The position numbers and the translations under genes were made by a program. A stretch of DNA of 64,000 nt, taken from contig CANQRQ010000003.1 in assembly GCA_947626315.1 (NCBI GenBank), forward strand, positions 62,001 to 126,000. The letters run 5' to 3'. Shown here one piece after another: positions 1 to 64,000 of this stretch (positions are counted from its first letter, which is position 1; every line of letters starts with the position of its first letter). The notes under the pieces were generated by a model. It did no database searches. It saw only the letters and a program-made list of their open reading frames with translations, and was not told the DNA's origin. This stretch comes from an uncultured Oscillospiraceae bacterium (GTDB lineage Bacteria; Bacillota; Clostridia; Oscillospirales; Oscillospiraceae).

Positions 1-3000
1 TGCCCCGCCGCATACGCCGCGGAGCCGGCAGAGGAACAGCCGGAGGTCCTCCGGGTAGGCTATTTTGCCTTCCCCGGCTATCACATCATCGAGGAGGACG
101 GCCGCCGGAGCGGCTACGGCTATGAGTTCCTCCAGCGGCTCGCCATCCATGCCGGCTGGACCTACGAATATGTAGGCTACGACGGCTCCTACGCGGAGGC
201 GCTGGACCTGCTGCGCGACGGCCAGGTGGACATTGTCACCTCCGTCTCCAAGACCCCGGCCCGGGAGGAGGAGGAGTTCCTGTTCTCCGACCAGTCCATC
301 GGCGTCAACTCCACCATTTTCACCGTGAAATCCGGGAACCAGAACATTGTGGAGGGGGATTACGCCACCTACGACGGGATCACCGTGGGCATGCTGGAGG
401 GCAACTCCAAAAACGAGAACTTTGAGCGCTTCGCGGCGGAGCGGGGCTTCACATTCCGGCCGGTATATTTTGCCGAGCAGGAAGAGCTCTCCGCCGCCCT
501 TCAGGAGGGCCGGGTGGACGGCGCGGTCACCGGCAGCCTGCGGCTGCTGGAGGGGGAGTGGGTGCTTGACTCCTTTGACGCCAGCCCCTTCTATATCTGC
601 ACCCGGAAGGACCGGACCGAGCTGATGGCCCGGATCAACGAGGCCATCAACGAGATGGACTTCCACGACCCCAACTGGCGGGACAGCCTCCATGAGACCT
701 ACTATGCCACCGACCAGGACGGCTCCATCATCATGAACGCCGGGGAGCGGGCCTTCCTGGAGGAGCACCGGGCTTCCGGCGTCCCCCTGCGGCTGCTGAT
801 GAACCCGGACCGGCTTCCCTACGCCTATTTCCAGGACGGCCAGGCCAAGGGCATCCTCCCCGCCGTCTTTGACGTTCTGGCCCAGCGCCTGGGCCTGCAG
901 TACGAGTTTGTCCCGGTGGCGGACCGGGATGCATATTATGCCCTCCGCGCCTCCGGCGCGGCGGATGTGGTGCTGGACTTCATCGGGGACTACTATCTGG
1001 CCGAGGAAGAGGGCTACAAGATCACAGTCCCGTACTTCCGCACGAACTTTGCCCGCCTGACCCTGGACAGCTTCACCGGCTCCGTTGACCGCCTGGCGGT
1101 GGTGGACCGGGCGGAGGCGCTGGAGGACCTGCTGGCCCGCCGCTACGCCCAGGATACGGTGATCCGCTATCCCACCATGGAGGACTGCGTTCAGGCGGTG
1201 CTGGACGGCGAGGCGGACGCCACCATCCTCTATTCCTACACCGCTGAAAGCTGCGTCCAGCAGGACGTCCGCAACCAGCTGAGCTACACCGTTTTCGGGG
1301 AAACCACCCTGTCCTACGCGGTGGGCAGCAACGTCCCCGGGGGACGCTACCTGCTCTCCCTGCTGGACAAGGCTGCGGACAGCCTGACCGACGCGGAGCT
1401 GGACGCCATTTTGAACCGGGAGCTGGAGGCCGGGCGGAACGACAAGCTCAGCCTGCTCTCCTTCCTGTACCAGAACCCGGTCTACAGCGTGGCGGGAGTC
1501 GCCCTGCTGCTTCTGCTGCTCTTCGCGCTGACGATGCTGGCCGTGCGGACCCGCAGCCAGCGCCGATTGGAGGAAAAGGTGGCCCAGGCCACAAGCGAGC
1601 TGCAGGACAAGGCCCGGGAGCTGACCCAGGCCCTCCAGGCGGCGGACGCCGCCAACCGGGCCAAGACCACCTTCCTCAACAGCATGTCCCACGATATCCG
1701 CACACCCATGAACGCCATCATCGGCTATACCGCGCTGACCAGCGCCCATCTGGACAACCGGGAGCGGGCCCAGGATTATCTGGGCAAGATCGCCCAGGCC
1801 TCCAACCACCTGCTCTCCCTGATCAACGATGTGCTGGACATGAGCCGCATCGAGTCGGGCCAGGTCACCATCACTGAGCGCCCGGAGAACCTGGCGGAGA
1901 TCCTGCAGGGCCTGCGGAACATCATCCAGTCCGACATCCACGCCAAGCAGATGGAGCTGTTCATCGACACCGTGGACGTGACGGACGAGGAGGTTTTCTG
2001 CGACAAGCTGCGGCTGAATCAGATCCTGCTGAACCTGGCCTCCAACGCCATCAAATTTACCCCCGCCGGGGGCACGGTGGCCGTTCAGGTCACCCAGAAG
2101 CCCGCCCGGACCCCGGGCCGCGCCCTCTACGAATTCAGGGTCAGCGATACCGGCATCGGCATGAGCCGGGAGTTTGCCAAGACCGTGTTTGACCCCTTCA
2201 CCCGGGAGCAGACCTCCACCGTCAGCGGCATTCAGGGCACCGGCCTGGGCATGGCCATCACTAGGAACATTGTGGAAATGATGGGCGGCAGCATCCGGGT
2301 GGAGAGCGAGCAGGGGAAGGGCAGCACCTTCACCGTGAACCTGGAGCTGCGCCTGGCCGCCGACCATCGGGAGATGGGCCCCATCCCGGCGCTGGAGAAC
2401 TTCCGGGGCCTGGTGGTGGACGACGATATGGTCTGCTGCCAGAGCGTCTCCAAAATGCTCCGGCAGATCGGCATGCGGGCGGAGTGGGCCCTGTCCGGCC
2501 GGGAGGCCGTGGCCCGGACCACGGAGGCCGAGGAGATGGCCGACCCCTTTGAAGTCTATATTGTGGACTGGTCCATGCCCGAGCTGAGCGGGATCGAGAC
2601 CGTCCGGGAAATCCGCAGAATCGTGGGGGAGGAATCCCCGATCATCCTCATGTCCGCCTATGACTGGTCAGATATCGAGCAGGAGGCCCGCCAGGCCGGG
2701 GTCACCGGCTTCATCAGCAAGCCCCTCTTCGCCTCCGATCTCCACCGTACCCTGGAGCGCAGCCTGGGCCTGGCCGGGGAGGCAGCGCCCGAAAAGCAGG
2801 CCGTGCTCCCCCGGGAGGACCGGTTCACGGGCAGGCGCATCCTCCTGGCCGAGGACAACGAGCTCAACCGGGAGATCGCCACTGAGCTGCTGCAGGAGGC
2901 CGGGTTCCAGGTGGAGTGCGCCGAGAACGGCCAGCAGGCCTGCCAGCTGCTCCGCCAGGCCGGGCCGGGGCACTTTGACCTGATCTTGATGGACATTCAG

Positions 3001-3210
3001 ATGCCCATTATGGACGGCTATGCCGCCACCCGGGCGATCCGGGCCATGGAGGACCCGGCCCTGGCCGGCCTGCCCATTATCGCCATGACCGCCAACGCCT
3101 TTGAGGAGGACCGGGAGCGGGCCATAGAAGCGGGCATGAACGGCCACCTGGCCAAGCCCATTGATCTGGACAAAATGATGACCTTGCTCCGCGATCTGTT
3201 CAGCGCTTGA
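1..3210 (+). CDS. Hybrid sensor histidine kinase with two fused periplasmic-type solute-binding domains (5' end outside window)
   Basis: The frame is open from base 1, so the start lies upstream; 1069 residues are visible. Two family-3 solute-binding (PBPb-like) domains come first, roughly residues 12-230 and 255-480. One membrane segment follows at about 491-516, then a coiled linker. The HisKA box has its phospho-accepting histidine at residue 564 (SMSHDIRTPMN), and the HATPase has N and G boxes (LLNLASNAIKF, DTGIGM, GTGLGM). Two receiver domains carry acceptor aspartates at about 856 (VDWSMP) and 998 (MDIQMP). By family knowledge the outer domains bind a small ligand and the kinase relays phosphate through its own receivers. 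There is no DNA-binding output domain and no obvious partner regulator nearby. The gene downstream starts 65 bases later in the same direction and could be cotranscribed. Confidence 0.9.
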   Translation, partial: CPAAYAAEPAEEQPEVLRVGYFAFPGYHIIEEDGRRSGYGYEFLQRLAIHAGWTYEYVGYDGSYAEALDLLRDGQVDIVTSVSKTPAREEEEFLFSDQSIGVNSTIFTVKSGNQNIVEGDYATYDGITVGMLEGNSKNENFERFAAERGFTFRPVYFAEQEELSAALQEGRVDGAVTGSLRLLEGEWVLDSFDASPFYICTRKDRTELMARINEAINEMDFHDPNWRDSLHETYYATDQDGSIIMNAGERAFLEEHRASGVPLRLLMNPDRLPYAYFQDGQAKGILPAVFDVLAQRLGLQYEFVPVADRDAYYALRASGAADVVLDFIGDYYLAEEEGYKITVPYFRTNFARLTLDSFTGSVDRLAVVDRAEALEDLLARRYAQDTVIRYPTMEDCVQAVLDGEADATILYSYTAESCVQQDVRNQLSYTVFGETTLSYAVGSNVPGGRYLLSLLDKAADSLTDAELDAILNRELEAGRNDKLSLLSFLYQNPVYSVAGVALLLLLLFALTMLAVRTRSQRRLEEKVAQATSELQDKARELTQALQAADAANRAKTTFLNSMSHDIRTPMNAIIGYTALTSAHLDNRERAQDYLGKIAQASNHLLSLINDVLDMSRIESGQVTITERPENLAEILQGLRNIIQSDIHAKQMELFIDTVDVTDEEVFCDKLRLNQILLNLASNAIKFTPAGGTVAVQVTQKPARTPGRALYEFRVSDTGIGMSREFAKTVFDPFTREQTSTVSGIQGTGLGMAITRNIVEMMGGSIRVESEQGKGSTFTVNLELRLAADHREMGPIPALENFRGLVVDDDMVCCQSVSKMLRQIGMRAEWALSGREAVARTTEAEEMADPFEVYIVDWSMPELSGIETVREIRRIVGEESPIILMSAYDWSDIEQEARQAGVTGFISKPLFASDLHRTLERSLGLAGEAAPEKQAVLPREDRFTGRRILLAEDNELNREIATELLQEAGFQVECAENGQQACQLLRQAGPGHFDLILMDIQMPIMDGYAATRAIRAMEDPALAGLPIIAMTANAFEEDRERAIEAGMNGHLAKPIDLDKMMTLLRDLFSA

Positions 3211-3274
3211 TTTTACGGAAAAAAGTGATAAAATAAAATCAATCGTCACATGATTTTCAGAAGGAGCAGTCCTC

Positions 3275-4393
3275 ATGCCGAACGATCTGACCTTCTCCTC
3301 TGCCGCGGAGTATGACCACATTCTATACGGACAGATGACGCCCGCTATGGCCGCCTCCTATCTGCGGGACGGCAAGATCGCCCTGCGCAGCTTCAGCCAG
3401 ACGCTGCGGGAGATGGCGTCCACACCGGATCTTTTGAACTGCCTGACGGACTTTTTTCTCTCTGTCTCGCCGGAAGCCAACCCTCTCTCAGTGCGGCGCA
3501 AGATCCGCAACTGGCTCTCCGGGAAGTACCAGCCCTCCAGCCGGGAGGACATTTTCTGCATCGCCTTTGCCCTGGAGCTCAGCGAGCCGCAGTTGAACCA
3601 GCTGCTCTGCCTGTGTACGGACTACGGGATCCAGTACCGGAACGGCTGGGAGATGGTGTTCACCTGGTTCCTGCGCAGCGGCCGGAGCTACCGGCAGGCC
3701 CAGGCCTTTTACGCCACGCTGCCCCAGGCCCCCGGCCTGGAGCGGGTGGAGGGCCGGGAGGCCTCCAAGCTGACCCAGGAGCTGTACGGCGAATTTTTGA
3801 CCATCCAAACGGAGGAGGAGCTGTACGCCTGCTACTGCCGGAACCTCTCCCACTTCGGCTCCCTGCATCTGCGGGCCTATTACTACTTTGAGCTCTATTT
3901 AGGTCTGCTGATCCGCCCCTCCACCCCCTGGGCCGCCAAAGAGGAGCCGGACTACTCCCTGGAGACGGTGATGGACACCTACCTGACCGTCCATATTCCC
4001 AGAAGCCGGAGGCGGGACAACTACAGCCTGATCCAGCGGCTGGTGAAGCAGAACTGGCCCAACGCCACCTCCCTGAAAAACATCCGGCTGCACAAGGAGG
4101 ATGTGCCCCGGAAGCTGTTGCTGCTGCTGTACGTGGTAACGGAGAACGTGGGAGTGCAGAACAGCCCTTACGCGGAGGAGGACGAGGAGCCGGTCACCCT
4201 GGAGGAGCGGATGGAGGACCACTGGTGGACCCTGAACGCCCTGCTGGCCGACTGCGGCATGGCCCCGCTGGACCCCCGCAACGCCACCGACTGGCTGATC
4301 CTCTACGCCATCTGCGCCGATTCGGACCAGCCCATGAGCGAGCGGCTGGAGCAGGTGCTCAGCTTCGTCTTTGAGGACGTGGAGAATACATAA
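3275..4393 (+). CDS. Conserved hypothetical protein with XRE-like N-terminal region
   Basis: A 372-residue soluble protein; I do not recognise a named family. ATG 3275 is chosen because AAGGAG (3261-3266) sits eight bases upstream. Residues about 35-115 look like a degenerate helix-turn-helix: a run of short helices containing VRRKIRNWLSGKYQPSSRE and a following leucine-rich helix resembles XRE-type repressors. The remainder is mostly helical, rich in Trp, Tyr and acidic residues, with no membrane segment and no signal peptide. It follows the hybrid kinase on the same strand after 65 bases, so a role as cytoplasmic partner or regulator of that kinase is possible but unproven. A hairpin terminator follows at 4423-4464. 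Confidence 0.7.
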   Translation: MPNDLTFSSAAEYDHILYGQMTPAMAASYLRDGKIALRSFSQTLREMASTPDLLNCLTDFFLSVSPEANPLSVRRKIRNWLSGKYQPSSREDIFCIAFALELSEPQLNQLLCLCTDYGIQYRNGWEMVFTWFLRSGRSYRQAQAFYATLPQAPGLERVEGREASKLTQELYGEFLTIQTEEELYACYCRNLSHFGSLHLRAYYYFELYLGLLIRPSTPWAAKEEPDYSLETVMDTYLTVHIPRSRRRDNYSLIQRLVKQNWPNATSLKNIRLHKEDVPRKLLLLLYVVTENVGVQNSPYAEEDEEPVTLEERMEDHWWTLNALLADCGMAPLDPRNATDWLILYAICADSDQPMSERLEQVLSFVFEDVENT

Positions 4394-4422
4394 TTACCCT
4401 TGTTTAAATTTCATAAATTATA

Positions 4423-4464
4423 AAAAAGAGGAAAACGCAAAACAAAACGCGCTTTCCTCTTTTT
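4423..4464 (+). terminator. Intrinsic terminator after the hypothetical gene
   Basis: AAAAAGAGGAAAACGC pairs with GCGCTTTCCTCTTTTT with one mismatch. It leaves about a ten-base loop and a T-rich 3' arm, 30 bases after the stop codon. Confidence 0.6.
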
Positions 4465-4506
4465 ATTTTACAGAGACCGGCGGACTTTATTATACTGATT
4501 TTCTTT

Positions 4507-4549
4507 AAAAGGGGCTGTAGCAAAACACTTTTTCGCTACAGCTCCTTTT
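4507..4549. repeat. Dispersed palindromic hairpin, copy A
   Basis: A 15-bp stem (AAAAGGGGCTGTAGC against GCTACAGCTCCTTTT, one G-U pair) with the loop side reading CAAAACACTTTTTC. Closely related hairpins occur at 38852-38886 and 39279-39317. All share GGRCTGYAGC plus a GCAAAAC side. Confidence 0.75.
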
Positions 4550-4584
4550 ATAGCGCGTAGCGCGTAGAAAATCGCATGAGACGT

Positions 4585-4611
4585 CTTTTCGGCGGCAAAG
4601 CCGCCGAAAAG
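4585..4611. repeat. Perfect 12-bp hairpin with AAA triloop
   Basis: CTTTTCGGCGGC and GCCGCCGAAAAG flank AAA. No T-run follows, so it is not an obvious terminator. A hairpin of similar composition lies at 53368-53389. The rest of 4394-4670 holds only this, copy A of the dispersed hairpin, two terminator-like hairpins and a TAGCGCG direct duplication near 4550. Confidence 0.6.
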
Positions 4612-4633
4612 GGCGACGCTTCAAGCGGCGCCT

Positions 4634-4663
4634 CTCAAATAAAAAGTCACCTTTTTATTTGAG
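4634..4663 (-). terminator. Hairpin ending the phospho-signalling cluster
   Basis: CTCAAATAAAAAG and CTTTTTATTTGAG form a perfect 13-bp stem with a four-base loop, seven bases beyond the last stop codon of the minus-strand cluster. The stem itself provides the U-rich arm. Confidence 0.5.
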
Positions 4664-4670
4664 AATAGTA

Positions 4671-5600
4671 TTAAGAGTCCATATCTTCGTAGGTTAAGAT
4701 GCAGGCGTCGATCTCGCTCAGGGAGCTGTCCGAGACGGTCCATCTCTCCTCGCCATCCGTTGACTGTTTCACTACCTTGACCTCCAGGACCTGGGGCTCC
4801 TCATAACCCGACTCCGGGAGAAGTTCCCTCAGCAGAGCGATGATACCGTCGGCCCAATCCCGGTCAAAAGCCTGGTAGGTCTCCTCGTCCATATCGTCGG
4901 TTGACACATTGGCGTATTTCTCGCCAAACCAGTTCATTTCGCCGGCGTCAATGGCGTCCGTCAGACGGGTGATGATATCCATCGGGTAGACTGTCAGCTC
5001 CACGGTACAGGTTAAGAGCCCGTCGTAGGTGGCGGTACCGACCTCGTACTTGGAGCGGGAGTAGATCTCTTTAAACACATCGGACAATTCGGCCCGCAGA
5101 TCATCCGGCAGATATTCGATATCGATGTAGCTGGCGAAAAACTCGAGCTGTGTATCGATATTATTCAGGAAAATCTCCTCGGCCCCCGCCTCATCGAGGT
5201 CGGCGGTTTTCAGGAACTCTGTGTCATAGATTCCCCGGAAGAGTACATCCAGATTGCTCTGGACAAGCGTCTCTGCGTTTGCCCGTATCTCCTCCATCTC
5301 CTGCTCCTTGGCCCTCTCAGCGGCGTCATCCCGTATCTTTTCGATAAGGGCATAGCCCAGCACGAAAATGATGAGACCGATCACGATCGAAAGGACCCGC
5401 ACCAGAATGCGGCGGCTTTTTCCCTTCTGGGGCGGGGGAACCGGAGCGCCGGGCTGGGCGCCGGGGGAATATGTGCTGCCGCCCTGGGCAGAGGTGTACG
5501 CCTGCTGAGCCTGAGATGTGTAAGGCTGCTGGGCCCCGCAGGTCATGCAGAATTTCGCGTCGTCTTCCAGCTGCGCGCCGCAGCGAACACAGAATTTCAT
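4671..5600 (-). CDS. Zinc-ribbon single-pass membrane protein with extracytoplasmic domain
   Basis: 309 residues. The start is set at the ATG at 5600 because GGGAGG sits just upstream of it; an upstream in-frame ATG at 5618 would place that ribosome site inside the gene. The N-terminus is a zinc ribbon with two CxxC pairs (CVRCGA, CMTCGA). A Gln/Ser/Pro-rich linker and one membrane helix (about 68-92) follow, then an acidic ectodomain of about 210 residues of unknown fold. It is the last gene of the nine-gene kinase/phosphatase/FHA cluster, 36 bases after the beta-helix kinase. It shares the zinc-ribbon start with four other members, which suggests a common protein interaction or scaffold. 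No catalytic motif is visible. Confidence 0.8.
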   Translation of the reverse strand: MKFCVRCGAQLEDDAKFCMTCGAQQPYTSQAQQAYTSAQGGSTYSPGAQPGAPVPPPQKGKSRRILVRVLSIVIGLIIFVLGYALIEKIRDDAAERAKEQEMEEIRANAETLVQSNLDVLFRGIYDTEFLKTADLDEAGAEEIFLNNIDTQLEFFASYIDIEYLPDDLRAELSDVFKEIYSRSKYEVGTATYDGLLTCTVELTVYPMDIITRLTDAIDAGEMNWFGEKYANVSTDDMDEETYQAFDRDWADGIIALLRELLPESGYEEPQVLEVKVVKQSTDGEERWTVSDSSLSEIDACILTYEDMDS

Positions 5601-5636
5601 CGTTTCTTTTCCTCCCAATCTGTTTTTTCTAAAATA

Positions 5637-8600
5637 TCAGTTCATTTCCACCCTGCCATTGCCGGTGATGCGGGACACGTCAAAGCCATCCCTCGCAGAG
5701 AGGCTCATATGGCCCTCGTTGCGGATGCCCGCGTCGTTTCCAAACTGACTGCGCAGGCCGCCGACCCAGAAGTCTCCGTAGTTGACGATGCCTTCCGGAT
5801 CGTTATAGTTCAGGTTCAGGTTGAACTCGTTCCAGGAATCCAGCCAGACGTTGCCCCAGTTGGTTATGGTGCTGTTTCCGTTGACGGTCATGCCGGAAGC
5901 GATAAGCCGAAAAACCCCGTTGTCAGCGCCCTGACGGCCGATGGTCACCTGGCAGTCCTGAAGCTGCAAATCCCAGCCGCAGGTCAGGAACTGGCCCTGA
6001 ATGTCCAGCGTGCAGTCCGTCATGGTGCCGGCCCCCGTATGGAGCAGCGAGCTTTCCGCGTCCTCCACGGTGAAGCTTTCCCTGTACAGATCGCCTTCAT
6101 CCACGTAGGGCAGCACAAATACCGAGCCGCCGGCGATGCTGAAGTTGCAGCCGCCCTCCACCTGGCGGAAGGGGGTGACCACAGAGAGCGCCTGATTCTG
6201 CAGCCGCAGCGTGGCGCCGCCGATTTTCAGGAAACCGCTCCAACCCCGGAAAATAGAGTGGTCCAGGGTGAGCGTGCTGCTGCCGCCGAGGATCGTATCC
6301 CCCTCCATGCGCAGCTCCGCGTTCTCCCGCAGGGTGAGGTCTGTGGTAAAGTCCAGCCTGGCGGAGGTTTCGGACCAACCGTTCAGCAGATAGATCCGCC
6401 CGCCGGTGACGGTCAGGGTTCCCGGCCCGCCCAGGACCAGCGTGCCGGCCACGTAGATCGTGCGGCCTGGCGTCAGCTCATAGTTCTTGCGCAGAGGGAC
6501 CGTGACCTCGCCCTCGACCCGGATATCCCCGGAGCCCAGCTCCAGCTCCCGGAGGAAGTCCTCCTCCGTGGAGACCGGGACGGCCTCCGACGGCTCGTCT
6601 ATGCCGTTGAGGTGGATATAGGGCAGATCGTCCATATTGGTGAACTCGCCGGCGCCGAATACCGCGCCCAGCTGCTCGATGAAGCAGCCGTCGCCCCGGA
6701 TCAGGTGCCCCATGTTATCCAGGTAGACATTGTTGATCCGGCTGTTTTCGCCCCAGGTGAACTGGCCCCGATTTTCAATATAGCCGAAGTTGCGCAGCTG
6801 GCTGTCAGACTGGATCGTGAGCGTGCCGTAATTGGTCAGCCAGCCGCCCGAGGCGATCATCAGGCCGTCGCAGCCGCTGATGGCCTGAAGCGTGCCGTAG
6901 TTATCCATGTTGCCGTTGGCCAGGATCAGGTCCACCGCATTGATGGTGCCGCTGGGCTGGTTGAGGATACGGCCGCCCAGCCAGATGCGGGAATAGAAAT
7001 CAAACCAGGCCTCGCCTTCGTTGACCAGCGCGCTGCCGCCCTCCAGCCAGAAGCTGAAGGGGTCCTCGCGGGAACCGGCCTGCCCCAGATTCAGCAGCGG
7101 CGCGCCTGCGTTGGTGTAGAGACTGCCGTTGAGCGTGCCGCGGTTGAGCAGCGCGCCGCCCTCTTCCAGGCACAGCGTTCCCGAAATGCTGAAGCTGGAG
7201 CCCTCGGGGATGTACAGCGGCTGGGAGAGATTGTAGTCTCCCTCCAGGCGCAGATCCCCGTCCACAGAGAGCACCTTGCCTCTGTTGGCCCTGTCGTTCA
7301 CCAGGCGGTCCAGCTCCTCCGGGGAGGAGACGGAAAGCGCCTCGTCCGGTTCGATGTTCAGTGTCACAAAGTGGGCCATATCACGGACTGCCTCCTCGAC
7401 CTCCGGATCGTCCACCAGGAACTGCCCGTCCCGGTCAGCCCAGATGATTGCGTCCCCAAGGTCGAGCCCGGCGGTCTCAAAGGCGTGGAAGGAGCTGCCC
7501 TCCTCCAGACGCAGATAGCGGGTCTGGAAGTACCCGTCCACCTGGATCTGCCCGCCCTCGGTGAGAGTCAGGTTGTCGCAGAACAGTTTGGCCCCCTGCT
7601 CGATCCGCATGGGCTTGGTGACGGTGAGCCTTTCCGCGTACATCGACTCGTGGATCAGCACGGTGGAGATCTCCTCGTCCCAAAAGGCGTCCTGAAGCTC
7701 GTCGGGCCCGTGGCCGTCGCTGTAGTCCATGAGAAAGACGCCGCCCTGCAGGACCTCGCTCATGTTCGGGCCGCCGGAGAGGCTGGCCTGCCAGATCCCC
7801 AGGCCTCCGCACAGGAGAAACAGCGCCAGGACGGCCGCGTACACCAGCAGGCGCTTGCCCCGGCCGGGCTTGGGCGCCGGCTCCGGCTGTTCCTCTGTCT
7901 GCTCTTCTATCTGCTCTTCTGCCTGCTCTTCTGCCTGCTCCTCTGTCTCGTTTTCTGTCTGTTCCTCCGGCGTGTCCGTCAGCTCCTCCTGGGGCTCCTC
8001 CCCGTCGGTGGTGAGAGGGAACTCTTCCTCCGTGCGCTGATGGATGCTTCCGTCGGCCACATTCACCGTCATGCCGGAGATGATCGGCTCCGGCGGAACA
8101 GGCTCCGGGATGGGTTTGGGCGGAATCGGGAGCGGCTTCGGGTCGTCGTCATCGTCCTCCACGGGCGCGTCCTCATACAGCGCCGCGTGCAGCTCCGCCA
8201 CGGACTGGAACCGGCGGCGGGGCTGGATGCGCAGGCCCTTCAGCAGCGCCCGCTCCTCCTGCTCCGTCAGATGTACGCCCAGCTTGGTGGGCAGCAGCAG
8301 CGTGTCCTCTCCGATCCGGTCCAGGGCCTGGGGAGGCGCTTTCCCCACCAGGCAGTAGTAGAGCGTGGCGCAGAGGGCGTAAATATCCGTCCAGGGGCCC
8401 TGGCCCTTCTGCCGGTACTGCTCCAGAGGGGCGTAGCCGTGCTTGAGGGCGATGGTCAGGGTCTCCTTGCCGCCGCTGGTCTCCCGGGCACAGCCAAAGT
8501 CCAGCAGGCGGACCTTGCCGTCCTCCAGCATCAGGTTGTCCGGGGAGATATCCCGGTGAATCAGGCCCGTCTCGTGGAGCATGGACAGGGCTTTGAACAG

Positions 8601-9122
8601 GGGCTCCACCATGGGGAACAGCTCCTCCGGCGGGATGCGCCCGCCCTTCTTCTCCACCAGCTCCTTGAGGGTGATGCCCTCCACGTACTCCATCACGATG
8701 TACACCGTGTTGTTGGTCTCAAAGAAGTCCCGCACGCTGACGATGGCCTGCTGTTTGTCCATCCGGGCCATGATCCGGGCCTCTTCCAGGAACTTCTGCT
8801 TGCCCCGCTCATAGCTCTTGGCGGCGGCGCCCATGAAGCTGGTCACATCGGCCGATACGGAGGCGTTGCGGGTGGCCCGGTCCACCGGATAATACTCCTT
8901 GATGGCCACCTTCATCTCCAGGCGCAGGTCGCAGCCGATATAGGTAATGCCAAAGCCCCCTTCGCCCAGGACCCGGCCCACCAGGTAGCGGTCCATCAGG
9001 ACCGTGCCCGGCGGCAGATGGTGGGGGGAGGGCACGTAGGTTCCCGCCGTCAGGCCGCAGACGGAGCAGCTCTCCCCCTCCGGAACCGGGGACATGCAAT
9101 AGGGGCAAAAATGCTTATCCAC
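5637..9122 (-). CDS. Transmembrane Ser/Thr protein kinase with zinc ribbon and beta-helix-like ectodomain
   Basis: 1161 residues from a GTG start preceded by GGAGATGAGG. Order: zinc ribbon (C6, C9, C19, C22); Hanks-type kinase about 45-310 with glycine loop GEGGFG (53-58), lysine K75, HRD 189-191, N196 and DFG 208-210, so catalytically intact; a Pro-rich segment; a Glu/Gln repeat tract; a membrane helix about 423-446; then about 700 outside residues. The ectodomain has many short repeats of the form N-x-G-x-L/F and no cysteine clusters. It resembles a right-handed parallel beta-helix, as in adhesins and polysaccharide-binding proteins. By family knowledge it phosphorylates cytosolic Ser/Thr targets, and the ectodomain probably senses envelope or surface ligands. 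FHA proteins and PP2C phosphatases in the same operon are the likely readers and erasers. Confidence 0.9.
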   Translation of the reverse strand: MDKHFCPYCMSPVPEGESCSVCGLTAGTYVPSPHHLPPGTVLMDRYLVGRVLGEGGFGITYIGCDLRLEMKVAIKEYYPVDRATRNASVSADVTSFMGAAAKSYERGKQKFLEEARIMARMDKQQAIVSVRDFFETNNTVYIVMEYVEGITLKELVEKKGGRIPPEELFPMVEPLFKALSMLHETGLIHRDISPDNLMLEDGKVRLLDFGCARETSGGKETLTIALKHGYAPLEQYRQKGQGPWTDIYALCATLYYCLVGKAPPQALDRIGEDTLLLPTKLGVHLTEQEERALLKGLRIQPRRRFQSVAELHAALYEDAPVEDDDDDPKPLPIPPKPIPEPVPPEPIISGMTVNVADGSIHQRTEEEFPLTTDGEEPQEELTDTPEEQTENETEEQAEEQAEEQIEEQTEEQPEPAPKPGRGKRLLVYAAVLALFLLCGGLGIWQASLSGGPNMSEVLQGGVFLMDYSDGHGPDELQDAFWDEEISTVLIHESMYAERLTVTKPMRIEQGAKLFCDNLTLTEGGQIQVDGYFQTRYLRLEEGSSFHAFETAGLDLGDAIIWADRDGQFLVDDPEVEEAVRDMAHFVTLNIEPDEALSVSSPEELDRLVNDRANRGKVLSVDGDLRLEGDYNLSQPLYIPEGSSFSISGTLCLEEGGALLNRGTLNGSLYTNAGAPLLNLGQAGSREDPFSFWLEGGSALVNEGEAWFDFYSRIWLGGRILNQPSGTINAVDLILANGNMDNYGTLQAISGCDGLMIASGGWLTNYGTLTIQSDSQLRNFGYIENRGQFTWGENSRINNVYLDNMGHLIRGDGCFIEQLGAVFGAGEFTNMDDLPYIHLNGIDEPSEAVPVSTEEDFLRELELGSGDIRVEGEVTVPLRKNYELTPGRTIYVAGTLVLGGPGTLTVTGGRIYLLNGWSETSARLDFTTDLTLRENAELRMEGDTILGGSSTLTLDHSIFRGWSGFLKIGGATLRLQNQALSVVTPFRQVEGGCNFSIAGGSVFVLPYVDEGDLYRESFTVEDAESSLLHTGAGTMTDCTLDIQGQFLTCGWDLQLQDCQVTIGRQGADNGVFRLIASGMTVNGNSTITNWGNVWLDSWNEFNLNLNYNDPEGIVNYGDFWVGGLRSQFGNDAGIRNEGHMSLSARDGFDVSRITGNGRVEMN
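7870..7975 (-). repeat. Short tandem repeat coding Glu/Gln-rich linker
   Basis: A degenerate 15-base unit encoding EEQAE/EEQTE-type pentapeptides lies between the kinase domain and membrane helix of the 1161-residue kinase. It is likely a flexible spacer and prone to length change. Confidence 0.6.
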
Positions 9123-9182
9123 AAGGCCTCATCTCCTTTACTGAGTTTACACCCGTTTTTCTCACGGTCAAATACTTTTCTT

Positions 9183-10187
9183 TCAAAATTTCCTCTCTGT
9201 TTCCCGGCTGGGCGTACCGTACAGAGCCGTATACATCTCCTCCATGGACTGAAACCGGTCCCTGGGGAAGAGATTCAGGGCCTTGGAAAGGTTCTCTCTC
9301 TGCCGGGGCGTGAGGGCCACGCCCGGCCAGAAGTCATAGTTTGGCGTTTCATCATTTTCATAGAAACGTTCCAGCGCGTTGTGCAGCAGGCTCCCGTTCA
9401 GGCAGTAGGTCATCAGAACGGCCAGCCCGTAGACATCGGTCCAGGGGCCCAGCCTTTTCGTTCCCTGTATCCGCTCCAGCGGGAAAAAGCGAGGGGGCGT
9501 AAACGGGCCGCTTGAGCCGCCCAGTTTATCCTCCACCTTCTGCTCGGTCATGTCCCAGCAGAAGGTGGGGATCCGCAGCTTCCCGTTTTCCACCATGATC
9601 TTATCCGGGGAAAATTCCGCCCGGTAGCGCCCCGCCCAGTGGAGAGCGGTCAGAACGCCGTACAGGGGCTCCGCCATGGGGAACAGCTCCTCCGGCGGGA
9701 TACGCCCGCCCCGCTCTTTCACATAGGCGCTGAGAGGCATCCCTTCATAGTCTGTCACATAGTACGCCGTGTTATTGGCCGGGAACAGGTCCCGGATGCC
9801 GACAGCGCCCGGTGGGTTCCCAATCCGGGCCGCCTCCAGCACCTGCGACAAAAATTTCAGCTCCAGCTCGTAATAGAGCTTCTCTTTCTTCTGATTGTAG
9901 AAGGTGGGCGCATCTCCGTCGCCGTCCAGGCCGCGGTGCGCCAGGATCTTGGAGAAAAACTCCACGACGACCACCAGCTTGTCCCGGCGCAGATCCCGGC
10001 TCAGATAGCGGAGCTGCAGGTTCTCCTCGTCCAGGACCCGGCCCAGCAAATAGCAGCCCGCCAGGATCGTGCCCGGCGGCAGATGGTAGAAGACGGGCAC
10101 ATAGTCTCCCGCTGCCCGGCCGCAGACAGGGCAGAGCCCGCCCTCCGGGACCGGGGACATGCACCAGGGGCAAAAACACGCATACAC
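9183..10187 (-). CDS. Zinc-ribbon pseudokinase, degenerate paralogue of the neighbouring kinase
   Basis: 334 residues from a GTG start with GAGGAGG upstream. The first 210 residues align without gaps to the downstream 1161-residue kinase, including the zinc ribbon C6, C9, C19, C22. Every catalytic landmark is lost: glycine loop GEGGFG becomes DEENLQ (53-58), lysine 75 is V, HRD 189-191 is RAE, N196 is K, and DFG 208-210 is TFC. Structural segments such as GGRIPPEELFPM are kept almost unchanged and the frame is intact. This is therefore a maintained pseudokinase, not decay. It has no membrane helix. It lies between the two active kinases, with gaps of 60 and 40 bases. By analogy with other pseudokinases it may be an allosteric activator, scaffold or decoy. 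Confidence 0.85.
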   Translation of the reverse strand: MYACFCPWCMSPVPEGGLCPVCGRAAGDYVPVFYHLPPGTILAGCYLLGRVLDEENLQLRYLSRDLRRDKLVVVVEFFSKILAHRGLDGDGDAPTFYNQKKEKLYYELELKFLSQVLEAARIGNPPGAVGIRDLFPANNTAYYVTDYEGMPLSAYVKERGGRIPPEELFPMAEPLYGVLTALHWAGRYRAEFSPDKIMVENGKLRIPTFCWDMTEQKVEDKLGGSSGPFTPPRFFPLERIQGTKRLGPWTDVYGLAVLMTYCLNGSLLHNALERFYENDETPNYDFWPGVALTPRQRENLSKALNLFPRDRFQSMEEMYTALYGTPSRETERKF

Positions 10188-10227
10188 AGGGGCAAGCCTC
10201 CTCTACAGAGCATCCTTCAGCGCCCTT

Positions 10228-11370
10228 TCATGTGAGGGCGAAGATCAGCAGCAGCACGGCGGCGCCGATCAAAATGCCCACCAAAAGCTTGTTTTCCCGC
10301 AGCCAGCGTCTGATCTTCTCCGCCGCCGTCTCCGGGACATAGGGCGGAATGGGGTCAGGCAGCGGCGAGGGAGGAGGGGGAGGTGGGGGAGGAGGCGGAG
10401 GCGGGAACCGGGCCAGAAACTCCTCTACGCTCTGGGGCCGGCTTTTGGGCTGGATCCCGAGGCCCCACATCAGAACCATCTGCTCCTCCTGGCCGATGTT
10501 CACCCCCAGAGCGGCGGGCGCTGGCAGAGGGTCCGGCTGCCCGTCCACGGAGGCCATCAGCCGGTCCGGCGCCGCGGGGGGCACCTTCCCGGTGATGCAG
10601 TAGAAAATCGTGGCGCACATGGCGTAAAGATCGGTGCAGGAGCTCTGGCCCTGGGTGGTGTACTGCTCCAGCGGGGCAAAGCCCGGCTTGAGCACAACGG
10701 TCATGGACCGGCCGTCCTCCATAGAGCGGGCGCTGCCAAAGTCCAGCAGCTTAAAGCGGCCGTCCGGAAGGCGCATGATATTGTCCGGGGCGATGTCCCG
10801 GTGCAGGACCCCCGCCTTGTGCAGACGGTCCAGGTCCTGCAGCAGGGGCAACATGTCTTTCATCAGCTTGTCGAAGGGCAGGGGACCCTGCCGCTCCACT
10901 ACCTCCTGCAGGGTGGAGCCGTTCAGGTACTCCATCACCATGTAGGCGGTGCCGTTGGTCTCAAAAAGGTCCTGGATCTGCACCACGGAGGGGATCTGCC
11001 CCGCCGCCCGGAGCATGCTGGCCTCGCTCAGAAAGCTGCGCAGGCCGTGGTTGTAGTTCTCCTCCATCTCCGGCAGGATGCTGACGCTCCCATCCGCGCC
11101 CCGCTGGGGCTGGCAGCGGACCGGGAAATACTCCTTGACGGCCACCATATGCCCGGCGTTCATGTCGCGGCCCACGTAGGTGATGCCGAAGCCCCCTTCG
11201 CCCTTGATGCGGCCGATCAGATAGCTGTGTCCGCTCTGGCCCTGAAGGGTCGTGCCAACGGGGAGCTGATGGCTGGCGTTTTCCTGGCCGGCCGGCTCCC
11301 CGCAGGAGGGGCAGAAGCCCGCTCCTGCCGGGAGCTTTTCCATGCAGCAAGGGCAATATTCCATTGCCAT
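10228..11370 (-). CDS. Ser/Thr protein kinase with zinc ribbon, polyproline linker and C-terminal membrane anchor
   Basis: 380 residues. The start is ATG 11370, one base after the upstream stop; GGGAGG overlaps the end of that gene. The zinc ribbon (C6, C9, C20, C23) is followed by an intact kinase domain: GEGGFG 57-62, K79, HRD 190-192, N197, DFG 210-212. A run of about 14 prolines near 326-339 leads to a single membrane helix at about 357-378 with almost nothing beyond it. The kinase is thus held at the inner face without an ectodomain. It could phosphorylate neighbours in the cluster or be driven by the sensor kinase next door. The polyproline tract could bind a partner but may only be a spacer. 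Confidence 0.9.
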   Translation of the reverse strand: MAMEYCPCCMEKLPAGAGFCPSCGEPAGQENASHQLPVGTTLQGQSGHSYLIGRIKGEGGFGITYVGRDMNAGHMVAVKEYFPVRCQPQRGADGSVSILPEMEENYNHGLRSFLSEASMLRAAGQIPSVVQIQDLFETNGTAYMVMEYLNGSTLQEVVERQGPLPFDKLMKDMLPLLQDLDRLHKAGVLHRDIAPDNIMRLPDGRFKLLDFGSARSMEDGRSMTVVLKPGFAPLEQYTTQGQSSCTDLYAMCATIFYCITGKVPPAAPDRLMASVDGQPDPLPAPAALGVNIGQEEQMVLMWGLGIQPKSRPQSVEEFLARFPPPPPPPPPPPPSPLPDPIPPYVPETAAEKIRRWLRENKLLVGILIGAAVLLLIFALT

Positions 11371-11371
11371 C

Positions 11372-12775
11372 TTACTTGCCTCCCTTGATCGCTATGGTGA
11401 AGCTCTCCTTCGGGGAACCCAGGTAAAAGACGTCTCCCTGATGCAGCTCTACGGCCTGGTTGCCCGCCAGACGGGTGCCGGGCTGGACATAGGTGCCGTG
11501 GGAGGAGCCCAGATCCTGCAGGAAGACCTTGCCGTCCTTGACCCAGAGCCCGCAGTGGCGGCCGCTGACGCCCGGCGTGTTCGCCGGGAACACAACGTTG
11601 CACCGCTGAGGGTCGCGGCCCAGAACCACCGGGCTGCTCTTGCGCAGCATGAAGCGCTGCCCGTTCAGCGTGCCGGAGACGCCCTGGATGCGGAAGCCGG
11701 AGTCGTCCGCGCCGGCGTTGGAGGACGCGGCGGAGACGGCGGGCACAGCCGGGGCCGTGGGCGGGAAGCTGGGAGCGGCCGCCGGGCCGGAGGGCGCGGT
11801 ATAGGCCGGCTGCTTAGCGGCGGCGGACTTGCGCTTCATGATCAGCACCACCGCCACCACGACCGCTATTACGGCCAGGGCCGCCACGACCGCCCAGATC
11901 ACCGGGAAGGTGGGAGTGGGTCCGGGTCCGGGAGTGGGTTCAGGGACGGGTTCCTCCGGCGCGGGGGTGGGCGTCGTATCATCGTGCAGGATGAAGGGCA
12001 CGCCGTTGCGCCGCAGGATCGTGATCGCCTCGTCGATGTTGACCGCGTAGTTCAGCGACTCTCCATCCGCGATAACGCCGCTGGTATTAATGCCGACCAC
12101 ATCGCCGTCATCGGTCACCATGGGACCGCCGGAATTGCCGTGGAAGATGTCAGTGTCCGTCTGGACTTGCCGGATGGAGGTGCCGTTCTCCGTAAAGAGC
12201 CGGCTGATGGTACCGGTGGTAATGGACATATCCTCCAAGCCCCACTGAGTAGTGGGGTTGACGGCCACATTGTCAGAGATACCGGGGAAGCCGAGGGCGT
12301 GGACCGTGGTCCCCACCATGTCGGAGGTCGGGATACGCAGCGCCAGCGGAACGCGCTGATCGGTGGGCTTTTCCAGCCGTAGCAGAGCCAGGTCCGCGGT
12401 TTCACTGTAGTCCACGACCTGGGCGCCCAGATAGGTGTCGTTGTCAAAATGCACACGGACAAGGCACCGGGCGACAGCTCCGGATTCAAAGGATATTAAT
12501 TTACCGGAGTTCCATTCCAGGTAAGTATCCACTACATGGTGGTTGGTGATCAGGTATTCCGGATCTTTGCCTTCTTCGCCTATAAAGAAGCCGGAGCCGG
12601 AACTGTAGGGAATGGTGCCGACATCTAGTATATCAAGGTAGATGGCCACAACGGCCACACCGTTGCGGGCCTGGTTGTAGCTGGAAACCTCTCCGCCGGC
12701 TGCGGCGGCAGCCGGGACCAGCAGCGTGCAGAACAGGCACAGGCAGAGCGCCAGAGCGAATAACCTCTTTTTCAT
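11372..12775 (-). CDS. HtrA/trypsin-like membrane serine protease with C-terminal FHA domain
   Basis: 467 residues with a signal peptide (about 1-25). The protease domain outside the cell has H80 (TNHHV), D128 (TADLALL) and S215 (GNSGGP), a complete S1C-type triad. No PDZ domain is seen. A Pro-rich linker leads to a membrane helix at about 291-315, then a linker and a cytosolic FHA domain at about 375-460 (GRDPQR, SGRHC, SSHGTY). The FHA end should bind phosphothreonine made by the cluster kinases, so phosphorylation inside could recruit or control a protease outside, or the reverse. The start ATG follows AAGGAG. The gene is followed one base later by a kinase. Domain calls are strong; the direction of signalling is inference. 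Confidence 0.9.
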   Translation of the reverse strand: MKKRLFALALCLCLFCTLLVPAAAAAGGEVSSYNQARNGVAVVAIYLDILDVGTIPYSSGSGFFIGEEGKDPEYLITNHHVVDTYLEWNSGKLISFESGAVARCLVRVHFDNDTYLGAQVVDYSETADLALLRLEKPTDQRVPLALRIPTSDMVGTTVHALGFPGISDNVAVNPTTQWGLEDMSITTGTISRLFTENGTSIRQVQTDTDIFHGNSGGPMVTDDGDVVGINTSGVIADGESLNYAVNIDEAITILRRNGVPFILHDDTTPTPAPEEPVPEPTPGPGPTPTFPVIWAVVAALAVIAVVVAVVLIMKRKSAAAKQPAYTAPSGPAAAPSFPPTAPAVPAVSAASSNAGADDSGFRIQGVSGTLNGQRFMLRKSSPVVLGRDPQRCNVVFPANTPGVSGRHCGLWVKDGKVFLQDLGSSHGTYVQPGTRLAGNQAVELHQGDVFYLGSPKESFTIAIKGGK

Positions 12776-12836
12776 ATGCTTTTCTCCTTCTTTTCTCTTT
12801 TTTTTGATCTGTTTTATCCTGATTTTATAAAGAGCA

Positions 12837-13550
12837 TTATATGTCCAGCCAGACGGCTGCGGCGGTGTTGTTGTCGTTATCGGGGGGGACGCGGCTTATA
12901 AGCAGGGCGCGCATGGCGTCCAGCCAGGCCTGGGGGCTCCGGGACGCCTGGAGCGTCTGCTCCATCTCCCGCTCCACTACATACTCCCAGAACCCGTCGG
13001 AGCAGAGCAGGAACGCGTGCCGCCCGGGGGGGAGCCACTTTTCGCCCGTGTCCACGGTGAGGCCCCCCTCGGCGCCCAGGGCCCGGAAGATCCGGCTCCG
13101 GTCCTCGTGGAAGCGGATCTGCTCGGGGCTGATCTGCCCCAGGGCCACGGCGATCTGGGAGGCGCTGTGATCCTGGGTCTGGTAGACGATGGAGCCGTTC
13201 TGGAAATGGTACAGCCGGCTGTCCCCCACGTGGGCCCAGTCCATGCGCCCCTGCTCCAGCAGCAGCACCGCCACGGTGGACTTCATTTTGCAGGCGGCGG
13301 TCTGCATGGAGAGGACCGTCCGGTGGGCCGCCTGTACCAGCTCCGTCAGGGAAGCGGGGGTGGAGCTGCCCGTCCAGCCCTCCAGGATCGTCCTGGCGGC
13401 CGCCTGGGAGGCCCGGTCGCCTCCGCCGTGGCCGCCCAGGCCGTCCGCTACCAGCACGCAGGCCCGGTCGCTGCCGATGGTCCGGATGCCCACGGTGTCC
13501 TCGTTGCAGGGGCGTCCGCCGATATCGGAGTAGCTTGCGGTTAAAATCAA
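12837..13550 (-). CDS. PP2C-family protein phosphatase (soluble)
   Basis: 237 residues, about the size of a minimal bacterial PP2C. Metal-binding motifs are present: NED near residue 16, DGLGGH near 37-42, a GDSR motif near 107, SDGF near 186 and DNNTA near the C-terminus. It should remove phosphate from Ser/Thr residues placed by the cluster kinases, using two Mn/Mg ions. The start is taken as TTG 13550 because AAGGAGG lies upstream inside the last codons of the preceding gene and no better start exists. Only five bases separate it from the membrane PP2C upstream, so the two are translationally linked. It has no membrane segment. Confidence 0.9.
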   Translation of the reverse strand: MILTASYSDIGGRPCNEDTVGIRTIGSDRACVLVADGLGGHGGGDRASQAAARTILEGWTGSSTPASLTELVQAAHRTVLSMQTAACKMKSTVAVLLLEQGRMDWAHVGDSRLYHFQNGSIVYQTQDHSASQIAVALGQISPEQIRFHEDRSRIFRALGAEGGLTVDTGEKWLPPGRHAFLLCSDGFWEYVVEREMEQTLQASRSPQAWLDAMRALLISRVPPDNDNNTAAAVWLDI

Positions 13551-13555
13551 GAGGA

Positions 13556-14587
13556 TCAGTCCTCCTTTTCCTCAGAATCGGACAGCCCCCCCACGCACTG
13601 GAGGATGATGCCCGTGTAGTTGTCCTGGTTCACATAGCCCTTGCCGGCGATCAGCTCGTTGAGCCGGTTGGCGGCCTCCTCCGCGTCCCCCGCCAGGGCG
13701 GCGCAGAGCTCGTCCGGCTCCAGGGCGTTGTAGATGCCGTCGCTCATGAGGATGAATTTATCCCCGGGCCGCGCGGTCACAGGCTCGGCAGGGATGTCGA
13801 TATACTTCACCTGGCCCATGCCTACGAAGCTCACAAGCCCGCCGCCCCGCTCGTCCGCGTAGGCCTCCTGGAGGGAGATCTCCCCGTTGACGGCCCGCAG
13901 CGCCAGATCGTTGCGGAAGATGTGCTCCCGGTTCAGAAGCATCAGAGCCCCGTCCCGCAGGAGATAGATGTGGCTGTCCCCCAGGGAGAGGAAGCTGAAG
14001 CGCCCGTCCTTCAGCAGGCCGATGGCCAGGGTGGACCCGCTCTTGCGCAGGCCCTCCTCCCCCAGCATACGGTTCACCTGCTGCACCGCCTGCCGGGTCA
14101 GCTCCAGCAGCTGCCACTCCGGCTCCTCCGGCGGCAGATAGGGGAAGGCACCCAGGATCGTCTCCACGGTGGCCATGCTGACCTTGTCGCCGTCCTCCAG
14201 GCCGCCCATGCCGTCGGCCACGATGGCCAGCAGGCCGTGGCTCGGGATCAGCGCCGGGTCAGACACGGCAAAGCAGTCCTGCTGGTACTCCCGGGCCCCC
14301 TGGGCGTGGAGCTTACCCACCTTGATCTGGGCGACCTCCGCGAACCCGGCGGACTCGGCGGGCGGCTCTGCCGGGCGCAGCTTTTTGCGCAGGCGGCTGT
14401 TTTTGATCAGCAGAAGGACCACCGCCAGGGCCAGCACGGCCGCCAGCGCGGCCAGGGCGATCGTCAGGACCGGCGGCAGAGAGAGCAGCGCCGGCCCCGC
14501 GGCCGCCGGAGCGGCCTCCGCCGCCAGGTCAGGGGAGGGGGCGGCTGTCACCTGCGCCCCCAAAAGGCTGAGTTGTCCTTGTGTCAT
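13556..14587 (-). CDS. PP2C-like protein phosphatase with N-terminal membrane anchor
   Basis: 343 residues. An Ala/Pro-rich start and one membrane helix (about 37-62) followed by a basic stretch (RLRKK) place the phosphatase domain in the cytosol. PP2C motifs: QQD near 98, DGMGG near 121, GDSH near 202, SDGIY near 280 and a late DNYTG. The usual GDSR arginine is H here and the final motif is DNYT, not DNxT, so specificity may differ from the soluble copy next door. Start ATG 14587 has GGAG upstream and lies nine bases after the preceding stop. A membrane and a soluble phosphatase side by side parallel the membrane and soluble kinase-fold proteins of the cluster. Confidence 0.88.
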   Translation of the reverse strand: MTQGQLSLLGAQVTAAPSPDLAAEAAPAAAGPALLSLPPVLTIALAALAAVLALAVVLLLIKNSRLRKKLRPAEPPAESAGFAEVAQIKVGKLHAQGAREYQQDCFAVSDPALIPSHGLLAIVADGMGGLEDGDKVSMATVETILGAFPYLPPEEPEWQLLELTRQAVQQVNRMLGEEGLRKSGSTLAIGLLKDGRFSFLSLGDSHIYLLRDGALMLLNREHIFRNDLALRAVNGEISLQEAYADERGGGLVSFVGMGQVKYIDIPAEPVTARPGDKFILMSDGIYNALEPDELCAALAGDAEEAANRLNELIAGKGYVNQDNYTGIILQCVGGLSDSEEKED

Positions 14588-14596
14588 GGCGGTCTC

Positions 14597-15325
14597 CTAC
14601 TTGTTCGAGTTGTTCCAGGAGAAGTGCTCCCCGCACAGGCCTACAAACAGCAACTCCGTGGTGCCGATGGTGATGCGGTCAAAGTCGTGCAGCTCCGTGC
14701 CGCCGCCGATCACCGGCAGGTCGTTGACCAGCAGCACGTTTTTCCCCTGTTCGTGGGCGATGTAAAAACGGTTGGTCTGGGGGACGTAGGTGATGTTGGA
14801 ATCCCGCTCCCCGGAGATGGTCTGGTCGCCCCGGATGCAGATGTCGCCCGTCTCCCGGCCGATGTAATTGTAGCCGGTATGGATCCGGAAATCGGTGCCC
14901 CGGCAGGGGCCGTTCACCGCCACCAGCCAGCCCACCACGGGAGAGGGAGCCCCCGCGGGCGTGGCGCTGTCCACAAACTGGGTCTGGCTCATGCGGGAGG
15001 AGAGGCCGCTCATCTGCTCAGGGGTCTTCGTCTGGGCAAAGCTGCCGTTCACGGACGGCTGCCCCGGATACGAGGTGGGAGCGGCCGCCAGCGGGTCGAT
15101 GGTTTCGGAGAAGTTGCCCTGAAGGCCGCTGACCGTGCCGGGGTAGGCAGTGGCAAAGTCGGCAGGGTTGGAGACGCCGCCAGGGTTGGGGAAGCCGCCA
15201 TAGGGGTCCTGGGTGGGCGCGAAGCCGGCCTTCCCGCCGCAGAAGGGGCAGGTGGCGTCCTTGATCGCGTCGTAAAAATTGTGGCACACAGGGCAGGGGA
15301 CGATTTTCTGATGGATTTCAGCCAT
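14597..15325 (-). CDS. Zinc-ribbon protein with C-terminal FHA-like domain
   Basis: 242 residues. The start is supported by AGGAGG nine bases upstream. The N-terminal zinc ribbon has CPVC and CPFC pairs. A Gly/Pro/Ser/Thr-rich, probably disordered linker (about 40-125) follows, then a beta-rich FHA-like domain (about 130-235) with YIGRETGDI and a late INGT-like region. The canonical SxxH is less clear (SGERDSNI). It could be a phosphopeptide-binding adaptor, or its Thr-rich linker could be a kinase substrate. It lies between the DUF805-FHA gene and the phosphatases. Nothing suggests enzyme activity. Confidence 0.78.
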   Translation of the reverse strand: MAEIHQKIVPCPVCHNFYDAIKDATCPFCGGKAGFAPTQDPYGGFPNPGGVSNPADFATAYPGTVSGLQGNFSETIDPLAAAPTSYPGQPSVNGSFAQTKTPEQMSGLSSRMSQTQFVDSATPAGAPSPVVGWLVAVNGPCRGTDFRIHTGYNYIGRETGDICIRGDQTISGERDSNITYVPQTNRFYIAHEQGKNVLLVNDLPVIGGGTELHDFDRITIGTTELLFVGLCGEHFSWNNSNK

Positions 15326-15355
15326 GATGGAATACCTCCTGTTTTTTTCCTCTTT

Positions 15356-16048
15356 TTATTGTACAACTATTTGGAATAACAATTTTGGGGAGCCCAGGGA
15401 GAAGCGGGTGCCCGCGGCCACCGGCTCCGGATAGTGGGGGACCAGGCGTTTCCCGTCCCCGGTGTAGGTGCCGTAGGTGGAGCCCAGATCCACCAGCTCC
15501 GGCACGCCCTGGTTGTAGCGCAGCAGGCAGTGATTGCCGCTGAGGCCGGGGGTCCCGTCGGGCATCCGCACCGAGCAGTTGGGATTGCGGCCGAACAGCA
15601 GGCCCTGGCTGCCCAGGGGATAGGTCTGCCCCTGGAGGGGCCCGGCCAGGCAGCGGACCGCCAGGCTGCCCATGGCCGCCGGCTGCGGGGAAACCGGCCA
15701 GACCGGGGCGGCCGCCCCCTTCGGGTTGGGGCCGTAGCGGTTGGCGCCGGGGGCGCTGTCCTGGGCGAACCAGACGATCAGCAGGATCTCGCCCACCAGG
15801 GGGACGAGCATCAGAAACAGGTAAGCGCCGCTGCGCCCCGTGTCGTGCAGGCGGCGGGCGCCGACGGCCAGGGTGGGGACCAGCACCGCCAGAGAATAGA
15901 GCATGGACACCGGGGCCAGGGGCGTATAGAGAAAGACGGAGACAATGGCGTTGAGCAGGGCGAAGTACCAGTACTCGCTTCGCCGGGCGCGGCCGCTGAA
16001 ATTCGCGTAGTTCCGGAACACGTGCTGCAGAGCCTGAGAGAAATTCAC
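15356..16048 (-). CDS. DUF805 membrane protein with C-terminal FHA domain
   Basis: 230 residues from GTG 16048. That start is chosen over an ATG at 16123 because GGAAGGGAGG precedes it and the protein then begins as DUF805 proteins usually do (NFSQALQHVFRNYANFSGRA). The DUF805 part has about four hydrophobic segments (residues 20-105) and the family signatures RARRSEYWYF and ARRLHDTGRSG. The FHA domain (about 130-225) has GRNPNC, SGNHC and GSTYGTY, with the pThr-binding R, S and H intact. It is the first gene of the nine-gene cluster, so its level may set the operon. Probable role: membrane-bound docking site for phosphorylated partners. DUF805 itself has no firmly known function. Confidence 0.85.
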   Translation of the reverse strand: MNFSQALQHVFRNYANFSGRARRSEYWYFALLNAIVSVFLYTPLAPVSMLYSLAVLVPTLAVGARRLHDTGRSGAYLFLMLVPLVGEILLIVWFAQDSAPGANRYGPNPKGAAAPVWPVSPQPAAMGSLAVRCLAGPLQGQTYPLGSQGLLFGRNPNCSVRMPDGTPGLSGNHCLLRYNQGVPELVDLGSTYGTYTGDGKRLVPHYPEPVAAGTRFSLGSPKLLFQIVVQ

Positions 16049-16160
16049 GGGGAGCCCTCCCTTCCTTGCCGGGATTTGATTTCCAGTCAATATTTTACAA
16101 GCTTTATTTTGCCGTTTGTCCATGTTCTTTCCCTGGGGTGACGGAAAAGATTAAAAGCTT

Positions 16161-16188
16161 AAAATAGGAAAAGTATCTTGATTTTCAA
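16161..16188 (-). promoter_or_regulatory. Candidate promoter of the phospho-signalling cluster
   Basis: On the minus strand: -35 TTGAAA, a 16-base spacer, -10 TATTTT, upstream of GTG 16048. Its -35 overlaps the -35 of the divergent promoter, so the two could compete or share a regulator. The match is modest. Confidence 0.3.
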
Positions 16189-16207
16189 CATAGGTACGTT
16201 GTATAAT
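16178..16207 (+). promoter_or_regulatory. Promoter of the coiled-coil protein and signal peptidase operon
   Basis: TTGATT, 18 bases, TATAAT. It is the best sigma-A-type match in this divergent intergenic region, about 100 bases ahead of the start at 16311. Confidence 0.6.
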
Positions 16208-16221
16208 AATATGAGATGCAT

Positions 16222-16290
16222 AATTATGGCGATCCATGCCTGTTTGCCAGGCCGGAAGGCGCGAAGCGGCTTCTCCGGCCCGCCATATTT
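16222..16290 (+). promoter_or_regulatory. Structured 5' leader (possible cis-acting RNA)
   Basis: Inside the predicted 5' UTR an outer stem (AATTATGGCG with CGCCATATTT, one mismatch) encloses two competing hairpins. One is GCCTG/CAGGC (16238-16252). The other is a longer GC-rich hairpin from 16250 to 16280 (GGCCGGA against TCCGGCC, inner CGC-GAA-GCG). The two share bases 16250-16252, so they are mutually exclusive, as in a switch. It matches no riboswitch class I can name. No terminator-like T-run follows; the ribosome site GGTGA (16300-16304) is ten bases beyond the outer stem. Confidence 0.4.
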
Positions 16291-16310
16291 GTAAAAGCTG
16301 GTGACAAAGA

Positions 16311-17024
16311 GTGACTTCTAAGGAATTACACAGATTAAACCGGCGCGACCTGCTGCAGCTTCTCCTGGCCCAGAGCGAGGAGGCCGAGCAGACCCGGCAG
16401 GAACTGGAGGAGGCGACCGCTCAGCTCAGCCTGGTGAGCGCCAACTATGAGCGGCTGCGCAAACGCCTGGACATGAAGGACGAGCAGATCCGCGAGCTGC
16501 GGACCGTACTCCAGACCGAGCGCACCCGCCGGGAGATCGAGCTGAACGAGGCGGGGAACATCGCCGAGGCGGCGCTCCGTCTCAACGGGATCTTCCAGGC
16601 GGCCCAGGAGGCGGCAGATCAGTATCTGCACAACATCCGGCTTCTCAGCGAAGGCGGCATTCCCGCCCCCGCGCCGCTGCCGGAATTTTCGGAGGACGAC
16701 GAGCCGCCGTTCCCCCCGGCGGAAGAGCTGAAGCCGGAGACCTCCGCGGAGCCGGAGACCCCCGCGGAGCCGGAGACCCCCGCGGAGCCGGAGACCCCCG
16801 CGGAGCCGGAGCCCCCCGCGGAGCCGGAGACCCCTGCAGAGCCGGAGACCCCCGCGGAGCCGGAGACCCCTGCAGAGCCGGAGACCCCCGCGGAGCCGGA
16901 GAGCTCTGCGGAGCCGGAGAGCTCTGCGGAATCAGAAGTCCCTGTGGAGCCGGAGATGAAGAAGGCCCGGAAGTTCTCCCTCTTTAAGCACAAAAAGGCG
17001 TCCGGGGCGGAGGGCAATTCATGA
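16311..17024 (+). CDS. Coiled-coil protein with Pro/Glu tandem repeats
   Basis: 237 residues from a GTG start, with GGTGA seven bases upstream as the ribosome site. Residues about 10-110 form a long, Glu/Arg/Leu-rich coiled coil. Residues about 140-215 are a six-residue repeat (EPETPA and variants, about twelve copies). The last 25 residues are basic (KKARKFSLFKHKK), so the molecule is strongly polarised in charge. There is no signal peptide or membrane helix. It overlaps signal peptidase I by four bases (ATGA), so the two are made together. It is transcribed divergently from the kinase/phosphatase cluster, whose kinases could phosphorylate its repeat threonines and serines; that link is speculation. 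I do not recognise a family. Confidence 0.75.
   Translation: MTSKELHRLNRRDLLQLLLAQSEEAEQTRQELEEATAQLSLVSANYERLRKRLDMKDEQIRELRTVLQTERTRREIELNEAGNIAEAALRLNGIFQAAQEAADQYLHNIRLLSEGGIPAPAPLPEFSEDDEPPFPPAEELKPETSAEPETPAEPETPAEPETPAEPEPPAEPETPAEPETPAEPETPAEPETPAEPESSAEPESSAESEVPVEPEMKKARKFSLFKHKKASGAEGNS
16730..16935 (+). repeat. Tandem repeat, 18-base unit, in coding sequence
   Basis: Near-perfect copies of an 18-base unit (GAGCCGGAGACCCCCGCG) with a few base changes encode the EPETPA repeat. The nearly identical DNA suggests recent expansion and likely length variation between strains. Confidence 0.85.
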
Positions 17025-17638
17025 GCGAGGAAAAAAAGAAACCGGAGCAGGGCGAGCAGAAAAAAGCGCCGGTGGAGCTGCCCTCCATTGATCAGCTCCG
17101 GGAGGAGCTGTCCAAGGAACAGTACAGGCACAGCTATAACCGGATTTTGCGCAGCACCATCTTTTCCCTGCTGGTGGTGGCGGCGGTGGCCGTGCTGCTG
17201 GCCGTGCTGCTGCTGCCGGTCCTGCGCATCAGCGGCACCTCTATGACGGAGACCCTCAGCGACGGAGACATCGTTGTGGCGATCACCGGCCGGAACTATG
17301 ACCCGGGCGACGTGGTGGCCTTTTACTACAACAACTCCATTCTGGTCAAACGGGTGATCGCCACTGCCGGGGACTGGGTGGATATCAAGGATAACGGCGA
17401 CGTGTACGTCAATGACGAGCTGCTGGATGAGCCCTACGTGAACGAGAAGGCCCTGGGCGAGTGCGACCTGGACTTTCCCTACCAGGTGCCCGATCAGAAA
17501 AACTTCCTGATGGGGGATCACCGGGCCACCTCCATCGACAGCCGCAGCAGCACCGTGGGCTGTGTGGACAACGGCCTGATCATCGGCAAGATCGTGTTTC
17601 GGGTCTGGCCGATGGCCAGCCTGGGCCTGGTGCGCTGA
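17021..17638 (+). CDS. lepB: Signal peptidase I (S26), Gram-positive type
   Basis: 205 residues. A charged cytosolic N-terminus of about 45 residues, longer than usual, precedes one membrane helix (about 46-68). The Ser/Lys dyad is S74 (SGTSM) and K110 (LVKRVIA), followed by the conserved GDHR and SIDSR boxes. It cleaves signal peptides on the outer face of the membrane. It overlaps the coiled-coil gene by four bases, and a strong terminator lies 18 bases after the stop. Several exported proteins of the window (the HtrA-FHA protease and others) could be substrates; the link to the divergent cluster is by position only. Confidence 0.93.
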   Translation: MSEEKKKPEQGEQKKAPVELPSIDQLREELSKEQYRHSYNRILRSTIFSLLVVAAVAVLLAVLLLPVLRISGTSMTETLSDGDIVVAITGRNYDPGDVVAFYYNNSILVKRVIATAGDWVDIKDNGDVYVNDELLDEPYVNEKALGECDLDFPYQVPDQKNFLMGDHRATSIDSRSSTVGCVDNGLIIGKIVFRVWPMASLGLVR

Positions 17639-17656
17639 ACCAAAAAGGAACATTAA

Positions 17657-17709
17657 ACCGAAAGCAGGCGGAGCGTGACAAGGCGCTCCGCCTGCTTTCG
17701 GTCTTTTTC
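17657..17709 (+). terminator. lepB: Strong intrinsic terminator after lepB
   Basis: A perfect 19-bp stem (ACCGAAAGCAGGCGGAGCG and its complement), an eight-base loop, then CTTTTTCT. It sits between convergent genes and may also stop the minus-strand transcript. Confidence 0.85.
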
Positions 17710-17726
17710 TATTCGGTTTATGCTGT

Positions 17727-18992
17727 TTATGTGCCGGCGTTCTGCAGGGCGATCTCCTCCAGCCGGTAGTTGTCCATACGCTCCACGCACCCGGCCGCGT
17801 CCGTCTCCCCCCGGAGCATGGCGTTCAGGGCGTCCATCACGTCCTCCGCGCTGTAGCCCACGATTTTGGAGGCGGCGGTGGAGACCCGCTCGTGCTCTGC
17901 AATGGCAGCCTGAGCGTCGGTGACCATGGGGGACTGGATGTTGCTGGTCTGGCCCCGGAAGCAGCTCACCGTGGAGATCCCGTCAAAGGCTGCGTTGTAA
18001 TTCTCCGGCGCGGCGCAGAAGGACAGAAAATCCAGAGCTTCCTGCACGTGGGGGCCGGCCTTGCACACCATCATCATGTTCAGGTTGCCGCCCTCAAAGG
18101 TCCCCTCCTCCGCGGTGCCCATAAAGGCGGGCATCAGAGCAAAATCGTCCACCGTGTAGGTCCCGCCGGTGAAATCCGTGTAAAACCAGGTGTCCCAGAT
18201 GAAGGTCATGACCGCCTGGCCGGAGCTGAGCTGGGAGCTGATATCGTCCCAGCCGGTGGAGCTGTAGTCCTTGCCGAACCAGCCGCTCTCCGCCGCGGTC
18301 TGTACCCAGCGGACAAAATCCGCCACGGCGGGGATATCCCCGTAGCAGAGCTCTCCCCGGTTGAGCCGGTCCAAGGTGTCCGGATCGTCGGCAAACACCG
18401 GGTCCAGGGCAAACTGGGGCATCCAGGCGCAGCCGCCGGCAGGCCAGCAGATGGGTGTGTACCCGCTCTCCGCCAGAACCTGGCAGAGCATGTTGAACTC
18501 CTCCTGGGAGGCGGCGGCCTTCAGGCCCAGCCGGTCCAGCAGGGTCTTGTTGTAGTAGCAGCCGGACACGGAGCTCTCCCAGAAGGGGAGGCCCAGCAGG
18601 TGCCCGCCGCTGTCGGTGCAGTAGGCCAGGGCACTGTCCGTCAGGTCGGAGATCCAGGCCTGGTCCTCCAGATAGAGGAAGTCAGCGGCCACGTTATAGC
18701 GGTTCAGGTCCGCGTTGTGAAAGTGCAGCAGAATGTCCGGCACCCGGCCCTCCGCCAGATCCCGGGCGGCCCGGGTCTCAAACTCCGCGTCCTCGTAGGA
18801 GATCAGCTTGATCCGCTGGCCGGTGGCGTCCTGGTAGAGCTGAAAAAGGCGGGTCAGATAGGGCTTGCCCAGGTCGCTCGCCTTGCCCATGACGGTCAGC
18901 GTGACGCCGCCGGCGCCGTCCGACCTGCCGCAGGCGCTCAGCAGCAGCGCCGCGGCCAGGAGAAGACAGAGGCACAGACGAATCCGTTTCAT
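17727..18992 (-). CDS. Family-1 extracellular solute-binding lipoprotein
   Basis: 421 residues. The lipoprotein signal has lipobox LLSAC (acylated Cys near 21). The body reads as a sugar-type (SBP_bac_1) binding protein, with the typical ICWP, WDTWFYTDF and family-like C-terminal helix regions. Its first four bases overlap the end of the hybrid histidine kinase upstream, and no permease or ATPase gene is near. It is therefore more likely a ligand-presenting partner of that kinase than a transport component, as known for some sugar-sensing kinases. It would be anchored to the outer face of the membrane. The ligand cannot be told from sequence. Confidence 0.85.
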   Translation of the reverse strand: MKRIRLCLCLLLAAALLLSACGRSDGAGGVTLTVMGKASDLGKPYLTRLFQLYQDATGQRIKLISYEDAEFETRAARDLAEGRVPDILLHFHNADLNRYNVAADFLYLEDQAWISDLTDSALAYCTDSGGHLLGLPFWESSVSGCYYNKTLLDRLGLKAAASQEEFNMLCQVLAESGYTPICWPAGGCAWMPQFALDPVFADDPDTLDRLNRGELCYGDIPAVADFVRWVQTAAESGWFGKDYSSTGWDDISSQLSSGQAVMTFIWDTWFYTDFTGGTYTVDDFALMPAFMGTAEEGTFEGGNLNMMMVCKAGPHVQEALDFLSFCAAPENYNAAFDGISTVSCFRGQTSNIQSPMVTDAQAAIAEHERVSTAASKIVGYSAEDVMDALNAMLRGETDAAGCVERMDNYRLEEIALQNAGT

Positions 18993-21916
18993 GCGCGTTT
19001 TCCCTCCTTCAAAAGCTTGCCCACCATCTCGCGCACGGTGTCCATGTTGATGGGCTTGCTCAGATGCCCGTCCATCCCGGCGTCCAGGGCGTTGCGCACG
19101 TCCTCGGCAAAGGCGTTGGCGGTCATGGCCACGATGGGGATGCTGGCCGCCTGGGGGTGGCCGCAGGCCCGGATGGCCCGGGCAGCCTCGTAGCCGTTCA
19201 TCACGGGCATCTGCACGTCCATGAGGATCATATCGTAGGTGCCAGGCAGGGAGCTCTGGAACAGCTCCAGGGCCTGCAGGCCGTTGACAGCCACCTGGCA
19301 GCTTGCACCCTCCATGTCCAGCATCTCCGTGAGGATCTCCGCGTTGAGCTCGTTGTCCTCCGCGGCCAGGAAGCGCCTGCCCTCCAGAACGCCGGCGGAA
19401 TCCGCGGGAGGCTCGGCCGCCTCCGCGGTCGGCTCCTCCGGGAACAGGGGACGGATGGTCTCCCAGAAGGTGGAGACGAAAAAGGGCTTGGGCATAAAGG
19501 CGTCGATGCCCGCCTGCCGGGCCTCCGCCTCAATGTCGGACCAGTCGTAGGAGGTCAGCACCAGGATGGGCACCTGGTCCCCCACCTGGGCGCGGATGCG
19601 CCGGGCGGCCTCCACCCCGTCCAGATCGGGCATCTTCCAATCCAGCAGAATGACATGGAAGCCCTCGCCCCGCTGCCAGGCGGTGACGGCCATCTCCACG
19701 GCGGCGGCGCCGCCGGTGACGCAGGCCACGTCCACGCCGGAGTCCCGCATCAGCTCCCGGATGCTCAGGCAGATGTCCTCCTCGTCGTCGGCCACCAGCA
19801 TCCGGGTGACCTTGCTCCGGTACCAGGAGGCCGCCTCTTCCTGCTCCGGCAGCAGGAAGGAGAGCTCCACGGTAAAGCAGCTCCCCTGGCCGGGGGCGCT
19901 CTCCACCTGGATGATGCCGCCCATCAGGTCCACCAGATTCTTGGTGATGGCCATGCCCAGGCCGGTGCCCTGGATCTTGTTGGTGACGGAGTTGATCTCC
20001 CGGCTGAAGGGGTCAAAGACCGTCTTCAAAAACTCCTCGCTCATGCCGATGCCGTTGTCCTTCACCACAAAGCGCAGCCGGGCGTACTGTTGCCCCGGGC
20101 CGGGGAGGGGAGACACGGTAAAGTCGATCCTTCCGCCCTCGGGGGTGTATTTCACCGCGTTGGACAGCAGGTTCAGCAGGATCTGGTTGAGACGCAGCCG
20201 GTCCCCCATGAGATGCTCCGGGGGCGCGCCGTGGACGTGGATGGCAAAGTCCTGCTGCTTGGCCTTGGCCTGGGGCATGACAATGATATTCAGCTCCTCC
20301 AGCATCTCCGGCAGGCTGAACCGGTCCACGTTCAGGGAGGTCTTGCCGCTCTCGATCTTGCTCATGTCCAGCACGTCGTTGATGAGGCTCAGCAGGTGCT
20401 GGCTGGAGGCGGTGATCTTCCGGGTGTACTCCCGGACCTTGTCCGGCTCGTCCGCGCTCTTTTCCAGCAGCACCGAGAAGCCCACAATGGCGTTCATGGG
20501 CGTGCGGATATCGTGGGACATGTTGGAGAGGAAATTGCTCTTGGCGGTGTTGGCGCTCTGGGCGGCGGTCAGGGCCTCCTGGAGCTGCTGGTTCATCCGC
20601 TGCTCCACGGTCCGGTCGCTGAGGACGAAGATGTACTTGCGCGCCTCCTGGATGCTCATGTGGTAAACGGTCATCCGGTACCAGCGGCGCTCCCCGGTGT
20701 TCTGATGCATGTACTCGTATTCCCAGTACTGGCTGCTGTTGAGGGGGATGGTGTCCAGCACGGTCTGGGGGATCACCACGTCCGTGTTGACGGTGCATTT
20801 TTCCAGCACCCGGATGTCCTTCCGGGCCTCTTCCACGGGGATGCCCAGCAGCCGCTCAATGTTGGGGCTGATATAGTCCACCCGCTTGTCGGCGATGTTG
20901 AGGGTGATGAAAATGTCGTCCACGCTGTTGGACAGCACGTCGAACATCCGCTCCCGGTACTGGAGCTCCAGGCGGTTTTTCCGGGACTGGCGGCTGCTGC
21001 GCAGCAGCAGGAGGACCACGGCTGTGGCCCCCAGCATCAGGAAAATGACCAGCAGAACGTTGGTGGTGGCCTTCTGCACGGATAAAAAGCCCGCGCTGAT
21101 GGCACTCAGGGGCACGGAGCTGAGCATGATGGTGTCCGGATAGCCCAGGTTCTGGTAGAGGATTACCTGGCTGTCCCCGCCGATCTCACAGCGGACCAAG
21201 CCCTGGCGGCCGTTTTCCCAGTCCCGGGCCAGAGCTGCCAGCTGCTCCTCGCTCAGGTCCGAGACAGCCCGCAGGTACACCAGATAGTTGCTGAATACGC
21301 CGCCGCCCGCCTGGGTGGACAGAAGCACCTGCCCATCGCCCCGGATCACAAAGCAGCGGGCTTCCCCGGAGAAGGCGTCCACGTTGAGGGAGCCGGCCAG
21401 GTCCGTGTTGGTGTAGGCGACGGCAACGGCGTCATAGCTGAAATCCCGGTAGCTCCGGCGGCCCACCGGCACGGCGAACAGGGTCACTTCCTTACCGGAG
21501 GAGAGGGTGGCCCCGGCCATGACGGGCTCGCCCTGCTTCAGCGTGTCCAGAGCGTCCCCCAGATCCAGCGATTCCGCCGTCCCGTCCGGGGACAGGCTGC
21601 CCCCCGCCCCGGAGAGGAAGCGGAAAGCGGTAAAGCCCCAGTAGGCCTGCTCCTTTTCCAGAAAGACCGAAAGCGCCTCCTCATCTTCAGAGAAGACGCC
21701 GGCGTTCTCCCAGCTCTCCAGCAGGCCCCAGTTGCGCTCCACAAAGGCGCTGAAGGAGCGGTTCACCTGGCTGTAGATCTCGTCCAGGGAACGGGTGCTG
21801 TCTTCATAAATTCGCCGGGAAATATAGCGGAAATAAACCGAACTGATCAAAATAACGGCGGCAATCACCAGAAAAACCAAAAGCAGGGAGCTGATTTTCC
21901 GGAGCTGTTTTTTCAT
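18989..21916 (-). CDS. Hybrid sensor histidine kinase with two receiver domains
   Basis: 975 residues. The start is ATG 21916, preceded by AAGGCGGTG and followed by a typical signal/anchor; the frame is open further upstream but that part reads as non-protein. Order: membrane helix 1 (about 9-29); an outside sensor of about 250 residues (Cache-like by layout); helix 2 (about 280-303); a PAS domain (about 320-440); HisKA with H468 (NMSHDIRTPMN); HATPase (LLNLLSNAVKY, GTGLGM); receiver 1 with D759 (LLDWKMP); receiver 2 with D900 (LMDVQMP). No output domain is fused. It shares the His-kinase/double-receiver plan with the kinase at the window start, but that one has built-in binding domains where this one has a separate lipoprotein gene. 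Confidence 0.92.
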   Translation of the reverse strand: MKKQLRKISSLLLVFLVIAAVILISSVYFRYISRRIYEDSTRSLDEIYSQVNRSFSAFVERNWGLLESWENAGVFSEDEEALSVFLEKEQAYWGFTAFRFLSGAGGSLSPDGTAESLDLGDALDTLKQGEPVMAGATLSSGKEVTLFAVPVGRRSYRDFSYDAVAVAYTNTDLAGSLNVDAFSGEARCFVIRGDGQVLLSTQAGGGVFSNYLVYLRAVSDLSEEQLAALARDWENGRQGLVRCEIGGDSQVILYQNLGYPDTIMLSSVPLSAISAGFLSVQKATTNVLLVIFLMLGATAVVLLLLRSSRQSRKNRLELQYRERMFDVLSNSVDDIFITLNIADKRVDYISPNIERLLGIPVEEARKDIRVLEKCTVNTDVVIPQTVLDTIPLNSSQYWEYEYMHQNTGERRWYRMTVYHMSIQEARKYIFVLSDRTVEQRMNQQLQEALTAAQSANTAKSNFLSNMSHDIRTPMNAIVGFSVLLEKSADEPDKVREYTRKITASSQHLLSLINDVLDMSKIESGKTSLNVDRFSLPEMLEELNIIVMPQAKAKQQDFAIHVHGAPPEHLMGDRLRLNQILLNLLSNAVKYTPEGGRIDFTVSPLPGPGQQYARLRFVVKDNGIGMSEEFLKTVFDPFSREINSVTNKIQGTGLGMAITKNLVDLMGGIIQVESAPGQGSCFTVELSFLLPEQEEAASWYRSKVTRMLVADDEEDICLSIRELMRDSGVDVACVTGGAAAVEMAVTAWQRGEGFHVILLDWKMPDLDGVEAARRIRAQVGDQVPILVLTSYDWSDIEAEARQAGIDAFMPKPFFVSTFWETIRPLFPEEPTAEAAEPPADSAGVLEGRRFLAAEDNELNAEILTEMLDMEGASCQVAVNGLQALELFQSSLPGTYDMILMDVQMPVMNGYEAARAIRACGHPQAASIPIVAMTANAFAEDVRNALDAGMDGHLSKPINMDTVREMVGKLLKEGKRA

Positions 21917-22023
21917 AAGAACACCGCCTTCCGATTGAATTTTACCATAGACGCACGGGAAAAGCAACGTGTAACTGCCTGCAAAAAAGCGACAGCCGCG
22001 CCCGTTCTCCCGCCGTCTTTGGG

Positions 22024-22068
22024 AAAAGGGGGCTTTGAAAAGAGCGAAACGCTTTTCAAAGCCCCCTT
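22024..22068 (-). terminator. galE: Terminator after galE
   Basis: AAGGGGGCTTTGAAAAG and CTTTTCAAAGCCCCCTT form a 17-bp stem with a nine-base loop. On the minus strand it ends in a short T-run. It lies 24 bases beyond the galE stop. Confidence 0.6.
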
Positions 22069-22091
22069 GGAACGAACAGACGCCGGGGGGC

Positions 22092-23108
22092 TCAGCCCTC
22101 GTAGCCCATGGGATTCCTGGACTGCCAGGCCCAGGTGTCCCGGCACATGTCCTCCAGGCTGTGCTCCGCTTTCCAGCCCAGGAGCCGGGCGCTCTTGTCC
22201 GGGCTGGCGTAGACCGTGCCCAGGTCGCCGGGACGGCGGCCCACGATCTCATAGGGGATCTTTACCCCGTTGACCCGCTGGAAGGCCTTCACCATGTCCA
22301 GCACGCTGTAGCCCTGGCCGGTGCCCAGGTTGAAGACGCTCTCGCCCCGGTGCTCCAGCATGTAGGAGATGGCGGCCACATGGCCCCGGGCCAGATCCAC
22401 CACGTGGATATAGTCCCGCACGCCGGTGCCGTCCGGCGTGTCATAGTCGTTGCCGAAGATGCGCAGCTTTTCCAGACGGCCCGCGGCCACCTGGGAGATG
22501 TAGGGCATCAGGTTGTTGGGAATGCCCCGGGGGTCCTCCCCGATCAGGCCGCTGCTGTGGGCCCCGATGGGGTTAAAGTACCGCAGGAGCACCACGGACC
22601 AGTCCGGCACCGCCTTGGCGGTGTCCCGCAGGATCTGCTCGGACATGTACTTGGTCCAGCCGTAGGGGTTGGTACACATGCCGGTGATGCCGTCCTCCCG
22701 CAGGGGGACCCGGTTTTCGCTGGAGTAGACCGTGGCGGAGGAGGAGAAGACGATGTTCTTTACCCCGTGGTCCCGCATGGCCTCGCAGAGTGTGACGGTG
22801 GAGAAGAGGTTGTTGTCATAGTATTCCAGCGGCATGGACACCGATTCCCCCACGGCCTTGAGCCCCGCGAAGTGAATGGCGCAGTCGATGGCGTGCTTTT
22901 CAAAGATCCGGTCCAGCGCGGCCCGGTCCCGCACGTCGTTTTCATAAAAGGCCACATGCCTGCCGGTGATCTGCTCCACCCGCTCCACCGCCTTGGCGCT
23001 GGAGTTCACCAGGTTGTCGATCACCACTACGTCCATGCCCCGGTTGAGGAGCTCCACGCAGGTGTGGCTGCCGATATAGCCGGCGCCGCCGGTCACTAAG
23101 ATGGTCAT
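22092..23108 (-). CDS. galE: UDP-glucose 4-epimerase
   Basis: 338 residues, the usual length. The NAD-binding GGAGYIGS motif is at the N-terminus, with the active-site serine region SSSATVYS near 122-129 and the YGWTKYMSE catalytic Tyr/Lys pair near 147-155. It interconverts UDP-glucose and UDP-galactose in the cytosol, supplying sugar nucleotides for envelope glycans. It lies 40 bases after a sugar-phosphate nucleotidyltransferase-like gene on the same strand, which fits a sugar-nucleotide operon feeding the glycosyltransferases elsewhere in the window. Upstream RBS: AGGAGG. Confidence 0.96.
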   Translation of the reverse strand: MTILVTGGAGYIGSHTCVELLNRGMDVVVIDNLVNSSAKAVERVEQITGRHVAFYENDVRDRAALDRIFEKHAIDCAIHFAGLKAVGESVSMPLEYYDNNLFSTVTLCEAMRDHGVKNIVFSSSATVYSSENRVPLREDGITGMCTNPYGWTKYMSEQILRDTAKAVPDWSVVLLRYFNPIGAHSSGLIGEDPRGIPNNLMPYISQVAAGRLEKLRIFGNDYDTPDGTGVRDYIHVVDLARGHVAAISYMLEHRGESVFNLGTGQGYSVLDMVKAFQRVNGVKIPYEIVGRRPGDLGTVYASPDKSARLLGWKAEHSLEDMCRDTWAWQSRNPMGYEG

Positions 23109-23148
23109 GGCTGTTCCTCCTGTTAAGATCCGTTCTAAGAAGCGCTGA

Positions 23149-24060
23149 TTAATCCAGCATTTGCGCCGGGTAGACGCCCCTGGCGCGCATCCCGGCGATA
23201 TGCGCGATCACGCCGGGCAGGTCCTCCTTATAGGTCATGCCGAACCAGGTCTCGTGGCAGTTGAGGACCCGGACGCTGCCGCTGCCGCTGTGGATCAGCT
23301 CGTTGACCACATAGGGCAGAAAATACTCGCACTTGAGGGGGTTGACCGGCAGATTCTCCTCCAGCCAGCGGGGGAAACGCCCGCTCAGTTCCTCCCACAT
23401 GCCGGCGCCGAAGCCCCAGCAGTTCATGGAGACCAGGGTGCCGCCGGGCAGGGGGACATAGGCTCCGTTCTCGTCGGGATAGGCCCCGTCCTCGCCCCGC
23501 TTCTCGATGCCCAGGCGCTCCACCACATCGCTGAGGCAGCCGTTTTCCACCTGGCAGATGCCCCGGGCCACGCTGCCGCTGTCGGTGACGGTGTTGCGCA
23601 GCAGATAGGCGACGATGGCGTGCTCGTTGGCCGGCCGGTCCTGGCTGAGAAAGTCATAGAGGGCGGCATAGGCCGAGGGGCCGTAAAAATCGTCCGCGTT
23701 GATGACGGCAAAGGGCCCCGTCACCGCGCCCTTGGCACAGAGGGCGGCGTGCCCGGTGCCCCAGGGCTTGACCCGCCCCTCCGGGACGGCGAAGCCCTCC
23801 GGCAGACTGTCCAGCTGCTGGTAGATGTACTGGACGTCGAAATATTTCTCCACCCGGCGGCCGATAAAGGCTTTGAAGTCCTCCTCGATCTCGCGCTTGA
23901 TGATGAAGGCCACCTTGCGAAAGCCCGCCCGGTAGGCGTCATAGAGGGAGAAGTCAATAATGGCGTGGCCGTACTCGTCCACGGCGGTGATCTGCTTCAG
24001 CCCGCCGAAGCGGCTGCCCATGCCGGCGGCCAGAATCAAAAGCGTCGGTTCCTGCATCAT
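23149..24060 (-). CDS. Sugar-phosphate nucleotidyltransferase-like protein
   Basis: 303 residues. The N-terminus LLILAAGMGSRFGGLKQ matches the nucleotide-binding loop of the NTP_transferase family, and INADDFYG near 118 is the metal-binding region. Similar proteins are annotated as UTP-glucose-1-phosphate or related nucleotidyltransferases, but the sequence departs from GalU and GlmU in the middle, so the sugar is unknown. It is the first gene of a two-gene operon with galE and has a clear promoter at 24095-24123. Either of two adjacent ATG codons (24060, 24057) could be the start. Confidence 0.85.
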   Translation of the reverse strand: MMQEPTLLILAAGMGSRFGGLKQITAVDEYGHAIIDFSLYDAYRAGFRKVAFIIKREIEEDFKAFIGRRVEKYFDVQYIYQQLDSLPEGFAVPEGRVKPWGTGHAALCAKGAVTGPFAVINADDFYGPSAYAALYDFLSQDRPANEHAIVAYLLRNTVTDSGSVARGICQVENGCLSDVVERLGIEKRGEDGAYPDENGAYVPLPGGTLVSMNCWGFGAGMWEELSGRFPRWLEENLPVNPLKCEYFLPYVVNELIHSGSGSVRVLNCHETWFGMTYKEDLPGVIAHIAGMRARGVYPAQMLD

Positions 24061-24094
24061 AATCCCCCCGCAAAAAAATCAAAGGTTCCTCTGC

Positions 24095-24123
24095 ATTATA
24101 GGATTCCCGGCCTGCTTTGTAAA
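24095..24123 (-). promoter_or_regulatory. Promoter of the nucleotidyltransferase-galE operon
   Basis: Minus strand: TTTACA, a 17-base spacer, TATAAT, with the -10 about 35 bases before the first start codon. Confidence 0.6.
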
Positions 24124-24158
24124 GAGGGAATCCGCCGGAAAGAGGGAAAAATGGGCGC

Positions 24159-24770
24159 TTAACGGTTCATCGCCGCCCGGCAGTAATAGTTGAACATCCG
24201 CTCCCGCTCCAGGGTGCTGGCGTCCATGTGCCCGGGGTACACCTCATAGTCCCCCTCCAGGGCGCAGAGCTTCTTGAGGGAGTCCAGCTCCTGCACCATG
24301 TCCCCGCCGGGGAGGTCGGTGCGGCCGCAGCTGCCCTTGAAGAGCGTGTCCCCGGTGAAGAGGGCGTCCCCGCAGCGGAGGGTCACGCTGCCGGGGGTGT
24401 GCCCCGGCGTCTCCAGCACCTCAAAGCGCAGAGAACCCACCTGCACCGTGTCCCCCTCCTTATAATAGAAGCCGTTTTCCGGCAGGTGGAAGGCGAAGCG
24501 GTTGTCCAGGCTGTTCCGGGCGTCGTCCTTCTCGTGCACATAGACCGGGGCGCCGGTCTCCTCCGACACGGGCAGCACCGCGCCGATATGGTCAAAGTGC
24601 CCGTGGGTCAGGAGAATGACCCGGCATTTCAGGTGGTTGGACTCCAGATAGTCCAGAATGGTGTTGCTCTCGTCGCCCGGGTCGATGACGGCGCATTCCA
24701 GGCTGTCCTCGTCAGAGACGATGTAGCAGTTGGTCTCAAACTGGCCTACGGAAAAGGTTTTGATCAGCAT
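24159..24770 (-). CDS. Metallo-beta-lactamase-fold hydrolase (glyoxalase II-like)
   Basis: 203 residues. The di-metal motif THGHFDH is near 56-62, with further ligands in TPGHTPGS, GDTLF and PGHMD. The length and motif set match small single-domain MBL-fold proteins of Firmicutes usually compared to hydroxyacylglutathione hydrolase; the true substrate is unknown. It is the last gene of the recJ-relA-dtd cluster and starts three bases after dtd ends, an arrangement common in Firmicutes. Cytosolic; no signal peptide. Confidence 0.9.
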   Translation of the reverse strand: MLIKTFSVGQFETNCYIVSDEDSLECAVIDPGDESNTILDYLESNHLKCRVILLTHGHFDHIGAVLPVSEETGAPVYVHEKDDARNSLDNRFAFHLPENGFYYKEGDTVQVGSLRFEVLETPGHTPGSVTLRCGDALFTGDTLFKGSCGRTDLPGGDMVQELDSLKKLCALEGDYEVYPGHMDASTLERERMFNYYCRAAMNR

Positions 24771-24773
24771 GGC

Positions 24774-25217
24774 TCACAGCTCCTTCGTATCCAAAAGTAT
24801 AGTAACCGGCCCATCGTTGACGGATTCCACCAGCATCTCCGCGCCGAATTCGCCGGTCTCCACATGGAAGCCCCGGCCGCGGCACTCGCCGATCACCTGC
24901 TCGTACAGGGGGATGGCGGTCTCCGGCCGGGCGGCCTTGGAAAAGCCCGGGCGGCGGGAGCGGCAGTCCGCAAAGAGGGTAAACTGGCTGATGATCAGCA
25001 GCTCCGCCCCGGCGTCCGCCGGGTTGACGTTCATTTTTCCGTTTTCGTCCTCAAAGACCCGCAGACCGCAGATCTTATCGGCAATTTTCAGGGCCTCGGC
25101 CTCGCCGTCGGCCTCGTGGACCCCCAGCAGCACCAGAAAGCCGCCGCCGATGCGGCCCTTGACCTGGCCGCCGATGGTCACGGAGGCGGATCTGACCCGG
25201 GTTACGACTGCCCGCAT
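24774..25217 (-). CDS. dtd: D-aminoacyl-tRNA deacylase
   Basis: 147 residues, the standard DTD length. The conserved SQFTLFAD near 77-84 and the Gly-Pro motif NDGPVTI near 134-140 are the two active-site signatures. It removes D-amino acids, and glycine from tRNA-Ala, to proofread charged tRNA. It follows relA by 49 bases, a pairing widespread in Firmicutes. Confidence 0.96.
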   Translation of the reverse strand: MRAVVTRVRSASVTIGGQVKGRIGGGFLVLLGVHEADGEAEALKIADKICGLRVFEDENGKMNVNPADAGAELLIISQFTLFADCRSRRPGFSKAARPETAIPLYEQVIGECRGRGFHVETGEFGAEMLVESVNDGPVTILLDTKEL

Positions 25218-25266
25218 AGTGGTTCCTCCTTTATAATATAAGGGTAAATCTCGTCAGCAAATCTTG

Positions 25267-27504
25267 TCAGCCGCCGTTTCGCAGCACGCTGGTGACCCCG
25301 TTGACGCTGGAGAGCTTGCTCATGATATAGCGCAGCTCGGCCGCGTCCTTGATCTCCAGGGTGACTACCGTCAGCGCCAGGCCCGCCCCGGTCTCCCGGG
25401 AGGAGAGGTTGCGCACCTTGGCGTTGAGGGCGTTGAGCACGGTGGCGATGTCCATGATCAGACCGGATCGGTCGTTGGAGGCGATGGTGATGGTGGTCAC
25501 ATAGCTGTCGGTGATCTCCCGGGCCCAGGAGACCTGGATCCAGCGCCCCTCGTTCTCCGGCTCCCGCAGACGCTGGAGATAGTTGGCGCAGTCCCGCCGG
25601 TGGATGGAGACGCCCTGGCCCCGGGTGATAAAGCCGATGATATCGTCCCCGGGCACGGGGGTGCAGCAGCGGGAGAACTTCACCAGGCAGTTGTCCAGCC
25701 CGGCCACCAGAATGCCGTGGACGGCCTTGCCCTCCTTCTTGGCGTTCTGCTCCCGCCGCTCGGCGGCCTCGGAGACCTTGTCCAGGACGGACTTCTTGTC
25801 CGCCCCGGCGTTTTTCGCCTCGTCCCGCAGCCGGTGGGCCACCCGTGTGACGGTGACGCCCCCGTAGCCGATGGCGGCGAAGAGATCGTCCGGCGTCTGG
25901 AAGGACAGGCGCTTGAGCAGGGGGGAGACGATCTCCTCCGCCATCACGTCGTCCAGGCTCAGACCGTTGTGCCGGAGCTCCTCCTCCAGCATCTCCCGGC
26001 CCCGGAGGATGTTCTCCTCCCGGCGCTCCTTCTTGAACCACTGCTTGATCTTGGTCCGGGCGGAGCCGCTCTTGGCCACGTTCAGCCAGTCCCGGCTGGG
26101 GCCGGGGGCGGAGCGGGAGGTGCGGATCTCCACAATGTCCCCGTTCTGGAGCGCGTAGTCATAGGTGACGATGCGGCCGTTGACCTTGGCCCCCACCATA
26201 TGGTTGCCCACGTCGGAGTGGATGCTGTAGGCAAAGTCGATGGGCGTGGCGCCGGCGGGGAGGTTGATCACGTCCCCCTTGGGGGAAAAGACGAAGACCT
26301 CGTCGGCGAACATGTCGATCTTCAGATTGTGGAAGAAATCCTGGGCGTCGGACTCCTGCTGGCTCTCCAGCAGGCGGCGGACCCAGGCGAATTTGTCCTC
26401 ATCCCCGCTGCGCAGGGCCTGCCCGCCGTCCCGCATCTTGTATTTCCAGTGGGCGGCCACGCCGTACTCCGCGGTGTGGTGCATGTCCCAGGTGCGGATC
26501 TGCACCTCGAAGGGGATGCCCTCGGAGCCGATGACAGTGGTGTGCACGCTCTGGTACATGTTGGGCTTAGGGGTGGAGATATAGTCCTTGAAGCGGCCGG
26601 GGACGGGTTTGAACATCTCGTGGATGATGCCCAGAACGTTGTAGCAGTCGGGGATGGTGTCCACGATCACCCGGAAGGCGCACAGGTCAAAGATGCCGGT
26701 AATGTCCAGCTTCTGGGCGTACATCTTCCGGTAGATGCTGTACACGTGCTTGATGCGGCAGGTGACGGTGGCCTTGACGCCGTTCTCGTCCAGCCGCTTC
26801 TGGATCTTCTCCTTCATGCCGGACATGAACTCTTCCAGCACGGGCATCTTCTCTTCCAGGGTCTTGGTGATCTCCTGATAGCCCGCCGGGTCCAGGTACT
26901 GAAGGGACAGGTCCTCCAGCTCCCACTTGGCCCGCTGCATGCCCAGCCGGTGGGCGATGGGGGCGTAAATCTCCATGGTCTCCAGGCTCTTGGCCCGCTG
27001 CTTCTCGGCGGTCTGGTAGTTCATGGTGCGCATGTTGTGCAGCCGGTCGGCGATCTTGATCAGGATCACCCGGATGTCCTTGGCCATGGCCATGAGCATC
27101 TTGCGCAGGTTCTCCATCTGCTCGTCTTCCTTGCTGGTATACTGCACCCGGGTCAGCTTGGAGACGCCCTCCACAATGTCCGCCACCGCCGTGCCGAACT
27201 GCTTGGCCACGTCCTCGTGGGTCAGGGAGGTGTCCTCGATCACGTCGTGCAGCAGGGCGGCCACAATGGAGTCCTCGTCCAGGCCCATGTCCACAGAGAT
27301 ATCCGCCGCGGCGATGCAGTGGGTCACGTAGGGGGACCCGTCCATGCGCAGCTGGCCGGAATGGGCGGTCTTGGCCATGTTGTAGGCCGCGCGGATGCGC
27401 CCCAGGTCCATGTCGTGCCCGGTGGCGAGGATCTTCTCCTCCAGCTGGGCGTACAGCTGGTCGGGATCTACAGGCTGATTCGTTTTCTGTTCAGACTCTG
27501 CCAT
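25267..27504 (-). CDS. relA: Bifunctional (p)ppGpp synthetase/hydrolase (RelA/SpoT family)
   Basis: 745 residues. Order: HD hydrolase domain with HDVIED near 86-91, synthetase domain (YQSVHTTV, EVQIRTWDMH), TGS domain (VFSPKGDVINLPAGATPIDFAY begins it), a conserved helical region, and a C-terminal ACT domain. Both catalytic halves look intact, so it should make and break the stringent alarmone. AGCGGAGG before the ATG sets the start. It lies 96 bases after recJ, the usual Firmicute recJ-relA-dtd order. Confidence 0.96.
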   Translation of the reverse strand: MAESEQKTNQPVDPDQLYAQLEEKILATGHDMDLGRIRAAYNMAKTAHSGQLRMDGSPYVTHCIAAADISVDMGLDEDSIVAALLHDVIEDTSLTHEDVAKQFGTAVADIVEGVSKLTRVQYTSKEDEQMENLRKMLMAMAKDIRVILIKIADRLHNMRTMNYQTAEKQRAKSLETMEIYAPIAHRLGMQRAKWELEDLSLQYLDPAGYQEITKTLEEKMPVLEEFMSGMKEKIQKRLDENGVKATVTCRIKHVYSIYRKMYAQKLDITGIFDLCAFRVIVDTIPDCYNVLGIIHEMFKPVPGRFKDYISTPKPNMYQSVHTTVIGSEGIPFEVQIRTWDMHHTAEYGVAAHWKYKMRDGGQALRSGDEDKFAWVRRLLESQQESDAQDFFHNLKIDMFADEVFVFSPKGDVINLPAGATPIDFAYSIHSDVGNHMVGAKVNGRIVTYDYALQNGDIVEIRTSRSAPGPSRDWLNVAKSGSARTKIKQWFKKERREENILRGREMLEEELRHNGLSLDDVMAEEIVSPLLKRLSFQTPDDLFAAIGYGGVTVTRVAHRLRDEAKNAGADKKSVLDKVSEAAERREQNAKKEGKAVHGILVAGLDNCLVKFSRCCTPVPGDDIIGFITRGQGVSIHRRDCANYLQRLREPENEGRWIQVSWAREITDSYVTTITIASNDRSGLIMDIATVLNALNAKVRNLSSRETGAGLALTVVTLEIKDAAELRYIMSKLSSVNGVTSVLRNGG

Positions 27505-27600
27505 ACAAAACCTCCGCTCGTTTTGTCCATCTGTCCCTTGTTATACATATACGCAAAAAATACGCAAAATACGCAAAGTCAGTCGCCTTTACCGCTGCCG

Positions 27601-29616
27601 TCAGCCGGCCGGCGCCGCCGCCCGCAGGGCGCGCATGAGCCGGGAGGCCTCCAGGTCGGCCTTGCCGTCAATGGCGGCGACGTGGGCGCCGTAGATGCCG
27701 CTGCCGCCGCTCCGGAGCAGGCCCACCTCCCAAAAGACCAGCAGGCACAGGCAGAACTTCTCCGGCTCCATGCCGGGCGGGCACTGGGCGAGCACTGCCT
27801 CCGGCCCTTCGGCAACCGTAAAACCGCTGCCAAGCCCACGCCAGACCCGCACAAAGTCCGCTCGCTCCGGGCAAAAGGGCGCCGCGGCCCAGAGGACCCG
27901 GCCGTCCCCCTCCAGCAGGCGGCGGCAGAGCTCGGTTCCGTCATGGGGCCGGGCGGCAGAGATCAGCAGCTGGACCGATTCATTGCCCCGGAACTCGTTG
28001 ATCTGAGGGGTGAAGGCCAGGTCGATCCGCTCCCCCTCCCGGAGACCCAGCTCCTCCAGCCGGTGGGAAAAGAAAATGCCCTCCAGCGTGCTCCGCCCCA
28101 GGCGCACGCGCAGGCGCAGATGGCGCCCGCCGCCTACAGCGGAGGCGGCCTCCAGCATGACCCCGCTGAGAAAGAGCAGGGGCTTGGGGTTGGCGTTGCC
28201 GAAGGGTTCCAGCAGATCGAGAGAGCGCACGTCCTCCAGCGTCAGCATGGAGGGGTCGGTGATCAGAAGGTCGCCCCGGAGCGCGGGCTGCTCCTTGGGC
28301 CGGTTGGCCCGGTAATAGGCGGTCAGCGCCCGGCGGAAATCCTCCACCTTGTCCGCGCTGATGCTCAGCCCGGCGGCCAGAGCGTGCCCGCCGTAGCCCA
28401 GCAGATGCTCCGAGCAGGCGGAGAGAGCCTCATAGAGATTGAAGCTGCCGAAGCTGCGGCAGGAGCCCTTGCCCACGCCGCCGTTGAGGCAGATCATCAC
28501 CGTGGGCAGGGAGAACTGCTCCACCAGGCGGGAGGCGGCGATGCCGATGACCCCCTGGTGCCAGTGCTCGTTGGCCAGGACGATGGGCGCGTCCGGCTCC
28601 AGCTGGGGGACGAGGGCCGCGGCCTCCCGCCAGATCTCCAACTCGATATCCTGCCGGCTGCGGTTGAGGCGGCAGAGCTCCGCCGCCAGGGCCGCGGCCT
28701 CCGCCTCGTCCCGGCTCATGAGCAGGCGGGCGGCGATCTCCGGACTGCCCAGACGGCCCGCGGCGTTGAGCCGGGGGGCCAGGCTGAAGCCCAGCGTGGA
28801 GGCGCTGAGCTTTTCCGTGCGGACAGAGGCCTCCCGAAGGATGGCGGCAATGCCCGGCCGGGGGGCTTTGGTCAGCTGCTCCAGCCCCCGGCGCACCAGA
28901 TAGCGGTTCTCGTCCACCAGGGGCATCACGTCCGCCACCGTGCCGATGGCGGCCAGATCCGCATAGCGGTCCAGCACGGAGCTCTGCTCCCCCTCGCAGG
29001 CGCAGACCAGCTTCAGCGCCACGCCCACGCCGGCCAGGTGCTTGTTGGGATAGCGGTCCCCGGCCTGGCGGCAGTCCACCACCGCCGCCGCTTTGGGCAG
29101 CGCCGCGCCGCACTCATGGTGGTCCGTGATCACCAGGTCCAGCCCCAGGCTGTTGGCGTAATCCGTCTCCTCCAGGGCGGTGATGCCGCAGTCCACGGTG
29201 ATCACCAGCCGGACGCCCTTCTCCCACAGGGCCTGCAGGGCCCCGCGGTTGAGGCCGTAGCCCTCCCCGTTCCGGTCGGGAATGTAGGGGTAACAGCTGA
29301 GTCCCTTGGAGCGGAGATAGTCCGTCAGCAGGCAGGTGGAGGTGATGCCGTCCACGTCGTAGTCCCCGAAGACGGCCACCGTCTCCCGGTCCGCGATGGC
29401 CCGGAGCAGCCGGTCCCGGGCCTGGGCCATGCCGGACATGAGCAGCGGGTCGTGGAGCGTCTCGCTGCCGCAGGAGAGCAGCGCGCCCGCCTCCCGCTTC
29501 GTGCGCACGCCCCGCAGAGCCAGGACAGCCGAAAGAAGCGGCCCGTAGCCCGCCTGCTTCAGCTCCTCCGGATAGGCCGGAGCCTCGTATGGAATTTGCC
29601 ACTCTTTCCGGTTCAT
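27601..29616 (-). CDS. recJ: Single-stranded-DNA-specific 5'-3' exonuclease RecJ
   Basis: 671 residues. DHH-family motifs: FGDYDVDGITS near 79-89, VDCGIT near 140, the DHHE signature near 157, and the DHHA1 motif GYGGHALAAGLS. It trims 5' single-stranded DNA in recombination and base-excision repair. The Arg-rich C-terminal third (a RecJ OB-type region) is present. The weak ribosome site leaves the start slightly uncertain. First gene of the recJ-relA-dtd-MBL run. Confidence 0.93.
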   Translation of the reverse strand: MNRKEWQIPYEAPAYPEELKQAGYGPLLSAVLALRGVRTKREAGALLSCGSETLHDPLLMSGMAQARDRLLRAIADRETVAVFGDYDVDGITSTCLLTDYLRSKGLSCYPYIPDRNGEGYGLNRGALQALWEKGVRLVITVDCGITALEETDYANSLGLDLVITDHHECGAALPKAAAVVDCRQAGDRYPNKHLAGVGVALKLVCACEGEQSSVLDRYADLAAIGTVADVMPLVDENRYLVRRGLEQLTKAPRPGIAAILREASVRTEKLSASTLGFSLAPRLNAAGRLGSPEIAARLLMSRDEAEAAALAAELCRLNRSRQDIELEIWREAAALVPQLEPDAPIVLANEHWHQGVIGIAASRLVEQFSLPTVMICLNGGVGKGSCRSFGSFNLYEALSACSEHLLGYGGHALAAGLSISADKVEDFRRALTAYYRANRPKEQPALRGDLLITDPSMLTLEDVRSLDLLEPFGNANPKPLLFLSGVMLEAASAVGGGRHLRLRVRLGRSTLEGIFFSHRLEELGLREGERIDLAFTPQINEFRGNESVQLLISAARPHDGTELCRRLLEGDGRVLWAAAPFCPERADFVRVWRGLGSGFTVAEGPEAVLAQCPPGMEPEKFCLCLLVFWEVGLLRSGGSGIYGAHVAAIDGKADLEASRLMRALRAAAPAG

Positions 29617-29677
29617 GCGCTCACATCTTTATCCGTTTTTGCCCCGCGGGGGGGGCCGCTCTGAAAAAGAATAATGT

Positions 29678-29706
29678 ATCTTAACAGATTTTTCCGTTCA
29701 GTTCAA
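29678..29706 (-). promoter_or_regulatory. Candidate promoter of the recJ-relA operon
   Basis: Minus strand: TTGAAC, 17 bases, TAAGAT, about 60 bases before the recJ start. Confidence 0.4.
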
Positions 29707-29768
29707 GTCAAACCGTGGAATTTTCTTAATATTTCTAATAAATGGCAGGTTCTTTTCAAAGAGGGAAT

Positions 29769-30359
29769 TTACTTTGCATAATCCTCCAACCGGCGGATGC
29801 TCCCGCTGAGGGCCGGGGCCTGCCGCACGGCCTCCAGGGCCTGACCGGGCGTCCGGCAGAAGGCGAAGAGCTCGAAGCAGTTCCGGCTCATAAAGCCGCC
29901 CTGAGCTGCCTGCTCCAGCATTTGGCGCATGGGCTCATAATAGTCCAGGGTGTTCAAAACCGCCATGGGCTTGCCGTGCCGTCCCAGCTGCTTGAGGGTC
30001 AGGGTCTCGAAAAACTCCTCAAAGGTGCCGATGCCGCCGGGCAGGGCGATGAAGGCCTCGCTCTCCTGGGCCATAAGCTGCTTGCGCTGGGCCATGGTCT
30101 CGGTGAAGAGAAAGTCCGTGCAGCGGTCAAAGAGAACGCCGGGCTCGTCAAAAAAGCGGGGGGCCACGCCCAGAATGGCGCCGCCGCCGTCCGCCGCGCC
30201 CCGGGCGCAGGCGCCCATCAGGCCGCCCGCTCCGCCGCCGAAGATCAGCCGGTCCCCGTTCCGGGCCAGAAGCCGGCCCAGCTCGTAGGCCGCGTCAAAG
30301 TATTCCCGCCTCAGATGCTCCCCCGAGGCGCCGTATACGCAGATATGCAAGCCGTCCAC
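29769..30359 (-). CDS. LOG-family protein (TIGR00730-like, possible nucleoside-monophosphate phosphoribohydrolase)
   Basis: 196 residues. The Rossmann-like signature GGGAGGLMG near 40-48 and the family motif PGGIGTFEE near 105-113 are intact; MAQRK near 90 corresponds to the conserved Arg/Lys stretch. LOG proteins cleave cytokinin-type or other nucleotide N-glycosidic bonds; the bacterial substrate is mostly unclear. It stands alone, divergent from the metal transporter. Confidence 0.9.
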   Translation of the reverse strand: MDGLHICVYGASGEHLRREYFDAAYELGRLLARNGDRLIFGGGAGGLMGACARGAADGGGAILGVAPRFFDEPGVLFDRCTDFLFTETMAQRKQLMAQESEAFIALPGGIGTFEEFFETLTLKQLGRHGKPMAVLNTLDYYEPMRQMLEQAAQGGFMSRNCFELFAFCRTPGQALEAVRQAPALSGSIRRLEDYAK

Positions 30360-30379
30360 CCCACCTTTATAATAGACTT

Positions 30380-30408
30380 ATTTTACCACAGGGCGCGGCG
30401 CAATTCAA
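30380..30408 (-). promoter_or_regulatory. Promoter of the LOG-family gene
   Basis: Minus strand: TTGAAT, 17 bases, TAAAAT, ending about 20 bases before the start. Confidence 0.55.
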
Positions 30409-30428
30409 CACCGGCTTTCTCCCGGCGC

Positions 30429-30457
30429 TTGACCTGGGGGACGGTTTAGGGTAATAT
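30429..30457 (+). promoter_or_regulatory. Promoter of the metal ABC transporter operon
   Basis: TTGACC, 17 bases, TAATAT, 36 bases before the first ATG. I see no convincing metal-repressor palindrome beside it. Confidence 0.6.
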
Positions 30458-30493
30458 AGAGGCAATATTCCGCGCGACAGAGGTTTTGAACGT

Positions 30494-31438
30494 ATGCGAA
30501 AGTGCTTAGCCGCCCTGCTGGCGGCCGCCCTGCTGCTCTGCCTGGCCGGCTGCGCCCAGCAGCCGGTCCAAAGCGGGACAGGAGGCCTGGAGATCGTGAC
30601 GACGGTTTTCCCCGCCTACGACTTTGCCCGGCAGATCGCCGGGGAGCGGGGGACGGTGACGCTGCTGGTGCCCCCCGGCTCCGAGAGCCACAGCTATGAG
30701 CCCACGCCCCGGGACGTGCTGCGGCTGGAGAACTGCGCGCTGCTCTTCTGCAACGGGGGCGAATCCGAGGCCTGGCTGGAGAAGATCCTGGAGGGCCGGG
30801 ACCGGGAGATCCCCACCCTGGCCATGCTGGACTGCGTCCAGGCTCTGGAGGAGGAGACGGTGGAGGGCATGCAGCGGGTCTATGAGGAGCCGGAGGAGGA
30901 CGAGGGGCCGGAATACGATGAGCATGTCTGGACCTCCCCGGCCAACGCCCTGCTGATCTGCCAAGCCCTGTGCGGCCGGCTCTGCGAAGCGGACCCGGCG
31001 GGGGCGGAAGTCTACCGGGCCAACCTGGCCGCCTACGAAGAGAAGCTGGAGGCGCTGGACAGGGCCTTCCGGGAGGCGGTGGCGGACGGACGGCGGGACA
31101 CGGTGATCTTCGCCGACCGGTTCCCGGCCCGCTATTTTACGGAGGAATACGGCCTGCGCTATTACGCGGCCTTCCCCGGCTGCGCGGACGACGCAGAGCC
31201 CTCGGCCAGAACCGTGGCCTTTCTCATCGACAAGGTGCGCCAGGAGGAGATCCCGGCGGTCTTCACCATCGAGTTTTCCAACGGGAAGATGGCCCGGGTC
31301 ATCGCCGAGGACACCGGCTGTAAAATTCTCTCCTTCCACTCCTGCCACAATGTGAGCGCCCGGGAGCTGGAGGAGGGGGTCAGCTATCTGGAGCTGATGG
31401 AGAACAATCTCAGAAATTTGAAGGAGGCGCTGGCCTGA
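30494..31438 (+). CDS. Zinc/manganese ABC transporter substrate-binding lipoprotein (ZnuA-like)
   Basis: 314 residues. Lipobox CLAGC near 16-20. Metal-site histidines are visible in SHSYEPTP and DEHVWTSP. The third position, usually His in FxxxHxAF, reads ADRFPARYF here, as in the subfamily typical of Clostridia. There is no His-rich loop. It captures Zn or Mn outside the membrane and hands it to the permease encoded downstream. Its stop overlaps the ATPase start by one base. Confidence 0.9.
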   Translation: MRKCLAALLAAALLLCLAGCAQQPVQSGTGGLEIVTTVFPAYDFARQIAGERGTVTLLVPPGSESHSYEPTPRDVLRLENCALLFCNGGESEAWLEKILEGRDREIPTLAMLDCVQALEEETVEGMQRVYEEPEEDEGPEYDEHVWTSPANALLICQALCGRLCEADPAGAEVYRANLAAYEEKLEALDRAFREAVADGRRDTVIFADRFPARYFTEEYGLRYYAAFPGCADDAEPSARTVAFLIDKVRQEEIPAVFTIEFSNGKMARVIAEDTGCKILSFHSCHNVSARELEEGVSYLELMENNLRNLKEALA

Positions 31439-32145
31439 TGGCGATCCTCAGCTGTGAAAATCTGCGTTTTGCCTATGAGGGCGTGACCGTGCTGGAGGAT
31501 GTGCAGTTCAGCCTGAACCAGGGGGACTACCTCTGCGTGGTAGGGGAGAACGGCTCCGGCAAATCCACCCTGATCCGGGGCCTGCTGGGCCTGAAGCGGC
31601 CGGACGGGGGGAGCATCCGCTACGGCGAGGGGCTGAAGCAGACGGAGATCGGCTACCTGCCCCAGCAGACCGGCATCCAGCGGGATTTTCCCGCCAGCGT
31701 GTACGAGGTGGCCCTCTCCGGCTGCCTGGGCTCCCTGGGCCGGCGGCTCCGCTTCGGCGCGGCAGAGCGGGAGCGGGCGCTGATGAACCTGGAGCGGATG
31801 GGGATCGAGGAGCTGAAGGACCGGAGCTATCAGGCTCTCTCCGGCGGCCAGCAGCAGCGGGTGCTCCTGGCCCGGGCCCTCTGCGCCACCCAAAAGCTCC
31901 TGCTGCTGGACGAGCCCGTCACCGGGCTGGACCCTATCGCCACCGGGGAGCTGTACAACCTGATCAAATTGGTCAATCTCTGCGACAATATCACGGTGAT
32001 CATGGTGTCCCACGACATCCATGAGGCCGTCCGCTATGCCACGCATATCCTGCACCTGGGCCAGAGGCAGCTCTTCTTCGGCACTGCCGCCGCCTATAAG
32101 GAGAGCAGCCTGGCCAGGCGCTTTTTGGGAGGAAACCGGCTATGA
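31438..32145 (+). CDS. Metal ABC transporter ATP-binding protein (ZnuC-like)
   Basis: 235 residues, full ABC ATPase: Walker A GENGSGKST near 37-45, signature LSGGQQQ near 132-138, Walker B LLLLDEP and the switch VSHD. It powers metal uptake by the flanking binding protein and permease. It overlaps the gene before by one base and the gene after by four bases. Confidence 0.95.
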   Translation: MAILSCENLRFAYEGVTVLEDVQFSLNQGDYLCVVGENGSGKSTLIRGLLGLKRPDGGSIRYGEGLKQTEIGYLPQQTGIQRDFPASVYEVALSGCLGSLGRRLRFGAAERERALMNLERMGIEELKDRSYQALSGGQQQRVLLARALCATQKLLLLDEPVTGLDPIATGELYNLIKLVNLCDNITVIMVSHDIHEAVRYATHILHLGQRQLFFGTAAAYKESSLARRFLGGNRL

Positions 32146-32960
32146 ACGCGCTGCTGCAGATGCTCTCTTACCACTTTATGCAGCGGGCCCTCCTGGTGGG
32201 GGTGCTGGTGAGCCTGTGCGCGGCGCTGCTGGGGGTGCCGCTGGTCCTCAAGCGCTATTCCATGATCGGGGACGGGCTAAGCCACGTGGGCTTCGGCGCC
32301 CTGGCCATCGCCTCCGCCCTCCATCTGGCCCCCCTGGCGGTGACGGTGCCGGTAGTGGCCGTGGCGGCGGTGCTGCTGCTGCGGCTGAGCCGGAACAGCC
32401 GGATCAACGGGGACGCGGCCATCGCCCTGATCTCCAGCAGCGCCCTGGCCGTCGGCATCGTGAGCGTGTCCGTCACTACGGGGATGAACACGGAGGTCTC
32501 CAGCTACATGTTCGGCAGCATCCTGGCCCTGAGCCGCTCCGACGCCCTGCTCAGCGCCCTGCTCTCCGCCGCGGTGCTGGCCCTGTACCTGTTGTTCTAT
32601 CCCCGGATCTTCGCCGTCACCTTTGACGAGAGCTTCAGCCGGGCCACTGGCGTCCGGGCCGGGGCCTACAACAGCCTGATCGCGGTGCTGACGGCGGTGA
32701 CGGTGGTGCTGGGGATGCGGATGATGGGGGCGCTGCTGATCTCCAGCCTGATCATCTTCCCGGCCCTGTCCGCCATGCGGCTGTGCCGCAGCTTCCGGGG
32801 CGTGGTGAGCTGCGCGGCGGCCCTGTCCGTGGGCTGCTTCCTGGCCGGGGTCACCGCCTCCTATTTTCTGGAGACGCCTGCCGGGGCCAGCGTGGTCCTG
32901 GCGGACCTGGCGGCCTTCGCGGTCTGCGCGCTGCTGGGCAGGCGGCGGAAAGGGAGATAA
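32142..32960 (+). CDS. Metal ABC transporter permease (ZnuB-like)
   Basis: 272 residues with about eight membrane segments. The family-typical stretch GVPLVLKRYSMIGDGLSHVG lies near the start and a GMRMMGALLISSLIIFPA-type helix is in the second half. It forms the membrane channel for Zn/Mn uptake. It overlaps the ATPase by four bases (ATGA) and ends four bases before a terminator. Confidence 0.95.
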   Translation: MNALLQMLSYHFMQRALLVGVLVSLCAALLGVPLVLKRYSMIGDGLSHVGFGALAIASALHLAPLAVTVPVVAVAAVLLLRLSRNSRINGDAAIALISSSALAVGIVSVSVTTGMNTEVSSYMFGSILALSRSDALLSALLSAAVLALYLLFYPRIFAVTFDESFSRATGVRAGAYNSLIAVLTAVTVVLGMRMMGALLISSLIIFPALSAMRLCRSFRGVVSCAAALSVGCFLAGVTASYFLETPAGASVVLADLAAFAVCALLGRRRKGR

Positions 32961-32963
32961 AAT

Positions 32964-33014
32964 AAACAAAATGCATACTCTTCTGTATATTACAGGAGAG
33001 TATGCATTTTGTTT
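32964..33014 (+). terminator. Terminator after the metal transporter operon
   Basis: ACAAAATGCATACTCT pairs with AGAGTATGCATTTTGT around a 15-base loop; the T-rich 3' arm continues into TTTG. Confidence 0.7.
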
Positions 33015-33098
33015 GTATATTTTCCAAAAAGAACACCAAAAAAACCGGCCGTTTCAGGGTTTTTCTTTATAAAAAACGTATATTCTTTCGCAAACTGC

Positions 33099-33127
33099 TT
33101 GACAGAAGCGCCGGTCGGTGCTATCAT
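33099..33127 (+). promoter_or_regulatory. Promoter of the amino-acid ABC transporter
   Basis: Perfect TTGACA, 17 bases, TATCAT, about 50 bases before the start codon. Confidence 0.75.
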
Positions 33128-33175
33128 GCCTTTCGTCCGTAGGACAATACTGACAAAATGTGAGGAAATGTGAAA

Positions 33176-34060
33176 ATGAAGATGAAAAAACTGCTTTGCC
33201 TGGCCCTGGCGCTGACCATGGTCCTGGCTCTGGCCGCCTGCGGCGGCAGCAGCGCTCCTGCCACTCAGGCGCCTGCCGAAGAGGCCCCCGCCGCCGAAGC
33301 TCCCGCTGAGGAAGCCCCTGCCGAAGAGGCTCCTGCCGAGGACGGCGCTTACACCACGGTGGAAGAGGGCAAGCTCATTATGAGCACCAACGCCCAGTTC
33401 CCCCCCTATGAGATGGTCGCCGACGGCGAAGGCGCCTACAACGGCTTTGAAGGCATCGACGTGGAGATCGCCGTGGCCCTGGCCGACAAGCTGGGCCTGG
33501 AGCTGGTGATCGACGATATGGACTTTGACTCCGCTCTGGTGGCGGTCCAGCAGGGCAAGAGCGACATGGTCCTGGCCGGCCTGACCTACCGGGAGGACCG
33601 GGACGAGATCATGGATTTCTCCACCAGCTATGCCCAGGGCGTGCAGGTGGTCATCGTCCCCGACGATTCTGACATCACCGATATGGACGCTCTGGCCGAC
33701 GACAAGATGATCGGCGTGCAGCGCGGCACCACCGGCGAGATCTACGCCTCTGACACCCCGGAGAACGGCGGCTACGGCGAGGATCACGTGCTGGCCTATG
33801 ACAACGGCGCCCTGGCGGTCCAGGCCATGCTCAACGGCCAGATCGACGCGGTCATCATCGACAACGGCCCCGCCCAGGCCTATGTGGCGGCCAACCCCGG
33901 CCTGCACATCCTGGAGGGCGAATGGGTGGTTGAGGACTACTGCCTGGCTGTCAACGAGGGCAACACCGCCCTGCTGAACGCTCTGAACAGCGCTCTGGAA
34001 GAGATGATCGCCGACGGCACGGTCCAGGCCATCATCGACAAGTACATCACCGCCGAGTAA
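33176..34060 (+). CDS. Amino-acid ABC transporter substrate-binding lipoprotein
   Basis: 294 residues. ATG 33176 is preferred because GAGGA lies nine bases upstream; a GTG six bases earlier would be too close to it. Lipobox LALAAC near 19-24. An Ala/Pro/Glu repeat spacer (about 28-58) tethers the domain to the membrane. The rest is a family-3 (SBP_bac_3) binding domain with the usual FPPYEM and GIDVEIAVALA signatures. It delivers a polar amino acid to the permease downstream. A hairpin after the gene probably lets only part of transcription through, giving excess binding protein. Confidence 0.93.
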   Translation: MKMKKLLCLALALTMVLALAACGGSSAPATQAPAEEAPAAEAPAEEAPAEEAPAEDGAYTTVEEGKLIMSTNAQFPPYEMVADGEGAYNGFEGIDVEIAVALADKLGLELVIDDMDFDSALVAVQQGKSDMVLAGLTYREDRDEIMDFSTSYAQGVQVVIVPDDSDITDMDALADDKMIGVQRGTTGEIYASDTPENGGYGEDHVLAYDNGALAVQAMLNGQIDAVIIDNGPAQAYVAANPGLHILEGEWVVEDYCLAVNEGNTALLNALNSALEEMIADGTVQAIIDKYITAE

Positions 34061-34074
34061 TTTGTTTTTACCCT

Positions 34075-34103
34075 GATGGGGCGGCCCTGAAGGCCGTCCC
34101 ATC
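34075..34103 (+). terminator. Attenuating hairpin between binding protein and permease
   Basis: A 12-bp GC-rich stem (GATGGGGCGGCC with GGCCGTCCCATC, one G-U) with loop CTGAA, followed by a weak T-rich stretch. This is a typical partial terminator inside transporter operons. Confidence 0.6.
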
Positions 34104-34136
34104 TGTTTATTTAACGATTGAAAGAGGGGAACCGTC

Positions 34137-34904
34137 ATGAACGTCGACGCGCTCTACGAGAGCCTTTCCGCCCTGAACAAGGCGGACCTGTCCCTCTGGC
34201 AGAATATGTTTATGCGTTTCTACCGGGCCTGGTTTGAGGCGGACCGCTGGAAGAGCTATTTTGAGGGCCTGGGCACCACCCTGGAGGTCACGGTGCTGGC
34301 GCTGGCCTTCGGCGTGGTGCTGGGCGTGCTGGTGGCCATCGTCCGCACGGCCCACGACCAGCAGCGGCCGGGGACGAAAAATTTTCTGCTGGGCTTTGTG
34401 AATCTGATCTGCAAGGTCTACGTGACCATCATCCGGGGCACGCCTATGATGGTGCAGCTGCTGATCTGGGGCTTTGTCATCTTCGCCACCAGCCGCAGCT
34501 TCACCCTGGTGGGCGCGCTGGGCCTGGGCATCAACTCCGGGGCCTATGTGGCGGAGATCATCCGGGGCGGGCTTATGAGCCTGGACCCGGGCCAGGCGGA
34601 GGCCGGGCGCTCCCTGGGCCTGAACTACATCCAGACCATGCGCTTTGTGGTGATCCCCCAGGCCTTCAAGGCCATCCTGCCCTCCCTGGGCAACGAGTTT
34701 ATCGTGCTTTTAAAGGACACCTCCCTGATCTCCGTCATCGCGGGCAAGGAGGTGGTCTACGCGGCCCGGGCCATCGGCGCGCGGACCTATGACTACATGT
34801 TCCCCCTCATTATCACTGCCATTATGTATCTCATCATGGTGATGCTCTTCAGCTATCTGCAGAGCATTCTGGAAAGGAGGCTGCGGGCAAGTGATCGACG
34901 TTAA
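34137..34904 (+). CDS. Amino-acid ABC transporter permease (HisM/GlnP type)
   Basis: 255 residues. After about 40 soluble residues come five or six membrane helices, with the GTPMMVQL and [13 protein letters not shown] coupling-loop motifs of the HisMQ family. AAAGAGGGGA precedes the ATG. It overlaps the ATPase gene by 14 bases. Confidence 0.94.
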
Positions 34905-35613
34905 GAATCTCACCAAATCCTTTGGCGACCACCAGGTGCTCAAGGGCATTGACGAGCATATCTATCCCGGCGAGAAGGTGGTGGTCATCGGGCCCTCCGG
35001 CGGCGGCAAGTCCACCTTCCTGCGCTGCCTGAACCTGCTGGAGACGCCTACCGGCGGCACGGTGACCTTCCACGGGGTGGACATCACCGATCCCAAGTCG
35101 GACATCAACAAGCACCGGCAGAAGATGGGCATGGTTTTCCAGCACTTCAACCTCTTCCCCCATATGACGATCCTGAAAAACCTGACCCTGGCCCCCGTCC
35201 AGGTGCTGAAAAAGCCCCAGAAGGAGGCGGAGGAGAAGGCCCTGACCCTGCTGGAGCGGGTGGGCCTGGCTGACCGGGCCGATTCCTATCCCAGCCAGCT
35301 CTCCGGCGGCCAGAAACAGCGGGTCGCCATTGTCCGGGCTCTGTGCATGGAGCCGGAGGTCATGCTCTTTGACGAGCCTACCTCCGCCCTGGACCCGGAG
35401 ATGGTGGGCGAGGTGCTGGACGTGATGAAGGACCTGGCCCGGGAGGGCATGACCATGGTGGTGGTCACCCACGAGATGGGCTTCGCCCGGGAAGTGGGCG
35501 ACCGGGTGCTCTTCATGGCGGAGGGCAAGATCCTGGAGGAGGGCCCTCCCAGCGAACTCTTTGACCACCCCCAGCATCCCCGGCTCCAGGATTTCCTGTC
35601 AAAGGTCATTTAA
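34891..35613 (+). CDS. Amino-acid ABC transporter ATP-binding protein
   Basis: 240 residues from a GTG start with AAAGGAGG upstream inside the permease gene. Walker [10 protein letters not shown], signature [11 protein letters not shown], Walker [14 protein letters not shown] and [10 protein letters not shown] mark the polar amino-acid (GlnQ/HisP) group. A bidirectional terminator follows. Confidence 0.95.
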
Positions 35614-35621
35614 GAAAAAAC

Positions 35622-35667
35622 GCGCCCCCGGTTATCCGTTTGACGGACAACCGGGGGCGCTGTTTTT
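35622..35667. terminator. Bidirectional terminator between convergent operons
   Basis: A stem of about 17 bp (GCGCCCCCGGTT core) with one internal mismatch and TTG loop. T-runs lie on both sides (TGTTTTT on plus, CGTTTTTT on minus), so it can stop both flanking operons. Confidence 0.85.
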
Positions 35668-35674
35668 CGCGGTC

Positions 35675-36112
35675 TTATTCCTCTTTCTGGGTGCCTTTAA
35701 AGACGAAGAAGCGCTGCCCCACGTAGTTCAGGGCGACGAAGAAGCACATGCCGGCCAGCATGGCCATATTGTCCTGCAGGGAGACGGAGGCACCGGAGAA
35801 GACCCAGCGGGCCAGGGGCTTGGCCACCCCGTAGGCCAGCAGATAGCAGACGCTGATGTTCAGCACAAAGCGCAGCATCGTTTTGCCGGTGTTGGTCTTG
35901 CTCTTGAAGGTGAAGGTCTTGTTGAGAAAATAGCTGAGGATGCTGCCGAAGATGTAATTGGAGGCGGAGGAGATCCAGTAGCTCAGGTGCAGGAAGTTGT
36001 AAAAGACAAACATGATGGCGGTGCCGAAAAGAGTGTTGGCCACGCCCACCAGAATAAATTTCCAGAAGGTGACGTCGAAAAACTTCCGGCAGAATTCTTT
36101 CAGTTTATTCAT
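35675..36112 (-). CDS. GtrA-family membrane protein
   Basis: 145 residues from ATG 36112, chosen for the GGAGG directly upstream; the open frame extends further but without a ribosome site. Four membrane helices and the family stretches FWKFILVGVANTL and YFLNKTFTF are clear. GtrA proteins are thought to flip or pass undecaprenyl-linked sugars across the membrane. It overlaps the end of the family-2 glycosyltransferase by eight bases, the common GtrA/GtrB pairing. Confidence 0.9.
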   Translation of the reverse strand: MNKLKEFCRKFFDVTFWKFILVGVANTLFGTAIMFVFYNFLHLSYWISSASNYIFGSILSYFLNKTFTFKSKTNTGKTMLRFVLNISVCYLLAYGVAKPLARWVFSGASVSLQDNMAMLAGMCFFVALNYVGQRFFVFKGTQKEE

Positions 36113-37028
36113 CCCTACCTCCGCAGGTCTCAGAAATGATATAGCGCGGCCGGCCCTTGAGCTCGTCATAGATCCGGGCGATGTAAAAGCCCAGGATGCC
36201 CAGGGAGATCATGATCAGACTGCTGGAAAAGAGAATCAGCAGAATGACCGTGGTGAAGCCGCCCAGGGCCTGGCCGGTGATCTTCTGGACCAGGGCCACC
36301 ACGCCCAGCACCACCGAGACGGCCAGCATCAGAAAGCCCAGCAGGGTGATGATGTGCAGCGGGGCGGAGGAGAAAGAGCTGATGTTGCTGACGGCGTATT
36401 TGATCAGGGATTTGGTGGACCACTTGCTCTCGCCCGCCACCCGCTCCCGGACCCGGTAGCTGACCTCGGCCCGCCTGAAGCCCACCCAGAAGGACAGGGC
36501 CCGGAAAAAGACGTTCCGCTCCGGCATCCGGTTGAGGGCGTCCACCACCTTCCGGTCCAGCAGCTTGAAATCGGAGGAGGCGGCCATGTTGATGCCGGTG
36601 GACAGGCTGATCAGCCGGTAAAAGCTGTTGGCGGCGAAGCGGTGCAGCCCGGTCTCCTCGCCCCGGTCCTCCTTGATGCCCTCCACCACCTCATAGCCCT
36701 GCTCCCAGAGCCGGTACATCTCCACGATCTTCTCCGGCGGATGCTGCAGGTCGCAGTCCAGCACCACGCAGCAGTCCCCTCCGGCCCGCTCCAGGCCGGC
36801 GAACATGGCGGCCTCCTTGCCGAAGTTGCGGCTGAAATGGAGGCCCCGCACCTGGGGGTTCCGCTCCGCGGCGGCGTTGATCTCCGCCCAGGTCCTGTCC
36901 CGGGAGCCGTCGTCCACAAACAGCAGCTCGTAGGGAATGCCGGCGTCAAGGAGGATGCCGGAGATCACTTCCGCAGCGGCGGCGATCATTTTTTCCTCGT
37001 TGTAGGCGGGAAGAATCACAGAAAGCAT
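36105..37028 (-). CDS. Family-2 glycosyltransferase, DPM1/GtrB type, with two C-terminal membrane helices
   Basis: 307 residues. LPAYNEEKMI near the start, DDGSRD near 39 and the metal-binding DCDLQHPPE near 92-100 show a GT-A fold. Two hydrophobic helices (about 228-290) anchor the C-terminus. Such enzymes load a sugar onto a polyprenyl phosphate at the inner face. With GtrA and the large membrane transferase next door it forms a lipid-linked sugar transfer operon. Confidence 0.93.
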   Translation of the reverse strand: MLSVILPAYNEEKMIAAAAEVISGILLDAGIPYELLFVDDGSRDRTWAEINAAAERNPQVRGLHFSRNFGKEAAMFAGLERAGGDCCVVLDCDLQHPPEKIVEMYRLWEQGYEVVEGIKEDRGEETGLHRFAANSFYRLISLSTGINMAASSDFKLLDRKVVDALNRMPERNVFFRALSFWVGFRRAEVSYRVRERVAGESKWSTKSLIKYAVSNISSFSSAPLHIITLLGFLMLAVSVVLGVVALVQKITGQALGGFTTVILLILFSSSLIMISLGILGFYIARIYDELKGRPRYIISETCGGRDE

Positions 37029-37048
37029 GTTTTTTCCTCTCCGGGCGT

Positions 37049-38683
37049 TCAGCCCACGGTCAGCAGATAGGTCTGGGAAAGGGCGAAGCGGTACAGCTCT
37101 TCACAGCGGGTATAGCCGCTGTGGGCCAGCAGCTCCGGCAGCATTACATCCGGGTCAAAGCCGCTGGACCAGTAGGCGTCCACGTCGATAAACACCACGC
37201 ACTCCTCCGCCTCCCCGAAGGAGGCCAGATAGTCCGCCAGAGCGGGGGAGGCCGGATCGTCGGTGACGAAAAATTGGTCAAAGTTCAACAGCATCAGCAG
37301 GTCCTGGGTGATGGGCGGAAAATAGTCGTCCGAGAGATAGACGCAGGGGGCCTCGGCGTGCTGCGCCAGCAGGGCGTTGAATTCCCCGTGCTCCGGGTAG
37401 AGATAGTCCGGCGGGAGGCAGCGGGCCTCCCACACCGCCAGGGCCAGGATCGCCAGCACCGCGGCGTACTTGAGCCGGGAGGCCTGGGGAAGCCCATCCA
37501 GGCTCCGGGCCAGCAGGTGCAGCAGAAAGCACACTGCCAGCACAAAGAAGGGGATCAGATTGTAGATATAGCGGATCTCCAGCACCGGGGAGATGATGGC
37601 GGCCACAGCGAAGGTGATCAGGGCCGGCAGGATGAAAAGCAGGGGGAGCAGGCGCACCTCCCGTGCCCGCAGGGCGGCCAGCAACCTTTTGCCCCGGAGC
37701 AGGAGCCCCAGCACACAGAAAAGAGTCACCAGCAGGGGGGCCTTCATGCGCCGGGCCGTCTCCATGGCATAGAAATACAGCTTGTCCCAGTACGCGGCGA
37801 CGTTTCGCAGGTTCTCCACGGCGTTGCCGCCGGAGACCAGCTTATCCGCAAAGAGATGGTCAAAGCAGGCGGGAAAACACAGGGGCAGCAGCAGCGCCCC
37901 GGCAAAGGCGCAGACGAAAAAGCCCCCCGCCAGTTTGAACTCCCGTTTCCAGAGCAGGGCCAGAACGGTGAAGCCGCAGAGGAAGAAGGCGTAAAACACA
38001 TAGTAGTACTGGGTCATGAGCCCCAGGAAAACCGTCAGCCCCACCAGAGGACAGAGCCGAAGCCGCTTCTCCTCCCAGAGCCGGGCGATCAGGCAGGCCA
38101 GCAGGACGGACAGGCAGGTCAGCAGCACATACATGCGGATCATGAGCATGGTGGACAGGCCTACAACGCTCAGCCCGTAGAGAGCTGCCCCCGCCCCGGC
38201 GATCTGCCGGCTTTTAAAGAGCCGCAGACACAGCCGCCAGAGCAGCAGCAGGGTTGCCAGATAAAGGAGAAAATCCAATGCCAGGCCCGTCCACTTGGAG
38301 AAGACCCCGGGGGTCAGGGAGGAGGCAAGGTTGAAAAGCCAATAGTAGAGCGGGGGGTGCACATCCCGCACCTGATTATAATAGACTGAGCCGAAGTCCA
38401 GGCCCTCGCCGGGATTGACGGACACATAGTCCAGCAGGTCCTGCCGGGTGATGACTTTATCCACCATGGTGCCGCCCATGGCGTCTTTTATGTAGGGGGC
38501 GTAATGACTGTTGGAGAGGCCGTAGGTATAGATCTCGTCGATAAACATGCCGGACTTCCGGCAGGAGAACAGAAAGCAGACCCCGGTGACCGCCGCCAGA
38601 ATAAGGCACAGGACGCCGTATTTCTGAAGGAAGCGAACCAGCCGCCCTGACAGCAGCCGGCGTTCTTTTACCGCCTGATCCAT
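37049..38683 (-). CDS. Polytopic membrane glycosyltransferase-like protein (GT39/ArnT-like layout)
   Basis: 544 residues with about eleven membrane helices. The first outer loop (after helix 1) carries acidic and aromatic residues (DEIYTYGLSN) like the catalytic loop of PMT/ArnT-type GT-C enzymes, and HPPLYY near 110 is the typical H-P-P-L-Y motif of this superfamily. It probably uses the polyprenyl-phosphate sugar made by the next gene to modify a surface polymer or protein. First gene of the three-gene operon, with its own promoter. Confidence 0.82.
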   Translation of the reverse strand: MDQAVKERRLLSGRLVRFLQKYGVLCLILAAVTGVCFLFSCRKSGMFIDEIYTYGLSNSHYAPYIKDAMGGTMVDKVITRQDLLDYVSVNPGEGLDFGSVYYNQVRDVHPPLYYWLFNLASSLTPGVFSKWTGLALDFLLYLATLLLLWRLCLRLFKSRQIAGAGAALYGLSVVGLSTMLMIRMYVLLTCLSVLLACLIARLWEEKRLRLCPLVGLTVFLGLMTQYYYVFYAFFLCGFTVLALLWKREFKLAGGFFVCAFAGALLLPLCFPACFDHLFADKLVSGGNAVENLRNVAAYWDKLYFYAMETARRMKAPLLVTLFCVLGLLLRGKRLLAALRAREVRLLPLLFILPALITFAVAAIISPVLEIRYIYNLIPFFVLAVCFLLHLLARSLDGLPQASRLKYAAVLAILALAVWEARCLPPDYLYPEHGEFNALLAQHAEAPCVYLSDDYFPPITQDLLMLLNFDQFFVTDDPASPALADYLASFGEAEECVVFIDVDAYWSSGFDPDVMLPELLAHSGYTRCEELYRFALSQTYLLTVG

Positions 38684-38743
38684 GGTTTCCCTCCCGCCGC
38701 GTTTTCCCGGATGATAGAGTGCTTTTCGGGACTTTATTTTCTA

Positions 38744-38772
38744 AGTATACTATCCGTTCTCCCTTTTTGCAA
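38744..38772 (-). promoter_or_regulatory. Promoter of the envelope glycosylation operon
   Basis: Minus strand: TTGCAA, 17 bases, TATACT, about 60 bases before the first start. Confidence 0.65.
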
Positions 38773-38851
38773 CTGTTTTTCCGGGAAGAGGGGGGAGAGG
38801 AGAATACTTACACACCCGTGTTAATCAGCTGCCCTCTTAACAGTCCGGACA

Positions 38852-38886
38852 GGGGCTGCAGCAAAACACTTTTTTGCTGCAGCCTC
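38852..38886. repeat. Dispersed palindromic hairpin, copy B (left end of element)
   Basis: GGGGCTGCAGCAAAA pairs with TTTTGCTGCAGCCTC (one G-U), five-base loop. Same family as 4507-4549. Confidence 0.75.
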
Positions 38887-39199
38887 TTAATCTGCCAAGA
38901 AAGGATACTCTGGAAGATAAACGAAAGTTTATATGAGGAAACAAGTGCCAAGCGAGCCACGTAAATATGTGCGTGCGACCGCAGGAGCGACTTCTGCCAG
39001 TGTCTGCACCGGGGTAAACCTGCAAGAAAGACTAAGGGCGACCTGAGAACGGGTCTGCTGTACCCTGCTCCCAGAGAGGCCCCGGGGAAACTTCCCCGGG
39101 CGTCTTTCTCTTCGGTAGCCTTCTCTTGCGACGAGGCAAGAGAAGGCTACATCTCACCAAGAGACAAAACTCTGTTTTCGCTGATGACCAAAGGAGACG

Positions 39200-39222
39200 A
39201 GCAGAGAAAGGTCTGCTTTTTT
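39200..39222 (+). terminator. Terminator-like hairpin inside the intergenic element
   Basis: AGCAGA, six-base loop, TCTGCT running into six T. It suggests that a plus-strand transcript, possibly a noncoding RNA, ends here. Confidence 0.45.
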
Positions 39223-39278
39223 AGGAAGCTAAACTTTCGTTTATCTTCGAAAAATTTTCTCCTTCCTTTAACACAACA

Positions 39279-39317
39279 AGGGACTGTAGCTCAACTTCTC
39301 GTTTTGCTACAGTCCCT
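39279..39317. repeat. Dispersed palindromic hairpin, copy C (right end, inverted)
   Basis: GGGACTGTAGC pairs with GCTACAGTCCC around a 15-base loop. The GCAAAAC side is on the minus strand, opposite to copies A and B. Confidence 0.7.
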
Positions 39318-39336
39318 GTTCAAGTGTAGACGGCTT

Positions 39337-39795
39337 TTATTCCTCCGGCGTCTCGGAGGGGGCCTCGGCGGCGTCCTCCACCGCGGAGACCACCTGATCA
39401 AAATCGTCCGGGGCCTCGGCGGGGGAGACTTCGATCTCCACCTCAACGCCGGTGTGCTCCGCTTCCAGCCCAGCCTTCAGGTCCTCGATCTCCTGCTCCT
39501 TGGCGGCGATCTTCCCGCTCAGCTCGGCGGCCTGGGCAAAGAGGGGAGCGAAGAAGCCCTGGGGGTCCTCCTTGGCCTGCTCGTAGTAGAGCTTGCCGAT
39601 CTCCGTATACACCCGCTTGAGCTCCTCGGCCTCGCCGTTGATCTCCAGACCCAGCTTGGCGATGCGCCCGTAGACCTTGGCCCGGGAGGCGCCCTGCTCA
39701 TAGACGCCGCGCACCGTGCTGCTGTTGGCGGCCTCCTTCACCTTGTCTACCAGGCTGCTCAGGGTGCCGTTGATAATGTCCTTATAATCTGCCAT
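39337..39795 (-). CDS. Small acidic coiled-coil protein, function unknown
   Basis: 152 residues, soluble, Glu/Ala-rich. Residues about 50-110 form amphipathic helices, and the C-terminal 40 residues are acidic and likely disordered. Similar short proteins are frequent in Clostridia but have no assigned role that I can name. The start has AAAGGAGG upstream. It lies 15 bases after lgt on the same strand, so it is probably cotranscribed with it. Confidence 0.75.
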   Translation of the reverse strand: MADYKDIINGTLSSLVDKVKEAANSSTVRGVYEQGASRAKVYGRIAKLGLEINGEAEELKRVYTEIGKLYYEQAKEDPQGFFAPLFAQAAELSGKIAAKEQEIEDLKAGLEAEHTGVEVEIEVSPAEAPDDFDQVVSAVEDAAEAPSETPEE

Positions 39796-39810
39796 TTTCC
39801 GTTCCTCCTT

Positions 39811-40851
39811 TTAAGAATGCAGTTCTTCTTTTGTCTCTTCTTTTGTCTCTTCTTTTGCCTCTTCACTGCCGGGGGCCGCTTCCGGCTCCTCCGGTTTTTC
39901 AGCGGCGGGCGGCGTCACCGGCTGTTCGGCGGCGGGCTCTGTCTGCGTCTGCTCCGTCTGCTCCGCCTCCGCCGGCCCCTCGGCGGGGATGGGCACCCGG
40001 TTTACATAAAGTTTCTCCGCCGGGTGCTCCTTCCGGCTCTGGACCAGCAGGATCACCAGGGAGACCAGCGCCAGGGCGACGGAGAGCGCCTGAGACACCC
40101 GGATCCCCGTGTTCCCTAAATAGAGGCTGTCGGTCCGCAGGCCCTCGATCCAGGCCCGGCCGGCGCCGTACCAGAAAAAGTAGAGCAGCAGGCACTGCCC
40201 GTCGTACTTCCGGCGGCCCTTGCGCTCAAACAGGATCAGCAGCGCCAGGCCGATCAGGTTCCAGAGACTCTCGTAGAGAAAGGTGGGGTGTACGTAGAGC
40301 GTGCTGCCGTCCGGGGCAATCAGCCCCATGCGGCAGAAGATGCCGGTCTCCGCCCCGAAAGCCTCCCGGTTCATGAAGTTCCCCCAGCGGCCCAGGATCT
40401 GCCCGATCAGCAGCCCGTAAACCACCACGTCCAGCAGAGTGAGCAGGGGGATCTTCTTGTGCCGGCAGAGCACCCAGGCGGTGAGGATGCCGGCGATGAT
40501 GCCGCCGTAGATGGCCAGGCCGCCCTCCCAGATGGCGACGATCTCCTCCGGGTTCTGCAGGTAGTAGTCCAGCCGGAAGAGCACATAGTACAGCCTCGCC
40601 CCGATGATGGACAGGGGGATCAGCCAGATGAGAAAGTCGTATATGTCGTCGCTCTTCAGGCCGAAGCGGGGGCTGATTTTGGCGCAGTACAGGGCCCCGA
40701 GAATGAAGCCCAGGGCGATGAACACGCCATAGAAATAGATGGGCCTGCCGAAGAGCGTGAAATAGGCCGGGGGGTCGATGGTGAGCCCGCCCAGCATGGG
40801 AAAGCTGATGGCGGAGCTGCGCTGGATGGTCTGCATGAGAATTGGAAACAT
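39811..40851 (-). CDS. lgt: Prolipoprotein diacylglyceryl transferase with acidic C-terminal tail
   Basis: 346 residues. About seven membrane helices carry the Lgt hallmarks IWEGGLAIYGG near 107-117 and GRWGNFMNREAFG near 154-166. It transfers diacylglycerol from phosphatidylglycerol to the cysteine of lipoproteins such as the three lipoproteins of this window. The family usually ends near residue 270-280; here about 70 extra residues rich in Glu, Thr, Lys and Pro follow, ending in KEETKEETKEE from a DNA triplication. A TTATGTAAAC motif lies in the early tail (40000-40009). Confidence 0.93.
   Translation of the reverse strand: MFPILMQTIQRSSAISFPMLGGLTIDPPAYFTLFGRPIYFYGVFIALGFILGALYCAKISPRFGLKSDDIYDFLIWLIPLSIIGARLYYVLFRLDYYLQNPEEIVAIWEGGLAIYGGIIAGILTAWVLCRHKKIPLLTLLDVVVYGLLIGQILGRWGNFMNREAFGAETGIFCRMGLIAPDGSTLYVHPTFLYESLWNLIGLALLILFERKGRRKYDGQCLLLYFFWYGAGRAWIEGLRTDSLYLGNTGIRVSQALSVALALVSLVILLVQSRKEHPAEKLYVNRVPIPAEGPAEAEQTEQTQTEPAAEQPVTPPAAEKPEEPEAAPGSEEAKEETKEETKEELHS
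40000..40009 (-). other. XerD-arm-like site 1 (TTATGTAAAC)
   Basis: Exact match, on the minus strand, to the first ten bases of the XerD-binding arm of Firmicute dif (TTATGTAAACT). It sits in an AT-rich patch (GAAACT upstream) inside the GC-rich lgt tail. It codes Tyr-Val-Asn, i.e. frame xxT TAT GTA AAC. No XerC arm is present. Confidence 0.5.
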
Positions 40852-40871
40852 GATGGTAGTCCTCTTTCTTA

Positions 40872-40926
40872 CCGGACCGGGCGCCGCCTCTTCGCGGGCG
40901 GGGCCTCTGCCCTGCCGCCGGTCCGG
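40872..40926 (-). terminator. Possible terminator after the M16 peptidase pair
   Basis: CCGGACCGG and CCGGTCCGG form a nine-bp stem around a long GC-rich loop, 36 bases beyond the stop. No clear T-run, so weak support. Confidence 0.3.
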
Positions 40927-40961
40927 CCTGTTATGCTGAGCGGCGCTGCGCTGTCAGGCCG

Positions 40962-42230
40962 TCATAGGGGGTCAACGATGGAGATGGCCAGCCGCTCCGG
41001 CGCCAGGACCTCCCCCAGGAAGGCCTCGCACTCCTCCTTGCGGATGCTCTCCAGCAGCTCGGTCCCGTCAAAGGCGCAGTAGCCGTCAAAGACGCCCAGA
41101 GCCAGGGAGACGCACACATTGTCAAAATCCTCCAGGCCCCGGAGCCGCGCCCCCAGGGAGGCCCGCTTGGCCAGCTCGAAGCGCCGCGGGTCCAGCCCCT
41201 CCGACGCAATACGCGCCAGCTCCGCCTTCAGTTCCTCCAGCACCTGCAGCGGCTCGCCGCTCTCCCCGCCCAGCAGGACGGTGCCGGTGCCGGCGGAGAA
41301 ATCCGCCTCGTACTCGAAATCCCGGTTGAGCAGGCCCTTGTCATATAGGCGGGCGTAGAAGCGGGAGGAGCGCCCGGCCAGCAGGCGCAGGGCCAGCTGG
41401 GCCGTCAGATGCTGACGCAATACCCCCTCGCCCTGGGCGGGGATGATTTTGGCGCCGATATAGAACTGGGGCGCGGAGACAGCCATGGCCTCCCGGCGCA
41501 GGGTCTCCACCGGCAGGGGGCCTTCCGGCTCCCCAAAGTCCACCAGAGGGGGCTCCGCCTTCTCCCGGGGCAGCTCCTCCCGGGCGATCTGAGCGATCCG
41601 CTCCGGGTCCACGTCTCCCTCCACCACCAGGCACATGTTGCTGGGGGCATAAAAGGCCTTGTGGCAGGCGTACAGGGTCTGGTCCGTGATCTGGGCAATG
41701 CTCTCCACCGTGCCGGCCACCCGGTCCCGGATGGGGTGCTGCCGGTAGAGCAGCCGCAGCAGATTGTAGTACAGAGCCGAGCCCGGGTCGTCCTCCCCCA
41801 TGCGGATCTCCTGGCCGATGATGCCCTGCTCCTTCTGCACGGTCTCCGGGGTGAAATAGGGGGTGGAGACAAAGTGCAGCAGCATCCGCAGGTTTTCCTC
41901 AAATTTATCGGTACACTGGAAGTAGTAGCAAGTGACGCCGCTGGAGGTAAAGGCGTTGGGGTCCGCCCCGTTGGCGGAGAGCAGGTTCAGGGCATTGTCC
42001 CCGCTGGGCAGGTCGAACATCTTGTGCTCCAGAAAGTGGGCCACCCCCGCGGGGGAGTCCACCGTCTGCCCGTCCAGCCGGAAGCGCCGGTGGGCGCCGC
42101 CATAATCGGTGGCGAACACGGCGTAATAGCAGTTGAAGCCCTTCTTGGGCACCACCCGCAGGCGCAGGCCGTTGGGCAGCACGTCGGAGAAAAGGGTCTC
42201 TCCGATCCTGGTATACGGTTTACTCTGCAT
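40962..42230 (-). CDS. M16-family metallopeptidase (YmfH-like, EF-P modification-associated)
   Basis: 422 residues. The zinc motif HFLEH near 66-70 (HxxEH) with a downstream Glu is intact, so this is the catalytic member. In Firmicutes the YmfF/YmfH pair is linked to modification of elongation factor P, and homologous pairs act as heterodimeric proteases; the exact substrate here is unknown. Its first 11 bases overlap the end of the inactive partner. Cytosolic, no signal peptide. Confidence 0.9.
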   Translation of the reverse strand: MQSKPYTRIGETLFSDVLPNGLRLRVVPKKGFNCYYAVFATDYGGAHRRFRLDGQTVDSPAGVAHFLEHKMFDLPSGDNALNLLSANGADPNAFTSSGVTCYYFQCTDKFEENLRMLLHFVSTPYFTPETVQKEQGIIGQEIRMGEDDPGSALYYNLLRLLYRQHPIRDRVAGTVESIAQITDQTLYACHKAFYAPSNMCLVVEGDVDPERIAQIAREELPREKAEPPLVDFGEPEGPLPVETLRREAMAVSAPQFYIGAKIIPAQGEGVLRQHLTAQLALRLLAGRSSRFYARLYDKGLLNRDFEYEADFSAGTGTVLLGGESGEPLQVLEELKAELARIASEGLDPRRFELAKRASLGARLRGLEDFDNVCVSLALGVFDGYCAFDGTELLESIRKEECEAFLGEVLAPERLAISIVDPL

Positions 42231-43530
42231 CCGTGTCCTCCTCCCCGCCGGTTTCGCCGCTGCCCTTCAGGAAATAGATCAGGTCGCAGTCCAGGCTGTT
42301 GGCGACGGCCATCAGCTCCTCCCGGCTCACGTTTTCCGCCAGCTCCGCCAGCTCCAGGGGGGAGCAGCCCTCCCCGTCCAGCGCCTGGGCCAAATAGTAG
42401 CCCTCCAGCTCGCCCTGGCTGTCCACCAGGGAGCGCAGGTCCGAGGCCACGCCGGAACGGGCGGCCTCCAGCTCCTCCTGGCTGATCTCCCCCCGGCGCA
42501 TGGCCTCCAGCTGGGCGAAGATCTCCCCTTTGGCGGCCTCAAAATTGGAAAACTCGATGCCGGAGGACACCAGCAGCAATCCCTTGTGCACGTCCACCAG
42601 GGAGCTTGCGTAATAGCAGAGGGAGAGCTTCTCCCGCACGTTCATAAAGAGCTTGGAGGTGGTGCCGCCGCCGAAAGCGGCGTTGAACACGTACAGCGCC
42701 GCCAGGTCCGGCTCCTCCATGCACTCCCCCAGGCGGAAGCCGATCACCAGCTTGCCCTGGGTCACGTCCATGGCCTCTTCCACCAGGCGGGGCTGCTCCT
42801 CCAGAGCGTTCATGCGGATCTCCGTGCCGATGTCGCTGTCGATCTCCCCCCGGGGGAGGGTGATCAGCGCGTCCCGCAGGGCGGAGATCACCTGCTGCTC
42901 CGGGGAGCGGCCGCAGTAGAAAATCTCAATGGGGCTCTCCAGCAGCAGCTTGCGGTACTGCCGGGTGAGCTTCTGATAGTGGATGGCCTGGCACTCGGCC
43001 TCGCCCCCCAGGCGGCCCACAGAGAAGTCCTCATAGCAGCACATCTCTTCCAGGCAGCGGAACAGGGAATAGCTCCGCTTGTCGTTGACCCGGCTGCGGA
43101 TCACGTCCAGCATTTTTTCCTTCTCGCTGTCCACATACCGGGGCAGCAGCAGGCCGCCCCGGGTGGCGGGGGAGAGCAGCATCTCCCCCAGCAGGGCGGA
43201 TGCGTCCCTCAAAATGTCCTGCTTGCCGGGGAGGAAAGCCGCCTCCGGCAGGCTCAGGTAAAAGCCCAGGCACTGGATCTCCCCGATCCGGCGCACCACC
43301 GGCTCGATGGCGGTGCCGTACAGCTCGTCCAGGCGGGCGGAGATGGCCTCCATATCCCCGTAACGGGTGGTGCCCCGCCGGAGCACATAGGGAATGAGCG
43401 CGTTCATCGCCGCGGTCTCCCGCCTGAGCTGTGTCAGCAGCGAGAGGCTCATGCAGGCGGTCTTGAATTTATCCGAGCGCAGACAGCTCAGCCACACGCC
43501 GGGCATGAGCTCTGTTCTTGTCAGTTCCAT
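42220..43530 (-). CDS. M16-family peptidase-like protein lacking zinc ligands (YmfF-like)
   Basis: 436 residues. ATG 43530 is preferred over an in-frame GTG six bases earlier because the G-rich ribosome site GGGGGGTG is properly spaced only from the ATG. It has the M16 fold and a late FGGGTTSKLFMNVREKLSLCYY segment (the R/Y pair that binds peptide in M16 dimers) but no HxxEH. It therefore probably forms the non-catalytic half of a dimer with the overlapping downstream gene. AT-rich DNA with two TATAAT-like words at 43560-43580 may hold its promoter. Confidence 0.88.
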   Translation of the reverse strand: MELTRTELMPGVWLSCLRSDKFKTACMSLSLLTQLRRETAAMNALIPYVLRRGTTRYGDMEAISARLDELYGTAIEPVVRRIGEIQCLGFYLSLPEAAFLPGKQDILRDASALLGEMLLSPATRGGLLLPRYVDSEKEKMLDVIRSRVNDKRSYSLFRCLEEMCCYEDFSVGRLGGEAECQAIHYQKLTRQYRKLLLESPIEIFYCGRSPEQQVISALRDALITLPRGEIDSDIGTEIRMNALEEQPRLVEEAMDVTQGKLVIGFRLGECMEEPDLAALYVFNAAFGGGTTSKLFMNVREKLSLCYYASSLVDVHKGLLLVSSGIEFSNFEAAKGEIFAQLEAMRRGEISQEELEAARSGVASDLRSLVDSQGELEGYYLAQALDGEGCSPLELAELAENVSREELMAVANSLDCDLIYFLKGSGETGGEEDTDAE

Positions 43531-43603
43531 GGGCACCCCCCACTTTTAACTCATTAAAGTTCATTATATTTATTATATCACAGCGCAGAAAAAAATGGTA
43601 GGG

Positions 43604-46600
43604 TTAATTCGGCCCTTCTGCCGTCTTTCCGCCGGTTTTTTCCCCGTCGAGCCGGATTTCGCCGTCCCGGACCAGGATCTCGTGCCGCTGCCCGGCCCGG
43701 TCGGTCCACACCGCCCGGTAGCCCGGCAGCGCCGCCGGCAGCCGGGGCTCGATCCGCAGCTGCCCGTCCCGGAGCCGCAGCCCCAGCATCTCTTGGGCCA
43801 CGATCCGGAAAAACCAGCCGGCGGAGCCGGTGTACCAGGTCCAGCCGGCCTGCCCCTCGTGCCCCGGCGCGGCGCAGACGTCCGCCGCCAGGACGAAGGG
43901 CTCCGCCTCGTAGCGGCGCAGGTCCCGGTTCTCCGGCAGCAGCAGCCGGAGGATGGCCCAGGCGTCGTCCGGCCGGTCCTGCCGCAGGCAGGCCAGGGCC
44001 AGCCAGAGGGCCCCGTGGGTATACTGACCGCCGTTCTCCCGGAAGCCCTCCCCGTAGCTGACCAGGTAGCCGGGCTCCGGCTCTCCGGCGCCGAAGGGCG
44101 GGTCCAGCAGCCGGACCAGACCGTGCCTTTCGTCCAGCAGCCGGCGCAGGGCTTCGTCCAGAGCCCGGGAGACCCGCTCTGGCGCGGCATAGCCGCTGAG
44201 GGCGGCCCAGCTCTGGGGCAGGGAGTCGATCCGGCTGTCACCCCCCAGGGGGGAGCCGTCGGGCCAGTAGCCCCGGCGGTACCAGCGGCCGTTCCAGGCC
44301 GCGTCCGCCGCCCGGCCCGCCGCCTGGGCGTAGTCCCGGTAGCGGGAGGCGTTTGGTTTACATAATTTTTCAAGCAGTCCGGCGAAGCGCCCGGCGCAGT
44401 GGGCGAAGAACCAGCCCAGCCACACGCTCTCGCCCCCGGCCTCGTCCAGGCCGTCGTTCCAGTCGCCGCTGCCCATGAGGGGCAGGCCGTGGGGGCCGAA
44501 GCCCCGGCTGATGCAGCGGTCCAGGGCGGCCCGGGCGTGGAACAGGACGGAGGCGGAGGCCCCGGAGGGCTCCGGCGTCTCGTAGCGGTCCCGCTCCTCC
44601 GGCCGGAGGGTCGGGGAGCTGAGATAACCGGTCTCCACGGCGCACAGCTCCAGGTCCCCGGTGGCGTCCACATATTCGCACAGGGCCCAGGGGAGCCAGA
44701 GCAGATCGTCCGAGCAGCGGCTGCGGATGCCCCGGTCCCCCTGGGGATGGGGATGCCACCAGTGCATCACGTCCCCCTCCACGTACTGGTGCCGGCAGCA
44801 GGCGAGGATCTGCTCCCGGGCATAGTCCGGCGTCAGCAGCAGCAGGTTGACCGCGTCCTGCAGCTGGTCCCGGAAGCCGTAGGCCCCGCCGCTCTGGTAC
44901 AGGCTGCTGCGCCCCTCCAGGCGGCCGGCCACGCACTGGTAGGCGGCCCAGCAGTTCATATAGTGGTCCAGGGGTGCGTCCCCGGTGGCCGTCTCCAGCC
45001 TCTTCAGGAGCCGGAGCCAACGCCGCTGCAGGTCCTCCAGGGCGGCCCGGGCGGCCTCGGGTTTACATAATTCATACAATTCCTCCGGAGAGCAGCAGCC
45101 GCAGACCAGGGCCAGCTCCTCCCCGGCCGCCAGGCTCATGCGCATGGCGGCGGGGCTGAAATCGCAGCGGCAGCTGTTGGGCACGCCGCTGCCGGCCAGA
45201 AAGACCGTGTCCGGCAGGCAGGCCTCCGGGTTTTCCGCCCGGAAGACGCCGTTTTCCACCCGGCAGCGGAGGGAGGAGGCGTCCTGCCCGGCCAGCTGGG
45301 GCTCCAGGGCCCAGTGCAGGCGCAGTCCCTCCGCACCCCGGATCAGCAGGACCCGGGCGTCCAGACCGGCGGGAATAAAGGCCATGACAGTCACCGTCCG
45401 GCCCGCCAGTTCCTTCTCCCAGCTGGCCCAGCCGGGGCCGAAGCGGAAACGGCAGGGGAGGCCGTCGTTGGCGGCGAAGAGGCTCAGGGCGCGGCCTCCG
45501 TCCTCCAGCCAGAGGGCCTCCCCGCCGGTGACGGCATAGGGGTCCGCGGGGCGGACCAGGGGCAGCTCCCGGGCGTTCATGAACCACAGGGCGGCGGGGC
45601 CGCTGTCGGTGACGATGGCCCCCAGGCGGCCGTTGGTCAGCAGCTGCTGCCAGGCCCGCCGGGGGAGCGAGGAGTTTACATAAGTTTCGAAGCATTCCCC
45701 GTTCCAGGCGTGGAGCGGCACGTCTCCCGGACGGCGGGGGGCGCTGAGCGGGGGGAGGACCGGGGGCTCCGCCGCCGTCCTCTCCCGGCCGATGAACACG
45801 GCGGCCCGGCTGCCCACCGTCTCCGCGGCGGCGGAGGGGACGAAGTGTACGCCGCCCCAGCTGCCGATCAGGCTCTCCAGGCCTACGGAGGCCAGCGCCT
45901 CCCCGATGCGGCGGCGGACGGGGCTGCTGTACTCCCCCTCCTCGTCGCTGAGGTAGACCAGGTCCGTCTCCATGCCGCAGCTTTTCAGCAGGCAGAAGCG
46001 GCGCAGCAGGGGCAGGGCCTCCAGGGCCCGCCCGTCACAGCAGAGAATAGGCAGGTCCCCGGAGATACCGTAGGGCCACAGATCCCGCCGGGGCGCGGCG
46101 GCGCTGAGGGGCCGGCAGAGGGGCGTGAGCAGGGCCATGGCGGCGCCGGTCTCGGCGGCGCCCATGCCCAAATGGGCCGCCACGGCCCCGACCATGCCGC
46201 CCTTCTCCGCCCGCCGGAGCATCCGCTCCGCGCCGGCCAGGGCCTGATCCCGGCTGCGGCCCAGGCAGAGGGCGAACCGGAGGGTCTCCGTCTCCCCCTG
46301 GCGCAGACGCAGGCGCAGCCTGGCCTCTGCCCGGGGCCGGGCCAGCCAGCCGCCGGACTGGCCCTCCTCCCCGGAGAAGGCGGCGGGGGAGCTGCAGGCA
46401 AAGCAGAGCCAAAGCTCCCCGGCCTCCCCCCGGCGGAGCCGGTGGAGCAGCAGGGCGCTGTCCCGGCTCTCCGCCTCCAGGCCCAGGGCCCAGAAGGCCG
46501 GGTGGCTCCGGTAGTCCTCCGGGGCGGCCAGGATGGGTACGAAGGAGAGGCACAGGCCGATTTGGGTGTCCTCCCGGGCCCGCAGGCTCAGCTCCCGGAG

Positions 46601-49600
46601 CTCGCCCCAGTCCCCGGCCGCGGCCCAGACGGACATGGAGCAGCTGACCCCTCCGGCTCTGCCGGTCCAGCGGCATTCCTCCTCCCCCATCTCCCAGAGC
46701 TCGGGGACAGAGGAGGGGAACAGCGTACTTGCGCCGCCGCTGCCCAGCAGCTCCAGCCGCAGGCCCTCGGAATCCGGGGAGAAGGGGTCCCCGTACACGG
46801 CCAGGCCGCCGAAGGAGGCCGCCGTGCGGCCGCTGTTTACAGTCAGGATATGATAGGCGCCGTTGGAGAGCAGGCAGCGGCTCTCGCCGCTGTCCTCCGC
46901 GCCGCCCCGCAGCTGCCAGAGGCGGCCGGGGCCCCGCTCCGGCTTCTCCGGCGTATCCGCCATCTGCCGGCGCAGAACCACCCCGTCCGCGGGCAGCCGC
47001 TCCTGGAGCAGCAGGCTGTAGGCCCCCATGGCCGGGTCCGCCATGAAACGGCGGCGGATGCTGCCGCCGCAGGCCGCGTTGGCGGCGGAGAGGATGCTCA
47101 TGCCTACGTGGTGGGCCATGGTGCAGCGGACCTTCTCCCCCTGGCTGTTCCGGCAGCGGGAGGGGCTGAAGTCCAGCGCCTCCATGAAGCCGAAGCGGCC
47201 GACCGCTCCGAAGCGCTCCAGGCGGCGCAGGTTCTTCACCGCCCCCTGGGGGTCAATGCTCAGGGCCAGAAAGCTGCTGTAGGGGGAGACCACATAGTCC
47301 GCATCCTGGCCCCGCTTCAGGGCCAGGGCGGCGCAGCCGTTGGCCTTGTACCGGTAGCTGAGGGAGGGGTCCAGGGAGGCGAAGGCGCTCTCGGAGACGC
47401 CCCAGGGCTTTCCGGCGGGGGCCCGGCGCTTCTGGGCGTAGACGCAGAAGCGGCCGCTCTCGTACAGGAGGCTCCCCCGGTACACCGGCAGGAACAGCTC
47501 CGGCATCAGGTACTCGAACATTGTGCCGGTCCAGCTGGCCAGGCCCCGGAAGCCGTCCTTCTGCAGCTGGGCCCGGCTGAGCCGCCGCCAGTGCTTCTGG
47601 GGCACGTCCCCCCGGGCCACGGCCAGGTAGCTGGTGAGCATGGCCTCGCTGGCCAGCAGGTCGTACCAGCCGCCGGCTCCCCGCTCCCGGGAGCTGTCAT
47701 AGCAGATATAGAAGAGGTTCCGCTCGAAGTCGTAGAGCGGGGCGAAGCTCATGGGCCGGATCAGCGCCTCCGCCCGCTCCGCTAAGCCCGGGTCCAGCTC
47801 CAGCAGGGCCTGGCGCAGGGTGATCAGGCAGGCGCAGAGGTTGCCGCTGTCCACGGTGGAGATAAAGGCAGGGCTCAGGGGCGTCAGGGTCCGGGTGTCG
47901 TACCAGTTGTAGTAGTGCCCCAGGTGCCGGGGCATACGCTCCAGGGCGGAGAGGATCCGCCGGACGGAGAGCAGGGCCTCCCCGGGCTGGACAAAGCCCA
48001 TGTCCAGCGCCGCCACCGCCGAGACCAGGGCCAGGCCGATGTTGGTGGGGGAGGTCCGGTGGGCCGCCCCCACCGGCGGCTGGTCCTGGAAGTTGTCCGG
48101 CGGGAGGTAGTTGTCCTCCCGGGTGGAGCACTCGGTGAGATAGCGGTAGTTCTCCGCCGCGGCCCGGATCAGATAGTCCCGGTCAGCGGAGGAGAGAGGC
48201 GTCTCCTTATAGGCGGGCAGGGCCAGGGCGGCCGCCGCCAGGGGGGACAGCAGCCACAGCAGCCCGGCGGAGCGGCCGATGATCACCGGCGAAAACAGCA
48301 GCAGGCCCAGGCCCAGCAGGCCGGGCAGCCACAGGGCCCGGAGATAGGCCGCCAGGCCCAAGCCGCCCTGCCCGCTCTGGGCCGCCGTCTGCCACTGCAG
48401 CAGCCGCCGGTGGCTCACCAGCATCCGCCAGAGGGCGGTGGCGATGGCGGACAGGCAGACCCAGGCCTCCCAGGGCAGGAGCCAGAGCCGGATAAAGGTC
48501 TGGACAATGGCTCCGCCCACGCCGGTGAGCAGCCGGGTGGCCCGCCGCAGGCGGACCTTCTCCCGGCGGCGGACGCTGTCCTCCGCCAGGGAGAGGAACA
48601 GCCGGTCCAGCAGCGCCAGCAGCGCCGCCCAGGCGGCCACGGCCAGCCCCTTCCCCGGCAGGAAAAAGCCCGCCAGCAGGGCGGCCAGGGTCAGCGGGGC
48701 GGTCAGGCTGCGGCGCAGGCTGTCAAAGAGCCGCCAGCGGTCCATGTCGGAGAAATCCCGGCAGAAGACCCAGGGGAGGTTCTGCCAGTCCCCCCGGATC
48801 CAGCGGTGCATCCGTTTGTAATAGGCCAGGGGCCGGGCGGGGAAGCCGTCGGAGAAGGACACGTCCCCCATGAAGGCCCCCCGGAGGCAGGCCCCCTCCA
48901 GCGCGTCGTGGGAGAGGATGTGCCCCTCCGGGAAGCGGTTTTCCGTGCAGTCCAGGAAGGCACGGGCGTCCAGAATGCCCTTGCCGGCGAAGCCCCCGTT
49001 GCCGAAGACGTCCATATACAGCTCCCCGCACAGGCCGCCGTAGGGGTCGCTCCCTCCCGCACCGGCGAAGATCAGGGCGAAGTCGGTGGCGTTGGCGTCG
49101 GCCAGGTCCGTGTCGATCCGGGGATGGATCACGGCGTGGCCATGGGTCACCACCCGGCGTTTCGGGTCTATGACCGGCCGGTTGAGAGGGTGGAGCATGG
49201 CCCCGATCAGCTGCCCCACCGCCCCGGGGTAAACCCGGGTATCCCCGTCCAGAGTGACGATATAGCGCAGGTCCCGCAGGGCGTCCGCCTCCCCGGTGAC
49301 GGTCAGGGCGGACGCCTCCCCGCAGAGCAGGCGGGCCAGCTCCGTGAGGGCCCCCCGCTTCCGCTCGTAGCCGGACCAGCGCTCCCCGTTAAAAGTCCGT
49401 CTGCGCTCAAAGAGGTAGAAGCCGCCGCCGTATTTCCGGTTTAGGTCCATTACCAGGCCCCGGGCGGCGGAGAGAATGGCCTTGTCGCCCTCCGTAATCT
49501 CGCTGTCCGCCTCCGGCAGGTCGGCCAGCAGGCCGAAGAGCAGGTTCGGCCCCTCGCTTTTGCACATCTGCCGCAGCTCTTCCAGCCGCCGGGCCGTCTC

Positions 49601-50674
49601 CTCCGCGCTCTCCGGGCCGGTGAGCAGGGCGGAGATCACGCAGATGCTCCGCCCCTCCGGCGGGACGCCCCGCTCCGTGTCCATCCGGGGCAGCCGCCGG
49701 GGCGGGACGGCGCGGAGCAGCAGAAAGTCCAGCAGGCTCTTAACCAGCTCCGACACCGGCAGCAACAGCAGCAGGGCCGCGGCCGCGCTGTGAAACCAGA
49801 ACGCCGGCAGCAGGGAGAGAAAGAGCGTGGCGAGCACGTTGGCGGCGATGTACAGCCGCCCGCCCAGAGGCGAGGGCTCCTGGAAGAGGGCAAAGCCCAG
49901 ATGCTGCCCCCGCGCCTTGGCAGTGCGGACCAGGTGCCGGGCGTAGACATGCTCCTCCACCCCCGCCCGCCGGGCCAGCTGCTCGATCCGGCGGAGATAG
50001 TCCCGCCGGGTGGGCCCGTCCATGCGGGCGTAGTCGCCGCTGGGGTCCGCGGCGAGAATGGCGCCGGTCACGTCCGCGCCGTTGATGAGCTTCTCCAGGT
50101 CCAGCACCGAGAAGAGCCGCAGAGTGCCGAACAGGGCTTCCAAGGCGGCGGCGCAGCGGGCCGGGTCCGCCGCGGCCTGCATGGCGCGGCAGACCCGGGC
50201 GATGGCGTGGACGGCTGCCGCCCGGACGGCGGCGGGGAACAGGTCCAGCTCCGAGCGCCGGAGCACACAGACGGACTGAAAGCCGTCCAGGAAGAGGCGG
50301 CTGCGCTCCTCGTCGGCGGCGCCCTCGCCCGCCTCCAGCAGCGCCTGGGCCAGGCAGACGATCAGCGCCTCCTCCCGGCAGCGGCGAAGCCGCCGGGCAT
50401 TGCCCAGGGCGGCGGAGGCCGCGGCCGCTTCCCGCTGGGCCATGTACCAGTTGTCCAGCAGCCACTCGCAGGCGGCGGGGGGAGAGGGCTGGTCCCGGTA
50501 GCGCTGCTCCACCGTCTGATGGACCCGGCGGATCTCCTCCAGGCTGCGGCGAAGGGCGGCCGCGCTGTCGCGGCCGGAGCCCTCCCGCAGCGGGCGCAGA
50601 AGCTTGGCCCGCTCCGCGGCAAAATCGCCGAGCCGGTTGTTTTCGATATACAGGCCGGAATTGCCAGATTCCAT
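43604..50674 (-). CDS. Cyclic beta-1,2-glucan synthase-like giant enzyme (GT84 + GH189-type + GH94-type)
   Basis: 2356 residues. A helical N-terminus with the family stretch MDGPTRRDYLRRIE leads to membrane helices (about 280-330). A GT84-like transferase follows with DGDTR near 475 and RMHRWIRGDWQNLPW, then more helices (about 655-860), a GH189/glycoamylase-like transglycosylase region (about 890-1340), and a GH94-type beta-glucan phosphorylase domain to the end (GDWNDGLDE near 2073 holds the likely catalytic acid). By family knowledge the enzyme builds a beta-1,2-glucan from UDP-glucose, cyclises it and trims length. It is somewhat shorter than proteobacterial NdvB/ChvB. Three XerD-arm-like sites lie inside it. 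galE in this window could buffer its UDP-glucose supply. Confidence 0.88.
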   Translation of the reverse strand: MESGNSGLYIENNRLGDFAAERAKLLRPLREGSGRDSAAALRRSLEEIRRVHQTVEQRYRDQPSPPAACEWLLDNWYMAQREAAAASAALGNARRLRRCREEALIVCLAQALLEAGEGAADEERSRLFLDGFQSVCVLRRSELDLFPAAVRAAAVHAIARVCRAMQAAADPARCAAALEALFGTLRLFSVLDLEKLINGADVTGAILAADPSGDYARMDGPTRRDYLRRIEQLARRAGVEEHVYARHLVRTAKARGQHLGFALFQEPSPLGGRLYIAANVLATLFLSLLPAFWFHSAAAALLLLLPVSELVKSLLDFLLLRAVPPRRLPRMDTERGVPPEGRSICVISALLTGPESAEETARRLEELRQMCKSEGPNLLFGLLADLPEADSEITEGDKAILSAARGLVMDLNRKYGGGFYLFERRRTFNGERWSGYERKRGALTELARLLCGEASALTVTGEADALRDLRYIVTLDGDTRVYPGAVGQLIGAMLHPLNRPVIDPKRRVVTHGHAVIHPRIDTDLADANATDFALIFAGAGGSDPYGGLCGELYMDVFGNGGFAGKGILDARAFLDCTENRFPEGHILSHDALEGACLRGAFMGDVSFSDGFPARPLAYYKRMHRWIRGDWQNLPWVFCRDFSDMDRWRLFDSLRRSLTAPLTLAALLAGFFLPGKGLAVAAWAALLALLDRLFLSLAEDSVRRREKVRLRRATRLLTGVGGAIVQTFIRLWLLPWEAWVCLSAIATALWRMLVSHRRLLQWQTAAQSGQGGLGLAAYLRALWLPGLLGLGLLLFSPVIIGRSAGLLWLLSPLAAAALALPAYKETPLSSADRDYLIRAAAENYRYLTECSTREDNYLPPDNFQDQPPVGAAHRTSPTNIGLALVSAVAALDMGFVQPGEALLSVRRILSALERMPRHLGHYYNWYDTRTLTPLSPAFISTVDSGNLCACLITLRQALLELDPGLAERAEALIRPMSFAPLYDFERNLFYICYDSSRERGAGGWYDLLASEAMLTSYLAVARGDVPQKHWRRLSRAQLQKDGFRGLASWTGTMFEYLMPELFLPVYRGSLLYESGRFCVYAQKRRAPAGKPWGVSESAFASLDPSLSYRYKANGCAALALKRGQDADYVVSPYSSFLALSIDPQGAVKNLRRLERFGAVGRFGFMEALDFSPSRCRNSQGEKVRCTMAHHVGMSILSAANAACGGSIRRRFMADPAMGAYSLLLQERLPADGVVLRRQMADTPEKPERGPGRLWQLRGGAEDSGESRCLLSNGAYHILTVNSGRTAASFGGLAVYGDPFSPDSEGLRLELLGSGGASTLFPSSVPELWEMGEEECRWTGRAGGVSCSMSVWAAAGDWGELRELSLRAREDTQIGLCLSFVPILAAPEDYRSHPAFWALGLEAESRDSALLLHRLRRGEAGELWLCFACSSPAAFSGEEGQSGGWLARPRAEARLRLRLRQGETETLRFALCLGRSRDQALAGAERMLRRAEKGGMVGAVAAHLGMGAAETGAAMALLTPLCRPLSAAAPRRDLWPYGISGDLPILCCDGRALEALPLLRRFCLLKSCGMETDLVYLSDEEGEYSSPVRRRIGEALASVGLESLIGSWGGVHFVPSAAAETVGSRAAVFIGRERTAAEPPVLPPLSAPRRPGDVPLHAWNGECFETYVNSSLPRRAWQQLLTNGRLGAIVTDSGPAALWFMNARELPLVRPADPYAVTGGEALWLEDGGRALSLFAANDGLPCRFRFGPGWASWEKELAGRTVTVMAFIPAGLDARVLLIRGAEGLRLHWALEPQLAGQDASSLRCRVENGVFRAENPEACLPDTVFLAGSGVPNSCRCDFSPAAMRMSLAAGEELALVCGCCSPEELYELCKPEAARAALEDLQRRWLRLLKRLETATGDAPLDHYMNCWAAYQCVAGRLEGRSSLYQSGGAYGFRDQLQDAVNLLLLTPDYAREQILACCRHQYVEGDVMHWWHPHPQGDRGIRSRCSDDLLWLPWALCEYVDATGDLELCAVETGYLSSPTLRPEERDRYETPEPSGASASVLFHARAALDRCISRGFGPHGLPLMGSGDWNDGLDEAGGESVWLGWFFAHCAGRFAGLLEKLCKPNASRYRDYAQAAGRAADAAWNGRWYRRGYWPDGSPLGGDSRIDSLPQSWAALSGYAAPERVSRALDEALRRLLDERHGLVRLLDPPFGAGEPEPGYLVSYGEGFRENGGQYTHGALWLALACLRQDRPDDAWAILRLLLPENRDLRRYEAEPFVLAADVCAAPGHEGQAGWTWYTGSAGWFFRIVAQEMLGLRLRDGQLRIEPRLPAALPGYRAVWTDRAGQRHEILVRDGEIRLDGEKTGGKTAEGPN
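44356..44365 (-). other. XerD-arm-like site 2 (TTATGTAAAC)
   Basis: Exact minus-strand match in the glucan synthase gene, preceded by GAAAAA. It codes Leu-Cys-Lys (TTA TGT AAA), a different frame from site 1, and lies in an AT-rich patch of very GC-rich DNA. Confidence 0.5.
45061..45070 (-). other. XerD-arm-like site 3 (TTATGTAAAC)
   Basis: Exact minus-strand match, preceded by TGTATGAA. It codes Leu-Cys-Lys, as does site 2, in another AT-rich patch of the same gene. Confidence 0.5.
45674..45683 (-). other. XerD-arm-like site 4 (TTATGTAAACT)
   Basis: Matches all eleven bases of the Bacillus-type XerD arm, preceded by TCGAAAC. It codes Tyr-Val-Asn, as does site 1. The 17 bases upstream do not resemble a XerC arm plus core, so it is a half-site, not a dif. 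Confidence 0.55.
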
Positions 50675-50723
50675 AGGTTCCTCCTGTCAGAGCCGGCCGG
50701 GCGGACGCCGGGCCGGACTTGTG

Positions 50724-50752
50724 ATACTAGACATTTTCCCCAGGCTTTGGAA
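50724..50752 (-). promoter_or_regulatory. Candidate promoter of the glucan synthase
   Basis: Minus strand: TTCCAA, 17 bases, TAGTAT, about 50 bases before the start; AGGAGG precedes the ATG at 50674. Confidence 0.35.
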
Positions 50753-50787
50753 AACTATGCAGAAGGTCCCTGTGACAAGAAAAAACC

Positions 50788-50816
50788 TTGACAGCACCGC
50801 CGATCGGGTGTATACT
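50788..50816 (+). promoter_or_regulatory. Promoter of the ylxM-ffh-rpsP operon
   Basis: TTGACA, 17 bases, TATACT: a near-consensus sigma-A promoter, about 40 bases before the ylxM start. Confidence 0.75.
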
Positions 50817-50858
50817 CCCTGGAGTGTTAAGTAATTTACCTTGACAGGGGGCTTGGCT

Positions 50859-51212
50859 GTGGAGGACGGCAGGCTGATGCAGATCATGCTGCTGGATTTT
50901 TACGGCGAGCTGCTTACGGAGAAGCAGCGCCAGTGCTGTGAGCTCCATTACAATGAAGATCTGTCTCTCTCGGAGATTGCCGAGCAGAGCGGGATCTCCC
51001 GCCAGGGCGTGTGGGACAATCTGCGCCGGGCGGAGGCCGCCCTGCGGGAGTTTGAGGAGAAGACGGGGCTGGTCCGCCGCTTTCTGGAGCAGCGGGCGGA
51101 ACTGGAGGAGCTCCGGAAACAGATGGAGGAGCTCTGCGCCCTCACCGAGGGCCGGGCCGGGGAGCTGGCCGGCCGGATCCTGCGCCGGCTGGAGACGCTC
51201 TCAGGCGAATGA
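50859..51212 (+). CDS. ylxM: YlxM-family SRP-associated helix-turn-helix protein
   Basis: 117 residues from GTG 50859, chosen because AGGGGG is eight bases upstream; a TTG at 50841 would bury it. The sequence LLDFYGELLTEKQRQCCELHY and the following SLSEIAEQSGISRQGVWDNLRR helix-turn-helix are typical of YlxM. It is thought to modulate the signal recognition particle and always sits before ffh in Firmicutes, as here (12 bases). Confidence 0.9.
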   Translation: MEDGRLMQIMLLDFYGELLTEKQRQCCELHYNEDLSLSEIAEQSGISRQGVWDNLRRAEAALREFEEKTGLVRRFLEQRAELEELRKQMEELCALTEGRAGELAGRILRRLETLSGE

Positions 51213-51224
51213 GGAATAGGCACT

Positions 51225-52607
51225 ATGGCATTTGAAAGCTTATCGGAAAAACTCAACGCCGTCTTTAAGCGGCTGCGGGGCAAGGGCCGGCTCACTGCCG
51301 CCGACGTGAAGGAGGCCATGCGCGAGGTGCGGATGGCGCTGCTGGAGGCGGACGTGAGCTATAAAGTGGTGAAGGAATTCACCAAGACCGTCACCGAGAA
51401 GGCCAGCGGCGCCGAGGTGCTGGAGGCCCTCTCTCCGGCCCAGATGGTCATCAAAATCGTCAACCAGGAGCTCTGCGCCCTGATGGGCGGGGAGAACAAA
51501 AAGCTGGAGCTGGGCTCCAAAAGCCCGGCGGTGGTGATGCTGGTGGGCCTGCAGGGCGCCGGCAAGACCACCAACGGCGCGAAGCTGGCCGGGTACATGC
51601 GCAAGCAGGGGAAGCGGCCGCTGCTGGTCGCCTGCGACATCTACCGCCCCGCCGCCATCAAGCAGTTGGAGACCGTGGGCAGGCAGCTGGACATCCCCGT
51701 GTTCCAGATGGGGCAGACCGATCCGGTGGAGATCGCCAAGGCCGCCGTGGACCACGCCAAAAAGCACGGCAACGACCTGATCTTCCTGGATACCGCCGGC
51801 CGTCTGCACATCGACGAGGCCCTGATGGAGGAGCTCAAGCGCATCCGGGACGCGGTGAACCCCTCGGAGATCCTGCTGGTGGTGGACGCCATGACCGGCC
51901 AGGACGCGGTGAACGCCGCCACGGCCTTTGACGAGGCCCTGGGCATCACGGGCATCATGCTCTCCAAGCTGGACGGCGACGCCCGGGGCGGCGCGGCCCT
52001 GTCCATCCGGGCGGCCACCGGCAAGCCTATCAAATTCATCGGCGTGGGCGAGAAGCTGGACAGCATCGAGCCCTTCCATCCGGACCGGATGGCCTCCCGC
52101 ATCCTGGGTATGGGGGACATGCTGACGCTGATCGAAAAGGCGGAACAGAGCTTTGACGAGAAAAAGGCCCTGGAGACTGCGGAGCGCCTGAAAGCCAACC
52201 GCTTCACCCTCACGGATTACCTGGACCAGATGGCCCAGCTGAAGAATATGGGGGATCTCCAATCTCTGCTGGGTATGATGCCCGGGGTGGACGCCAAGGC
52301 CCTCAGCGGCGCCAAGCTGGACGACCGGATGATGGCCCGGCAGGAGGCAATCATCCTCTCCATGACCGTGGCGGAGCGGGAGAACCCCTCCATCATCAAC
52401 AGCAGCCGCAAAAAGCGCATTGCCGCCGGCAGCGGTACCGCTGTGGTGGACGTAAACCGGCTGCTCAAGCAGTTCGAGACCATGCAGATGCTTGTCAAGC
52501 AGCTCACCGGCAAGAAGGGCCGGAAGCTCCAGAAGCGGATGAACCGCCGGGGCGGCCGGGGCGGCTTCCCCGGAATGCCCGGCCTGCCCCCCGGATTCGG
52601 GTTTTAA
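51225..52607 (+). CDS. ffh: Signal recognition particle GTPase Ffh (SRP54)
   Basis: 460 residues. N domain, then G domain with GLQGAGKTT near 107-115, DTAGR near 190, TKLD-like SKLDGD near 247, and a Met-rich M domain ending in a Gly/Met/Pro tail (GMPGLPPGFGF). It targets nascent membrane proteins to the Sec translocon with the SRP RNA. GAGG upstream overlaps the ylxM stop. A row of rRNA/translation genes follows in the same direction. Confidence 0.97.
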   Translation: MAFESLSEKLNAVFKRLRGKGRLTAADVKEAMREVRMALLEADVSYKVVKEFTKTVTEKASGAEVLEALSPAQMVIKIVNQELCALMGGENKKLELGSKSPAVVMLVGLQGAGKTTNGAKLAGYMRKQGKRPLLVACDIYRPAAIKQLETVGRQLDIPVFQMGQTDPVEIAKAAVDHAKKHGNDLIFLDTAGRLHIDEALMEELKRIRDAVNPSEILLVVDAMTGQDAVNAATAFDEALGITGIMLSKLDGDARGGAALSIRAATGKPIKFIGVGEKLDSIEPFHPDRMASRILGMGDMLTLIEKAEQSFDEKKALETAERLKANRFTLTDYLDQMAQLKNMGDLQSLLGMMPGVDAKALSGAKLDDRMMARQEAIILSMTVAERENPSIINSSRKKRIAAGSGTAVVDVNRLLKQFETMQMLVKQLTGKKGRKLQKRMNRRGGRGGFPGMPGLPPGFGF

Positions 52608-52684
52608 TAAGCTTATAAACACGCAAGTGTTTGTAATAAGATCCCAGCATGCAACGCAAAACAGTTATGGAGGTGAAAGAACCA

Positions 52685-52921
52685 ATGGTAAAGATCAGAC
52701 TGCGCAGGATGGGCGCCAAGAAGGCCCCTTACTACCGTATCGTCGTCGCGGATTCCCGCAGCCCCAGAGACGGCCGTTTCATTGAGGAGATCGGCATTTA
52801 CGACCCCATGGCCGACACCGGCAAGCTGAAGGTGGATATGGAGCGCGTCCAGTATTGGATTTCCAACGGCGCCCAGCCCACCGATACCGTCCGCGGCCTG
52901 CTGAAAAAGGCCGAGGCCTGA
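52685..52921 (+). CDS. rpsP: 30S ribosomal protein S16
   Basis: 78 residues, the usual size. It starts at ATG 52685 after [28 protein letters not shown] is the S16 signature. Upstream in-frame ATGs are ruled out by the ribosome site and family start. Confidence 0.97.
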
Positions 52922-52939
52922 TAAGGAGTTTTACCCGGC

Positions 52940-53170
52940 ATGAAAGAACTTTTGACCTACATCGTGCAGAACCTGGTGGACAACCCTGACCAGGTCTCTG
53001 TGACCGAGCGCAAAGCCGACGGGGAGACCGTGTTTGAAGTGCGGGTCGCCGACGGCGATATGGGCAAGGTCATCGGCCGGCAGGGCCGGATCGTCAAGCA
53101 GATCCGTATCCTGATGCGGGCCGTCGCCCAGAGAAAGGGCAAGAAGATATCCGTCGAGATTCTCGACTGA
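52940..53170 (+). CDS. khpA: KH-domain RNA-binding protein KhpA
   Basis: 76 residues, a single KH domain with the RNA-binding loop GKVIGRQGR (GxxG) near 47-55. In Firmicutes KhpA pairs with KhpB/Jag and affects cell elongation; it regularly lies between rpsP and rimM. AAGGAG 13 bases upstream is its ribosome site. A 295-base, hairpin-filled spacer separates it from rimM. Confidence 0.95.
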   Translation: MKELLTYIVQNLVDNPDQVSVTERKADGETVFEVRVADGDMGKVIGRQGRIVKQIRILMRAVAQRKGKKISVEILD

Positions 53171-53173
53171 TAC

Positions 53174-53447
53174 GCAAATAGCCGAGGCGGAAGTCTCGGC
53201 TATTTGCTGAGCTGTCAAAAAAGGGCCGTCTGGCCCTTTTTTGACAAGGGGGATGCAGCCCGCTGCAGCGCACGACGGCCCCCATCTTTGACGGGGGCCG
53301 CGCACGTTTGCGGGCTGAGAAGAGTTTTTTCCGAGGCGCATGTCCCCGGAAAAAACGATTTGAATTCTTTCGCCGCTTCGGCGGCGAAACTCTGCGAGGC
53401 TTTTTGAAAAGCTGTCAAGTAGCCGGGGCAGGTGACCCGGCTACTTG
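53174..53447. repeat. Cluster of six hairpins in the khpA-rimM spacer
   Basis: In order: 53174-53207 (13-bp GCAAATAGCCGAG stem), 53213-53246 (15-bp TGTCAAAAAAGGGCC stem, loop GTCT), 53277-53300 (7-bp CGGCCCC), 53324-53356 (10-bp GTTTTTTCCG), 53368-53389 (9-bp TTTCGCCGC with a TTCG tetraloop) and 53416-53447 (12-bp CAAGTAGCCGGG). The word GCTGTCAA occurs at 53211 and 53411. No open frame is protein-like. The second hairpin may act as a terminator or RNA processing site inside the operon. Confidence 0.75.
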
Positions 53448-53465
53448 TTCTAATGAGAGGAAAAT

Positions 53466-53954
53466 ATGAGCAGGCAGCCATTTATCGAGGCCGGACAGGT
53501 GGTGAACACCCACGGCGTCCGGGGAGAAGTGAAAATCGAAGTCTGGCTGGACAGCCCCGCCTTTATGCGCCGCTTCAAAACCTATTCCATCGGCGGGCAG
53601 AGCTTCCGGGTCCTGTCGGCCAGGGCGCAGAAGGATTTCCTGCTGGCGCAGCTGGAAGGCGTGGAGGACGTGAACGCCGCCATGCGCCTGAAGGGGAAGA
53701 CCGTCCTGGTGGACCGGGCGGAGGCCCGGCTGCCCAAGGGGCAGTTTTTCCTGCAGGATATCCTGGGCGCCCGGGTGCAGACCGAGGCCGGGGAGCCGGT
53801 GGGGATTTTGGAGGACATTCTGGAGACCCCGGCCTCCCGGGTCTACGTGGTGCGGGGGGAGACGGAACATCTGATCCCCGCCGTGCCGGCCTTCATCGTC
53901 TCCACCGACGCCGAGGCCGGCCTGCTCACGGTGCGGCTGATCGAGGGCATGTGA
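53466..53954 (+). CDS. rimM: Ribosome maturation factor RimM
   Basis: 162 residues. The RimM domain starts with AGQVVNTHGVRGEVKIEV and a PRC-barrel half follows (FFLQDILGARVQT). It assists assembly of the 30S head with S19. GAGAGGAAA precedes the ATG. Its stop overlaps the trmD start by one base. Confidence 0.95.
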   Translation: MSRQPFIEAGQVVNTHGVRGEVKIEVWLDSPAFMRRFKTYSIGGQSFRVLSARAQKDFLLAQLEGVEDVNAAMRLKGKTVLVDRAEARLPKGQFFLQDILGARVQTEAGEPVGILEDILETPASRVYVVRGETEHLIPAVPAFIVSTDAEAGLLTVRLIEGM

Positions 53955-55243
53955 TGAGAATTGACATTATGACCCTGTTCCCGGAGACGGTGAACGCCTT
54001 CCTCCACGAGAGCATTCTGGGCAGGGCGGCCAAAAAGGGCGTAATCCAGATCAACTGCGTCCAGATCCGGGACTATACCGAGAACAAACAGCGCCAGGTG
54101 GACGACTATCCCTACGGCGGCGGCTGGGGCTGCGTGCTGATGGCCCAGCCGCTGAAATCCTGCCTGGACAGTATTATGTCAACTACAAAAGACCTGCACA
54201 GCCGGGTGATCTACCTGTCCCCCCAGGGGGTGCCCTTCACCCAGGAGACGGCCAAGCGCTTAAAGCGGGACTATGAGCATCTGGTGCTGGTCTGCGGCCA
54301 CTATGAGGGCGTGGACGAGCGCTTCATTGAGGCCTGCGTGGACGAGGAGATCTCCCTGGGGGACTTTGTGCTCACCGGGGGGGAGATCGCCGCCATGGCG
54401 GTGGCGGACGCGGTGTGCCGTCTGGTGCCGGGGGTCCTGGCCGACGAGCAGTGCTACACTGGGGAGAGCCACTGGGACGGACTGCTGGAGTACCCCCAGT
54501 ACACCCGGCCCGAGCGCTGGGAGGGCCGGGAGGCGCCCCCGGTGCTGCTGGAGGGGAACCACGATAAGATCCAGCTCTGGCGGCGGAAAAAGCAGCTGGA
54601 GCGCACCAAGGAGCGCCGGCCGGACCTGTTCCGGGCCTTTGTCCCCGTGGACCGGCAGGATGAGGAGCTGCTGCGGCAGCTGGAGCGGGACGAAAAACGG
54701 GTGCGGCTGACGGAAAAGCCCGTCTGCCGCCCGGCCGAAGCCGGGGACCTGCCGGATATTCTGGCGATGGTCGCCTGCGCCCGGGAGACGCTGAGGCGCC
54801 GGGGCGTGGACCAGTGGCAGGGGGAGTACCCCGCGGAGGAGCAGCTGCGCCGGGATATCGGGCGGGGCGAGTGCTTCCTGCTGACCCACCGGGGAGAGGC
54901 CGCCGCGTTCTTTGTGCTGTCCCGGCTGCCGGAAGAGGACTATGAGCGGATCCGGGACGGCAAATGGGGCTATGACGGGCCCTGCTGCGTGCTGCACCGG
55001 GCGGCGGTCGCCGAGAAATACCGGGGCGGGGAGGTCTCGGCCCTGATGCTCCGCTGCGTGGAGGAGCAGGCCCGGGCCTGGGGGCTCCGCTGCGTCCGGA
55101 CGGACACCCACCGGAAAAACAAGGCCATGCTGGCCCTGCTGCGGGACGGCGGCTTCCGTTACCGGGGCAACCTGGAGATCAGCGCCGAGCCGGGCCGCGA
55201 CCCCCGGCGGCAGGCGTATGAGAAGATATTAAAGGACAGATAA
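53954..55243 (+). CDS. trmD: tRNA (guanine-N1)-methyltransferase TrmD fused to a GNAT acetyltransferase
   Basis: 429 residues in one uninterrupted frame; ATG 53954 overlaps the rimM stop. Residues 1 to about 235 are a complete TrmD: DIMTLFPE start, the trefoil-knot loop with YIGVG-like CGHYEGVDERF, DEEISLGDFVLTGGE, and the late SHWDGLLEYPQYTRP. It methylates G37 of tRNA. A short charged linker leads to residues about 258-429, a GNAT-like domain (VCRPAEAGDLPDI start, VLHRAAVAEKYRGGEVSALM acetyl-CoA-binding region, ending GGFRYRGNLE). TrmD is normally about 240 residues, so this is a real fusion. Nothing shows a frameshift; the acetylation target is unknown. Confidence 0.93.
   Translation: MRIDIMTLFPETVNAFLHESILGRAAKKGVIQINCVQIRDYTENKQRQVDDYPYGGGWGCVLMAQPLKSCLDSIMSTTKDLHSRVIYLSPQGVPFTQETAKRLKRDYEHLVLVCGHYEGVDERFIEACVDEEISLGDFVLTGGEIAAMAVADAVCRLVPGVLADEQCYTGESHWDGLLEYPQYTRPERWEGREAPPVLLEGNHDKIQLWRRKKQLERTKERRPDLFRAFVPVDRQDEELLRQLERDEKRVRLTEKPVCRPAEAGDLPDILAMVACARETLRRRGVDQWQGEYPAEEQLRRDIGRGECFLLTHRGEAAAFFVLSRLPEEDYERIRDGKWGYDGPCCVLHRAAVAEKYRGGEVSALMLRCVEEQARAWGLRCVRTDTHRKNKAMLALLRDGGFRYRGNLEISAEPGRDPRRQAYEKILKDR
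54174..54183 (+). other. Degenerate XerD-arm-like word in trmD (TTATGTCAAC)
   Basis: Nine of ten bases match the XerD arm word, on the plus strand, in an AT-rich patch of trmD and in the third codon frame. Single-mismatch words can arise by chance. Confidence 0.2.
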
Positions 55244-56112
55244 TGGATCTGACGGATTTGAACGAGATACGCCCCCTGCTGGAGCGGCACGGCTTTCGCT
55301 TTTCCAAGTCCCTGGGGCAGAACTTCCTGACCGCGGCCTGGGTGCCCGGGCGGATCGCCGAGAGTGCCGGGCTGGACCGGGACACCGGCGTTCTGGAGGT
55401 GGGCCCCGGCATCGGCTGCCTCACGGCGGAGCTGGCCCGCCGGGCGGGAAAGGTGCTCTCCGTGGAGCTGGACAGGGCCCTGAAGCCGGTGCTGGGGGAG
55501 ACCCTCGCCGGCGTGGAGAACGTGGAGCTGCTGTTCGGCGACGCGCTGAAGCTGGACCTGGGGCAGCTGGTCCGGGAGCGCCTGCCGGGCCTGCGGCCGG
55601 TGTTCTGCGCAAACCTGCCTTACAACGTGACCAGCCCGCTGCTGACGGCCGTGCTCCGGGCCGGCTGCTTTGAGACAGTCACCGTGATGGTCCAGCGGGA
55701 GGTGGCCCGGCGGCTCTGCGCCCGGGCGGGGACCGGGGACTACGGGGCCTTCAGCCTCTTTGTCCAGTGGCACGCGGAGCCGGAGCTGCTGTTTGAGGTG
55801 GAGCCGGCCTGCTTTGTCCCCCGGCCCAAGGTGACCTCCGCCGTGCTGCGGCTGCGGCGGCGGGAGAGCCCGCCCGTCCCCGTCCGGGACGAGCAGCTGC
55901 TGTTCCGGGTGATCCGGGCTGCCTTCAATATGCGGCGCAAGACCCTGGTCAACGCCCTCGGCGCCGGCCTGGACGGAATCACCAAGGAACAGGCGGAAAA
56001 CGCCGTGAAAAGAGCCGGTTTCAGCCCCAAAATCCGGGGCGAAGTTCTGGAAATTGGTGGTTTTGCAAAAATTTCCGATGAAATAGAGGAGATTCTGGAG
56101 CCGGATTTGTAG
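55243..56112 (+). CDS. rsmA: 16S rRNA (adenine1518/1519-N6)-dimethyltransferase
   Basis: 289 residues. SLGQNFL near 23-29, the SAM site VLEVGPGIGCLT near 50-61 and the target-base motif NLPYNV near 125-130 are the KsgA/RsmA hallmarks. It dimethylates two adjacent adenines in helix 45 of 16S rRNA. It overlaps the trmD fusion stop by one base. It joins the ribosome-maturation operon here, although in many Firmicutes it lies elsewhere. Confidence 0.95.
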   Translation: MDLTDLNEIRPLLERHGFRFSKSLGQNFLTAAWVPGRIAESAGLDRDTGVLEVGPGIGCLTAELARRAGKVLSVELDRALKPVLGETLAGVENVELLFGDALKLDLGQLVRERLPGLRPVFCANLPYNVTSPLLTAVLRAGCFETVTVMVQREVARRLCARAGTGDYGAFSLFVQWHAEPELLFEVEPACFVPRPKVTSAVLRLRRRESPPVPVRDEQLLFRVIRAAFNMRRKTLVNALGAGLDGITKEQAENAVKRAGFSPKIRGEVLEIGGFAKISDEIEEILEPDL

Positions 56113-56122
56113 GGAAAATGCA

Positions 56123-56152
56123 TTGATTCTTTCCCGAACTTTGTGGTAATCT
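56123..56152 (+). promoter_or_regulatory. ppdK: Candidate promoter of ppdK
   Basis: TTGATT, 18 bases, TAATCT, about 50 bases before the start codon. Confidence 0.45.
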
Positions 56153-56203
56153 TAGCAATGGCAAAAAGGTCAAGTTTTAATTAATCATAGAAAGGAACGA
56201 ACC

Positions 56204-58843
56204 ATGAGCAAGAAGTACGTGTATCTGTTTTCCGAGGGCAACGCCAACATGCGTGAGCTGCTGGGCGGCAAGGGCGCCAACCTGGCCGAGATGACCAACA
56301 TCGGCCTGCCGGTCCCCCAGGGCTTTACCATCACCACCGAGGCCTGCACGCAGTACTATGAGGACGGCCGTCAGATCAATGACGAGATCATGGCCGAGAT
56401 CATGCAGTACGTGGAGAAGATGGAGGAGATGAACGGGAAGAAGTTCGGCGACCTGCACAACCCCCTGCTGGTCTCCGTCCGCTCCGGCGCCCGGGCCTCC
56501 ATGCCCGGCATGATGGACACCATCCTGAACCTGGGCCTGAACGACGACGTGGTGGCCGCCATGATCAAGGGCAACCCGGACCCCAAGTTCGAGCGCTTTG
56601 TGTATGACTCCTACCGCCGCTTCATCCAGATGTTCTCCGACGTGGTCATGGAAGTGGGCAAGAAGTATTTCGAGCAGCTGATCGACGCCATGAAGGAGAA
56701 GAAGGGCGTTGTGTACGACGTGGACCTGACCGCCGCCGACCTGAAGGAGCTGGCGGAGCAGTTCAAGGCCGAGTACAAGGCCCAGATCGGCGAGGACTTC
56801 CCCTCCGACCCCAAGGTGCAGCTTTATGAGGCCATCCGCGCGGTCTTCCGCTCCTGGGACAATCCCCGGGCCAACGTGTACCGCCGGGACAACGACATCC
56901 CCTATTCCTGGGGCACTGCCGTCAACGTGATGCCCATGGTCTTCGGCAACCTGAACAACAACTCCGGCACCGGCGTGGCCTTCACCCGTGACCCCGCCAC
57001 CGGCGAGAAAAAGCTGATGGGCGAGTTCCTGGTCAACGCCCAGGGCGAGGACGTGGTGGCCGGCGTGCGTACCCCCATGCCCATTGCCCAGATGGCCGAG
57101 CAGTTCCCCGAGGCCTATGCCGAGTTCGTCAAGGTCTGCGACACCCTGGAGGAGCACTACCGGGATATGCAGGACATGGAGTTCACCGTTGAAAACGGCA
57201 AGCTCTACATGCTCCAGTGCCGCAACGGCAAGCGCACCGCCCAGGCCGCTCTGAAGATCGCCTGCGACCTGGTGGACGAGGGCATGATCGACGAGAAGAA
57301 GGCCGTGGCCATGATTGACCCCCGGAACCTGGACACCCTGCTGCACCCCCAGTTCGACGCGGACAAGCTCAAGGCCGCTACCCCCATCGGCAAGGGCCTG
57401 GGCGCTTCCCCCGGCGCCGCCTGCGGCAAGGTCGTCTTCTCCGCTGAGGACGCCAAGGCCTGGAAGGCCCGCAAGGAGCGGGTGGTCCTGGTCCGTCTGG
57501 AGACCAGCCCCGAGGATATCGAGGGCATGAAGGCCTCCCAGGGCATCCTCACCGTCCGCGGCGGCATGACCAGCCACGCGGCCGTGGTGGCCCGGGGCAT
57601 GGGCACCTGCTGCGTCTCCGGCTGCGGCGACATCAAGATGGACGAGGCCAACAAGCAGTTCACCCTGGGCGGGAAGACCTTCCACGAGGGCGACTATATC
57701 TCCATCGACGGCTCCACCGGCAACATCTATGACGGCATCATCCCCACCGTGGACGCCACCATCGCCGGCGAGTTCGGCCGCATCATGGCTTGGGCCGACA
57801 AGTACCGCCGTCTGCGGGTCCGCACCAACGCCGACACGCCCCGCGACGCCGCCAAGGCCCGTGAGCTGGGCGCGGAGGGCATCGGCCTGACCCGTACTGA
57901 GCATATGTTCTTCAACGAGGACCGGATCGCCGCGTTCCGCGAGATGATCTGCTCCGACACCCTGGAGGAGCGCGAGGCCGCTCTGGCCAAGCTGGAGCCC
58001 ATGCAGCAGGCGGACTTCGAGGGCATCTATGAGGCCATGGAAGGCTGCCCTGTTACCATCCGGTTCCTGGATCCCCCGCTGCACGAGTTCGTCCCCACCG
58101 AGGAGGCCGACATCGAGGCTCTGGCCGAGGCCCAGCACAAGAGCGTGGCCGACATCAAGAACATCATCGCCTCCCTGCATGAGTTCAACCCCATGATGGG
58201 TCACCGCGGCTGCCGTCTGGCCGTCACCTATCCGGAGATCGCCGAGATGCAGACCCGCGCCGTCATCAAGGCCGCCCTGGCCGTCCAGGCCCGCCACCCC
58301 GAGTGGACGATGGTTCCCGAGATCATGATCCCCCTGGTGGGCGAGGTCAAGGAGCTCAAGTACGTCAAGGACGTGGTGGTGAAGGCTGCCGACGCCCTGA
58401 TCGCCGAGGCCGGTTCCGACATGAAGTACCTGGTGGGCACCATGATCGAGATCCCCAGAGCCGCTCTCACCGCGGACGAGATCGCCAAGGAGGCGGAGTT
58501 CTTCTCCTTCGGCACCAACGACCTGACCCAGATGACCTTCGGCTTCAGCCGTGACGATGCCGGCAAGTTCCTGGGCGCCTACTACGACAAGAAGATCTAC
58601 GAGAGCGATCCCTTCGCCCGCGTGGACCAGACCGGTGTTGGCAAGCTGGTGGCCATGGCCGCCAAGCTGGGCCGGGCTACCCGTCCCGAGCTGCACCTGG
58701 GCGTCTGCGGCGAGCACGGCGGCGACCCCAGCTCCGTGGAGTTCTTCCATCGGGTGGGTCTGGACTATGTGTCCTGCAGCCCCTTCCGCATTCCCATCGC
58801 CCGTCTGGCCGCCGCTCAGGCTGCCATCAAGGATATGCAGTAA
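56204..58843 (+). CDS. ppdK: Pyruvate, phosphate dikinase
   Basis: 879 residues, the normal size. The nucleotide-binding domain starts KYVYLFSEGNA with GGKGANLAEM; the phosphohistidine domain has GGMTSHAAVVARGMG near 452-466 (catalytic His); and the PEP/pyruvate barrel ends with CGEHGGDP. It interconverts PEP, AMP and PPi with pyruvate, ATP and Pi, a common glycolytic or gluconeogenic step in anaerobic Clostridia. AAAGGA precedes the ATG. Codon use is visibly more biased (GAC, AAG, CTG, GGC) than in neighbours, which fits high expression. A strong terminator follows. Confidence 0.97.
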   Translation: MSKKYVYLFSEGNANMRELLGGKGANLAEMTNIGLPVPQGFTITTEACTQYYEDGRQINDEIMAEIMQYVEKMEEMNGKKFGDLHNPLLVSVRSGARASMPGMMDTILNLGLNDDVVAAMIKGNPDPKFERFVYDSYRRFIQMFSDVVMEVGKKYFEQLIDAMKEKKGVVYDVDLTAADLKELAEQFKAEYKAQIGEDFPSDPKVQLYEAIRAVFRSWDNPRANVYRRDNDIPYSWGTAVNVMPMVFGNLNNNSGTGVAFTRDPATGEKKLMGEFLVNAQGEDVVAGVRTPMPIAQMAEQFPEAYAEFVKVCDTLEEHYRDMQDMEFTVENGKLYMLQCRNGKRTAQAALKIACDLVDEGMIDEKKAVAMIDPRNLDTLLHPQFDADKLKAATPIGKGLGASPGAACGKVVFSAEDAKAWKARKERVVLVRLETSPEDIEGMKASQGILTVRGGMTSHAAVVARGMGTCCVSGCGDIKMDEANKQFTLGGKTFHEGDYISIDGSTGNIYDGIIPTVDATIAGEFGRIMAWADKYRRLRVRTNADTPRDAAKARELGAEGIGLTRTEHMFFNEDRIAAFREMICSDTLEEREAALAKLEPMQQADFEGIYEAMEGCPVTIRFLDPPLHEFVPTEEADIEALAEAQHKSVADIKNIIASLHEFNPMMGHRGCRLAVTYPEIAEMQTRAVIKAALAVQARHPEWTMVPEIMIPLVGEVKELKYVKDVVVKAADALIAEAGSDMKYLVGTMIEIPRAALTADEIAKEAEFFSFGTNDLTQMTFGFSRDDAGKFLGAYYDKKIYESDPFARVDQTGVGKLVAMAAKLGRATRPELHLGVCGEHGGDPSSVEFFHRVGLDYVSCSPFRIPIARLAAAQAAIKDMQ

Positions 58844-58859
58844 TCCGTAATTTCAAACG

Positions 58860-58890
58860 ACGCGGCGCCAAACGGCGCCGCGTAATTTAT
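58860..58890 (+). terminator. ppdK: Terminator after ppdK
   Basis: ACGCGGCGCC and GGCGCCGCGT form a perfect ten-bp stem with AAAC loop, then TAATTTAT. Confidence 0.65.
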
Positions 58891-58928
58891 CGACCATCTG
58901 GTCTTATAAAGTTTTATTAAATTGAACC

Positions 58929-58957
58929 TTGTATAAGGTCAGATTCTGCTGTAAACT
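58929..58957 (+). promoter_or_regulatory. Candidate promoter of the ECF S-component operon
   Basis: TTGTAT, 17 bases, TAAACT, about 35 bases before the start. No riboswitch-like leader fits in the short 5' end. Confidence 0.4.
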
Positions 58958-58992
58958 CCGTGTATCCTAAGAAAACAACGGAGGCGTGGGAA

Positions 58993-59508
58993 ATGAAACA
59001 GAGTCAATTGCTTAAGCTGGTGCAGGCGGCGGTGTTTGCGGCGCTGTGCTGCGTAGCGACCATGCTCATCAGCATCCCGATGCCCGCCACCAACGGCTAT
59101 ATCAACCTGGGCGACGGGGCGGTGCTCCTGGGGGCCTTTCTGCTGGGGCCGGTCTACGGCGCGGCGGCGGGGGGCCTGGGCTCCATGCTGGCGGACCTGC
59201 TGCTGGGCTATGCCGCCTATGCGCCGGGGACGCTGCTGATCAAGGGTCTGATGGCCGCGCTGGCGGCCCTGGTGCTGCGGGCCCTGGAGCGGAAGCCCCT
59301 GGCCGGGGCGGTCCTGGGCGGTCTGGCCGGGGAGCTGGTCATGGTCCTGGGCTATTTTCTCTACGAGAGCACGGTGCTGGGCTACGGCCTGGCAGCCGCA
59401 GCCAGTATTCCGGGCAACGGCATCCAGGGTTTGGTGGGCCTGGCGGCCGCGGCAGCGGTGTATCAGGCGCTGCGGGCTCTGCCCTTTGTGAAAAAAACGG
59501 CCCGCTGA
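58993..59508 (+). CDS. ECF transporter substrate-binding (S) component
   Basis: 171 residues from ATG 58993 (GGAGGCG upstream; an earlier GTG has no ribosome site). Five or six membrane helices carry the ECF S-component pattern GYINLGDGAVLLGAFLLGP and a Gly/Ala-rich loop GLGSMLADLLLGY. It should bind a vitamin or related small compound and join a shared energising module (EcfA/A'/T) encoded elsewhere. The substrate is not evident. The gene precedes a UPF0340 protein by 15 bases. Confidence 0.88.
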   Translation: MKQSQLLKLVQAAVFAALCCVATMLISIPMPATNGYINLGDGAVLLGAFLLGPVYGAAAGGLGSMLADLLLGYAAYAPGTLLIKGLMAALAALVLRALERKPLAGAVLGGLAGELVMVLGYFLYESTVLGYGLAAAASIPGNGIQGLVGLAAAAAVYQALRALPFVKKTAR

Positions 59509-59523
59509 AAGGAGAAGGGAAAC

Positions 59524-60078
59524 ATGCAGTTTGAAGAAGTGAGGGCCCAGGCCGCGGCGGCGGCGCTGGAGCTGATCGAGACCGCCGGACTCAAGGCCGG
59601 GGACCTGCTGGTGATCGGCTGCTCCTCCAGCGAGATCGTGGGGGAGCGGATCGGCAAGGGCTCCAGCCGGGAGGCGGCCCAGGCCGTGTTTTCCGGCGTC
59701 TACCCGCTGCTGCAGGAGCGGGGGATCTGGCTGGCGGCCCAGTGCTGTGAGCATCTGAACCGGGCGCTGATCCTGGAGCAGGAGGCGGCGGAGAGGTTCG
59801 GCTATGAGCCGGTGAATGTGCGCCCCTGGGAGCACGCCGGCGGCTCCTTTGCCACCGTGGCCTTTGAGAGCTTCCGTTCCCCCGTGGCGGTGGAGCACAT
59901 CCGGGCCAAGGCGGGGATGGACATCGGCCAGACCTTCATCGGCATGCACCTGAAGGAGGTGGCCGTGCCAGTGCGGCTGTCGGTCCGGCAGATCGGCCTG
60001 GCCCCGCTGGCCTGCGCCCGGACCCGGCCCAAGTTCGTCGGCGGGGAGCGGGCCCGGTACCGGGAAGATCTAAAATAA
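59524..60078 (+). CDS. UPF0340/TIGR01440-family protein (YwlG-like)
   Basis: 184 residues, family length. The conserved VIGCSSSEIVGERIGKGSS stretch is near the N-terminus, followed by WLAAQCCEHLNRAL. The function is unknown; it is a soluble alpha/beta protein of Firmicutes. AAAGGAG precedes the ATG, and it is cotranscribed with the S-component. Confidence 0.92.
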   Translation: MQFEEVRAQAAAAALELIETAGLKAGDLLVIGCSSSEIVGERIGKGSSREAAQAVFSGVYPLLQERGIWLAAQCCEHLNRALILEQEAAERFGYEPVNVRPWEHAGGSFATVAFESFRSPVAVEHIRAKAGMDIGQTFIGMHLKEVAVPVRLSVRQIGLAPLACARTRPKFVGGERARYREDLK

Positions 60079-60090
60079 AGGAAAAAACTT

Positions 60091-60140
60091 TGAAAACCCT
60101 CTGGCTATGCCTGCATAGGCTGCCGGAGGGTTTTCATGTA
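60091..60140 (+). terminator. Terminator after the UPF0340 gene
   Basis: TGAAAACCCTC pairs with GAGGGTTTTCA, with further inner pairing, ending in a T-containing arm. Confidence 0.6.
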
Positions 60141-60157
60141 AAAAATGCGATTATATC

Positions 60158-60186
60158 TTGCAAAACAGACCGGAAACCACTATACT
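60158..60186 (+). promoter_or_regulatory. Promoter of the MATE transporter gene
   Basis: TTGCAA, 17 bases, TATACT, 36 bases before ATG 60222. Confidence 0.6.
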
Positions 60187-60221
60187 ATTGCCAATTGATA
60201 ACTTTTAAGAAGTGGGACGGT

Positions 60222-61733
60222 ATGGGAACGAAGCAGAAACTGGAAGGGAAAACAGTTTATACGGCGCTGGACGATCTGCCCTACGGGGCGGAGGACGACC
60301 CGCGGGCCACCGGCAGAGTGCGGAAAATCCAGATTCCGGAGGGGATCACAAGGGGGCGGCTGTACCGGGACGTGACATTGATCGCCCTGCCCAGCCTGGT
60401 GGAGCTGATTTTGACCCAGCTGACCAGCATGGCCGACCAGATCATGGTGGGGCACCTGCCGGGTCAGGAGGGGATCAACGCCCTGGCCGCGGTGGGCCTG
60501 GCGGCGCAGCCGAAATTCCTGCTGATGACCATGATCCAGGCGCTGAACGTGGGCGCCACGGCCATGATTGCCCGCTTTCGGGGGCAGCAGAACCGGGAGA
60601 AGGCCAACCTGGTCTTCAAGCACGCCATTTTGCTGAACCTGGGCATGTCGGTGCTGTTCATGTGCCTGGGTCTGGGCTTCTGCGAGCCGCTGATCCGCTT
60701 CATGGGCGGCGCCGGCATCAGCGAGGAGACCCTGATGCAGGGCGTGTCCTATCTGAATATCCAGCTCTACGGCTTTGTGCCCTTGTGCCTGGGCATCACG
60801 GTGACGGCGGCCCTGCGGGGCATCGGGGACACCACCACTCCCATGGTGTACAACACCGTGGCCAATGTAGTCAACCTCTTTTTCAACTATGTGATGATCT
60901 ACGGCCACTTCGGCGTGCCCAAGATGGGCGTGGCGGGGGCCTCCCTGGCCACGGTGATCGGCCAGACGGTGGCCTTCTTCATCGCCATGGCGGTGGCCTT
61001 TGGGAAGAAGCACTATGTGTATCTCCGCTTCCGGGAGCGCTTCCGCTTTGACCGGGAGCTGATGGGCCGGGTGGTCAGTATCGGCCTGCCCTCCATGGTG
61101 GAGCAGCTTTTGATGCGCCTGGGGGTCATTATCTACACCCGGCAGGTCACCGGCCTGGGGGACACCATCTACGCCGCCCACCAGATCTGCATGAGCATCC
61201 AGGCCCTGACCTTCATGATGGGCCAGGCCTTTGCCAGCGCCGCCACCACGCTGATCGGCCAGTCCCTGGGGAAGCGGCGCTATGACATGGCCGCCGTGTA
61301 CATGCGCATGAGCCGGAACCTGGGCATTGCCAGTTCCCTGGTGCTGATGTGCCTGATGGTGTTCTTAAACGAGGAGATCATCGGCCTGTATAAAAACGCG
61401 CCGGAGATCATCGCCCTGGGCGCGCCTATCCTGATCCTCCTGGCCGGGAGCCAGCCCTTCCAGGCGGACCAGTTCATCGTCTCCGGCGGCCTCCGGGGCG
61501 CGGGAGATACCCGCTACGCGGCTGTGGTGACGGCGGTCACGGTGCTGGGGCTGCGGACAGTCCTCTGCTTCGGCCTGATCCGCTTTTTCAACTTAGGCCT
61601 CTGGGGCGCCTGGATCGCCCTGGTGGCGGACCAGTGCACCCGGACCCTGCTGATGGCCCTCCGGTACCGCTCCGGCAAATGGAAGCAGATCGGCGCACGG
61701 CACACCATCCACGCCGGCGCCGCCCAGGCGTAA
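60222..61733 (+). CDS. MATE-family multidrug/metabolite efflux transporter
   Basis: 503 residues from ATG 60222, taken because the promoter at 60158-60186 rules out the longer frame beginning at 60090; the ribosome site (GGGACGG) is weak. About twelve membrane helices follow a soluble N-terminus of about 45 residues. MATE features include DQIMVGHLPG, a G-P/A-rich second helix and PMVYNTVANVVNLFFNYVMI. It would export cationic compounds using Na+ or H+. The unusually long N-terminal lead is basic and of unknown role. Confidence 0.9.
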   Translation: MGTKQKLEGKTVYTALDDLPYGAEDDPRATGRVRKIQIPEGITRGRLYRDVTLIALPSLVELILTQLTSMADQIMVGHLPGQEGINALAAVGLAAQPKFLLMTMIQALNVGATAMIARFRGQQNREKANLVFKHAILLNLGMSVLFMCLGLGFCEPLIRFMGGAGISEETLMQGVSYLNIQLYGFVPLCLGITVTAALRGIGDTTTPMVYNTVANVVNLFFNYVMIYGHFGVPKMGVAGASLATVIGQTVAFFIAMAVAFGKKHYVYLRFRERFRFDRELMGRVVSIGLPSMVEQLLMRLGVIIYTRQVTGLGDTIYAAHQICMSIQALTFMMGQAFASAATTLIGQSLGKRRYDMAAVYMRMSRNLGIASSLVLMCLMVFLNEEIIGLYKNAPEIIALGAPILILLAGSQPFQADQFIVSGGLRGAGDTRYAAVVTAVTVLGLRTVLCFGLIRFFNLGLWGAWIALVADQCTRTLLMALRYRSGKWKQIGARHTIHAGAAQA

Positions 61734-61762
61734 ATTGATTATAAATTAAAGGAGGAATAACC

Positions 61763-62284
61763 ATGAAAGACGTATTCGCGGCCATAGCGGAGCGCAGCTC
61801 CACCCGGAGCTACACCGGGGAAGGCCTCACGAAGGAGGAACTGTACTGCCTGCTCCGGGCGGGGCTCCAGGCCCCCACCGCCACCAACCGGCAGGAGATC
61901 CACATCAGCGTGCTGGAGCGCTCCAACCCGCTGCTGGCGGAGATCGAGGCGGAGAAAAACGGCGGCAGCTGTCCGCCGGTCAACTTCTATTATGACGCGC
62001 CGGTGGTGCTGATCCTCAGCGGAGAGACGGCCTACCACTGGACGCCGGTGGACGCGGGCATCGCCGTGGAGAACATCGCCCTGGCGGCGGAGGGCCTGGG
62101 CCTGGGCAGCGTGATCATCGGCTGCATCCGGCAGGCCATGGAGGGCCCCCGGCAGGCGGAGTTTGCCCAAGCGCTCCGGTTCCCGGAGGGCTACAGCTAT
62201 CAGATCGCCATCGCCGTGGGACACAAGGCGGCGGGGAAGGAGCCCCACGCCTTCGAACTGGACCGGCAGGTTTCCCTGCTCTGA
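61763..62284 (+). CDS. Nitroreductase-family protein
   Basis: 173 residues, a short FMN-dependent nitroreductase fold. It opens with RSSTRSYTGEGLT (flavin-phosphate contact) and QAPTATNRQ, with a later GLGLGSVIIG motif. It probably reduces nitro, quinone or flavin-type substrates with NAD(P)H. AAAGGAGG precedes the ATG, 29 bases after the MATE gene. Confidence 0.9.
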   Translation: MKDVFAAIAERSSTRSYTGEGLTKEELYCLLRAGLQAPTATNRQEIHISVLERSNPLLAEIEAEKNGGSCPPVNFYYDAPVVLILSGETAYHWTPVDAGIAVENIALAAEGLGLGSVIIGCIRQAMEGPRQAEFAQALRFPEGYSYQIAIAVGHKAAGKEPHAFELDRQVSLL

Positions 62285-62328
62285 AAAAACCGGCGTTTGT
62301 CCGGACAGCTGAGGAAAGAGGGATCGGA

Positions 62329-63090
62329 ATGACACAGGCAGAGCGGCGCATATTCCTGATCAAAAAGCTGACGGCCGAAGCGCCCCCATACAGCGGCCTG
62401 CCGCTTCCCGCTGACGAAGCCGGCCAGAAGAAGCTGCTCCGCTCCCTGCTGAACCTCCGCCTGCCGCTCCCGATAGGGGAGGACTTTCTGGCGGTGCAGG
62501 ACGCGTATCTGCGGGAGGAGACCGCCCGGAAGGGCGTCACGGATATAGATGACCTGACGCCCGTGGAACCCGGCCTCTATTTGTGGCAGGGGGACATCAC
62601 TACCCTGAAATGCGGCGCCATCGTGAACGCCGCGAACTCCGGCATGACGGGCTGCTATGTCCCCTGCCACGGCTGTATTGACAACGCCATCCACACCTAC
62701 GCCGGGGTCCAGCTGCGGCTGGCCTGCGCGGCGCTCATGGAGCGGCAGGGGCATGAGGAGCCCGCCGGACAGGCCAAGCTCACGCCTGCCTACAATCTGC
62801 CCTGCGATTTTGTCCTGCACACCGTCGGCCCCATCGTATACGGACGGGTGACGCAGCGGGACCGGGAGCTGCTGGCCTCCTGTTACCGCGCCTGCCTGGA
62901 GCTGGCGCAGCAGAATGGGATCGGGAGCGTGGCCTTCTGCTGCATCTCCACGGGGGAATTTCACTTTCCCAACGAGGAGGCAGCAAAAATCGCCGTGGAA
63001 ACGGTACGGCAAACCAGAGGGGACACAGAGGTGATTTTCAATGTCTTCAAGACTGTCGATTACGAGATCTACCGGGGCTTACTCGGATAA
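62329..63090 (+). CDS. Zinc-dependent macrodomain protein, ADP-ribosyl hydrolase of the SirTM system
   Basis: 253 residues. After an N-terminal helical region the macrodomain starts at LYLWQGDITTLKCGAIVNAA. The zinc-binding C-x-x-H-G-C-I-D-N-A motif (CHGCIDNAIH) near 123-132 and the later HTVGP and CISTG loops define the Zn-macro subclass. Members remove ADP-ribose that the partner SirTM sirtuin puts on lipoylated carrier proteins. The gene overlaps SirTM by 50 bases. Confidence 0.92.
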   Translation: MTQAERRIFLIKKLTAEAPPYSGLPLPADEAGQKKLLRSLLNLRLPLPIGEDFLAVQDAYLREETARKGVTDIDDLTPVEPGLYLWQGDITTLKCGAIVNAANSGMTGCYVPCHGCIDNAIHTYAGVQLRLACAALMERQGHEEPAGQAKLTPAYNLPCDFVLHTVGPIVYGRVTQRDRELLASCYRACLELAQQNGIGSVAFCCISTGEFHFPNEEAAKIAVETVRQTRGDTEVIFNVFKTVDYEIYRGLLG

Positions 63091-63925
63091 CATCCGGCGG
63101 CTCCGGGAGGCGCTGGACAGGGCGGACGCCGTTTTGATCGGCGCGGGGGCGGGCCTGTCCACCTCGGCGGGCTTTACCTACAGCGGGGAACGGTTTGAGC
63201 GGACTTTCTCCGATTTTGCCGGAAAATACGGCTTTTCCGACATGTATGCCGGCGGGTTCTATCCCTTTCCCACGAGCGAGGAATTCTGGGCCTATTGGAG
63301 CCGGTATATCTTCATCAACCGCTATCTGGACCCGCCGAAGCCGGTCTATAACCAGCTGCTGGCGCTGGTCCGGGACAAGGACTATTTTGTGCTCACCACC
63401 AATGTGGACCACTGTTTCCAGAAGGCGGGCTTTGACAAGAAGCGGCTTTTCTATACCCAGGGGGACTACGGCCTGTTTCAGTGCTCCGGGCCCTGCCGGC
63501 AGGAGACCTTTGACAATGAGGACACGATCCGGCAGATGATGGGGCGGCAAAAGGACATGCGGATCCCCTCGGAGCTGCTGCCCGTCTGCCCCCGCTGCGG
63601 CAGGCCCCTGACCGTGAACCTCCGCTCTGACGACAAATTTGTGGAGGACGGGGGCTGGCATAAGGCGGCGGAGCGGTATGAGGACTTCCTGCAGACACGG
63701 GGAGACGGGCGGATCCTGTTTCTGGAGCTGGGCGTGGGGTACAACACCCCGGGGATCATCAAATTCCCCTTCTGGCGCATGACCGCCCGGAACCCGGCGG
63801 CGGTTTACGCCTGTCTCAACTACGGGGAGGCGGCCTGCCCGGAGGCGGTCGCGGACAGAAGCGTTGTGATCGACGCGGATATCGGGGAGGTCGTGGAGAC
63901 GGTGCTGCGTCAGAAGAACGTATAG
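63041..63925 (+). CDS. SirTM-class sirtuin, protein ADP-ribosyltransferase
   Basis: 294 residues; AGAGGTGA at 63027-63034 gives a well-spaced start at ATG 63041 inside the macrodomain gene. GAGAGLSTSAGF near 34-45, TTNVDHCFQKAG near 122-133 and CxxC pairs of the zinc ribbon (near 155 and 188-191) mark a class M sirtuin. Known members ADP-ribosylate lipoylated GcvH-like proteins in redox response, reversed by the Zn-macrodomain upstream. The GcvH-L and LplA partners are not in this window and may lie to the right. Confidence 0.92.
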   Translation: MSSRLSITRSTGAYSDNIRRLREALDRADAVLIGAGAGLSTSAGFTYSGERFERTFSDFAGKYGFSDMYAGGFYPFPTSEEFWAYWSRYIFINRYLDPPKPVYNQLLALVRDKDYFVLTTNVDHCFQKAGFDKKRLFYTQGDYGLFQCSGPCRQETFDNEDTIRQMMGRQKDMRIPSELLPVCPRCGRPLTVNLRSDDKFVEDGGWHKAAERYEDFLQTRGDGRILFLELGVGYNTPGIIKFPFWRMTARNPAAVYACLNYGEAACPEAVADRSVVIDADIGEVVETVLRQKNV

Positions 63926-63932
63926 AGAAACG

Positions 63933-64000
63933 GTGAAAGAGAACAATTTAAATTTTATTTCAATCGTCCGCGCAGCAGCAAAAACCGGCAGGGCTCTTGT
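63933..64000 (+). CDS. Possible start of a further gene (truncated at window end)
   Basis: GTG 63933 opens a frame to the window edge (22 codons: KENNLNFISIVRAAAK...). The ribosome site is weak and the family cannot be told. SirTM operons often continue with lipoate-linked genes. Confidence 0.35.
   Translation, partial: MKENNLNFISIVRAAAKTGRAL

Follow-up and report, generated by a model that had tools for sequence, protein, structure and literature searches.

A block of genes encoding Ser/Thr kinases, PP2C phosphatases and FHA proteins recurs as an ordered unit together with a recurrent partner gene, c3. We tentatively read this island, with a little less than even confidence, as a self-contained transmembrane Ser/Thr phosphosignaling system. 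Many gut bacteria carry the block, and it looks like a complete, unstudied surface-sensing route into the cell.

Gene organization

The window, which is the whole stretch of 64,000 nucleotides that was analyzed, contains the following features (ZnR, zinc ribbon; TM, transmembrane segment):

3275..4393, plus strand: partner gene c3, 372 aa, all-alpha, convergent with the putative operon (identified by its recurrence in loci)
4423..4464, no strand assigned: stem-loop of 17 pairs between c3 and the last gene, candidate terminator of the putative operon (consensus scan only)
4671..5618, minus strand: ZnR-TM protein whose C-terminal part is putatively extracytosolic; it ends the putative operon here (zinc ribbon, 34.8 bits)
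5637..9122, minus strand: receptor kinase, consisting of ZnR, Ser/Thr kinase, TM and an ectodomain of about 717 aa, predicted to be a right-handed beta-helix
9183..10187, minus strand: ZnR pseudokinase with no TM and with K, HRD and DFG all lost (alignment)
10228..11370, minus strand: ZnR, Ser/Thr kinase and C-terminal TM (residues 362-380 of 380), with no ectodomain (Pkinase, 101.2 bits)
11372..12775, minus strand: HtrA-FHA, consisting of signal/TM, trypsin-like (HtrA-type) protease, TM and FHA (Trypsin_2, 93 bits; FHA, 59 bits)
12837..13550, minus strand: soluble PP2C phosphatase (PP2C_2, 41 bits)
13556..14587, minus strand: membrane-anchored PP2C phosphatase (PP2C_2, 52.1 bits)
14597..15325, minus strand: ZnR-FHA, a ZnR-linker-FHA adaptor, the anchor gene of the unit (family profile matches)
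15356..16123, minus strand: DUF805 membrane domain followed by FHA, first gene of the putative operon (DUF805, 97 bits; FHA, 43.8 bits)
16161..16250, minus strand: cluster of three promoter-like sites ahead of DUF805-FHA (consensus scan)

The earlier note had described an uninterrupted minus-strand run of nine genes separated by 1-62 bases. This was borne out, as all of the ORFs (9/9) lie on that strand with intergenic gaps of 1-61 bases. The DUF805-FHA ORF has two possible starts, 16123 (ATG) and 16048 (GTG), the second being the one that the note had used. Its inventory of two kinases, a pseudokinase, two PP2C phosphatases, three FHA proteins, a protease and a ZnR membrane protein agrees with the Pfam, profile and alignment results, and the double CxxC that it placed at the N-terminus of five proteins was indeed counted in five of the nine. 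Hydropathy gave one TM each in both membrane kinases, the membrane PP2C and ZnR-TM, and two each in HtrA-FHA and DUF805-FHA. The basic residues flanking these segments, read from the sequence, suggest that the kinase, PP2C and FHA parts are cytosolic, which is the orientation proposed previously. The consensus scan found 13 promoter-like sites in 3200-17100, compared to 2.6 (sd 1.4) in shuffles.

Conservation across genomes

The note had named synteny as the check on a functional unit, and ordered co-occurrence was found repeatedly and strongly across loci. Since the gene order recurs, accidental adjacency of otherwise scattered homologues is ruled out. From 461 confirmed loci, the best 80 by similarity to the window were compared, so this set favors close relatives. 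It includes near duplicates (e.g., L062/L066, L108/L109 and L115/L116), several contigs that are also in the genome sample (L114 = G005, L090 = G046 and L129 = G178) and 24 loci cut by the locus end. Genes were called consecutive among recognized core genes on the plus strand, ignoring intervening spurious ORFs.

Recurrence supports the unit but changes its membership at one end. ZnR-TM, the ninth member in the note, had no homologue at E<=1e-3 among the ORFs of the 80 loci (best E 0.008); it was rejected as a core member and, from these comparisons, probably lies outside the core set. The note had also left out c3, which is recurrent. This gene was found in 38 of the 80 loci, and in 31 of the 38 it is convergent and lies 2-296 bp past the last core gene. 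Twenty-five aligned homologues are 47-61% identical to the c3 of the window. The protein has no Pfam, NCBIfam or PHROGs family and no phage match, and its AF2 model (pLDDT 82) gave a best Foldseek E of 1.1. It possibly carries an XRE-like HTH at residues 39-117, where a weak match was found; hhalign against XRE domains gave little or nothing. Cluster c4 was rejected as a gene of its own, since in 10 loci it is c3 read in antisense.

Of 295 genomes sampled from the order, 28, or about one in ten, have a strong ZnR-FHA, a patchy distribution. For Fisher's test of ZnR-FHA against c3, presence was set at E<=1.1e-39 for ZnR-FHA (28/295) and E<=3.2e-164 for c3 (8/295), with two weaker c3 matches (1e-7 and 9e-7) dropped and genome relatedness uncorrected. 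When c3 was sought beyond the order in a sample of 398 genomes, the own genome alone matched. Separately, a match (H27) lay on a Subdoligranulum plasmid.

Alternatively, the island might regulate a secretion or contractile machine encoded elsewhere in the genome, in the way that the threonine-phosphorylation pathway regulates the T6SS. The two share the same kinase, PP2C, FHA and VWA logic, and a Tistrella T6SS cluster includes PP2C, kinase and vWA. Also, an Hsp70-like ATPase adjoins ZnR-FHA and PP2C in 10 of 16 distant loci, and L176, the one Hsp70-like locus Pfam-scanned for this, additionally encodes DnaJ and a pair of GPD proteins of the phage baseplate hub. However, the flanks of the 80 loci hold no recurrent machine: apart from core genes and c3/c4, every ORF family is limited to four loci at most. 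The own genome has no match to WXG100 (PF06013; controls matched in 2 of 14), which removes the link to a T7SS, and no match to the Hsp70-like family, the latter an empty result with no positive control. Pfam showed no T6SS gene in the island, in line with the note's statement that no type VI or VII secretion genes are near. We consider a secretion control module quite unlikely.

Kinases and phosphatases

Pfam Pkinase matched two island proteins (115.5 and 101.2 bits). The pseudokinase had no Pfam match and, aligned with its paralogues, has V for the VAIK lysine, RAE for HRD and TFC for DFG. All three kinase motifs are absent in four of 139 kinase-like ORFs of the 80 loci (two in L057 and one each in L059 and L125), a count made with simple regular expressions that undercounts. 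The ectodomain of the receptor kinase is predicted to be a right-handed beta-helix resembling carbohydrate lyases, a fold call based on VIA-align; in Foldseek, whole-length TM-scores were below 0.25 and a single match had E <0.001. Both PP2C phosphatases have intact metal sites, as each of the four Asp is kept in 65/65 homologues of the soluble enzyme and in 75/75, 75/75, 74/75 and 73/75 homologues of the membrane enzyme.

The 2.68 Mb own genome has three matches each to Pkinase, PP2C_2 and PF00498, and the island holds two of each; since two-thirds of each family's matches sit here, the clustering is beyond chance. The third Pkinase is the housekeeping PASTA kinase (C46; 514.8 bits, cut-off 450, NCBIfam NF033483), the third PP2C_2 is the housekeeping Stp1 (C46; 246.6 bits, cut-off 230, NCBIfam NF033484), and the third PF00498 match is an FHA-FtsW/RodA protein adjoining a PBP gene. 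The island kinases were rejected as housekeeping PrkC (159.6 and 115.8 bits against the NF033483 PASTA kinase cut-off of 450), and the island PP2Cs as Stp1/IreP (138.9 and 84.1 bits against 230 for NF033484).

These results bear on the possibility that the island is a growth or cell-wall control unit like mycobacterial pknB-pstP-fhaA, duplicating the housekeeping PASTA kinase. Kinase, PP2C and FHA are grouped here as well, the FHAs resemble the GarA and TB39.8/FhaA structures, and the FHA-FtsW/RodA protein could be a shared target. Against this, Pfam found no PASTA, PBP or SEDS domain in the island, a housekeeping kinase and phosphatase pair already exists elsewhere in the genome, and the island is patchy within the order. 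We judge a cell-wall role improbable.

An anti-phage or other conflict system using a kinase and a protease is a third explanation. The patchy distribution would fit, the PADLOC kinases MAD6 and PD-T4-6 resemble the island kinase domains (E to 1.4e-48), and excerpts of PMC7159879 place ZnR-kinase/PP2C/vWA sets in conflict systems. However, the PADLOC matches are confined to the kinase part and involve dozens of the kinase families listed, and the island kinases fall short of the MADS6 cut-off (110.8 against 460 bits, NCBIfam NF047741). In addition, the ectodomains and exported protease suggest an outward orientation, and Pfam, NCBIfam and PADLOC searches of the island turned up neither a nuclease nor any other family of cell-killing effectors. 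We consider a conflict system very unlikely.

FHA proteins and the tethered protease

PF00498 did not detect ZnR-FHA. The profile of the ZnR-FHA family (A4), however, matched solved FHA domains from GarA, TB39.8 and OdhI at E 9e-9 to 3e-6, and the match to GarA/OdhI begins before the FHA domain. A5 gave 0 matches to solved structures up to E 10. A Thr lies 15 residues ahead of VVGW in 50 of 76 ZnR-FHA sequences (81 locus sequences minus six without the VVGW anchor, plus the window protein), which makes Thr115 in the linker a candidate phospho-switch.

Two other FHA domains are tied through at least one TM to an intact HtrA-type protease or to DUF805. The protease triad, H80, D128 and S215, is kept in 62/63, 63/63 and 62/63 homologues, respectively; we take the triad Asp to be that of DLALL (D128). 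DUF805 occurs in 16 of the 80 loci, and many other loci have a two-TM FHA protein at the same place. Elsewhere, FHA is linked by TM to PrsW or VWA.

The available part of PMC1262709 gives GR, SxxH and NG as the phosphothreonine-binding FHA motifs. Their residues are distributed as follows: R 58, S 63, H 63 and N 0 in 63 HtrA-FHA homologues; R 29, S 36, H 36 and N 1 in 36 DUF805/TM-FHA homologues; and R 81, S 80, H 57 (shifted by one) and N 77 in 81 ZnR-FHA sequences. Some of the island FHA domains have Tyr or His in place of the Asn.

Proposed mechanism

In the self-contained signaling system that we favor, the beta-helix would bind a glycan or surface protein and so control the kinase, whose catalytic domain and zinc ribbon are predicted to be cytosolic. 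The kinase would phosphorylate threonines, foremost the conserved T115 of the ZnR-FHA linker. By analogy with GarA/OdhI, phospho-T115 could be bound by its own FHA or by the FHAs of the membrane proteins, and this binding might cluster or switch the FHA-tethered surface protease. The signal would be handed to c3, possibly a DNA-acting protein, and the PP2Cs would reset the system.

A bolder form, which we hold to be unlikely, is a previously undescribed inside-out control of proteases. Cytosolic Thr marks made by beta-helix receptor kinases and read by FHA tails would switch outer or membrane proteases (HtrA-FHA and PrsW-FHA) across one bilayer, the c3 family would carry the signal to the genome, and the module would be common to Bacillota and an alphaproteobacterial plasmid. 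If true, regulation of exported proteases through one membrane by cytosolic phosphorylation would be a new principle. For gut bacteria sensing host or dietary glycans, this is a candidate route beside two-component systems and anti-sigma factors. The testable parts are the receptor kinase, the candidate switch Thr, the FHA-tethered protease with its intact triad and the unnamed c3 family.

Comparison with known systems

The island was not found in print among open-licence PMC papers, and none of these paired DUF805 with "FHA domain". In the T6SS threonine-phosphorylation pathway (PpkA, PppA and Fha), kinase, PP2C and FHA are encoded together, as in the island; according to the portion of PMC5995506 at hand, a membrane FHA protein reads the phosphorylation and some members have VWA. 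Unlike that pathway, the island has no T6SS genes, nor do any recur in the flanking DNA of the 80 loci, and it adds HtrA-FHA, DUF805-FHA and the beta-helix kinase.

Excerpts of PMC7159879 describe GAP1-N2 systems of actinobacteria that have a zinc-ribbon kinase, a beta-rich domain or TM and a PP2C partner. In contrast to their ZnR-kinase, PP2C and vWA sets, no GTPase/GAP1-N2 part was identified in the island, and FHA and HtrA are central. Linkers bearing a Thr ahead of FHA are shared by GarA/OdhI and ZnR-FHA, whereas ZnR-FHA has an N-terminal zinc ribbon, a longer linker and a membrane kinase island setting; the profile match is no proof of equivalent threonines.

Azospirillum lipoferum 4B carries on plasmid AZO_p4 (NC_016587.1) one run of VWA-FHA, FHA, PP2C, PP2C, HtrA-FHA, FHA-kinase-DUF805 and kinase, similar to that of the island. 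This host is a diderm, however, its genes are annotated by domain names alone, and the gene past its kinase was no c3 match by hhalign.

The actinobacterial pstP-pknB-fhaA/fhaB locus also unites a writer, an eraser and two FHA readers, as outlined in the accessible text of PMC6554272. By comparison, Pfam found no PASTA, RodA or PBP in the nine island proteins, and the island kinases score far under the PknB_PASTA cut-off. The note's "undescribed envelope signalling system" therefore stands in part: its writer, reader and eraser logic is already known from the T6SS pathway and mycobacterial pstP-pknB-fhaA, but the anatomy supports one envelope-facing system well.

Composition of the island

The island and its partner gene comprise the following features, given in window coordinates.

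4671..16123, minus strand: the whole island, nine ORFs, including kinases and a zinc-ribbon membrane protein besides the members below
9183..10187, minus strand: pseudokinase
11372..12775, minus strand: HtrA-FHA, protease, transmembrane segment and FHA domain
12837..13550, minus strand: soluble PP2C phosphatase
13556..14587, minus strand: TM-PP2C, membrane-anchored PP2C phosphatase
14597..15325, minus strand: ZnR-FHA, adaptor protein
15356..16123, minus strand: DUF805-FHA
3275..4393, plus strand: c3, a 372-aa partner protein that recurs beside relatives of the island

All nine ORFs claimed in the earlier note were found, separated by gaps of 1-61 bases (18, 60, 40, 1, 61, 5, 9 and 30). The kinase, PP2C, protease and FHA parts that it had named were borne out by Pfam matches to kinase, PP2C, trypsin, FHA and DUF805 families. 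The FHA part of ZnR-FHA was not detected in the PF00498 search; it was recovered with a profile of the ZnR-FHA family, which matched the structures of GarA, TB39.8 and OdhI. The predicted pseudokinase was also confirmed, as its catalytic lysine, HRD and DFG motifs are all absent. Three minus-strand promoter-like sites lie upstream of the first island gene, within its gap, and a 17-pair stem-loop lies downstream of the last. These signals would be compatible with a single transcript for the island, short of proof.

Several other genes of the window were observed. The island region lies between genes for two hybrid histidine kinases, each of which has two receiver domains (226-3210 and 18989-22252), and a signal peptidase I gene (17021-17638; 114 bits vs a cut-off of 47) is found just past the divergent neighbor of the island. 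A giant enzyme of 2356 aa (43604-50674) is GH94/glycoamylase-type by its family names, a type known from cyclic-glucan synthases.

The rest of the genome contains few comparable genes. Across all 2.68 Mb (68 contigs), Pkinase, PP2C_2 and PF00498 have three matches each, and in each case two are in the island. Outside it, the third kinase is the housekeeping PASTA kinase, the third phosphatase is Stp1, and the third PF00498 match is an FHA domain fused to FtsW/RodA. The latter gene is followed by a PBP transpeptidase gene (L056 11126-14193, contig C6 of the same genome), and the two could possibly form an FHA-controlled cell-wall synthase.

Conservation of the unit

A search with HtrA-FHA of 150 genomes of the family gave matches in 20, some of them to plain HtrA, and the unit was found in 11 of 15 loci fetched from relatives (L040-L049, L054). 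Named genomes were then scanned by ZnR-FHA alignment, which confirmed 461 relatives; the best 80 of these were analyzed. TM-PP2C was present in 74, a kinase in 72, soluble PP2C in 65 and HtrA-FHA in 62 of these best 80 loci. The earlier note had looked to repeated co-occurrence and synteny for support, and both were seen: among the best 80 of 461, ZnR-FHA and TM-PP2C were consecutive in 73 loci and a five-gene run with a kinase last occurred in 48, counts that include 24 loci cut by a locus end. In the three big clusters, every recognized member was on the same strand (263/263, 81/81 and 140/140).

Strong ZnR-FHA matches (E<=1.1e-39) were found in 28 of 295 genomes sampled at the level of the order (42 at E<=1e-6), and in 17 of 398 genomes sampled at the level of the phylum at E<=2.8e-45 (39 at E<=1e-10). 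By these counts, the unit is widespread but patchy.

An island relative in a Butyrivibrio MAG (L133 8637-13286) has two ECF sigma-like proteins, each with a transmembrane segment and an extra C-terminal part, adjoining a VWA-FHA protein. At L167 (10504-13850), c3 adjoins a lone zinc-ribbon kinase with no FHA or PP2C genes nearby, which may be the system in its minimal version.

Proposed mechanism

In ZnR-FHA, a threonine-rich linker joins a zinc ribbon to an FHA domain. TxP or TxxP motifs were present in the linker of 76/76 sequences, and a threonine lies exactly 15 residues ahead of VVGW, the FHA start, in 50/76; in the window this is T115, in QTQFVD. In GarA and OdhI, a threonine that precedes the FHA domain is phosphorylated and thereby controls the protein; the profile match of ZnR-FHA to both starts ahead of that domain. 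In homologue alignments, the HtrA-FHA triad and the PP2C metal sites are intact. The linker threonine, the likeness to GarA and OdhI, and the intact protease and phosphatase sites are the grounds for a scheme in which a sensor kinase would provide the input and phosphorylate the adaptor, the phosphorylated adaptor would act on the FHA-tethered surface protease, PP2C would reset the system, and c3 would be the cytosolic output. However, the usual FHA asparagine is present in 0/63 HtrA-FHA and 1/36 DUF805-FHA sequences, which counts against this scheme. Judging from these sequences, the FHA domains of both proteins may therefore have another ligand or a different binding mode.

Relatives beyond the phylum and distant Bacillota loci

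A plasmid of Azospirillum lipoferum 4B carries, in a single run, VWA-FHA, FHA, PP2C, PP2C, HtrA-FHA, FHA-kinase-DUF805 and kinase genes. That these parts recur together, the rare HtrA-FHA fusion among them, argues at the level of gene content that they function jointly. Leisingera plasmids carry a different set; one cluster (L191 9767-17659) encodes a kinase, FHA and PP2C proteins, a zeta-toxin-family protein and two dynamin-family proteins.

Sixteen distant Bacillota loci were also fetched. Six contain the membrane unit, and in the other 10 ZnR-FHA and the PP2Cs adjoin an Hsp70-like ATPase instead. In these ten (L176, L178-L184, L186, L187), the ATPase belongs to a conserved Hsp70/actin-like family (877-924 aa, 38-71% identity to the first member), and its neighbors are ZnR-FHA, TM-PP2C and a PP2C with TPRs or another extension. 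The one Hsp70-type locus examined by Pfam, L176, also has genes for a DnaJ protein and for two proteins that resemble phage baseplate hubs. These loci may represent a phospho-controlled system of the chaperone or contractile type. The ten pairings with the ATPase suggest that ZnR-FHA and PP2C are a more general core, able to serve other machines.

Comparison with known systems

The signaling unit is real and recurrent. No published description of it was found in the open-licence literature, and it is probably undescribed so far. By the membership tests made, the island belongs neither to the T6SS threonine-phosphorylation pathway nor to the mycobacterial pstP-pknB-fhaA locus. The kind of system is known already: the island would work like the T6SS pathway (PMC5995506) and like the pstP-pknB-fhaA locus (PMC6554272), and it is a variant of that kind.
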